A DNA stretch of 32,772 nt, from contig JAJRVC010000105.1 in NCBI GenBank assembly GCA_024277475.1, positions 1 to 32,772 on the forward strand. Direction: 5' to 3'. Source of the stretch: Deltaproteobacteria bacterium. Lineage in GTDB: Bacteria > Desulfobacterota > Desulfobacteria > Desulfobacterales > JAFDCJ01. This document shows positions 1-32,772 of the stretch, piece after piece. The notes below the pieces were generated by a model that saw only the letters and a list, made by a program, of their open reading frames with translations, was not told the DNA's origin and searched no databases. Made by a program: the position numbers and the translations under genes. Each line of letters starts with the position of its first letter. Position 1 is the first letter of the stretch.

Positions 1-581
1 AAAAAATTCGCCATGCCGATGAACCGTTTGATGACCAGCAGGTTTTCCCCCATGGGAAGCAGCTCGCCGCTCACCTGCCAGCGTTTCCCCTCGGTGTGTA
101 TGATTTCGATAGGGTCTACGGGCAGTACTTCTTCACTCATGGGATCAGGGCGCGCCAGGTCACATACAACTCTTCTTATACGCTCATCACCCAACTCTAC
201 ATAAACACCGGAGACTTCGGCCTTCCGCCTGCGGATTTCAACGGGCTTATTGTCAATATAAAGGACCTCTTTCTTGCCGTCTTCCAGCATTAAAAGAATA
301 ACATGGCCGGCAACATCGATTTGTCCCCGGAAGTCGTCTTCAGCTTTCTCTTGTTCCGTCGGCTCCTCGATCTTGATAACCAGCTCAATGTGAGTAGCCC
401 GTTCCACCACATCCATTAAAGGAAGTACAATGCCCACCATGAGCCAAAAGCAGGCAAAAGCAATCAGCAGACGGCGCACCCAATCCTCCGAACTTGACTT
501 TTTGGTTACGCGCTGTTTGCCGGCTTCCGAATTGAGCGATAACCCTCCGAAACTGTCGATCTTTTTCACCATTATCCTCAT
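1..581 (-). CDS. AEP-type ABC transporter permease, 5' part only (runs off window)
   Basis: An open frame reads from the ATG at 581 (one base after the stop of the ATPase gene) to the window edge, about 193 codons. A second ATG at 572 is also possible. One membrane segment is visible at about residues 34-53 (counting from the 572 start), after a basic N-terminus, as in the first helix of binding-protein-dependent permeases. The frame then carries about 130 hydrophilic residues before reaching an F-I-G-M-A-N-F motif at about 184-190. That motif resembles the F-V-G-L-A-N-Y segment that normally follows helix 1 closely. Position directly after the PhnS/PhnT-like genes identifies it as the inner-membrane channel of that transporter; the core permease domain lies outside the window. 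The large extracytoplasmic insertion is unusual. Family assignment rests mainly on context. Confidence 0.75.
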   Translation of the reverse strand, partial: MRIMVKKIDSFGGLSLNSEAGKQRVTKKSSSEDWVRRLLIAFACFWLMVGIVLPLMDVVERATHIELVIKIEEPTEQEKAEDDFRGQIDVAGHVILLMLEDGKKEVLYIDNKPVEIRRRKAEVSGVYVELGDERIRRVVCDLARPDPMSEEVLPVDPIEIIHTEGKRWQVSGELLPMGENLLVIKRFIGMANF

Positions 582-582
582 A

Positions 583-1710
583 TTAACGCGATCGCCGGGC
601 CTTAAAAAGGAGCAATCTCTCCGGAGGTAAATGTATCGGCAATTCCATTTGGGTGTGAATTTTTAATGTCTCCATCGCCTCCACCTGCAAGTCCATGTCA
701 AGGCGCTGGTCAGTCGCCCCTCCGGCCTGGTGAAGAACCCGAAGGCGTATGGTGTAGAGAGATCCCCTGAACTCAATGCGCTCGACCTTTGTTTTTAAAA
801 TGTTATCGGCAACCGGGGCGTCACGGATGACTCGAATATCTTCCGGTCGAATGGCAACGATCACGGGGCGTCCCTGGTAATTCATCGCCCGGCCGGATTT
901 CGGATGCAGTATGTACTGGCCGAAAAAAATAGAGTCCGGATCGCGTCCCATGCAGTCCGACATAAAGTTCATTTCACCGATAAAGCCCGCTACAAAGGTA
1001 TTCTCCGGAGATATATAGAGCTCATGCGGCGTGGCGTACTGCATCAGTTCCCCCTCGTCGATGACGACAACGCGATCGGCCATGGTCAGCGCCTCTTCCT
1101 GGTCGTGGGTAACCATAACCGTTGTAACCCCCAGGGTCTCTTGTATCCGGCGAATTTCCGACCGCAGGTGCACCCGGACGCGGGCATCCAAGGCTGAAAG
1201 GGGCTCATCAAGTAACAGAAGAGACGGACTCGGAGCCAGTGCCCGCGCCAGGGCTACCCGCTGCTGCTGACCACCGGACAATTGGGCCGGGTACTTGTGG
1301 GCCTGTTCCTCAATACCGACAAGTTCCAGCATCTCCATTGCGCGTTGTTCCCGTTGGGCCGCGGTGAACTGACGTCGATCAATTCCATACTGTACATTGC
1401 CGATGATGTTGATATTTGGAAACAGGGCATAGGACTGGAAAACAATTCCCAGTTTCCGTTTGGCCACCGGTTCACGGGATACGTCACGACCCGCAATCCA
1501 CACCGATCCGGAATTCTGCTCTTCCAGGCCTGCTATAACCCTCAAAAGCGTAGTCTTGCCGCAGCCGCTCGGACCCAGCACCGAAACAAACTCGCCCTGC
1601 TTGATGCCCACGCTGATATTGCTCAAGGCGGTGAACTGGCCAAACATCTTGGTTAGATTGCGAACCTCCAGGAAATACTCGCCATTGTTATTTTCGCTTT
1701 TCCGATCCAT
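583..1710 (-). CDS. phnT: ABC transporter ATP-binding protein, 2-aminoethylphosphonate (PhnT) type
   Basis: This 375-residue protein has all ABC ATPase motifs: Walker A GPSGCGKT at about 46-53, Q-loop FQSYALFP at about 91-98, signature LSGGQQQR at 144-151, Walker B LLLLDEP ending near 170 and the switch histidine in VTHDQEE at about 202. A C-terminal TOBE-like region (about 280-370) follows, as in the PotA/FbpC/PhnT branch. The stretch around R-D-V-S-R-E-P-V is typical of AEP transporter ATPases as I recall them. It lies between the binding-protein gene and the permease gene with one base before the permease ATG, so the genes are clearly co-transcribed. It would power import at the inner membrane. 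A polyamine or iron substrate cannot be excluded from this protein alone. Confidence 0.85.
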   Translation of the reverse strand: MDRKSENNNGEYFLEVRNLTKMFGQFTALSNISVGIKQGEFVSVLGPSGCGKTTLLRVIAGLEEQNSGSVWIAGRDVSREPVAKRKLGIVFQSYALFPNINIIGNVQYGIDRRQFTAAQREQRAMEMLELVGIEEQAHKYPAQLSGGQQQRVALARALAPSPSLLLLDEPLSALDARVRVHLRSEIRRIQETLGVTTVMVTHDQEEALTMADRVVVIDEGELMQYATPHELYISPENTFVAGFIGEMNFMSDCMGRDPDSIFFGQYILHPKSGRAMNYQGRPVIVAIRPEDIRVIRDAPVADNILKTKVERIEFRGSLYTIRLRVLHQAGGATDQRLDMDLQVEAMETLKIHTQMELPIHLPPERLLLFKARRSR

Positions 1711-1725
1711 CTATCTCTCTAAACA

Positions 1726-1756
1726 CCGGCACAACCGGGAAACCGGGTTGTGCCGG
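1726..1756 (-). promoter_or_regulatory. Strong intergenic hairpin between binding-protein and ATPase genes
   Basis: Perfect 11 bp arms CCGGCACAACC (1726-1736) and GGTTGTGCCGG (1746-1756) enclose a 9-base loop in the 71 bp gap between phnS and phnT. No T-run follows on the minus strand, so it is not a classical terminator. Such hairpins after binding-protein genes often stabilise the upstream mRNA or cause partial termination, giving excess binding protein over ATPase and permease. Confidence 0.7.
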
Positions 1757-1781
1757 CGAAATGGATGCTATTAAGCATCGG

Positions 1782-2843
1782 CTACTTCTTTGGTGCACTC
1801 TTGCTGTCGTAACGTTTGGTCCACTCTTTGAGGATGCGCTTGCGGTTATTGGCAGCCCATTCCAGATCGTTATCAATAAGCACGGACATGGGGTCGGAAG
1901 GCCAACCCTCGGGAGCATCGACCTTTATATCGGTAGCCACGATGGGGTATACCTTGGCGTACATGGCCATGGCGTCATCGCTGATGGCCCAGTCGAGGAA
2001 TATCCTGGCCTCCTTTTTGATGCGGGGTTTCTTCATCAAAGCATTCGCCTCCACCTCGTAGCCTGAACCCTCTGCTGGAAAGGCGATCTCGACCGGCTCA
2101 CCTTTGGCGCGCTGCTTGAAGCCACGATAGGCAAATGAAAGGCCAATCGCAAATTCGCCTTTGCCGGCCATTTTGGCCGGTTTAGATCCTGAATGAGTGT
2201 ACATGGCAATGTTTTCGTGCAGCTGGTCCAGATAATCCCAGCCCTTCTTTTCCCCCATGAGCTGAAGGATCGCTGAAACGGTCAGGAATCCGGTGCCGGA
2301 GGAAGCTGGGTTCGGCATAACGATCTGCCCTTTGTACATTGGTTTGATAAGATCGGCATAGGATTTGGGCATGACAAGATTTTTAGCTTTCATCTCAATG
2401 GTGTTGCCCACGATGCCGGTAACATAGGCCTTAATCCCGACCCAGCGAACAGGGTCGTTTTTACCATCCTTCATCCCTTTCCTGACCTTTTCAAGGCCTT
2501 TGGGGTTATACCCTTTGAGCATCCCCAGCTCATTGCAAACGAGGAGGCTTGTGGCCGCCGTACCCCATACCACGTCTGCCTGAATGTTGTCTTTTTCAGC
2601 CAGAAGCTTAGCAGTGACAATACCCGTTGAATCCCGATAAAGGGTAATGTTGATGTCCGGATGGGCCTTCTTGAAGGCCGGCAGGTAAACGGCTAGCTCG
2701 TCGTCTTCCAGGGCCGTGTAGACCAGAAGATCTTTGGCCCACACCCCGCTGAATCCCAAAAATATCATGAGCGCCGTCAAACCAAAAACAACACCCATGA
2801 AATGACCCCGACTTCTCGAATGCAAAATGTTCATCATCATCAT
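1782..2843 (-). CDS. phnS: Periplasmic 2-aminoethylphosphonate-type ABC substrate-binding protein
   Basis: This 353-residue protein has an N-terminal signal peptide: a basic start, then a hydrophobic run to about residue 35 ending G-V-W-A-K. The mature part begins with [19 protein letters not shown] and contains [15 protein letters not shown] and [13 protein letters not shown]. These are hallmarks of the AEP-linked branch of the Fe3+/polyamine binding-protein superfamily. It should capture substrate in the periplasm and deliver it to the permease. The start follows an excellent AAAGGAGG site, and four consecutive ATG codons make the exact start ambiguous by up to three residues. It is the first gene of the transporter operon and is divergent from a LysR gene. 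The substrate is inferred from family resemblance and from the PhnW homologue nearby; taurine or another C2 amino-sulfonate remains possible. Confidence 0.85.
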
Positions 2844-2940
2844 ACTACCTCCTTTTATTGGTTGATAAATTCCACCATGGCTGAAAGACTACATTGTGAC
2901 ATCTTTACTGCCGATTCACTGAAACCGATTCAAAAATTGT

Positions 2941-2969
2941 TTAATAACAAATTTATTAATACATGCCAA
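2941..2969 (-). promoter_or_regulatory. Candidate sigma-70 promoter of the transporter operon
   Basis: On the minus strand TTGGCA (2964-2969) and TATTAA (2941-2946) are separated by exactly 17 bp. Transcription would start near 2935, giving a leader of about 90 bases before phnS. The -10 hexamer and spacing are the same as in the promoter proposed at 9451-9479. Confidence 0.5.
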
Positions 2970-2983
2970 GAAAAAAAGAGGGC

Positions 2984-3002
2984 ATTGCCAAAATAGGACA
3001 AT
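2984..3002. promoter_or_regulatory. Dyad upstream of the phnS promoter, possible LysR-type site
   Basis: Arms ATTGCC (2984-2989) and GACAAT (2997-3002) match as an inverted repeat at five of six positions, with a 7 bp spacer. The centre lies 24 bp upstream of the -35 box, in the -55 to -65 zone where LysR-type activators usually bind. The right arm overlaps a dispersed repeat, so chance is possible. Confidence 0.35.
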
Positions 3003-3115
3003 CTCGTAAAAAGTCAAAATTCTCGAATTTTGATCTAATAACCTATTGAAATTATAATGTGTAAAATTCTGTTTTTGTGGTTTTTGTGCCTTTTTGCGGC
3101 CACATCAAATAGGAT
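2997..3115 (+). repeat. Dispersed intergenic repeat, copy 1
   Basis: The first 25 bp (2997-3021) match 18986-19010 with a single mismatch. The block 3057-3115, centred on TTTTTGTGCCTTTTTGC and GCCACATCA, matches 19014-19074 in the same orientation with few changes. Copy 1 has extra sequence between the two blocks, including the palindrome at 3014-3033. It has no coding potential and is a diverged family of intergenic repeats. Confidence 0.75.
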
Positions 3116-3321
3116 CGGGTGACGTTTTTTTTAGCCCGGCAAAGATCCAAAGCACGCCACGGCAAATCTTGTTTTAGACACGCATAAATTTCCATACTTG
3201 CCACCTTTCCTTTAAATTTACATTAGAAATTCAAATACTTTCGTTAAATAGTCCTTGTACAGAGACGTGATTTAAGATTATATATAGGCCCTTAGAAATT
3301 ATTTTTGTGTATTTTGTGGTA

Positions 3322-3347
3322 AAAAAAGGCTTCGTGGATGGGCACTA
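3322..3347 (+). repeat. 26 bp repeat, inverted relative to 18500-18525
   Basis: The 26 bases from AAAAAAGGCTTCGTGG through GGGCACTA are the exact reverse complement of 18500-18525, over 15 kb away. Both copies sit at gene borders beside the dispersed repeat listed separately. A perfect match this long is not expected by chance. Confidence 0.85.
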
Positions 3348-3371
3348 CCCAAATAAAATCGGGTTAGATTC

Positions 3372-4277
3372 ATGAATTTAAATCAACTAAAAATTTTTTA
3401 TATGGCCGCTAAACGTGGAAACCTGAGCAAAGCTGCTGATGATCTCTTCATCACCCAGCCGGCGATTACCAAGGGAATTCAACGAATTCAGGATTATTAC
3501 GACATCAGGCTGGTGGAGCGTTTCGGGAAAAAAATGGTTTTGACGGATGCCGGTGAGGTGCTTTTCAAAATTGCCGGAAAGATATTCGAGCTGGAAAAAC
3601 AGGCCGAAGAAAGTATCCGCGAATTCAAACAGCGTAAAAAAGGACGGATTCGCATTCAAGCCAGTGAAAGTTTCGGCGCATATTACCTTCCGTCCATTAT
3701 GAACCCTTTCAGCAAAGCACATCCATTGATCAAAATTTCGGTGCATATCCTCCCAACCGAGCATGTGGTAAAAAATGTTGCCGATTTAGAGTGCGACATC
3801 GGCTTTATCTCTTATCCAATCGAACAGGAAAAGGTACTCATCCGCGAGATACTCGAAGATCAGCTTGTTTTCATTTTACCGCCTGATCACCCCATCTGCC
3901 GGCGCAAACGCTTTAAACCTCAGAATCTGGAAGGTATGCCGATAATTGTTCATGAAAAAAACTCGACACCGCATCGGGTTCTCCATGAATTTATCGAAAA
4001 AAATGAAATAACCGTAACCCTATCTTTAGAGCTCTCGAGCAATAGGGCTATTAAACGGGCCGTTGAAAGCGGTTTGGGAATTGCTTTGATAAGTCGAAAG
4101 ATTGCCGATGAAGAAATTAAAACAGGTAGATTGGCGGCTATTCCTTTACCGGACCCGTCGATAAAGAGAAAATTTTACCTGGTTCATCACAAGGAAAAAT
4201 ACATGTCCGACACGCTTCAAAACTTAATCGCCCAAGTTGATCAATGGGCAAGCGGCTATTCCAGGCGGATATCCTGA
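3372..4277 (+). CDS. LysR family transcriptional regulator
   Basis: This is a 301-residue protein of normal LysR length. The winged helix-turn-helix occupies residues 1-60 (MNLNQLKIFYMAAKRGNLSK, then a TQPAITKGIQ recognition helix). A linker helix and a two-lobed effector-binding domain (about 90-295, beginning RIRIQASESFGAYYLP) follow. It sits between the AEP-type transporter operon, from which it diverges, and the PhnW/aldehyde dehydrogenase operon, which converges on it. It is therefore the obvious candidate regulator of both. The effector may be the imported substrate or an aldehyde/acyl intermediate (inference). No strong ribosome binding site precedes the ATG, which suggests low expression. 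Confidence 0.92.
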   Translation: MNLNQLKIFYMAAKRGNLSKAADDLFITQPAITKGIQRIQDYYDIRLVERFGKKMVLTDAGEVLFKIAGKIFELEKQAEESIREFKQRKKGRIRIQASESFGAYYLPSIMNPFSKAHPLIKISVHILPTEHVVKNVADLECDIGFISYPIEQEKVLIREILEDQLVFILPPDHPICRRKRFKPQNLEGMPIIVHEKNSTPHRVLHEFIEKNEITVTLSLELSSNRAIKRAVESGLGIALISRKIADEEIKTGRLAAIPLPDPSIKRKFYLVHHKEKYMSDTLQNLIAQVDQWASGYSRRIS

Positions 4278-4644
4278 CCCGGTATCCCTCCGGCGCAGAT
4301 ATGACACACAGGAGACCCGATTCCCCGGGTGGTTTTGCTTTATTTGCCGAATCCGGATAGTCCAAAATTTTCGACGTGGAGACCAGCTATTTTCAAACAC
4401 TTAAAAGTATCTCTTTAAAAAAGAGATGGCGAGGGGCGAATTTCTCAGGAAAACCCACCGGTCGCCATTTCGAACTTAGTTCGCTTCGCTCACAATTGGA
4501 ACAATGAAATATTCCATCATTCCACGCGGCTTATAAAGAAGATAGCCGTAAAAAATACTTTTATTTCAATGAATTGTAGAAATTTCGAAACGCTAAATTA
4601 TGTAGGGAGGGGTACGGTATCATGCCTTCAAGCCCGGCCTAAAA
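4278..4644. other. 367 bp convergent gap with stem-loops and repeat motif
   Basis: No gene is seen between the convergent lysR and aldehyde dehydrogenase genes. A perfect 8 bp stem (ATCTCTTT / AAAGAGAT, 4409-4427) could act as a weak bidirectional terminator, although only a short T-run follows on the minus strand. A second inverted repeat pairs ATGGCGA near 4425 with TCGCCAT about 35 bp further on. A 15 bp motif TATTCCATCATTCCA at 4510-4524 recurs inverted at 11874-11888 and, with one change, at 11942-11956. Confidence 0.55.
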
Positions 4645-6033
4645 CTAATCCCGGCCCCATTTCTTCAGATAATCTCCAAAAAGCTCTTCCTCCGAAGGGA
4701 TGTACTCCTCCTTGGGAATTGATAACAGGGTATAGTTGAGAAAGTTTTCCCAGTTTACGTTGCCACTGAAGATGTTGCCGGCCCAGGTGCCGCAGCCCAG
4801 CGTATCCGTGGTGGGCAGACCGGTGGTCCATCCGCCGCTGTTGGCATGGGCGTGAGGCATATTGCAGACAATTCGCCCCACATTGGCCCGCAGGGCGAGT
4901 TTAACCCGCCGCTCATCATTTTCCGTGTGTATGGATGTGGAATGACCCTCGCCGGAAAACTTGAGGATTTTCTCCAAACGGTCCAACATTTCGTCGAAAT
5001 CGGCCCATTTCCAGACGGTGAGCACAGGCGATATTTTTTCACCTGAAAAACGGTCTTCAGGACCTATCTTTTCTCCGATTACCATCAGGAACCGGGTGCC
5101 TTCAGGAACCGCCAACCCCGCGTTTTCAGCAATAAATGCAACCGGTCTGGCCACGATGTCGCGGTTCAAATGGGTTCCGTCCGGCCACATATATCTTCTC
5201 AATTTTTCCCGCTCATCCGTACTGCACAAATATCCGCCTTCGGATTTTAGCGCCTCAACCATGTCATCGAAGATGCTTTCATAGAGTGCCACCGCGTTTT
5301 CGGACGAACAGGATGCTGAATTATTGGCGGTCTTAGAAAGGCGGATTTTATGAGCGGCAGCAGCCAAATCAACCGTATCGTCCACAATGGATACTACATT
5401 ACCGGCCCCGACTGTTTGCGCCGGCTTGCCGGCCGCGTATACAACTTTCACCAGCGCGGCCCCGCCCGTGGCTACGGCATAGTCGCAGTTGGCCATCAGT
5501 TCAGCGGTTTTGGCGTGGCTGGTCTTTTGAACGCACTGTACCAGGTCCACCGGTGCCCCTATTTTTTCAAGCGCCCTGCGCACGTGCTGAACCGTTTCAT
5601 AGGACGTCTTTTGTGTTCGAGGATGGGGCGAGACGATCTGAGCGTTTCTTGTCTTCAATGTGCTCAGGGCCAGGCAGCAGATGGTGGACTCCGGGTTGGT
5701 ACAAGGTACGACATTGGCAATCACCCCGATTGGTTTGGCGTATTTGCGGATACCCAGGGTCTTGTCCTCTTCGATCAGACCGCAGGTTTTGGCATTTCGC
5801 ATATCCCAAAGTGTACCCAGAGTCTTATTCTTAATCTTATTCACCTTATCTTCAGCATTGCCGATATTGGATTCATCCACGGCCATATGCCCCAACTTAT
5901 GACGAACGTCTTCTTTTAAAAGCTCCCAGGCCACGGCCTGGACCATCTCGTCGACTTTCTCCTGGGGCCAGTATTCAACTTCACGAAACGCTTTTTCAGC
6001 TTTAACGTACATTTCTTTAATATTGTCTTCCAT
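4645..6033 (-). CDS. CoA-acylating aldehyde dehydrogenase, sulfoacetaldehyde dehydrogenase (SauS)-like
   Basis: This 462-residue protein belongs to the acylating branch of the aldehyde dehydrogenase superfamily (EutE/AdhE-N/SauS). It has the N-P-E-S-T segment at about 113-117, an ATGGAA dinucleotide-site stretch at about 188-193 and the active-site cysteine at about 242 in SASCSSENA, equivalent to C-A-S-E in AdhE. The length fits SauS. The expected reaction is aldehyde + CoA + NAD(P)+ to acyl-CoA. It is the last gene of the operon, after the PhnW-type transaminase that would supply the aldehyde. Phosphonoacetaldehyde (if AEP is the substrate) or sulfoacetaldehyde (if taurine) would give phosphonoacetyl-CoA or sulfoacetyl-CoA. 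The usual non-acylating PhnY is a different branch. Family is secure; substrate is inferred. Confidence 0.85.
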   Translation of the reverse strand: MEDNIKEMYVKAEKAFREVEYWPQEKVDEMVQAVAWELLKEDVRHKLGHMAVDESNIGNAEDKVNKIKNKTLGTLWDMRNAKTCGLIEEDKTLGIRKYAKPIGVIANVVPCTNPESTICCLALSTLKTRNAQIVSPHPRTQKTSYETVQHVRRALEKIGAPVDLVQCVQKTSHAKTAELMANCDYAVATGGAALVKVVYAAGKPAQTVGAGNVVSIVDDTVDLAAAAHKIRLSKTANNSASCSSENAVALYESIFDDMVEALKSEGGYLCSTDEREKLRRYMWPDGTHLNRDIVARPVAFIAENAGLAVPEGTRFLMVIGEKIGPEDRFSGEKISPVLTVWKWADFDEMLDRLEKILKFSGEGHSTSIHTENDERRVKLALRANVGRIVCNMPHAHANSGGWTTGLPTTDTLGCGTWAGNIFSGNVNWENFLNYTLLSIPKEEYIPSEEELFGDYLKKWGRD

Positions 6034-6116
6034 GATTTTCCGTCGACCTCCATTTTTAGTTTAATCATTGAATGGTTGATTGGTTAAAAGGGTATTTATC
6101 CCAATTTGATTGGAGT

Positions 6117-7253
6117 CTAAGCTTTTATCGGCAAAGTGAATCCCATCTCCCGGAATGCTTCTTTGGCTACCACAAAAAAATCTTCAATATCCTTGTAAGT
6201 GATCCGGCCCAGGTTACACAACCTGAAGGTAGCCAGGCCGAACATTTTTCCCGGGTAAATAGTAAAGCCCCGTTCGTAGCAATAGTCATGCAGACTTGCA
6301 AAATCGAATCGATTATCTTCGGGCGCCTTGACGGTGACCACCAGGTGCCCTTGAATCTCTTTATCAATAACAGTCCCCAGGCCGATTTCTGCCAGGCCCC
6401 GATGAATGGCTTCCCAGCATTTTGTCAAACGTTCCCAGCGGGCCTGCTCACCTTCTTGCCAGTATTCCTTGAGGGCTTGCTGAAGCGCATATAGGGTCTG
6501 AACCGGCGGGGTAAAGTGCATCTCCCCGACCCGTTCAAAAAAATCATACTGCATGTACAGGTTGCAATAATAGGAACGCGTTGGATAGCCTTTCGATTTT
6601 TTAATTTCAGCGATCTTGCCGACGGTCCAGGAAGCGCCTGTCATGGCTGCAAGCCCCTTTTGAGCCGAAGACATCAGAAAATCGATGTTCTGTTCTTCAA
6701 TGTCGATGGGAATCAGGCCATAGGTAGATATGGTGTCCACGACAAAAATACAGCCGTTGTCATGGGATAGCCGGCCTATTTCTTTGATCGGATTTAAAAC
6801 ACCGGTCCCGGTTTCATGGTGAACCGTAGCCACAACCGCAATGTCTTTATCTTTTTCCAAAGTCTTTTGAACAACGTTAAGATCAGGCCGGCCGGTGGTA
6901 GGAAATTCAATGTTGACGCAGGGGATATGGTAATAGCGAGCGATCTCCACAACCCTTGATGAATAGGCGCCGTTATTGACGACGCAGATTTTTTTACCTT
7001 CCGGTACAAGCGAGTTAACACAAACATCCTGAATGATCGTCCCTGACCCGGTGAAGATGACAGCGGTATATTTATCCGGATCACCGTGTACTACTTTGAC
7101 CAGATCTTTTCTCACATCCGTCATAACATCGACAAACTCCTGCTCTCGGGGACATACATCCGGAACAACCTGCGCATATTTAACGGCATCGCTGGTGGTT
7201 GCCGGACCCGGGTTCAGCAAAACATTTCTTTTTACAGGTTTGGCCACCTTCAA
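6117..7253 (-). CDS. phnW: PhnW-type 2-aminoethylphosphonate:pyruvate transaminase
   Basis: This is a PLP-dependent fold-type I class V aminotransferase of about 378 residues, the usual PhnW length. Shared with enterobacterial PhnW are RNVLLNPGPATTS near the N-terminus, FTGSGT, NNGAYSSRVVE, HETGTGVLNPI, the PLP lysine in SSAQKG, FTPPVQTLYALQQALKE, and YPGK plus FRLCNLGRI near the C-terminus. It would move the amino group of AEP to pyruvate, giving phosphonoacetaldehyde and alanine. A TTG start at 7253 is chosen because AAAAGGGAG lies six bases upstream of it; the frame extends to a GTG at 7286 that lacks such a site. It is third in the operon, 163 bp after the second citrate-synthase-like gene. 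A taurine-type amine is an alternative substrate. Confidence 0.85.
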   Translation of the reverse strand: MKVAKPVKRNVLLNPGPATTSDAVKYAQVVPDVCPREQEFVDVMTDVRKDLVKVVHGDPDKYTAVIFTGSGTIIQDVCVNSLVPEGKKICVVNNGAYSSRVVEIARYYHIPCVNIEFPTTGRPDLNVVQKTLEKDKDIAVVATVHHETGTGVLNPIKEIGRLSHDNGCIFVVDTISTYGLIPIDIEEQNIDFLMSSAQKGLAAMTGASWTVGKIAEIKKSKGYPTRSYYCNLYMQYDFFERVGEMHFTPPVQTLYALQQALKEYWQEGEQARWERLTKCWEAIHRGLAEIGLGTVIDKEIQGHLVVTVKAPEDNRFDFASLHDYCYERGFTIYPGKMFGLATFRLCNLGRITYKDIEDFFVVAKEAFREMGFTLPIKA

Positions 7254-7416
7254 TTTTTTCTCCCTTTTGTAGTAGTTAGCCGGCACATTCTATCGGATGT
7301 GCTTACGGTTGATGTCTGGGGTTTGGGCAGAGCATCGCCGAACCCGCTGTTGAAAGCATCACATCCTAGCGTTGCAACATGGGGTGCAGTCGACTGCAGC
7401 AGCAGGACGCCAGATT

Positions 7417-8496
7417 CTATAGTTTTCCGACCTTCCTGATTCCCGACTTCCTGCTAGGATCCTCAATCTCCTCAACGATGCTGAATCCGCTGCCACTAAG
7501 ATTTTTCATATTTTCAAAACGCTGTTTCCATTCATCTGGGGTTTTGCAAATCGCCGGTTTGGCAACTTTTTCCCGATCAGCTAAAGGTGGCACCGGCCGT
7601 TCTTCCGGACCGTCATAATCTTCTTCAGGCGTCAATTCCTGCCCCAGCCGGTTTGATTCTTCCCTTTCAACTTCTTCAATGTAATGGGCACCGGCGGCAA
7701 AAGAACGGGTGACTGCAAGAATCGCCCAGGTGGCCTCAGGGGTGAACCCCAGATCCATCATGGTGGCTCCCGTGGCACCGAGCATATCCAGATCCACCGG
7801 CTCGTCGAATGCCTCCTGGGCCGCTTTGACGACTTCCTTTGTCAAGGCGATATATTCTCCGGCTATCCCAAGTTTTTCCGCACGGGCCAACATGCGTTTT
7901 GCCGCAGGATCTTTGAGCATGAGACCCGAAACACCCAACGCTTCATCATTGAGATTCTCCTCGACGAGAAGCGCAGCTGCCGCCTGAAGGGAAAGGTCCT
8001 CCTCTTTTATCTTTGTCAAATAGTTTTCGAGTCTGTTCCCAAAAGCGGAAAAGGCCCCGTAAGCATGACCGAAGGCCATGATCGACGCACCACAGGCCTG
8101 GGTTAAAAAAGTTTTGGATTTGGCCACGATCCTGGATATGGCTGCCGGAGCAGACAGCCCGTCCTCGAGTGTCAGGATCATGATGTAATTGAGCATTTTT
8201 TCCTCTTCAAGGGTCGGTATTCGCGCCTGATAATCCACAAAAAGGACTTCAATGACCCCGTAGCCTTCTTCCATCAGCTCTGTTGTATCATATCCCCTGG
8301 TAACAATCCGGTGCACGTTCTTGTACGCGACTTCGGACACCCACTGGAACGGCGCTCTTTTCGTATCCCTCGGCATCGTGCCGTATTCTCTGTCATAATA
8401 GTCAAAAGGATTCTTCGGGCTGCCCAGATTTCCGATTGCCCGCTCCCTTTTTGCTTTATTCAATGCATTTGTCTTTTCTTTATCTAAATAACCCAT
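7417..8496 (-). CDS. Citrate synthase / citryl-CoA lyase-fold protein, divergent paralogue A
   Basis: This 359-residue protein shows the small-domain and CoA-site pattern of the citrate synthase superfamily: RGYDTTELMEEGYG (about 67-80), FGHAYGAF (142-149), and the helix pair ATGATMMDLGFTPEATWAIL (about 241-260). Two canonical sites seem lost. The G-x-G-H motif is GVSGLMLKDP (188-197), and the Asp of the N-I-D-G / N-V-D motif is Leu at about 239. It has an extra N-terminal ~45 residues and a charged tail (about 285-359) containing Y-D-G-P-E-E-R, which resembles Y-V-G-P-E-D-R in its partner. It starts 13 bp inside the upstream paralogue with a GGAG site, so the two are translationally coupled and probably form a hetero-oligomer. 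Reaction unknown; it may act on the acyl-CoA made by the downstream dehydrogenase. Confidence 0.8.
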   Translation of the reverse strand: MGYLDKEKTNALNKAKRERAIGNLGSPKNPFDYYDREYGTMPRDTKRAPFQWVSEVAYKNVHRIVTRGYDTTELMEEGYGVIEVLFVDYQARIPTLEEEKMLNYIMILTLEDGLSAPAAISRIVAKSKTFLTQACGASIMAFGHAYGAFSAFGNRLENYLTKIKEEDLSLQAAAALLVEENLNDEALGVSGLMLKDPAAKRMLARAEKLGIAGEYIALTKEVVKAAQEAFDEPVDLDMLGATGATMMDLGFTPEATWAILAVTRSFAAGAHYIEEVEREESNRLGQELTPEEDYDGPEERPVPPLADREKVAKPAICKTPDEWKQRFENMKNLSGSGFSIVEEIEDPSRKSGIRKVGKL

Positions 8497-9380
8497 TGCT
8501 TATATTCTCCTTCTTCTTTCTGCTTCTTCGCATATTCCTGCCGTTCTTCCTGTTTGGGAACGATTCTGTCTTCAGGACCCACATACTTGATCATGGACAG
8601 GTCGATCATCTGCACCATCGGCTCATTTCTGGATGCCCCCCAGGCACGGCCTTTTTTCATGTTAAACAAAGCATGGGCAGCACAGCTGAATCCCCGGACA
8701 ACACTGCCGATACACCATCCCGCATTCGGTGAAAAGCCGATCTCCATCAGAGCAGTGTTCCCTGAACCCACGACATTCACCCCCACATAGGAGCGTCCAT
8801 CCGCCTTACGTCTAGCATGAAAATACTTTTCCAGGGCCCTTTGAAACTCGAGATAAACCCCTTTTAGCTCAAGTTCTTCCTGCTTGAGGTGAATCGGTTC
8901 CGCTCTGGGATCGCTATCGATGTGCTGGGGCTGCCCCATACCCATGACCGGCCGCCCCGCATCCATATATTCATCGACAAGGGTCTTGGCCATTTCATCA
9001 ACGGTTTTGCCCTCTTTTTCAGCCCGTTCCAGATATTTGTTGAGCATATACCCATGGGCGGCCCCGGGTCCGTGAACACCGCCAAAAGTCGAGACCGCTG
9101 CTGCCACACAAACTGGGAGATTCGGCCTTCCCGCGCTTACGCCGATGGCGCCGACTGCCGACGGTGACATGGAATGTTCCAGAAACACCCCCATCTCGTA
9201 TTTGAGCATTTTTTCTTCCTCTTCCGTTGGAATCCGGTTCTGAAACAGCACAAACATCGCATCATAAAACGAATAGCCCTCTTCAGCCAAATCGCTCAGG
9301 TTATATCCTCGCATCACGGTTTTTTCTTCTGTCTTAAAAGAAATTGAAGTCTTTCTCCTGAACAGTGGTTTCCTTTCCAT
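8484..9380 (-). CDS. Citrate synthase / citryl-CoA lyase-fold protein, divergent paralogue B
   Basis: About 298 residues. The ATG at 9380 is preferred because GGAGG lies five bases upstream; the frame extends to a GTG at 9392 that would overlap this site. Family features are MRGYNLSDLAEEGYSFYD (23-40), FGGVHGPGAAHG (99-110) with a histidine where citrate synthase has its first catalytic His, and the DPRAEPI segment (157-163). The canonical G-x-G-H is GMGQPQH (147-153), so the first His is Gln. The catalytic Asp position is Val at about 204 (NVVGSG). It is the first gene of the four-gene operon. Together with paralogue A it could be a lyase or synthase acting on an activated C2 phosphonate or sulfonate thioester, but the missing residues mean ordinary citrate synthase or citryl-CoA lyase activity should not be assumed. 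Confidence 0.8.
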   Translation of the reverse strand: MERKPLFRRKTSISFKTEEKTVMRGYNLSDLAEEGYSFYDAMFVLFQNRIPTEEEEKMLKYEMGVFLEHSMSPSAVGAIGVSAGRPNLPVCVAAAVSTFGGVHGPGAAHGYMLNKYLERAEKEGKTVDEMAKTLVDEYMDAGRPVMGMGQPQHIDSDPRAEPIHLKQEELELKGVYLEFQRALEKYFHARRKADGRSYVGVNVVGSGNTALMEIGFSPNAGWCIGSVVRGFSCAAHALFNMKKGRAWGASRNEPMVQMIDLSMIKYVGPEDRIVPKQEERQEYAKKQKEEGEYKQWVI

Positions 9381-9450
9381 ATTTTCCTCCACATAGGTAT
9401 TTAAAATAATTTTCAGCCGCTACATCTTCTTTTAGCCGGAGTTTTTCGCT

Positions 9451-9479
9451 TTAATAGGCAAAAGATAATTATAAGTCAA
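9451..9479 (-). promoter_or_regulatory. Candidate sigma-70 promoter of the citrate-synthase-like/phnW/aldehyde dehydrogenase operon
   Basis: On the minus strand TTGACT (9474-9479) and TATTAA (9451-9456) are separated by exactly 17 bp. The leader before the ATG at 9380 would be about 65 bases. The -10 and spacing are identical to those of the proposed transporter promoter at 2941-2969. Confidence 0.55.
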
Positions 9480-9492
9480 TTTAATAATTATC

Positions 9493-9513
9493 ATATTTTC
9501 TATGACAAAATAT
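9493..9513. promoter_or_regulatory. Perfect dyad with T-N11-A, likely LysR-type operator
   Basis: Arms ATATTTT (9493-9499) and AAAATAT (9507-9513) are perfectly inverted around a 7 bp spacer and contain the T-N11-A pattern typical of LysR sites. The centre at 9503 is 24 bp upstream of the -35 box, about -59 from the expected start, the usual activator position. The nearest LysR gene begins at 3372. Confidence 0.5.
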
Positions 9514-9631
9514 TATGGTACGAGCAACCTTAGTGGCAATAGTATATTTTTCGTAAAACAGTAGAAAAACAGGTCTTTTGGGGGGAACATTCTTGGGCGT
9601 GGTGAAGCCTTCGCAGAGCATAGGTTTCAGG

Positions 9632-9690
9632 CAGATATCGTTGATTGGTTAAGTAGTTGTAAATGTGGATTTTCCCCTATTTGCAAAATA
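9632..9690 (+). repeat. ~60 bp direct repeat, copy 1 (one side of map)
   Basis: The copy starts CAGATATCGTTGATTGG and ends CTATTTGCAAAATA. It matches 10642-10701 in the same orientation with roughly ten scattered differences. The two copies are about 1 kb apart and bracket the methionine aminopeptidase gene. The core TTGATTGGTTAA also appears near 6075-6087. Confidence 0.75.
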
Positions 9691-9737
9691 GCGTCTCTTT
9701 ACTTCATTCCGAATTCCGCATTCCACCTAATGCTTAT

Positions 9738-10613
9738 TCAAAACGGTGTCAAGCTTTCAACACCGTTTTCCGTGACCACAACAGTCTGCTCAAACTGGGC
9801 GGACATTAACCCGTCTTTGGTGACCGCCGTCCAATTGTCGTCAAGTATTCTTAAATCTTTTTTGCCGAGATTGATCATCGGTTCAATGGTAAAGACCATT
9901 CCGGGAATCAGACCGATCCCAGCGCCTTTATGGCCGAAATGGGGAACCTGGGGGGCTTCGTGGAATCCAAATCCCACACCATGGCCCACAAACTCGCGTA
10001 CGACTGAACATCCCTGCGCCTCCGCATAGGTTTGAATGCTCCAGCCGATATCTCCAATGGTATTTCCGGGTTTCACCACAGACATACCTCTTCTGAGACA
10101 TTCCCGGGCGATGTCCACAATCTTGCGGGCATCGGGCTCGGGGGCTCCGGCAAAATAGGTTTTATTCGCATCGGCATAATAGCCGTTTAAGATGGAAGTG
10201 ATGTCGACATTGACAATATCGCCGTCTTTTATGCCCCGGTTTCCAGGGATCCCGTGACAAATGACCTCATTGATGGACACACAAATACTTTTGGGGAAAC
10301 CGCGATAATTTAAAGGAGCGGGGGTGGCGCCGTTTTTAACCGTAAACTCATGGGCCAGCGCGTTCAGGTCGTCGGTGGTGATACCGGGTTTGATTTCCGA
10401 CTCCACCAGATCGAGAGTGTCCAGCACCAGACGTCCGGCCTTGCGAATACCTTCGATATCAGCCGCTTTTTTAAGGCGGATATTATATTTGCGGGCATAG
10501 GTCGCCTCAGAATCCTCGGTCTCGGCTTCAGCTTTGCCCAGACAGCATTTTTTAAATTTTAAGCCGCTGCCGCAGGGGCAGGGATCATTTCGACCCACTT
10601 TCACAGTTTTCAT
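9738..10613 (-). CDS. map: Type I methionine aminopeptidase with N-terminal SEC-C metal-binding motif
   Basis: About 291 residues. The N-terminus carries a SEC-C zinc motif ([16 protein letters not shown], about 9-24), followed by the pita-bread peptidase domain. All five metal ligands are recognisable: Asp in NVDITS, Asp in ADANKTYF, His in EFVGHGVG, Glu in FTIEPMI and Glu in QFEQTV. A conserved second-shell His occurs in GFHEAPQ. It removes the initiator methionine from nascent proteins in the cytosol; SEC-C tails are known on a subset of these enzymes and may help ribosome or protein contact. The ATG at 10613 has AGGGA five bases upstream; an ATG at 10619 is too close to that site. It stands alone between repeat copies, with no clear tie to its neighbours. 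Confidence 0.95.
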
Positions 10614-10641
10614 TTTCATCCCTGTCTGTCTCTCTTGACTC

Positions 10642-10701
10642 CAGATATCATTGATTGGTCAAGTGATTACGAATTTGGATTTATGCCATATTTGCAAAAT
10701 T
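10642..10701 (+). repeat. ~60 bp direct repeat, copy 2 (other side of map)
   Basis: The copy starts CAGATATCATTGATTGGTC and ends CATATTTGCAAAATT. It is the partner of 9632-9690 and lies just upstream of the map start, so it may overlap the map promoter. Confidence 0.75.
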
Positions 10702-10769
10702 AATTTCAGATATCAGAACTATAGATGTCTCAAAAATAATCAACAACTTAGAATCCGCAAGTTTTTTCA

Positions 10770-11669
10770 TTAGAAAAAAAACCCAAGAATGTATTTTCCG
10801 GCTACAAACAGCACGCAGGCACACAACATGCCTTTGATGAATAGGGAGGGCACGTATCTCTGGGTACGGGCTCCCAGATACATTCCTATAACCCCGCCGA
10901 TACCAAAAAGAGCCCCTAAACGCCAGTCCGGAGCGACCGACAAATCGGGATAAAATTGAGCCAGGATCTGATAGAAAAATACGCCGGCCACAGAGGTTAC
11001 AAATGTCCCCATCAAAGCGGCTCCGGCCACCGCATAAACCGGCAGACCGATAATGGCCACAAAAAAGGGCGCCACAATGGACCCACCGCCGATTCCATAA
11101 ATTCCTCCTGCAATACCCACTAAAAAGCAGACAGCATAGACTAGGGGTGTTGAGAACCCAAATATTTCACTGTCATATTCAAATTCCACTTTCTGCAAGG
11201 TGCTGACGATTACACGTACGGAATGAGAGGCACCGGCTGGGGCAGACGGCGCTTTTCCCTTATTGTGGCTTTTTCGTCGGGATACATCCAACAGCAGGCG
11301 CCAGCCAATATACAAAAGAACAAACCCGACAAAGAGTTTGAAACTATTGGGGTTCGGCAGATACACAATTCGAATCCAAGCGCCGATAAAGACACCGGGT
11401 AATGTTCCGATCGTCACTGCCCATGTCAGGGGCCAGAGCATTCGCCCCTCTCTGACGTAACGATAAACACCGCTGGGAATTGCCACGATGTTAAAAACAT
11501 GGTTGGTTGCGCTCACCGATGGTGTGCTATAGCCTAAAAAGCTGACCTGAAAGGGAAGCAGCAGAAACGCACCGGAAACACCGCCCATTGAAGTGAAAAA
11601 CGAGACAATAAAAGCAACTGCCAAAGGAACCAGCGGGTTTACTTCAACACCTGAAACCGGAAAAATCAT
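10770..11669 (-). CDS. TauE/SafE family sulfite/organosulfonate exporter-like membrane permease
   Basis: This 299-residue, very hydrophobic protein has about eight membrane helices. It shows the TauE/SafE repeated G-G pattern: SFFTSMGGVSGAFLLLPF near the N-terminus and VGIAGGIYGIGGGSIVAPFF in the second half. Conserved SATNHVFNIVAIPSG and GTFVTSVAGVFFY segments are also present. A cytoplasmic loop of about 35 residues (KSHNKGKAPS onward) separates the halves. Members export sulfite, sulfoacetate or other small anions. The start has AAGGGG seven bases upstream. It is a single gene; the ~150 bp to map and ~366 bp to the tungstate operon suggest separate transcription. If the operon nearby degrades a sulfonate this could release sulfite, but that link is only positional. 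Confidence 0.85.
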   Translation of the reverse strand: MIFPVSGVEVNPLVPLAVAFIVSFFTSMGGVSGAFLLLPFQVSFLGYSTPSVSATNHVFNIVAIPSGVYRYVREGRMLWPLTWAVTIGTLPGVFIGAWIRIVYLPNPNSFKLFVGFVLLYIGWRLLLDVSRRKSHNKGKAPSAPAGASHSVRVIVSTLQKVEFEYDSEIFGFSTPLVYAVCFLVGIAGGIYGIGGGSIVAPFFVAIIGLPVYAVAGAALMGTFVTSVAGVFFYQILAQFYPDLSVAPDWRLGALFGIGGVIGMYLGARTQRYVPSLFIKGMLCACVLFVAGKYILGFFF

Positions 11670-12035
11670 TAGCCAACCCCTTCTGAAAACAAGTCTGGAA
11701 AAGGCCGGAAGGTCTGGACGCCCGGAGGCTCGAAGGCCTGGAGACTGAAAATGATTTCAGACATCCCGGCGTCCCGGCTTCATAGCTTCCCGACTTCCCG
11801 GCCTCTCGATTTCCTATCTCTCCGACAGGACCATACAATTCAAATGGGGAGTTCGTCAAGGGAGATAAAAAACTGGAATGATGGAATAATAAGTTTGTGT
11901 AGGAATTAGAATGATATTGTTCCTTCGAACCAAGGTTCCACTATTCCAACATTCCATGTAGATGGCATAAAGCCAGTGTCGCTAAAAGCAGCATATTTCG
12001 AATAAATTGTTTAAATTACGCGATGTTTCTGATTC
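11670..12035. repeat. 366 bp gap with imperfect palindromic repeat
   Basis: No gene is seen. TGGAATGATGGAATA at 11874-11888 pairs with 11942-11956 (14 of 15 positions inverted), forming a potential stem over about 83 bp. The same 15 bp motif occurs exactly inverted at 4510-4524. A second stretch (about 11700-11820) is built of short CCCGG-, CTTCCCG- and GGCCT-rich segments with no clear function. Confidence 0.55.
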
Positions 12036-12505
12036 TTAACTAAAAATTTGAATGGCCTCGGAAGGAATGCAGACGCTAACGATTTCACCGACCGGCAGAC
12101 GGGCTTGCCCATATTCTTTTGGGGACATCAAGAGCACAATATTGATGCCCGCATCAACAACCACCCTGATCCTGGAGTTTTCCGCCATCACCTGGGTCAC
12201 CCTGCCCTGCACCCCGTTTCGTTCACAACGCTTATCCCCGGCATCGACGAGATCGATCTTTTGCGGATCGATAACGACACGAACTCTTCGATTACCGGTG
12301 TTATGGTACCTTTGCGGTATTTGGAGAAAAATTTTATTATGGATCGCACAATGTAATTTTCCAGCACTGTCAAGCCTCAAAACTCCGCTGAATACATTTT
12401 CATAGACGCTTTCCACAAGTTGCCCGTGATCCAGTACTAGGGTGTACTGCGCCAGCCCGGCCGCCTGCTGGCGATCGTGGGTGGTGAACAGAATGGTAAT
12501 TTTTT
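12036..12505 (-). pseudogene. tupC: tupC 3' fragment: switch-histidine region and TOBE-like domain of tungstate ABC ATPase
   Basis: This frame continues the ATPase after a frameshift at the six-T run 12500-12505. Reading on the minus strand from that run gives ITILFTTHDRQQAAGLAQY, the ABC switch-histidine segment, then a linker and a TOBE-like domain (about the last 70 residues, VQGRVTQVMAENSRIRVVVD). As a free-standing frame its first ATG is near 12416 and would give a 126-residue TOBE-only protein. No ribosome binding site supports independent translation. If the shift is real the transporter ATPase is split; if it is an assembly error in a homopolymer, 12036-13057 is one gene of about 340 codons. 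Confidence 0.8.
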
Positions 12506-13057
12506 GCTCTCATTAATCTGTTTTAAGATATTGATGATAATATTTTGATTCTCGATGTCTACGCTGGCCGTGGGCTCATCACAGAGAAAAACCCGGGGCG
12601 ATAGAGCCAACGCTCGGGCAATGGCCACTCGCTGTGTTTCGCCCCCTGAAAGGTGCTGGGCCCGGGCTTTGGAAAAGTAGCGCATCCTCACCAGATCCAG
12701 CGTTTCGTCGATGATACGCTCTCTCTGATTTTTACGGATGCCTCTGATTTTTAATCCGAATTCCAGGTTCTTGTAAACCGTTGTGGTGAAGAGAATCGGG
12801 TGCTGGTCCACCATGATGACTTCTTTGCGCAGGCGCTGCAGTTCGGACTCGGTGAATCTCACCGGTTGGGAGCGGTAGTGGATGTGACCGGTACTGGGAA
12901 CCTCAATGAAACTCAGGATATTTAACAAAGTCGTCTTCCCGGCGCCATTGGGTCCCAGCAGTGCATAAATACGTTCGGATGCGATTTCAAGTCTCGGTAT
13001 TTTCAGAACGGTTCTGTCCCCGTATACCCGGGTCAATTGTGAAACAAGATACTCCAT
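12437..13057 (-). pseudogene. tupC: tupC 5' fragment: nucleotide-binding domain of tungstate ABC ATPase, frameshifted
   Basis: 206 codons with Walker A GPNGAGKTT (about 34-42), Q-loop VDQHPILF, signature LSGGETQRV and Walker B VFLCDEPTASVD intact. After NESKK the frame turns into unrelated residues (LPFCSPPTIASRRPGW) and stops at 12437. The -1 frame at that point encodes the expected T-T-H-D switch region, so one base is missing from an A-run (six instead of seven on the coding strand). The ATG at 13057 overlaps the tupB stop by one base, so the gene is translationally coupled to the permease. The product would energise tungstate (or molybdate) import. An assembly or sequencing error is a serious alternative to a true pseudogene. 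Confidence 0.85.
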
Positions 13058-13752
13058 CAGGTCCGCACCCGCCCCTGAAAGAAGTGGAATAATATATTCA
13101 TGCCGAAACTTAACCCCAACAGCACCATTCCAAGAGCAACAGCAAGAGTAAAGGACCCTTTATCGTATTCAAGCGCCATGGCCGTCGTCATGGTGCGGGT
13201 AAATCCCTTAATATTACCGCCGAGCATCATACTGATGCCGACTTCGGAAATAACCCTGCCAAAAGCGGCGATAACCGCAGCAACGATTCCAAAACGGGCC
13301 TCCCTGAATAATATCCAGACGGTTTGGCGGCGGTTAGCCCCCAGTGTCATCGCTGTTTTACGATAACGTTCGTCGAGCCGGCTGATAGCCGCAATGGTAA
13401 ATGCAGCCACCACCGGAACAATTAGAATAATTTGCCCAATGATAATCGCCTTTTGAGTATAGAGCAGATCCAGCGGGCCGAAGATCCCCCTGCGGGAAAC
13501 AAAGGCATAGACAAAAAGGCCGATCACCACCGTCGGAAGTGCCAGCAATGTATTCAACACGGTGATAACCATATGTTTTCCTGAAAATTCGCTGAAGGCG
13601 ATCGAAAACCCCATGGGCACACCGATCAGAGCGGCTAATAATGTCGAAGCACAACTTACTTTCAAAGAAACGCCGATAATGGCGATCATTTCACCATCCA
13701 GTGAAACGACCAGAAGAATGGCGGAAATAAAGCTGTCTATGAGAAGTTCCAT
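13057..13752 (-). CDS. tupB: Tungstate ABC transporter permease
   Basis: About 231 residues with five to six hydrophobic helices and the BPD permease EAA-like loop (RKTAMTLGANRRQTVWILFR, then EARFGIVAAVIAAFGRVISE). The first helix region SLKVSCASTLLAALIGVPMG and the G-R-V-I-S-E-V-G-I-S segment are typical of TupB/WtpB proteins. The ATG at 13752 is preferred because GAGG lies five bases upstream; a GTG at 13758 is in frame but lacks such a site. Its stop overlaps the tupC start. It would form the membrane channel for tungstate delivered by TupA. Tungsten is needed for enzymes such as aldehyde:ferredoxin oxidoreductase and some formate dehydrogenases; none is encoded in this window. Confidence 0.9.
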   Translation of the reverse strand: MELLIDSFISAILLVVSLDGEMIAIIGVSLKVSCASTLLAALIGVPMGFSIAFSEFSGKHMVITVLNTLLALPTVVIGLFVYAFVSRRGIFGPLDLLYTQKAIIIGQIILIVPVVAAFTIAAISRLDERYRKTAMTLGANRRQTVWILFREARFGIVAAVIAAFGRVISEVGISMMLGGNIKGFTRTMTTAMALEYDKGSFTLAVALGMVLLGLSFGMNILFHFFQGRVRT

Positions 13753-13916
13753 ACACACCTCACTATATAAGGAAATTCAAAACAAATCCAAATGACAAAA
13801 ATTCAAATGAACAGAACAAAGTAACCCAGAAGACCTAAAACATGGTAGAAACCGTTTTGAACATTCGAATCTTTAATTTTTTTCGTATTTCGGATTTCGT
13901 GCTTCGGATTTCCGGT

Positions 13917-14810
13917 TTACCGGCCATCCGGATAAAACAGTTGTTTATCCAACAATCTGTAATCGGCGATGACCGCCTGCCCACGGTCTGAAACCAGCCA
14001 TTGGGCAAACGCCTCAGCCAGTTTATACTTCACATGGGGGTGTTTTTGCGGATTAATAGGAATGATACCATAGGGATTGGAAAGCAACGCATCGCCCTCG
14101 CAGAGAACGTCCAGCTCAAGGGGCACATCACGGCCGAATTTATATTTGATGTAAGTCCCCCTGTCCGCCAGCGTGTAGGCTTGTTTCTCATCAGCAAACA
14201 TGAGGGTCTTTCCCATTCCCTGACCGATGGATAGATACCATTTCCCCGAACCCGCGGGGCTGACAAAGGAAATCTCCCGTTTTTTGCCCTTTTTGACGAT
14301 GGTATGGGTTGTCTTTTCAAGCTCCAGGCCGGTTTTTTGCCAGAGCGCCTGCTCCTTGGTGTGGGTGCCGCTGTCATCTCCGCGTGAAATGAAAAGGGCT
14401 TCGGATTCGGCAATCTTTTTCAGTGCTGCCGGGGCATCGGTCATTCCCTTGATCTTTGCGGGATCGGCGGCAGGGCCTAAAATAACAAAATCATTGTGCA
14501 TCACTGCATAACGTTGGGTGCCGTAACCGTCTTTAACAAAACTTTCTTCCCGGGCCTTGGCGTGTACGAAAATCACATCCACATTGCCGTCCATTCCATC
14601 CCGGATGGCCGCCCCGGTTCCTTTGGCAATCACCTTCACCTGGATGCCGGTATCCTTTTCCAATTCGGGCAGCAACACATCAAGCAGACCTGAGGCCTGG
14701 GTACTTGTCGTGGTCGACATTTTTAAGATTTTTTCTCCAGCCAGAGCCCCCCATGACATGAAAAAAACAACTGCAATCAAACCTGAGACTAAAATGTAAA
14801 ACCGCTTCAT
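13917..14810 (-). CDS. tupA: Periplasmic tungstate-binding protein
   Basis: This 297-residue protein has a clear signal peptide (MKRFYILVSGLIAVVFFMSW, cleavage near ALAGE). The mature start KILKMSTTTSTQASGLLDVL contains the T-T-T-S oxyanion-binding motif diagnostic of TupA rather than ModA. RDGMDGNVDVIFVHAKA and SRGDDSGTHTKE are other conserved TupA segments. The start has AGGAG six bases upstream. It is separated from tupB by 164 bp that hold only short TTTCGGATTT-like repeats, and follows the regulator gene by 17 bp. It should bind tungstate in the periplasm with high affinity; a secondary molybdate role is possible. Confidence 0.92.
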   Translation of the reverse strand: MKRFYILVSGLIAVVFFMSWGALAGEKILKMSTTTSTQASGLLDVLLPELEKDTGIQVKVIAKGTGAAIRDGMDGNVDVIFVHAKAREESFVKDGYGTQRYAVMHNDFVILGPAADPAKIKGMTDAPAALKKIAESEALFISRGDDSGTHTKEQALWQKTGLELEKTTHTIVKKGKKREISFVSPAGSGKWYLSIGQGMGKTLMFADEKQAYTLADRGTYIKYKFGRDVPLELDVLCEGDALLSNPYGIIPINPQKHPHVKYKLAEAFAQWLVSDRGQAVIADYRLLDKQLFYPDGR

Positions 14811-14827
14811 CCTTCGCTCCTTTGAAT

Positions 14828-15751
14828 TTAATCTTCCTTCTGGGAATCCGTTGGAAACACCATTTTGCCGCCTAAATCGATATCATACCCTTCCAGATGG
14901 TTTGCCATTTCACGAAATTCTTTTTCATGGAGCAGTCCCAAAAAACGCTGAATCCCTTCATCGAAAAAACGTTCTTTGGATATCATCAAATCGAACCGTT
15001 CCCATCGAAGCGGAATGAAGTCAATATCCAGCAATCCGGCGACAGCACGAATACCGGGGCCTGCATCTGCCCGCCCCGCCAGAACTTCCAATCCGACATC
15101 CAGGTGGCGGGAAACCTCATAAGAGTAACCCTCAATCTGGTCACTATTTATCCCGGCTTTTTTGAGTTCCCTGTCCAGCAACAGGCGAGTGCCGGTACTC
15201 AGCGATCGATTAACGATTTTTATTCCTGCCTGTGCAAGGTCCGCCACCGTTGTGATCTTTTTGGGGTTTCCTTTTTGCACCAGAATTCCCTGCTCACGAC
15301 GGCAAAAATTGACGACCGCCGGCATTTGGTCCAGTTCCTCGAAAGCGAAATCAAAATTATATTCCGATTCATCCTCCTGGAGCAGATGACTCGAAGAAAT
15401 ATGACAAAGCCTTTTCCTTAGGGCTGTTAAGCCACCCATGCTACCGAGGTTTGCAAAAACAGCTATTTGATCGGAATGAGGATTGTTGAACAAAAAAATG
15501 GCCTGATCAAGCAAGAGATCGTTACTTCCGGTTATTATCAGTAAACCTTCGTAAGGAGGAAGGGAAACACCGTTATCCGGATAGTTAATGGTGTTTGCTT
15601 CAACCCATTGCTCCACCAAATGCTTGGGAAAGAGCCATTTTCCCGTAATTTTAGTGGCCGGTAGACCTTTCTCGGATATGAGACTGTAGACCATCTTCTC
15701 ATTAACATTTAAAAATTGCGCCGCCTCTTTGGTAGATAAAAGTTTTTGCAT
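14828..15751 (-). CDS. Helix-turn-helix regulator with periplasmic-binding-protein-like sensor domain
   Basis: 307 residues. The N-terminus (about 1-52) is an excisionase/MerR-like HTH (LLSTKEAAQFLNVNEKMVYS, then KWLFPKHLVEQWV). Residues about 65-300 form a PBP-like domain of the molybdate/tungstate-binding type (VQKGNPKKITTVADLAQAGI, NRSLSTGTRLLLDREL, AGRADAGPGIRAVAG). This architecture is common beside molybdate or tungstate transporters and is thought to sense the oxyanion. It is the first gene of the operon, 17 bp before tupA, so it probably autoregulates uptake. No good ribosome binding site precedes the ATG (AT-rich leader). Function as tungstate regulator is inferred from domain and context. 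Confidence 0.85.
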   Translation of the reverse strand: MQKLLSTKEAAQFLNVNEKMVYSLISEKGLPATKITGKWLFPKHLVEQWVEANTINYPDNGVSLPPYEGLLIITGSNDLLLDQAIFLFNNPHSDQIAVFANLGSMGGLTALRKRLCHISSSHLLQEDESEYNFDFAFEELDQMPAVVNFCRREQGILVQKGNPKKITTVADLAQAGIKIVNRSLSTGTRLLLDRELKKAGINSDQIEGYSYEVSRHLDVGLEVLAGRADAGPGIRAVAGLLDIDFIPLRWERFDLMISKERFFDEGIQRFLGLLHEKEFREMANHLEGYDIDLGGKMVFPTDSQKED

Positions 15752-15829
15752 TTTTAATTTATATTTTAAAATAAAAAAAACAATGGTTTATATGAATGTA
15801 ACAACTGCCGGAATTTATAAATTTCAAAA

Positions 15830-15858
15830 AAAATAGACCTTACGCCGTGCTGTGTCAA
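15830..15858 (-). promoter_or_regulatory. Sigma-70 promoter of the regulator-tupABC operon
   Basis: On the minus strand a perfect -35 TTGACA (15853-15858) is followed after exactly 17 bp by TATTTT (15830-15835). The expected start is near 15823, giving a leader of about 70 bases. Confidence 0.6.
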
Positions 15859-15876
15859 GACTAATTTAAGAAACAG

Positions 15877-15908
15877 ACTAATTATAACTCATACTAACTA
15901 ATTATAAC
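15877..15908 (-). promoter_or_regulatory. Helically phased direct repeats upstream of the tup promoter
   Basis: The 12-mer ACTAATTATAAC (plus-strand reading) occurs at 15877-15888 and 15897-15908, exactly 20 bp apart, or about two DNA turns. A shorter related copy, ACTAATTTAA, begins at 15860, directly against the -35 box. The arrangement suits a regulator binding in tandem or an AT-rich UP element. Confidence 0.5.
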
Positions 15909-16156
15909 CAGTATGCTTTGTTGGAAAATAGTGCCTGAGTCGTGAGTATGGAATTAGACTGAAGCTTCAGTTCCGAAGCTCAAAGAAGAATCTGAGATGA
16001 TAATTGAGGTTTTCAATCACGAGGTCTACGAGACAATCACGATATGAGCAAAAATCTCTTTCCGGCACCTCCCCGGCCCTGAACAGAATGCGAAATTCAC
16101 GGACGAGGGGATGTTTTGTGCGACCGCCTTTGTAGATCCTGACTTCTAAATAGAGA

Positions 16157-17089
16157 TTAATTGTAAAACCGCACAAGTAAATGTGCAAAATCCTTGAAGA
16201 GTTCTTTTGAGAATTTTCCGGTGTCAACAATTTCAGACTGGATAGCCTCAAGTGCATTTAGCGGGGTCATTGATTTCCGATACAGCCTGTCATCATTGGT
16301 TAGTGCTTCGTAACAGTCTATGATAGACACAATTTGAGCAAACTCTGCAATATTCGTTGCATGCAGTGGATAGCCACTGCCGTCTAATTTTTCATGGTGC
16401 TGAAGCGCCGTCATTTTGATTTCGAAATTTGCAAATTTGCAATTGTCTAAAATATTGTATCCCTTTATGGTATGCTGTTGAACCTCTTTAAACTCCTCAT
16501 CGGTTAATTGCCTTGGTGCCTGGAGAAGATCGGTTTTTATCCGAACTTTTCCAACATCATGCAGCAGCGCAGCCAGTCCCAAAGTCTTTTTTGAGCCCCG
16601 ATCATAATTGACATAGGATGCGTAGCCCAATGCTAACGCCATCACATTAACGGAATGAAGAACCGTGGTGTAATCCTTGGCGGTTAAATCTAAAAGGCTC
16701 TTGATAACATTAAAATCTTTCGTGTATTCACTGACCAGAATACCGACCGTCTCTTTGATCCCCTCGATGCTTCCGCTGGCCGGTTCTTCCAAGGTTACTT
16801 TCACGACACTTTGAACAATGTCTCGCACATCGGCCAGGTCGTTTTGCTGTATACTCTGTTTTAGCTGTGAATTAAATACTTTCTGAATCTCCTGGATGGC
16901 TTCAATCTTATTTTTTTTCTGTATATACAATTTTGGGGGGAGAAGCCGTTGCCGAATCCGCATATCTTTTAAGGTAATTCCAGCCGGCTTATAAAGTACA
17001 AAATCACCACTAACCGCCTGATAATATAATTGAAATTTTTTATAGGCGAAAAAATGCGAACTTTTTATCAGGCTAAACTCAGTATTCAT
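16157..17089 (-). CDS. HD-GYP domain protein, probable c-di-GMP phosphodiesterase
   Basis: 310 residues. The C-terminal half is an HD-GYP domain: His at about 145, LLHDVGK with the HD pair at 177-178, QQHTIKGY near 205, and HHEKLDGSGYP at 231-241 with the complete GYP signature. The N-terminal ~130 residues have no clear family; they contain basic and helical stretches and may be a sensor or dimerisation part. It should hydrolyse cyclic di-GMP in the cytosol. It diverges across 159 bp from a gene encoding a cNMP-binding/PilZ protein, a plausible effector of the same signal. No receiver domain is present, so the input is unknown. Confidence 0.9.
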   Translation of the reverse strand: MNTEFSLIKSSHFFAYKKFQLYYQAVSGDFVLYKPAGITLKDMRIRQRLLPPKLYIQKKNKIEAIQEIQKVFNSQLKQSIQQNDLADVRDIVQSVVKVTLEEPASGSIEGIKETVGILVSEYTKDFNVIKSLLDLTAKDYTTVLHSVNVMALALGYASYVNYDRGSKKTLGLAALLHDVGKVRIKTDLLQAPRQLTDEEFKEVQQHTIKGYNILDNCKFANFEIKMTALQHHEKLDGSGYPLHATNIAEFAQIVSIIDCYEALTNDDRLYRKSMTPLNALEAIQSEIVDTGKFSKELFKDFAHLLVRFYN

Positions 17090-17248
17090 CAGGATAAATA
17101 GGGTTACCTTATTTGTCTCCGCTTTTCCTTTTATTAACCCATCGGCAATTTTTTATTAATACTTTAAGCAAAATAGCCGATATATTTTAACAAAGTTGCT
17201 ATAGTAAATTTTTCACATACGATTAGTATGATTTCATAAACCTGTATT

Positions 17249-18412
17249 ATGCCGACAAATCAATTAAAAGCGGTTGCCGCACCAATCAGCACCTCCAAGG
17301 GCATCGTCGACCACATTATTAGAAACGATATTGTGCTTCATTCTTCTGAAATATTGCACAAATTATTGAAAAAATATCCCGATGAGCCGGGCCTTATCAG
17401 AGTGCAGGCAGATCAGCTAAAAAAAAATGGGGTATTGAATGGCGCTGCAGGCCTGTATAGCAAAGCTGCAAAACTGTTCCTTGAAAAGGGCAAGATTCCT
17501 GCAGCGATAGCCCTGAAGATTATGCAATGGCGAATCAATTCACCAACAAGAGCAGGAGTTAAAAAATTTTTATTCAATTTGAAGCAAGTTGCCGGAAACG
17601 ATACGCCGGTTGAATTATTTTTTTGTCGGCTAAATTTTCAGGAATCTATCGCGCTTTTTTCTCCTTTGAAAATCATTCACCTCCCATCGGATCATACTGT
17701 AAAAAAAACTGGGGATTTAGAAGACGCTATCTATTTCGTTATATCCGGCGTTCTGAAGGATTCGATGTATCAGACAATGGATGACAGAGGAAAAGTCTAC
17801 AGGGAACCTGTCCTGTATTTATATGAAAATGATTATTTCGGTGATGTTTATCCGTTTGATCGGGACAAGAAAAGTAATTCCTACATTGAAACCCAAAGTC
17901 AAGTTGAGCTGTTAAGAATATCAAAGGAAAAGCTGAGAAAAATATGTACCAAATATCCCAAGATCGAACATGGGCTATTGAACCTTCTAAAAATTCGCTC
18001 CCAAGCTTCTATGGACGATTCACGCGAAAAGCTTCGTGATGCCCGACGAATTCAGTTAAAGCTGGAATTGGGGATTGAAATTCTTTTAAACGGTTCGCAA
18101 AACACATCAATCTACCTGTCAGGCTGTACCAGCGATGTTTCCATTGACGGCGTACGCTTTATTCTGGATGCGATAGGTCTTGAGTCATATTCAGAAATTT
18201 TATCCTTTGAGAATGGTATGAAAAACGCAAAAGTGCAGGTAAATTTTCCCATCGAAGATTTGAAAGTCACCATACCAGGAAAAATTGTATGGGCGTCTCA
18301 AGTTTCACATGAGGGGAGAAAAACAATCGCACTGGGCGTTCAATTTGAGAAAATGTCACCCAAATTAAAGGGACTATTAATGATGTTTTTCAATTCTTTT
18401 GATAAAAAGTAA
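17249..18412 (+). CDS. Cyclic-nucleotide-binding domain plus PilZ domain protein
   Basis: 387 residues in three parts. Residues 1-120 are helical and TPR-like (LHKLLKKYPDEPGLIRVQAD, then NGAAGLYSKAAKLFLEKGKI). Residues about 125-245 resemble a cNMP-binding domain (DAIYFVISGVLKDSM, YLYENDYFGDVYPF, LLRISKEKLRKI). Residues about 260-385 form a PilZ domain with the RxxxR motif at 263-267 and D-V-S-I-D-G at 296-301, the c-di-GMP binding signature. It could join a cyclic nucleotide or other signal to c-di-GMP in controlling motility, surface growth or polysaccharide. The divergent neighbour is a c-di-GMP phosphodiesterase. Whether the cNMP pocket still binds ligand is uncertain because its phosphate-binding cassette is not canonical. 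Confidence 0.85.
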   Translation: MPTNQLKAVAAPISTSKGIVDHIIRNDIVLHSSEILHKLLKKYPDEPGLIRVQADQLKKNGVLNGAAGLYSKAAKLFLEKGKIPAAIALKIMQWRINSPTRAGVKKFLFNLKQVAGNDTPVELFFCRLNFQESIALFSPLKIIHLPSDHTVKKTGDLEDAIYFVISGVLKDSMYQTMDDRGKVYREPVLYLYENDYFGDVYPFDRDKKSNSYIETQSQVELLRISKEKLRKICTKYPKIEHGLLNLLKIRSQASMDDSREKLRDARRIQLKLELGIEILLNGSQNTSIYLSGCTSDVSIDGVRFILDAIGLESYSEILSFENGMKNAKVQVNFPIEDLKVTIPGKIVWASQVSHEGRKTIALGVQFEKMSPKLKGLLMMFFNSFDKK

Positions 18413-18499
18413 ACTCCTGCAGGCTGTGCCGGGACAAGACACCCTCACAAGTCGGGCAAAGCCAACTTAAATTCCTTCCCACTTTATCTGATAGCTCCA

Positions 18500-18525
18500 T
18501 AGTGCCCATCCACGAAGCCTTTTTT
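18500..18525 (-). repeat. 26 bp repeat, inverted copy of 3322-3347
   Basis: Exact reverse complement of 3322-3347 (plus-strand reading TAGTGCCCATCCACGAAG and so on). It lies about 20 bp before the large palindromic element. Confidence 0.85.
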
Positions 18526-18545
18526 AACCATGGACACTGGCGTAA

Positions 18546-18687
18546 GTTTCCAATTCAGAAATGAGCAATTTTTTCTCTGAGCAAGGCCGCACAAGGGTTT
18601 ATGTTGAGACGTACTTTTCGTACTTCGCAGACGTAAACCCGCGGAGAACGCCGCTCAGAGAAAAAAGGGCCATTTATGGATGGAAAC
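18546..18687. repeat. ~142 bp nested inverted-repeat (MITE-like or structured RNA) element
   Basis: Outer arms GTTTCCA (18546-18552) and TGGAAAC (18681-18687) are perfect. Inside them TTTTTTCTCTGAGC (18569-18582) pairs perfectly with GCTCAGAGAAAAAA (18653-18666). Further in, GGGTTTATG pairs with CGTAAACCC, and a GTAC/GTAC core forms the tip. There is no open frame of note. The nested symmetry suggests a non-autonomous palindromic element or a folded transcript. Confidence 0.7.
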
Positions 18688-18814
18688 TCTCTAACCTTAT
18701 ACAAGCCTAAAGTGCCGTTTATAACTGGTATTCCATATCCCTTTGAATGCTGTTTGGATAAAAAATCGTCCCATTCAGGTTAAAGTTGACAGCCACCGTT
18801 AAGCTCTGATAACC

Positions 18815-18985
18815 GTGGACGATGGGCTTCATGCTATGACCATTGAAGCCGCTTATCAGCTTCACCGATACCATTTCCAGATCAAATTCAGAAACCAAGA
18901 AAAACTCCTATATTCTCGGTTGGTTATAGAGATTTCGAGACATATAATTATTGCCGGTGGGCCGAATTCGGCTAAAAATAGAATT
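18815..18985 (+). pseudogene. Remnant of the 3' end of an amidohydrolase gene
   Basis: A 66-codon frame contains HAMTIEAAYQLHR, which closely matches RAMTIEHAFQLHL at about residue 495 of the amidohydrolase encoded at 20773-22437. About 110 bp later GGPNSAK matches that protein's C-terminal GGEPNPAK. The sequence between has lost the expected E-I-G-S-I-E-F-G-K-K-A-D motif, and a TAA lies just upstream in the same frame. It is best read as the decayed tail of a third amidohydrolase paralogue in the same position and orientation as the intact pair. Confidence 0.65.
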
Positions 18986-19074
18986 GACAATCTCGTAGAA
19001 AGTCAAAATTATTAAGTGTGAAATTTTATTTTTGTGCTTTTTGTGCCTTTTTGCAGCCACATCAGAATTAGGAT
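18986..19074 (+). repeat. Dispersed intergenic repeat, copy 2
   Basis: The counterpart of 2997-3115 in the same orientation. The first 25 bp differ at one position, and the TTTTTGTGCCTTTTTGC / GCCACATCA block is conserved. Copy 2 lacks the palindromic insert of copy 1. Confidence 0.75.
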
Positions 19075-19116
19075 GATATTTATAATGGCGTATCCAATTA
19101 AGGGGAGAGCAGACCT

Positions 19117-20763
19117 ATGACTACGGGGAACAAAGAACAGTTCGATAAAACTCGAATTTTTATCAACGGCACGATATTGACCATGGATGCCACAAACAGC
19201 ACCGTCGAGGCAATTGCGGTCCGAAACGGCCGCATTGATGCCGTCGGCACTAACCAGGAAGTCAACCAACGGATCACCGGCGAGCGAGTCGTGGTCGATC
19301 TGCAAGGCCAAACCGTGATTCCCGGTTTTATTGAAGCCCACGGTCATTTTCCTTTTTCCGGTTACGGGGCAATTGGCGTTAACCTGAACAGTCCGCCTAT
19401 CGGTTCCATGACTAGCATTTCAGAGGTCACGAAGGCCTTAAAGAAAAAAGCGGCCGGGACGGAAAAGGGGAAATGGGTGGTCGGCTTCGGATATGACGAT
19501 ACAAATTTGATAGAAAAGCGTTATCTGACATGTACCGACCTGGACGAAGTATCCACAGACCATCCTGTTTTTATAATTCACATATCCGGCCATCTCGGCA
19601 TGGCCAATAGTCTCACCCTTGAAACCGCCGGAATCAATGCGAATACTCCCGACCCCGAAGGCGGCGTTATCTGCAGGGAGGCCGCGACCGGGGAACCGAC
19701 GGGAGTACTGGAAGAGGCCGTCAATTTCAAGGTCTCCCAGCTGGCAACCAATCTCACTGTGGAGGAAAATATAGCCGCTGTCAAATGGGCGGTGAAAGAT
19801 TATGCGCAAAACGGCGTTACGACGGTTCAATCCGGGTTGACCGACGAAAAACTATTGACCGGATTGTCCACAGCCTCTCAATTCGGGCAGATTCCGCTCA
19901 GGACCATGATCTGGCCGGACACCGAACTTTCGGAAAAAATCATCGAGGGAAAATTTGAGACAGAGGCTCACAATACCGGATTTTTTCAGATCGGAGCTGC
20001 TAAAATCATCGGAGACGGCTCCATCCAGGGATACACCGCCAACCTGACCGAGCCCTACCATGTGCCGTTTAAAGGCGACAAGCACTACCGTGGCTATTCC
20101 GTTACCGAACGGACGGTCATGGTTGAACTGGTAAAAAAATTTCACCGCGCCGGGATGCAAATCGCGATTCACGGCAACGGCGATGCAACCATCGATGATA
20201 TCATCTATGCCGTAGACCAGGCCCAGAAAGAATATCCCCGCGAAGATCATCGGCATACCCTTATTCATTGCCAGACGGTTCGACACGATCAGCTGGACGA
20301 AATAAAGCGGCTGGGTATCACGCCCAGTTTCTTCTCCGCTCATGCCTATTACTGGGGCGATCGGCATTATAATATTTTCCTGGGCCCCGAGCGAGCCTGC
20401 CGACAGAATCCAGCCAGATCAGCCCTGGAAAGGGGTATTCGCCTCACCATCCACCTGGATACGCCGGTGACTCCCATTAATCCCCTCCTGTTGGTTTGGA
20501 GCGCCGTCAACCGTCTCTCCACCGGCGGCAACATTATCGGCGAAGACGAACGGATTTCCGCCCTCCAGGCGTTGCGGGCAACCACTATCGATGCGGCCTG
20601 GCAGATCTTTCAGGAAGACAATCGAGGTTCCCTGGAAGTCGGGAAATATGCCGATCTGGTCGTGCTCTCCGATAATCCTTTGAAACGACCTGAAACCATT
20701 AGGGACATTAAGGTATTGGAGACCATCGTCGGCGGAAGAACCATTTATAAAAAAAATGAATAG
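19117..20763 (+). CDS. YtcJ-type amidohydrolase (Amidohydro_3), first of a pair
   Basis: 548 residues, the usual size for this family. The N-terminal beta-sandwich start (FINGTILTMDATNSTVEAIA, VVDLQGQTVIPG) is followed by the metal-binding H-x-H in EAHGHF at 75-77. Later come the barrel motifs AAKIIGDGSIQGYTA, QIAIHGNGD, HTLIHCQ and the C-terminal EVGKYADLVVLSDNPL. In place of the common S-D-x-P-V it has LDTPVTP. It would hydrolyse a C-N bond of an amide, N-acyl or cyclic substrate in the cytosol; the exact substrate is unknown. GGGGAG lies nine bases before the ATG. Ten bases separate it from the second amidohydrolase, and a peptide-type ABC transporter follows, pointing to one uptake-and-hydrolysis unit. 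Confidence 0.85.
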   Translation: MTTGNKEQFDKTRIFINGTILTMDATNSTVEAIAVRNGRIDAVGTNQEVNQRITGERVVVDLQGQTVIPGFIEAHGHFPFSGYGAIGVNLNSPPIGSMTSISEVTKALKKKAAGTEKGKWVVGFGYDDTNLIEKRYLTCTDLDEVSTDHPVFIIHISGHLGMANSLTLETAGINANTPDPEGGVICREAATGEPTGVLEEAVNFKVSQLATNLTVEENIAAVKWAVKDYAQNGVTTVQSGLTDEKLLTGLSTASQFGQIPLRTMIWPDTELSEKIIEGKFETEAHNTGFFQIGAAKIIGDGSIQGYTANLTEPYHVPFKGDKHYRGYSVTERTVMVELVKKFHRAGMQIAIHGNGDATIDDIIYAVDQAQKEYPREDHRHTLIHCQTVRHDQLDEIKRLGITPSFFSAHAYYWGDRHYNIFLGPERACRQNPARSALERGIRLTIHLDTPVTPINPLLLVWSAVNRLSTGGNIIGEDERISALQALRATTIDAAWQIFQEDNRGSLEVGKYADLVVLSDNPLKRPETIRDIKVLETIVGGRTIYKKNE

Positions 20764-20772
20764 AGGGATATC

Positions 20773-22437
20773 GTGACCGCAAAGACCATTATTTTTCCAG
20801 CCAAAAAAATCATCACCATGGTCCCGGAGCAACCTGTTGCCTCAGCCGTGGCCGTCAAGGACGGGCGAATTCTGGCCGTGGGGCAACTGGATAATATCAG
20901 CGGCTGGGTGAAGAATTCCCCCTTTGGCCCGTTTGAAGTAGATACCACGTTTGAAAATAAAATTCTGATGCCCGGACTAGTGGATGCCCATACCCATGTG
21001 GAGCTGCAAGCCCTTATTTACAGCGGGCACTTTGTAGCCCAAATTCCCTGGCCGCGACCCGAAGGCGGTTTTTTTCCGGTTTATCCCACCAAGGCCGAAG
21101 TCCTCAATCGCTTGAAAGAACTGGACAAAGAGCTTCCTCCCGGAGAGGTACTGTACGCGGTGGCCTATGATGAGAACAAAACCGGCGCCTTTTTGCACAT
21201 TGACGAATTGGATGATGTTTCCACCGATCGGCCGATTCTGGTCTCCAATCTGGTATTTCACCGGTTCTGGGCCAATAGCTTTTTGATGCAAAAAGCCAAC
21301 GTGGATCCGAGCAACCCGCCGGCCGGTGTTGAGACGGACACCGGCGGCAGGCCTAACGGGACGCTCATAGAGGCCCAGGGGCTGTTGAGCATATTGCCGG
21401 CCGTACCGGAGGTGGCGGACATCAGTGCCGAAAAGATCCATCGCATTTTGCCGCTGTTTACCGTAGCCGGCAACACTACGGTGACCGAAGCCGCCTTCGG
21501 TGCATTCGGATTTCAGAAGGCCCTGACGACTTTTCGGGGATTGCTTTCAAAGCCCGGGGTCAAAGTACGGATCATCAATCTGCCCTGGGCGCGCAACGGT
21601 ATCGTGGAAGCCGGATCAGTGGATAATTTTATCGGGGCGGTTAAAAAAACCGATGGCGAAGCATTTGATAAATTTCGCATCGGGGCGGTGAAGCTGTACA
21701 CCGACGGCTCCATTATTTCCCGAACATCACCCATCGGCTGGCCCGGGTACTGGGACGGTTCACCTGAAGGACACATGCAGGGCGATCCCGCAGAGATCGC
21801 GGATCAAATCATCCGCTTGCATGACGCCGGCCTTTCCACGGTAACCCATGCCAACAGTCGTCCCGGCTGCCAGGTGGTTCTGGATGCCGTCAAAGAGGCG
21901 CAATGCCGTCATTATCGTCCCGACATGCGTCACCGCATCGACCATGCCTATAACATCACCGAGCATCAATTGCGCCTGGCCCGGGAGCTGGGAATGACCG
22001 TGCAGTTTTTTACCACCCAGATTTACTATTACGGCGATACCCACCTGAAACTGCAGGGTCCCGACCGTGCCCATCAGATCACCCCTGCCGGCACGGCCAA
22101 ACGACTCGGGGTGTCCTGGGGTTTTCATAATGATCCACCGGGAACACCGCAGCTGCCGTGGGTTGCTGCCTGGGCGACGGTCCACCGCATGACCGCCGAG
22201 ACGGGAACCATTCTGGGTCCCAACCAGCGGGTCTCGGTTCAGGATGTACTGCGAGCCATGACCATCGAGCATGCCTTTCAGCTGCACCTGGATCGTGAAA
22301 TCGGCAGCATCGAGTTCGGCAAAAAGGCGGATTTTTGCGTGCTCGAAGCCGATCCGCTTGAAATCGATCCAATAGACTTGAAGGATATTCCCGTATGGGG
22401 AACCATCTTCGGCGGGGAGCCGAATCCGGCAAAATAG
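20773..22437 (+). CDS. YtcJ-type amidohydrolase (Amidohydro_3), second of a pair
   Basis: 554 residues starting at GTG 20773 with GAGGG five bases upstream. It has the H-x-H metal site in DAHTHV at about 73-75, GAVKLYTDGSIISRTSP in the barrel, THANSRPG and RHRIDHAYN with further histidines, and the C-terminal EIGSIEFGKKADFCVLEADP. WGFHNDPPGTP stands where many relatives have S-D-x-P. It differs considerably from the preceding paralogue, so the pair may act in sequence or on related substrates. The relic at 18815-18985 resembles this gene's 3' end more than that of 19117-20763. The specific reaction is unknown. Confidence 0.85.
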   Translation: MTAKTIIFPAKKIITMVPEQPVASAVAVKDGRILAVGQLDNISGWVKNSPFGPFEVDTTFENKILMPGLVDAHTHVELQALIYSGHFVAQIPWPRPEGGFFPVYPTKAEVLNRLKELDKELPPGEVLYAVAYDENKTGAFLHIDELDDVSTDRPILVSNLVFHRFWANSFLMQKANVDPSNPPAGVETDTGGRPNGTLIEAQGLLSILPAVPEVADISAEKIHRILPLFTVAGNTTVTEAAFGAFGFQKALTTFRGLLSKPGVKVRIINLPWARNGIVEAGSVDNFIGAVKKTDGEAFDKFRIGAVKLYTDGSIISRTSPIGWPGYWDGSPEGHMQGDPAEIADQIIRLHDAGLSTVTHANSRPGCQVVLDAVKEAQCRHYRPDMRHRIDHAYNITEHQLRLARELGMTVQFFTTQIYYYGDTHLKLQGPDRAHQITPAGTAKRLGVSWGFHNDPPGTPQLPWVAAWATVHRMTAETGTILGPNQRVSVQDVLRAMTIEHAFQLHLDREIGSIEFGKKADFCVLEADPLEIDPIDLKDIPVWGTIFGGEPNPAK

Positions 22438-22548
22438 TGAAACACTTTTAGATATTGGCTCGGATTCGGCGAAAGTAATTGAAAAAGAAGTCGGTATTCT
22501 TCCTGAACGATCATGGGGCAGGTTTTGATTTCAATCTGAAATGCGGAA

Positions 22549-22578
22549 TTGACTTGTAACGAACAATAGGCTTATAAA
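22549..22578 (+). promoter_or_regulatory. Sigma-70 promoter of the Dpp-type transporter operon
   Basis: TTGACT (22549-22554) and TATAAA (22573-22578) are separated by 18 bp in the 192 bp gap before the binding-protein gene. The leader would be about 45 bases and ends with a strong AAGGAGG site. The transporter can therefore be expressed separately from the amidohydrolase genes. Confidence 0.6.
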
Positions 22579-22629
22579 TAATGTTGGTAAATATAGCATT
22601 CAGCCGTAAAAGAGAAAAAGGAGGATTTT

Positions 22630-24252
22630 ATGAGGACACAATTCAAAACCTGGAGCACTTATCTGTTGTTGCTTGCAGCTATGCTGTTTGTTGCCGGGCT
22701 TACCACCGGTTATGCAGAATCTCCTAAAAGGGGCGGAGATCTCGTTGCCGGGTATGGCCAATTTCCACGGCATTTCAACCTTGCCATCCAAAGCGGGGCG
22801 GCCACGGCAATACCGGGCACACAAATTTTTGCTTCATTGGTGGAAATCAATGAAAAATGGCAGCCGGTACCGTACCTGGCTAAAAGCTGGGAGGTATCCG
22901 ATGACGGCTTGACCTACACCTTTCACCTGGTGGAAAACGCCACCTTTCACGATGGAAAACCCGTGACTTCAGAAGATGTGGCTTTTTCGTTTGAGATTGT
23001 AAAGAAAAACCACTCTTTCGGACCGTCGATGCTGGGCCCGGTGGATCACGTTGAAACTCCGGACAAGTATACCGCCGTGTTCAAGCTCAGCAAACCGCAC
23101 CCGGCGCTGTTCCTGGTACTGTCGCCCCCTCTGCTGCCCATTTTACCCAAACACGTTTACAATGAAGAAGAACACGGTCCGATTCGGAAAAATCCGGCCA
23201 ATACCAAGCCCATCGGCTCGGGGCCGTTTAAACTGGTGGAATTCAAACCGGGCGATTACTTCGTCATGGAGCGCTATGACAAATTCTTTCGGCCGGGACA
23301 GCCGTATCTCGACCGGCTCATCGGGCGCAGAATCAAGGACCCCAACGCCAATTTTATTGGTTTGAAAACGGGAGAGTTTCATATAGGCATGTTCAATTCC
23401 GGGCTGAGATTGAAACAAATCGAAAGCCTTGCGAAAATGAAGAATCTGGTTGTTACATCGAAGGGCTATGAAGGCATCGCAGCGATCTATTTTCTCGAAT
23501 TTAATCTGCGCAAAGACAAGTTTAAAGATGTCCGGGTGCGACAGGCCATTGCCCATGCCATCGACAAAAATTTCATCAGCCAAAAACTGCATTATGGCTA
23601 CTCGAAACCGGCTACCGGCCCCCTTCACAGCTCATTTCCGTGGTATACGAACGATGTTACCCACTATGATTATAACCTGAAAAAAGCCAACCAGCTGCTG
23701 GATGAAGCCGGTTTTCCGCGCAAGGCTAACGGGATGCGCTTTTCCGCCACCATTGAATGGTATCCCGGAGAACCGGACAGCATGGACACCATTGCCCAGT
23801 ACCTCAAGCCCCAGCTGAAAAAAATCGGAATCGATGTCCAGCTGCGGCCGCCGGCGGATTTTGTTTCCTGGTACAAACGCATCGCCGGCTGGCAGCACGA
23901 TATGACCATGAGTAATATTTACAGCTGGGGGGATCCGATGATCGGCGTGCACCGGCTTTATCGCTGTGACAACCGCAAGCATGTGGTCTGGACCAATACA
24001 TCAGGTTACTGCAATCCCAAGCTGGATGCGGTTATGGAAAAGGCTGCAACCGAAACAGATGTTGCCAAACGCAAAGCGCTTTACGTTGAGATGCAGCAGA
24101 TCCTGACCGCGGATGTCCCGCTGATCTGGACCCACGAAGCACCCTATCAGAGCATTTACAACAAGGATCTGCGCAATGTCGTTACGAGCATATGGGGGGC
24201 TGCTGCACCCATGGACAAAATATACTGGAAAGACGGGCATGCGCCCAAATAG
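22630..24252 (+). CDS. Dipeptide/oligopeptide-type ABC substrate-binding protein (family 5)
   Basis: 540 residues with a signal peptide (MRTQFKTWSTYLLLLAAMLF, cleavage near residue 30). Family-5 features include the mature start KRGGDLVAGYG, YLAKSWEVSDDGLTYTFHL, FHDGKPVTSEDVAFSFE, NTKPIGSGPFKLVEF, VRQAIAHAIDK and ADVPLIWTHEAP. The start follows AAGGAGG. It would bind the transported compound in the periplasm; family members take peptides, nickel, glutathione, agrocinopines and other compounds. The linked amidohydrolases suggest an amide or modified amino-acid ligand (inference). A 99 bp GC-rich gap follows before the first permease. Confidence 0.92.
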   Translation: MRTQFKTWSTYLLLLAAMLFVAGLTTGYAESPKRGGDLVAGYGQFPRHFNLAIQSGAATAIPGTQIFASLVEINEKWQPVPYLAKSWEVSDDGLTYTFHLVENATFHDGKPVTSEDVAFSFEIVKKNHSFGPSMLGPVDHVETPDKYTAVFKLSKPHPALFLVLSPPLLPILPKHVYNEEEHGPIRKNPANTKPIGSGPFKLVEFKPGDYFVMERYDKFFRPGQPYLDRLIGRRIKDPNANFIGLKTGEFHIGMFNSGLRLKQIESLAKMKNLVVTSKGYEGIAAIYFLEFNLRKDKFKDVRVRQAIAHAIDKNFISQKLHYGYSKPATGPLHSSFPWYTNDVTHYDYNLKKANQLLDEAGFPRKANGMRFSATIEWYPGEPDSMDTIAQYLKPQLKKIGIDVQLRPPADFVSWYKRIAGWQHDMTMSNIYSWGDPMIGVHRLYRCDNRKHVVWTNTSGYCNPKLDAVMEKAATETDVAKRKALYVEMQQILTADVPLIWTHEAPYQSIYNKDLRNVVTSIWGAAAPMDKIYWKDGHAPK

Positions 24253-24351
24253 GATCTGAACACCAAACCGGCGGGGGGGGATTTCCAGGAACTTGCCGGC
24301 GCGGCCTTGCCATTCGTATCATTGCGGTTTGCAGCCGAAAGGTAAGCAAGG

Positions 24352-25320
24352 GTGAAATTTCTATTTGCCTTTTTGCGTAAAATTATTTATTCAGCCATTC
24401 TTTTACTGGCCGTTATTGTGCTCAACTTTTTACTGCTTCACCTGGCCCCCGGCGATCCGGTGGATACCCTGGTCGGTGAAATGGGCGGCGCCACTCCGGA
24501 ACTCATCGCCCAGCTAAGGGCTGATTACGGTCTCGATAAAAGCCTGCCCGAACAGCTGCTGACCTATGTTGTGCGAATGGCCAAAGGAGACCTGGGCCAA
24601 TCGTTTAACTACGACCAGCCGGTTTTTTCCCTGATTATGGATCGCTTGCCGGCAACGCTTTTGCTGGTCATCACCGCATTGGTGCTGGCCATTTTTTTCG
24701 GCACCCTTTTGGGAATTATTGCCGCCCAGAAACCCAAAAGTCTTTTCAGCGGTGTGGTAACGGTTGTCTCGCTCGCCGGTTATGCCGCTCCTGTTTTCTG
24801 GACGGGAATCATGCTGCTGATCCTGTTTGCCTACTGGTTTCCGATTTTTCCGGCCTTTGGGATGAAAGAAGTGGGATCCGGAGCGCGGGGTTTGAGTTAC
24901 ATTCTGGATATTCTCAGGCACCTGGTGCTGCCGGCAGTCAGCCTGGCCAGTATCTATTTGGCAATTTACAGCCGGATGGCCCGGGCCAGCATGATGGATG
25001 TGCTCGGCTCCGACTACATTCGCACGGCGCGCAGTAAGGGGTTGAGCGAAAGGGTCGTAGTGTATCGTCACGCCTTAAAAAATGCCGTGCTGCCGGTAGT
25101 CACCATGGCGGGCCTGCAGTTCAGCCAAATGATTGCCGGGGCTGTTGTGGTGGAAACGGTATTTTCCTGGCCCGGCATGGGGCAGCTGGCTTTTGAAGCT
25201 ATTTTGAGGCGTGACCACCCACTTTTACTGGGAATTTTATTTTTTTCAACCCTGATCGTGGTCGTCGTCAACATGCTTACAGACTTATCATACCGCTTGC
25301 TCGACCCGCGTATTAAGTAG
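24352..25320 (+). CDS. Peptide-type ABC transporter permease, DppB-like
   Basis: 322 residues starting at GTG 24352. It has the DppB N-terminus (LLLAVIVLNFLLLHLAPGDP), a hydrophilic extracytoplasmic stretch with LRADYGLDKSLPEQ, and GDLGQSFNYDQPV. Membrane helices follow, including the EAA-like loop DYIRTARSKGLSERVVVYRH and the VVVETVFSWPGMGQLAFEAI segment. It forms one half of the inner-membrane channel. It lies between the binding-protein gene and the DppC-type gene in one transcription unit. Confidence 0.93.
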   Translation: MKFLFAFLRKIIYSAILLLAVIVLNFLLLHLAPGDPVDTLVGEMGGATPELIAQLRADYGLDKSLPEQLLTYVVRMAKGDLGQSFNYDQPVFSLIMDRLPATLLLVITALVLAIFFGTLLGIIAAQKPKSLFSGVVTVVSLAGYAAPVFWTGIMLLILFAYWFPIFPAFGMKEVGSGARGLSYILDILRHLVLPAVSLASIYLAIYSRMARASMMDVLGSDYIRTARSKGLSERVVVYRHALKNAVLPVVTMAGLQFSQMIAGAVVVETVFSWPGMGQLAFEAILRRDHPLLLGILFFSTLIVVVVNMLTDLSYRLLDPRIK

Positions 25321-25329
25321 GAGAATCTC

Positions 25330-26205
25330 ATGGAAGTAACCGATTCAGCGACAGATGTTATCGCACCTTCGAACCGTTTTTTTGAGGCTTGGTTCATGTT
25401 TGCCGCCAACAGGGCCGCGCTGCTAGGCTTGGTGTTAGGAGTGTTGATCACCCTGCTGACCATCTTCGGGCCGTCAATTTATCCCACCGATCCCTTTGAA
25501 ATGGTGGGTGCTCCCATGAGTCCGCCGGGTGAGGAGTTGCTGCTCGGTACCGACTACCTGGGACGCGATATTCTGGCTGGCATCGTGTACGGTGCCCGTA
25601 CCACGGTGCTGGTCGGATTTTCGGCGACCCTGTTTACGGTCGTCATCGGTATTATTATCGGTGTGCTTGCCGGATTTTACGGAGGATGGGTGGAAAATCT
25701 GCTGATGCGCATTACCGAATTTTTCCAGGTGTTACCGGGCCTGCTGCTTGCCATGGTGCTGGTGGCACTTTTTTCCCCGAGTCTGCCAACCATCATTTTT
25801 GCCATCGGGGTCGTCAGTTGGCCGCCGGTGGCACGTTTGACGCGTGCGGAGTTTTTAAAAATAAAACAGCGGGAATTTGTCCTGGCCGAACGTGCCATCG
25901 GCGCCGGCAACTGGAGCATTATGTGGAAGATTATTCTTCCAAACTCCCTGCCGCCGCTCATTGTGGCCGGTACCCTGGGCGTGGGGGTAGCCATTTTATT
26001 TGAAGCCGCACTTAGCTTTCTCGGGCTGGGAGACCCGAATACCTATAGTTGGGGTTACATGATTGGTGCTTCGCGGGATTTTATCTGGGATACGTGGTGG
26101 GCGGTCACATTTCCGGGAGTCGCTATTTTTCTGACCGTATTGAGCATTAGTTTAATTGGCGACGGATTAAACGACGCATTTAATCCGAAACTGCGATTAT
26201 TATAA
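25330..26205 (+). CDS. Peptide-type ABC transporter permease, DppC-like
   Basis: 291 residues with AGGAG six bases before the ATG, 9 bp after the preceding permease. It has the N-terminal helix, then EELLLGTDYLGRDILAGIVY typical of DppC, the EAA-like EFVLAERAIGAGNWSIMWKI, and LFEAALSFLGLGDPNTYSWG near the end. It is the second half of the membrane channel and pairs with the DppB-like protein. Confidence 0.93.
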   Translation: MEVTDSATDVIAPSNRFFEAWFMFAANRAALLGLVLGVLITLLTIFGPSIYPTDPFEMVGAPMSPPGEELLLGTDYLGRDILAGIVYGARTTVLVGFSATLFTVVIGIIIGVLAGFYGGWVENLLMRITEFFQVLPGLLLAMVLVALFSPSLPTIIFAIGVVSWPPVARLTRAEFLKIKQREFVLAERAIGAGNWSIMWKIILPNSLPPLIVAGTLGVGVAILFEAALSFLGLGDPNTYSWGYMIGASRDFIWDTWWAVTFPGVAIFLTVLSISLIGDGLNDAFNPKLRLL

Positions 26206-26208
26206 ATT

Positions 26209-27201
26209 ATGCACAGCGAGCAGCCAATTTTGCAGATCGAGGGATTGTGTGTTGACTTTGCTACCCGCAGGGGAAATATCCGGGTACTCAACCAGATTGA
26301 TCTGCATGTTAAGGCAGGAGAGTCACTGGGGATTGTCGGCGAAAGCGGCTGCGGCAAGAGCATGACCGCACTTTCCGTTATGAGACTGATTCCGTCCCCC
26401 CCGGGTCGCATCGCTTCCGGTCGAATATCGTTGCGGAATCAGAACCTGGTCGAGTTGAGTGAAAGGCAGATGCGCGATGTCCGGGGCAATGACATTTCAA
26501 TGATTTTTCAGGAACCGATGACAGCGCTTAATCCGGTGTTCAAGGTCGGCACCCAGATCGCTGAAAACATCCAGCGCCACCAGGGCGTATCAAAATCAAC
26601 CGCTATGCAGCAGGCCCTCAATATGATGCGTGCCGTGCGAATTCCCGCGGCCGAACGCCGGATACGGCAATACCCTCATGAACTGTCCGGCGGCATGCGC
26701 CAGCGCGTCATGATTGCCATGGCACTGTCCTGTGAGCCGAGCATTTTAATTGCCGATGAACCTACCACCGCCTTGGATGTCACTGTCCAGGCCCAGATCT
26801 TCGATTTGCTGCGTGATATTCAGCAAAACAGAAGCACATCTATTATTTTAATCACCCATGACATGGGGGTGATCGCTGAAGTTGCCCAGCGGGTCGTTGT
26901 CATGTACGCCGGGCACAAGGTGGAGGAGGGACCGGTGAAGCAGATCATCGGTCATCCCCGCCATCCTTATACCCGGGGACTGCTCCAATGTGCGCCTTAT
27001 ATCAAAACCAATCCAGGCCCAGTGCGGCAGGCGTTGGCGGAGATACCCGGTTTTGTGCCGCACCTGAGTTTGCTGGATGGAAAATGCCCATTCAGGCCAC
27101 GGTGTCCGCAGGTGCAACCGCAATGCCATGAAAAAATGCCCGGCGAGGTGCAAGTCGGTGAAGATCACTACGCGGTATGCTGGGCGGCGGGGGACAGTTG
27201 A
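26209..27201 (+). CDS. Peptide-type ABC transporter ATP-binding protein, DppD-like
   Basis: 330 residues with Walker A GESGCGKS (about 43-50), Q-loop [12 protein letters not shown], signature LSGGMRQRV, Walker [13 protein letters not shown] and switch histidine [11 protein letters not shown]-terminal oligopeptide-family extension has the Cys-rich [14 protein letters not shown]. It starts three bases after the DppC-like stop with no separate strong binding site, so translation is probably coupled. It drives import with the DppF-like ATPase. Confidence 0.93.
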
Positions 27202-28220
27202 TGACGGATAACGTGCTGCTCAAGGTCGAAGGCCTCTGTACCTATTTTACGCTTCCAAAGGCCCATCCCCTGGCTGCGGTGCAAACGGTTTATGCCGTCG
27301 ACGGGGTCAGTTTTGAGCTGACCCGTGGAAAAACTTTGGGTCTGGTGGGAGAGAGCGGATGCGGCAAATCGACCGTTGCACTTTCTGTCCTGCGCTTGAT
27401 CGAGGCAACTTCAGGAACTGTATTTTTTGATGGCGAAGATGTTTTCCAGCTCGGTCAAAAGGAACTTCGCAGGCTACGCCGCAGAATACAAATCATTTTT
27501 CAGGATCCGTATTCATCTCTGAATCCGCAGTTTACAGCCGGTGACATTGTCGCCCGGCCGTTGAAAATTCACAAAATCGGCACTGCCAAGCAGCGCCGGA
27601 AGTACGTAGAGAAACTGTTCACCCAGGTAGGATTGCGGCCGGACCAACAAAGTGCTTTCCCCCATCAGTTTTCAGGTGGTCAGCGCCAGCGGATCTGTGT
27701 GGCCCGAGCCCTGGCCACACGGCCCGATTTGATTGTTTGTGACGAGCCGGTCTCCGCTTTAGACGTTGCCATCCAGGCTCAGATTTTAAACCTGCTGATA
27801 AAGCTGCAGTGCGAATATAACTTGACCTACCTTTTTATTTCCCATGATATGGCTGTCATCCAGCATATGTGCGATGAAATTATCGTCCTGTATCTGGGCA
27901 AAATAGCCGAGCAGGCCGACCGAATCTCGTTGTTTAAACATCCCCTACACCCCTATACTTGGTCATTGCTTTCAGCAGTGCCATCTATTATTTCCGAGGA
28001 TGGCAAAAGCGGCAAGCGGATTCAGCTGGAAGGGGATCCACCCAGTCCCATCGATCCGCCACCGGGCTGCCGTTTTGCGCAACGCTGTCCGTTTGCCGAT
28101 GCCGGTGACAAATGCTGGTCACAGACACCACCTTTGCGGTCAATAGCAAACGGCCATAAAGTTGCCTGCCATCGCGTAACCGATGATGGAGTCGCACCCC
28201 AGGACAGGATTTCGACTTAA
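27201..28220 (+). CDS. Peptide-type ABC transporter ATP-binding protein, DppF-like
   Basis: 339 residues from the ATG at 27201, which overlaps the DppD-like TGA stop by one base. An in-frame ATG at 27177 lies inside the upstream gene and is less likely. Motifs are [42 protein letters not shown] and ISHDMAVIQ, plus a C-terminal Cys-containing extension (CRFAQRCPFA). The insert between the N-terminal strands (HPLAAVQTVYAVDGV) is typical of DppF/OppF. It is the last gene of the transporter operon; no clear terminator hairpin was seen in the 70 bp before the convergent response regulator gene. Confidence 0.92.
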   Translation: MTDNVLLKVEGLCTYFTLPKAHPLAAVQTVYAVDGVSFELTRGKTLGLVGESGCGKSTVALSVLRLIEATSGTVFFDGEDVFQLGQKELRRLRRRIQIIFQDPYSSLNPQFTAGDIVARPLKIHKIGTAKQRRKYVEKLFTQVGLRPDQQSAFPHQFSGGQRQRICVARALATRPDLIVCDEPVSALDVAIQAQILNLLIKLQCEYNLTYLFISHDMAVIQHMCDEIIVLYLGKIAEQADRISLFKHPLHPYTWSLLSAVPSIISEDGKSGKRIQLEGDPPSPIDPPPGCRFAQRCPFADAGDKCWSQTPPLRSIANGHKVACHRVTDDGVAPQDRIST

Positions 28221-28290
28221 AAATTACTATTGGGGGACATCTTAAAAATTGTTGTTTTTTTGTGAGCCGGTCCTTTGCAATGCTTGCGGA

Positions 28291-28803
28291 TCAGCCCTTT
28301 TTGCGGGATTTAAGACTGGCCCTGAATGTTTCCCAGAAATCCTTGTCGTTGTCTTTCCAGGCCGCACCCCATCTCCTTTCAAAATAAGAGGGCGGCAGCC
28401 TTTCCTGCCAGGGCTGCCAGGGACTCTTGCCCTCTTTCTCAGCATTCAGTATGTCGATCAGATAATCGGCGATTTCCGTTATTTCCTCTTTGGGAATATA
28501 GGAAGCAGCACCTTCCCTGATTGATTTTACCAGATTGTCCGGCGTAAATGCGTGGGCCGTCAGCATAAGCGCCGGCAGATTCTTCCGTTTGGCGATCTCC
28601 AGCAAACCATATCCATCAACGCCCATAATATCCAGCACCACGATGTCGAATTCCCGGGATTCCATATATGATTTGGCCTCCTCAAAAGAAGCAGCCTTTA
28701 TAATCTCACACATATCCAGCAATTCTTCCAGCACAGCTAATATATCCGGTTCGTCATCCACTACGAGAATTTTTTTCCCCTTTAATAAACTGACATCCGA
28801 CAT
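28291..28803 (-). CDS. Single-domain response regulator with short Trp-rich tail
   Basis: 170 residues. A CheY-like receiver domain fills residues 8-125: acidic pair at 16-17 (VVDDEPD), phospho-acceptor Asp58 in VLDIMGVDGYG, Thr82 in MLTAHAF and Lys105 in SYIPKEE. The last ~45 residues (from SPWQPWQERLPPSYFERRWG) are rich in Trp, Arg and Lys and match no output domain I recognise. GGAGG lies eight bases before the ATG. No sensor kinase is nearby, so the partner is unknown. It converges with the transporter operon and is separate from the genes further along. Confidence 0.9.
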   Translation of the reverse strand: MSDVSLLKGKKILVVDDEPDILAVLEELLDMCEIIKAASFEEAKSYMESREFDIVVLDIMGVDGYGLLEIAKRKNLPALMLTAHAFTPDNLVKSIREGAASYIPKEEITEIADYLIDILNAEKEGKSPWQPWQERLPPSYFERRWGAAWKDNDKDFWETFRASLKSRKKG

Positions 28804-29049
28804 ATCAATATCCTCCAGTTTTAATTTGATCCTGCTATTTTATATATGCAATTGAACCGAAGGTCAAATGGTTGAATGTAGAAGTTGATTGGCTGACATG
28901 TTGAATAGTTGATTACGGTAAAAGGATCAGAAAAAGGATAGTTGATAGGTTGGCCGGGTGATTAGTTGATTAAGGTTGAAGGATAATATCTATTAAAACC
29001 AGTAAACTTATTCAACTCAATCAACGAATAACCCAATCAACTCACGAAT
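28804..29049. repeat. 246 bp gap rich in GTTGATT / AATCAAC motifs
   Basis: No gene is seen. Six or more variants of GTTGATTGG or GTTGATTA occur in one half (28875-28975) and inverted AATCAAC forms in the other (29018-29045), so the region could fold on itself. The same core occurs near 6075, 9641, 10651 and 32180. It is probably a degenerate intergenic repeat family. Confidence 0.45.
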
Positions 29050-30033
29050 CTACTTAACCATCAATCCGTTTAACCGATTTAGCAACCCATCCGCTTCTGA
29101 TAGGATATCTTCAATTATCCGTCCTACGGGTTTAATCTCATCAATTAACCCGGCAATCTGACCACAGGCAATGGGAGCACCGTCCGGATCACCGCTGTCA
29201 TAGGCAATTTGTCCTTTACCCCCGGCCACTGTCTTAATAATTTCTTCAAAACCGGCACCTTCGGCTTCAATCGCCAGGCATTCATCCGCCAGCTTGTTTT
29301 TTATGCAGCGCATCGGATTCATAATCGTCTTTAAAAGCAGCGCTGTATCCGTTTCCTGGGTTTCAATCAGGCGGTCTTTTATGTTTTGATGAATCTTACA
29401 CTCCCGGGTCATCATGAAGGCGGTTCCCATGAGCACCGCTTCGGCTCCCATCGCCAATGCCCCCAGGAAACCCCTGCCATTGCAAATTCCACCACCTGCA
29501 ATGACCGGGATGTCCAAAGCCGCAATCGCTCTGGGAAGCAAAATAAACGATGCCACATTATCGTTGCCGATATGACCGCCGGAGCCGAAGCCGATCATTG
29601 TCACCGCATCGACTCCCAGACGCTGTGCGCTCAGGGCATGTTTTACGGATGTGAGTTTGTGGATTACTTTTACACCGCCTTCTTTTAGTTTCGGCATTAA
29701 AGGTTTCGGGCTTCTTCCGGCAGTTTCAACGACTTTCACACCCTCCTCGACAACGACATCACAAAACTTAAGGGTTCTTTCCGGCTGACCAAATTCAGGG
29801 ACCATGGATAAATTAATTCCAAAGGGTTTGTCGGTGAGATCACGGATTTTTTTAATTTCTTCACGAAGATCTTCCGGGGTCTCAAGACTTTCAGCGGTGA
29901 TAAAACCGATTCCCCCGGCGTTGCCTACCGCGGCGACAATTTCCGCCCGGCTGATCCACTGCATGCCCCCGCAAAGGATCGGATGTTCAATGCCCAGCAT
30001 CTCAGTGACTTTGGTTTTAAACTTCTGTGCCAT
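29050..30033 (-). CDS. Nitronate monooxygenase / FabK-like FMN enzyme
   Basis: About 327 residues from the ATG at 30033, which has AAAAGGAG about 11 bases upstream; the frame extends to 30075 without such support. The TIM-barrel flavin features are HPILCGGMQWIS at the start, GNAGGIGFITAES, PFGINLSM, MIGFGSGGHIG with the conserved Gly-Gly-His, and PVIAGGGICNGRGFLGALAMGAEAVLMGT for FMN phosphate. Members act as nitronate monooxygenases, enoyl-ACP reductases (FabK) or other flavin reductases. The BKACE, crotonase and carboxylase genes beyond suggest an acyl-CoA/amino-acid catabolic neighbourhood, where such proteins are often found without a proven role. Substrate unknown. Confidence 0.85.
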   Translation of the reverse strand: MAQKFKTKVTEMLGIEHPILCGGMQWISRAEIVAAVGNAGGIGFITAESLETPEDLREEIKKIRDLTDKPFGINLSMVPEFGQPERTLKFCDVVVEEGVKVVETAGRSPKPLMPKLKEGGVKVIHKLTSVKHALSAQRLGVDAVTMIGFGSGGHIGNDNVASFILLPRAIAALDIPVIAGGGICNGRGFLGALAMGAEAVLMGTAFMMTRECKIHQNIKDRLIETQETDTALLLKTIMNPMRCIKNKLADECLAIEAEGAGFEEIIKTVAGGKGQIAYDSGDPDGAPIACGQIAGLIDEIKPVGRIIEDILSEADGLLNRLNGLMVK

Positions 30034-30240
30034 TTTATAGCTATCTCCTTTTGTATAGGGTTTATAACTGTTCACAGGTTCAAGGTTCTGGGTTCAACGT
30101 TCAAAGTTAAAGACAAAGAAGGGATTAAAGACCCGAAGTCCCCGTTAAAAATGCTCATTTCCCCAAATAATTAGACTATTGATCTCTCATTAATTACTTT
30201 GAGCTTTGACCTTTCAGCTTTGAGCTAAATCCACTTGTAT

Positions 30241-31119
30241 TTACCCTAAAATTCCCAACATCTCCCTCGTTTCATTTGTTGTTGCGGGTTCCCGACCTAC
30301 TTCACGTGCAATCTTTACCAGAGCTTCTATGAGTTGGCCGTTAGTGGTTGCCCTCTCACCAGCGGGCAGGTAAAAGGTATCTTCCAGACCGGTCCTGACA
30401 TCGCCCCCCAATTCCAGACAACGACGGTGAAGATTCCAGATTTTTTGCCGCCCGGGACCTGTGGCGATAACCTGCCAATGTGAATTTTCCGGTAATTCTT
30501 CTTTCAGAATCGCAATGAGGTCCGGATTGGCCGGCATTCCGCTGTCCACGCCCATCACAAAGGACACATGTGGTTCGCCGTCAAACATGCCATTGGCTTT
30601 AAACATGCGCACACTGCGCACAATACCGGTATCAAAGCATTCGAATTCCGGTACGATGTTATTGGCTGTCATGACATCCAGAAATTTTTTAATTTTTTCC
30701 ACCGGATTGTCAAAAAGAGCCGGCGGCCAGGCCCAGTTGCCGTCTTTACGAATTTTCATATAATTCAGTGAGCCGGCATTGCAAGCGGCAAGTTCCGGTT
30801 TAAATGCCTCCAGACATCCAACCGGGCCGGAAATATCCTCACCGAGGACGCCGGTGCTCATACAAATCAGGATATCCGGGACCCTTTCCCTGATGGCGGA
30901 TAAAATGCTGCCGACGGTCTTCAAATCCCAGGCCGGAAAGGCGCCCATGCCCTCCCCCTGATCTCTGAAGTGACAGTGCAGTACCGATGCACCGGCATTA
31001 TAAGACTGTTCGGCGGCATCAGCCATTTCCTGCGGGGTTACCGGCACGTTGAATTTGACCGGATCGGTCAACAGCCCTGTTAATGCGCAAGTGACGACGA
31101 CTTTGTTTTGTAAACTCAA
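30241..31119 (-). CDS. BKACE family beta-keto acid cleavage enzyme (3-keto-5-aminohexanoate cleavage enzyme-like)
   Basis: About 292 residues. A TTG start at 31119 is preferred because AGGAGG lies six bases upstream; another TTG at 31125 would touch that site. The zinc-binding H-x-H in VLHCHFRD is at about 48-50 and the third ligand Glu is in GLEDTFYLP at about 246, both as in Kce. Other family segments are KVVVTCALTG, MADAAEQSYNAGASV, ICMSTG and MGVDSGMPANPD. Family members react a beta-keto acid with acetyl-CoA to give acetoacetate and a new acyl-CoA. Kce itself serves anaerobic lysine fermentation, but the family is broad; no other lysine-fermentation gene is visible here. Confidence 0.9.
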   Translation of the reverse strand: MSLQNKVVVTCALTGLLTDPVKFNVPVTPQEMADAAEQSYNAGASVLHCHFRDQGEGMGAFPAWDLKTVGSILSAIRERVPDILICMSTGVLGEDISGPVGCLEAFKPELAACNAGSLNYMKIRKDGNWAWPPALFDNPVEKIKKFLDVMTANNIVPEFECFDTGIVRSVRMFKANGMFDGEPHVSFVMGVDSGMPANPDLIAILKEELPENSHWQVIATGPGRQKIWNLHRRCLELGGDVRTGLEDTFYLPAGERATTNGQLIEALVKIAREVGREPATTNETREMLGILG

Positions 31120-31395
31120 TCGCAACCTCCTTTTTAATTTAATAGGAAGGCAGGATTATTTTTAACCTGCTTTCCCATATTATATTTTTTCGATGGACAG
31201 TCACCAATTAGTGACGAATGACGAATGACGATTGAATGTATTCTATCTATTTATAAAAAAGATTGAGTGAAGCGATTCAATCTCTCGACATTCAGCGGTT
31301 CGCTTTTCGGGCCTAACGATCCTTACGAAAACGAGGGACCCGCAACCAACAACCAGTACCCAATACCCAGTGACCAGTACCCAGTAAATAGTAAC
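31120..31395. other. 276 bp gap with short direct repeats
   Basis: No gene is seen. It contains tandem ATGACGA units near 31210-31230 and clustered CCAGTACCCA variants at about 31354-31386. They look like degenerate micro-repeats with no evident function. Confidence 0.4.
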
Positions 31396-32166
31396 CTATT
31401 TACCCTTGAACAGCGGCTCTCGTTTTTCGAAAAACGCCGTGATGCCTTCCCGGGCATCTTCAGTGGCGGCGACCTCCGCAATTCTGCCGGAGAGAAAATC
31501 GACCGCCTCCTCAAAAGGCATATCAGCCACGGCATAAAATGCTTCCTTGCCGATCTTCATTCCAATGGGACTCTTAGCGGCCAGGCTTTGCAAAACTTGC
31601 CCAACTTCATCATCCAGCTTTTCCGACGGTACCGCCCGGGTAATCAAACCCAACTCAACCGCCTGCGCAGCGCTGAGCCGTTCGCCCAGCAGCACCATTT
31701 CCATGGCTTTTTTACGAAGCATGTTGCGGTAAATCAGGGCACCGATCATCATGGGCCAGAGCCCTACATTTATCTCCGGTGTGCCGAAGATGGCCTCATT
31801 TTTTGCAATCACAATGTCGCAGGCCAGCATAAGCCCCATGCCGCCCGCCATGCAGACTCCGTTGACCCTTGCCACCACCGGTTTGGGATATCCGGCCATT
31901 TTTTTAAGAAGGCCGGCATAACTTTTAAACCCCCTTTCAATCTTGCCGTCTATCGCACTTGCAAGATCCGCTCCCGAGCAGAAGGCTTTTGCTCCGGATC
32001 CTGTCACCAGGATAACGCGAACGTTTGGGTCTTTTTCAGCATCATCCAGGTATTTTAAAAAGAGTTCAATGGCGTCTATACTGATGGCATTGCGCTGCGT
32101 TTCGCGGTTGATGGTAAAAAAGGCGACATTGTTTTCAACGCTGTAAAGCAAATGTGCTTCGGACAT
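31396..32166 (-). CDS. Enoyl-CoA hydratase/isomerase (crotonase) family protein
   Basis: 256 residues, standard crotonase length, with AAGGAG nine bases before the ATG. The fold is marked by FFTINRETQRNAIS, VTGSGAKAFCSGADL (oxyanion-hole residue near 65), VARVNGVCMAGGMGLMLACD and FGTPEINVGLWP. Of the two catalytic glutamates of enoyl-CoA hydratase, the second is kept (Glu131) but the first is replaced by Gly at about 111. It may therefore be an isomerase, a thioesterase-like or a cleaving crotonase rather than a simple hydratase. It lies between BKACE and a biotin carboxylase gene, all on the minus strand, fitting acyl-CoA catabolism. Confidence 0.88.
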   Translation of the reverse strand: MSEAHLLYSVENNVAFFTINRETQRNAISIDAIELFLKYLDDAEKDPNVRVILVTGSGAKAFCSGADLASAIDGKIERGFKSYAGLLKKMAGYPKPVVARVNGVCMAGGMGLMLACDIVIAKNEAIFGTPEINVGLWPMMIGALIYRNMLRKKAMEMVLLGERLSAAQAVELGLITRAVPSEKLDDEVGQVLQSLAAKSPIGMKIGKEAFYAVADMPFEEAVDFLSGRIAEVAATEDAREGITAFFEKREPLFKGK

Positions 32167-32229
32167 GGCTTGGCGCTCCTTGGTTGATTAGAAAAATTGT
32201 TAAGCCATCAAATAGTAAATTTTGACAAT

Positions 32230-32772
32230 TTAATCAAATTCCTCTTCCTCCGGTACAAACTTGCGTATAAATCCGGTATCAAAATCTCCTTTCCGAAAAA
32301 AAGGGTCATCCATTATCCTGCGGTAAAGCGGGATGGTGGTCTTCAAGGGTGAGATTACAAATTCCGTCAGTGCTCTTTTCATAATCGAAATAGCCCCTTG
32401 CCGGGTGAGGTCAAAGGAAATCAATTTTGCGATGAGAGAATCATAGTAGATCGGCAGCTCGTAACCCTGGTACAGGTGAGTATCCAGGCGCACACCAAAA
32501 CCGCCCGGTGGAATATATTCCTCAACGGTTCCCGGTGAAGGCAGGAAGTTGCGCTCAGGATCTTCAGCATTGATGCGACATTCGATGGCCCAGCCGCGCC
32601 TATTCAAATCGTCAAATGAATAGTCGAGTATTCGGCCGGCCGAAAGCCTTATTTGCTCTTTTACCAAATCGATACCGGTGGTCAATTCAGTAACCGGATG
32701 CTCGACCTGGATGCGCGCATTAACTTCCATAAAGTAAAAATTGTCATTTGAATCCAGCAGAAATTCAACGGT
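32230..32772 (-). CDS. Biotin carboxylase subunit, 3' part (5' part outside window)
   Basis: The frame is open to the window edge; about 180 codons of the C-terminal part are present. It begins TVEFLLDSNDNFYFMEVNAR and continues IQVEHPVTE, the ATP-grasp active-site strand with the catalytic E-x-N-x-R. GWAIECRINAEDPERNFLPS follows, then the biotin carboxylase C-terminal domain (YDSLIAKLISFDLTRQGAIS, MKRALTEFVI). It would carboxylate biotin in an acetyl-, propionyl- or methylcrotonyl-CoA carboxylase; the carboxyltransferase partner is not visible. The C-terminus ends PEEEEFD with no biotinyl domain attached. The gene is 63 bp from the crotonase gene and probably co-transcribed. Confidence 0.9.
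   Translation of the reverse strand, partial: TVEFLLDSNDNFYFMEVNARIQVEHPVTELTTGIDLVKEQIRLSAGRILDYSFDDLNRRGWAIECRINAEDPERNFLPSPGTVEEYIPPGGFGVRLDTHLYQGYELPIYYDSLIAKLISFDLTRQGAISIMKRALTEFVISPLKTTIPLYRRIMDDPFFRKGDFDTGFIRKFVPEEEEFD

What the first reader, a model, noticed from the sequence alone, without database searches (positions are those of the whole stretch)
4645..9479. Unusual C2 phosphonate/sulfonate operon: two citrate-synthase-fold proteins + PhnW + CoA-acylating aldehyde dehydrogenase
Seen: a four-gene minus-strand operon in the order CS-like B, CS-like A, PhnW-type transaminase, SauS-type acylating aldehyde dehydrogenase, beside an AEP-type ABC transporter and a LysR gene. Known AEP routes use PhnX, or PhnY with PhnA, after PhnW; none of those is in the window. 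Inference: the aldehyde becomes phosphonoacetyl-CoA (or sulfoacetyl-CoA). The citrate-synthase-fold pair, whose relatives stabilise an acetyl-CoA enolate, could release phosphate (or a sulfur oxyanion) so that acetyl-CoA is conserved. This would be an energy-saving way to break a C-P or C-S bond under anoxic conditions. I know of no described pathway with this gene set.
Basis: partly seen in the sequence, partly recalled or inferred. Interest (0 to 1): 0.88.

Follow-up and report, generated by a model that had tools for sequence, protein, structure and literature searches.

The report
Candidate CoA-dependent phosphonate breakdown pathway
A conserved gene set, seen mostly in uncultured bacteria of about eleven phyla, looks like an undescribed way to break the carbon-phosphorus bond of natural phosphonates while the carbon is attached to coenzyme A, which would save energy and release phosphate; no enzyme of it has been tested yet.

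Summary
The operon is real: B, A, PhnW and a SauS-like CoA-acylating aldehyde dehydrogenase (4645-9392, minus strand), beside LysR and a PhnS2T2-type transporter. A genome scan gave 59 loci in about 11 phyla: B adjoins A in 58; SauS-like follows in 50 (8 end at the contig edge, 1 is an exception); PhnW lies directly after A in 23; 38 carry a strict phosphonate-catabolism gene. PhnX is over cut-off in 0 of 50 carrier genomes and PhnA in 7; of 10 PhnW-positive non-carriers, 6 have PhnX. In one divergent operon, aldehyde:ferredoxin oxidoreductase plus CoA transferase stand in place of SauS, supporting an acyl-CoA intermediate. A and B have the citryl-CoA lyase fold but lack most of its catalytic residues, so they are not members of that family. 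Best reading: aminoethylphosphonate to phosphonoacetaldehyde to phosphonoacetyl-CoA to acetyl-CoA plus phosphate. Whether A/B or a HAD breaks the bond is undecided; every step after PhnW is inferred from sequence and context. My literature searches found no description.

The parts
8484..9380 (-). B: citryl-CoA-lyase-fold protein, 298 aa from the likely ATG (302 aa from a GTG at 9392); probable catalytic subunit. Invariant H107, H113 (HGPG region), Q154, H157 (QPQH) and R163 (DPRA); counterpart of citrate synthase Asp375 lost. Residue numbers from the 302-aa form.
7417..8496 (-). A: paralogue of B, 359 aa, with N- and C-terminal extensions; lacks the canonical CS residues and B's QPQH loop; overlaps B by 13 nt, a spacing measured in 46 of 57 pairs; probable partner subunit
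6117..7286 (-). PhnW/AepZ-type 2-aminoethylphosphonate transaminase (TIGR03301 424.4 bits, cut-off 360.8); nearest solved relative 6pd1
4645..6033 (-). SauS-like CoA-acylating aldehyde dehydrogenase (SauS model 496.8 bits, under its cut-off 600); proposed acylating phosphonoacetaldehyde dehydrogenase
3372..4277 (+). LysR regulator; LysR genes 45-64% identical lie in some related loci, near the unlinked HAD gene of G011 (61%) and in the sister system (54-56%)
1782..2843 (-). PhnS2-type aminoethylphosphonate-binding protein (448.1 bits, cut-off 392.75)
583..1710 (-). PhnT2-type ATPase (456.8 bits, cut-off 457.7)
3..581 (-). Start of a permease, weakly PhnU2-like (26% over 176 aa), cut by the window edge

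Best explanation
A catabolic module for C2 phosphonates. Aminoethylphosphonate is imported (PhnS2T2U2-like) and transaminated by PhnW to phosphonoacetaldehyde (family assignment; in other loci PbfA can make the same aldehyde). The SauS-like enzyme oxidises it with CoA to phosphonoacetyl-CoA (inferred). The A/B heteromer then breaks the C-P bond with acetyl-CoA enolate as leaving group, held by the one citrate-synthase histidine that B keeps (H107), the phosphoryl group being taken by water or by an enzyme or small-molecule acceptor; the HAD hydrolase completes or couples phosphate release (both inferred). Products: acetyl-CoA, phosphate, NAD(P)H. It works like malonyl-CoA decarboxylation with phosphoryl in place of CO2. 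The confidence covers the whole statement; the pathway level (C-P cleavage at a phosphonoacyl-CoA, by A/B or by a HAD) I put near 0.75.
For: B adjoins A in 58 of 59 loci; SauS-like follows A directly or overlapping (gap under 320 nt) in 34 and after an inserted PhnW in 16 of the 50 loci that show it. 38 of 59 loci have a strict phosphonate gene (PhnW, PbfA, PhnA, PhnD, PhnS2 or PhnU2), 44 if HpnZ counts; representatives pass curated cut-offs: PbfA 717.6 of 525, PhnW 482.5 of 400.8, HpnZ 356.6 of 328.1, PhnA 521.6 of 407.55. PhnX over cut-off 0 of 50 carriers, PhnA 7 of 50, PhnW 34 of 50 against 10 of 296 other genomes of the phylum of G014; of those 10, PhnX in 6 and PhnA in 0. HAD in 41 of 50 carriers and in none of 295 + 300 non-carriers. 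The L060 operon AOR-HAD-B-A-CoA transferase alpha-beta-SucC-like has another way to an acyl-CoA in place of SauS. B keeps H107 and R163 but not the deprotonating Asp, as expected if the enolate arises by loss of phosphoryl and not of a proton.
Against: No biochemistry. Loci were collected with A as query, so the presence of A is by construction. The HAD's recurrence suggests that A/B alone may not finish the reaction, and HADs are the more usual phosphoryl-transfer fold. A citryl-CoA-lyase fold has no phosphoryl acceptor or metal site that I know of. 15 of 59 loci show no phosphonate marker; of the 13 of these whose genomes were tested, 5 have PhnW and 2 others PhnA elsewhere, 6 neither. L027 has no SauS on its contig (SauS and HAD lie on another contig), and the L060 genome has no PhnW at E 1e-90. 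AlphaFold models are poor (mean pLDDT 64), so no active site could be built. Nearly all genomes are metagenome-assembled; the window's own genome is not held, so its HAD is unseen.
Confidence: 0.46

Rival explanations
1. The same pathway, but a HAD hydrolase breaks the C-P bond (aspartate attack on phosphorus, as in PhnX, with a thioester enolate instead of an imine as sink). A/B prepares the substrate or handles the product, for example by condensing phosphonoacetyl-CoA with a 2-oxo acid to an adduct that the HAD dephosphonylates with loss of the hydroxyl, an enzymatic counterpart of the Horner-Wadsworth-Emmons reaction.
For: HAD was found in no sampled non-carrier. Position D+2 of its motif I, the general acid of phosphatases (recalled), is G in 22, D in 5 and S in 1 of 28; PhnX and dehalogenases also lack it (recalled). 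No cap lysine conserved at 93% or more for a PhnX-type imine, but conserved R21, R48, R51 and nearly R62. The sister system has another phosphonatase-like HAD (TIGR03351 166.9 bits, cut-off 218.9; motif DLSGT) beside a single CS-like protein and SauS. Three of the nine carriers without the HAD (G004, G041, G048) have a PhnX-like protein at 96.7-109.8 bits; in L055 (G048) it lies about 6 kb from SauS and is 81% identical to that of L032, as if one HAD could replace the other. B keeps R163, by alignment the counterpart of an oxaloacetate-binding arginine (recalled). I raised this rival from 0.30 to 0.32 and lowered the best explanation from 0.48 to 0.46 after this last finding.
Against: Neither kind of HAD was found, at these thresholds, in six of the nine, including G045, taken from a chromosome-scale record. 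The second oxaloacetate arginine of citrate synthase has no counterpart (my reading, position recalled), against a dicarboxylate acceptor.
Confidence: 0.32
2. Ordinary chemistry: the HAD is a new phosphonoacetaldehyde hydrolase giving acetaldehyde, the SauS-like enzyme is an acetaldehyde dehydrogenase making acetyl-CoA, and A/B is a side enzyme of acetyl-CoA.
For: The dehydrogenase also matches the AdhE model (377.2 bits). AOR plus CoA transferase in L060 would equally turn acetaldehyde into acetyl-CoA.
Against: No conserved cap lysine in the HAD; the SauS model beats the AdhE model by about 120 bits; HAD not found in 9 of 50 carriers; leaves the constant, overlapping A/B pair without a purpose.
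Confidence: 0.08
3. A sulfonate pathway: sulfoacetaldehyde to sulfoacetyl-CoA to acetyl-CoA plus sulfite.
For: Best named relative of the dehydrogenase is SauS; a TauE/SafE-type exporter lies 1.4 kb upstream of B in the window; L037 has a split decarboxylase resembling sulfopyruvate and phosphonopyruvate decarboxylases about equally (alpha 118.6 and 139.3 bits, beta 190.4 and 174).
Against: SauS cut-off not met; no homologue of the window's TauE at E 1e-10 in the 59 loci; no taurine or isethionate gene was recognised among the neighbour representatives that I scanned (not all neighbours were scanned), while 38 of 59 loci have strict phosphonate genes.
Confidence: 0.06
4. A phosphonate-making pathway run in reverse, with the transaminase making aminoethylphosphonate.
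For: The window PhnW is nearest in the PDB to 6pd1 (301.3 bits against 207.7 for 1m32), which I recall as the biosynthetic PntC-AEPT fusion.
Against: Importers, PbfA, PhnA and HpnZ neighbours are catabolic; no PepM was recognised among the neighbour representatives that I scanned; forming C-P from acetyl-CoA and phosphate is uphill (established chemistry, not tested).
Confidence: 0.02

Closest known systems
PhnW-PhnX (phosphonatase) pathway
   Same: Starts with PhnW and phosphonoacetaldehyde; ends in phosphate; a HAD-fold protein takes part
   Different: PhnX over cut-off absent (0 of 50 carriers); the proposed intermediate is a CoA thioester; the HAD is a different family without a conserved cap lysine
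PhnW-PhnY-PhnA pathway
   Same: Aldehyde is oxidised before C-P cleavage
   Different: Oxidation is CoA-acylating, so the thioester is kept; PhnA over cut-off only in 7 of 50 carriers
SauS, acylating sulfoacetaldehyde dehydrogenase
   Same: Same family of acylating dehydrogenases, best-scoring named model
   Different: About 100 bits under the cut-off; context is phosphonate
Citryl-CoA lyase / ATP-citrate lyase lyase module / citrate synthase
   Same: Fold (6hxp is the top structure hit for both A and B, from low-confidence models, and the top sequence hit)
   Different: Two paired paralogues; catalytic triad mostly lost; invariant QPQH motif in B, also in the sister protein C
PbfA, PbfC/D, PbfF extensions of aminoethylphosphonate catabolism
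   Same: A PbfA gene (45% identity or more to a representative over the PbfA cut-off) lies in 13 of 59 loci
   Different: In the papers consulted PbfA goes with PhnX or PhnY/PhnA; here it is found with B-A and, where visible, SauS and HAD

Membership tests
PhnWX pathway | PhnX phosphonoacetaldehyde hydrolase present | tested here: not met
   TIGR01422 over cut-off in 0 of 50 carrier genomes; best 125.3 bits against 220, with 12 of 50 genomes at 96.7-125.3; none in the window
PhnWYA pathway | PhnA phosphonoacetate hydrolase present | tested here: not met
   Over cut-off in 7 of 50 carrier genomes, so not met as a rule; in L031 and L033 PhnA stands right behind B-A-SauS-HAD
PhnWYA pathway | PhnY non-acylating phosphonoacetaldehyde dehydrogenase | tested here: inconclusive
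   Not searched genome-wide. One neighbouring aldehyde dehydrogenase representative scored 284.7 bits on TIGR03250 against 635.65
PhnW | Curated model cut-off | tested here: met
   TIGR03301 424.4 of 360.8 and PRK13479 298.8 of 296 met; TIGR02326 293.9 of 400.8 not met
SauS | NF047625 cut-off 600 bits | tested here: not met
   496.8 bits
Citryl-CoA lyase / citrate synthase | Curated family cut-offs | tested here: not met
   Best A 92.5 of 245 bits, best B 113.1 of 212; Pfam fold-level PF00285 met
Citryl-CoA lyase / citrate synthase | Catalytic His, His, Asp | tested here: not met
   By my reading of the alignments to 6hxp: B keeps the first His (H107) and has Q154 and V208 at the others; A has Y146, no counterpart and L239 (which residues form the triad is recalled; no structure-based check)
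PhnX-type HAD phosphonatase | Cap lysine forming an imine | tested here: not met
   No lysine conserved at 93% or more before K157 in 28 aligned HADs (requirement recalled)
Hydrolytic C-P cleavage in general | Phosphate released from a phosphonate | not testable with these tools
   Needs enzyme assay

The most novel reading that the evidence does not exclude
Nature has a further general solution for hydrolysing a C-P bond: activation as a CoA thioester (phosphonoacetyl-CoA), cleaved by a citrate-synthase-fold heteromer whose catalytic residues were rebuilt so that the acetyl-CoA enolate forms by loss of phosphoryl instead of a proton, with a dedicated HAD partner. It would be energy-conserving, spread over about eleven phyla, and have a simpler sister (single protein C with SauS and a PhnX-like HAD).
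Probability: 0.45. Interest if true: 0.92.

Novelty: new variant of a known kind. Interest (0 to 1): 0.82.

Why it matters
Known hydrolytic C-P enzymes use an imine (PhnX), zinc (PhnA) or a metal-bound enolate (PalA) as electron sink (recalled); a CoA thioester would be a new one and would let the cell keep acetyl-CoA. A paper on Desulfotignum phosphitoxidans (PMC4046663, passages seen) states that no PhnX homologue was found in that strain, in line with the other sulfate-reducer genomes then available, and that 18 of 95 strains had phnA; this module could answer part of that gap (my phylum sample does hold six genomes with PhnX). It would add an unrecognised sink for aminoethylphosphonate and give a function to protein families now named 'hypothetical' or 'citrate synthase' (names).

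Tried and rejected
Sulfonate reading: looked for a conserved TauE (no hit in 59 loci) and read the L037 decarboxylase (ambiguous). Active-site modelling: AlphaFold2 on A and on B gave mean pLDDT 64; only the fold is usable; a heteromer was not tried (the tool takes single chains). Own-genome search: not held. Plasmids: no match to A among 72,556 records. Distribution by sampling: A is rare, 1 of 296 non-centre genomes of the phylum of G014 and 0 of 300 of the phylum of G045, so genome-level comparison had to rest on the 50 carriers; one search had no positive control (its centre G045 lacks the HAD). Phylum names of these samples are my inference from the titles of L017 (Desulfobacterales) and L051 (Chloroflexota); the tool does not name them. 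Fisher values (HAD 41/50 against 0/595 p 2e-56; PhnX among PhnW-positives 0/34 against 6/10 p 3e-5; PhnW 34/50 against 10/296 p 5e-26) ignore kinship and are nominal; the 50 carriers also span other phyla than the background sample. The class III aminotransferase cluster first labelled PbfA is mixed: L043's is HemL-like and one each in L049 and L051 is another type, so PbfA was recounted at 45% identity or more, 13 loci. The HAD count per locus was too low in my first ORF choice (28); searching all ORFs gives 35 of 59 at E 1e-8. A 10-locus EamA cluster (representative 143 of 288 bits on phn_DUF6) was not counted as a marker. Family models were run on representatives only, not on every neighbour. 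Literature: ten searches in an open-access library; absence there is not absence in print.

Full report
WHAT IS THERE. The four-gene operon is as described. PhnW passes TIGR03301; the dehydrogenase is best on the SauS model, but under its cut-off; A and B reach the citrate synthase Pfam family, and citryl-CoA lyase models only below cut-off. B probably starts at the ATG at 9380, behind GGAGG. A and B are paralogues (30% identity; profile comparison E 2.7e-34). Both belong to large families: 1329 (A) and 511 (B) database proteins at E 1e-10 or better, of which only the best 120 each were listed.

CONSERVATION. One scan of genome contigs with an alignment of 28 A proteins gave 59 loci. By record titles they come from Desulfobacterota and other 'Deltaproteobacteria', SAR324, Planctomycetota, Chloroflexota, Verrucomicrobiota, Gemmatimonadota, Latescibacterota, Bacteroidota, Spirochaetota, Nitrospirota and Pseudomonadota (Alpha and Gamma); most are metagenome-assembled. 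The two peptide patterns used favour close relatives (best-segment identity 65-86%). B adjoins A in 58 of 59; L047 starts inside A. A 13-nt overlap is measured in 46 of 57 pairs; the other 11 differ in the start codon that my ORF caller chose or by short gaps. A SauS-like gene is seen in 50 of 59 loci, directly after A or overlapping in 34 and after an inserted PhnW in 16. Of the other nine, eight end at the contig edge after A or PhnW, and one, L027, has no SauS on its contig; in that genome SauS and HAD stand together on another contig. PhnW is directly downstream of A in 23 of 59 loci (my count, contig-end fragments included). In a tree of 51 A, 49 B and 3 C proteins, A and B each form one clade and C joins B (the program warns of long branches, so the joining point is unsure).

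NEIGHBOURS. Clustering of neighbours and family models on representatives give, of 59 loci: PhnW cluster 34; HAD 28 in my ORF choice and 35 at E 1e-8 over all ORFs; HpnZ cluster 16 (representative 356.6 bits, cut-off 328.1); PbfA 13 at 45% identity or more to a representative with 717.6 bits (cut-off 525); GlpT-like MFS 10; PhnA 3; PhnD-like 4; PhnS2 4 and PhnU2 5, some of these weak. 38 of 59 loci have at least one strict phosphonate gene, six more only HpnZ, 15 none; of 13 of these 15 tested at genome level, five have PhnW and two others PhnA elsewhere. L023 reads MFS-PhnW-PbfA-B-A-SauS-HAD; L031 reads B-A-SauS-HAD-PhnA-HpnZ and then PhnS2, an ABC ATPase and PhnU2.

MISSING ENZYMES. Against a clean reading: 12 of the 50 have a PhnX-like protein at 96.7-125.3 bits (cut-off 220), of the kind that scores 170.2 on TIGR03351 (cut-off 218.9) in L032. 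In 297 genomes of the phylum of G014, centre included, PhnW is over cut-off in 11, A present in 2 and HAD in the same 2. Of the ten PhnW-positive non-carriers six have PhnX over cut-off, within 1.6 kb of PhnW, and none has PhnA over cut-off. So carriers have PhnW without PhnX, whereas six of ten comparable non-carriers have PhnX.

THE HAD. It is not in the window. Carrier genomes have it in 41 of 50 at E 1e-25 or better (in G034 only a 106-aa piece), mostly beside SauS but sometimes far away: in G014 about 1.4 Mb from the operon, in G011 about 2 kb from a LysR 61% identical to the window's. Non-carriers: 0 of 295 (with 35) and 0 of 300 (with 78; that call had no positive control). Nine carriers lack it: G002, G004, G010, G012, G013, G032, G041, G045, G048. 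For G002, G004, G010, G013 and G032 the locus contig ends soon after the genes seen; G045 is a chromosome-scale record. G004, G041 and G048 have the other, PhnX-like HAD, in L055 (G048) about 6 kb from SauS. Motif I of the HAD is D-F-(G 22, D 5, S 1)-Q-T in 28; no conserved cap lysine; several conserved arginines.

TWO NATURAL VARIANTS. L060 (genome G329, contig 8.5 kb) reads AOR-HAD-B-A-CoA transferase alpha-CoA transferase beta-start of a SucC-like ligase, all on one strand, with no SauS in the stretch; SauS was not searched elsewhere in that genome. This is a second way from an aldehyde to an acyl-CoA and therefore the best contextual evidence that A/B and HAD work at the acyl-CoA level; it does not by itself say that the acyl group still bears phosphorus, and no PhnW was found in this genome at E 1e-90. 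Among 99 relatives searched, G329 itself included, three others hold a single protein C (46% to B, with HGPG, QPQH and DPRA kept) before a SauS-like gene (63-64%), with a LysR (54-56%), a PhnX-like HAD (166.9 bits in L072, cut-off 218.9), two class III aminotransferases and, where the contig reaches, a PhnS2/PhnU2-like transporter below cut-offs. C has A-like N-terminal and B-like catalytic features, so A/B may descend from such a single gene (inference).

MECHANISM. Shown: gene content, order, co-occurrence, absence of PhnX over cut-off, fold family. Inferred: every reaction after PhnW. In citrate synthase the first His holds the enol(ate), Asp takes the proton and the second His binds the acceptor (recalled). 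By alignment with citryl-CoA lyase 6hxp, B keeps the first and has Gln and Val at the others; A keeps none. An enolate formed by loss of phosphoryl needs no proton-removing Asp, which fits; but loss of residues also fits a quite different reaction. Because of the HADs I hold two versions open: A/B cleaves with HAD help, or a HAD cleaves what A/B prepares.

KNOWN OR NEW. Term counts over the main text and some passages of four phosphonate papers were seen: PMC8154272 (PbfA) and PMC12366243 (PbfF) have no word beginning with citrate, citryl or CoA; PMC10590968 (PbfC/D) none with citrate or citryl, and its six 'coa' words that I saw were other words; the review PMC10574752 none with citrate synthase, citryl, acetyl-CoA or phosphonoacetyl. 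'Phosphonoacetyl-CoA' occurs in one paper of the library, as a predicted product in flavophos biosynthesis (PMC12871164, one passage seen). The searches listed under Tried and rejected found no description. I file the finding as a new variant of hydrolytic phosphonate catabolism; if CoA-level cleavage by the citrate-synthase fold is proved it would be categorically new chemistry.

Noticed in passing
window 10770-11669: TauE/SafE-family exporter, separated from B by a methionyl aminopeptidase gene with a SEC-C motif (9738-10619); no homologue of either in the 59 loci at E 1e-10 for TauE
   Followed up: partly
window 12437-15751: Tungstate-uptake-like genes (TupC/B/A type, below cut-offs) next to an HTH plus molybdopterin-biosynthesis-like protein; interesting because L060 uses an aldehyde:ferredoxin oxidoreductase
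   Followed up: no
window 19117-22437: Two adjacent 548- and 554-aa amidohydrolase-like paralogues (28% identical) in front of a dipeptide/nickel-type ABC transporter (22630-28220); substrate unknown
   Followed up: no
window 30241-31125: Keto acid cleavage (KCE/BKACE-type, below cut-off) protein near an enoyl-CoA hydratase-like gene and a biotin carboxylase fragment
   Followed up: no
L022 6069-8860, L032 6252-9056, L051 1-2497: Pairs of related methyltransferase genes (the two L022 copies match Pfam MtmB, monomethylamine methyltransferase) near phosphonate modules; could demethylate N-methyl-aminoethylphosphonate
   Followed up: partly
L037 8520-9654: Split decarboxylase, about equally like phosphonopyruvate and sulfopyruvate decarboxylase, closely before B-A-SauS
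   Followed up: partly
L004, L008, L021, L032, L055, L072-L074: 'PhnX-like' HAD hydrolases (scored on L032 and L072: 170.2 and 166.9 bits on TIGR03351, cut-off 218.9), several beside HpnZ; a further phosphonatase-like family without known reaction
   Followed up: partly
L007 18734-19939, L054 7947-9116: Saccharopine-dehydrogenase-like proteins next to PbfA genes; possible unrecognised step for hydroxy-aminoethylphosphonate (differs from the published PbfF, which its paper places in pfam02826)
   Followed up: partly
L074 12225-13130: CitE-like protein overlapping the end of SauS in one sister locus; would fit a condensation-type mechanism
   Followed up: no
L041 1326-8924: Genes like those of inositol or hexonate catabolism directly before B-A-SauS-HAD, with no phosphonate marker in the locus
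   Followed up: no
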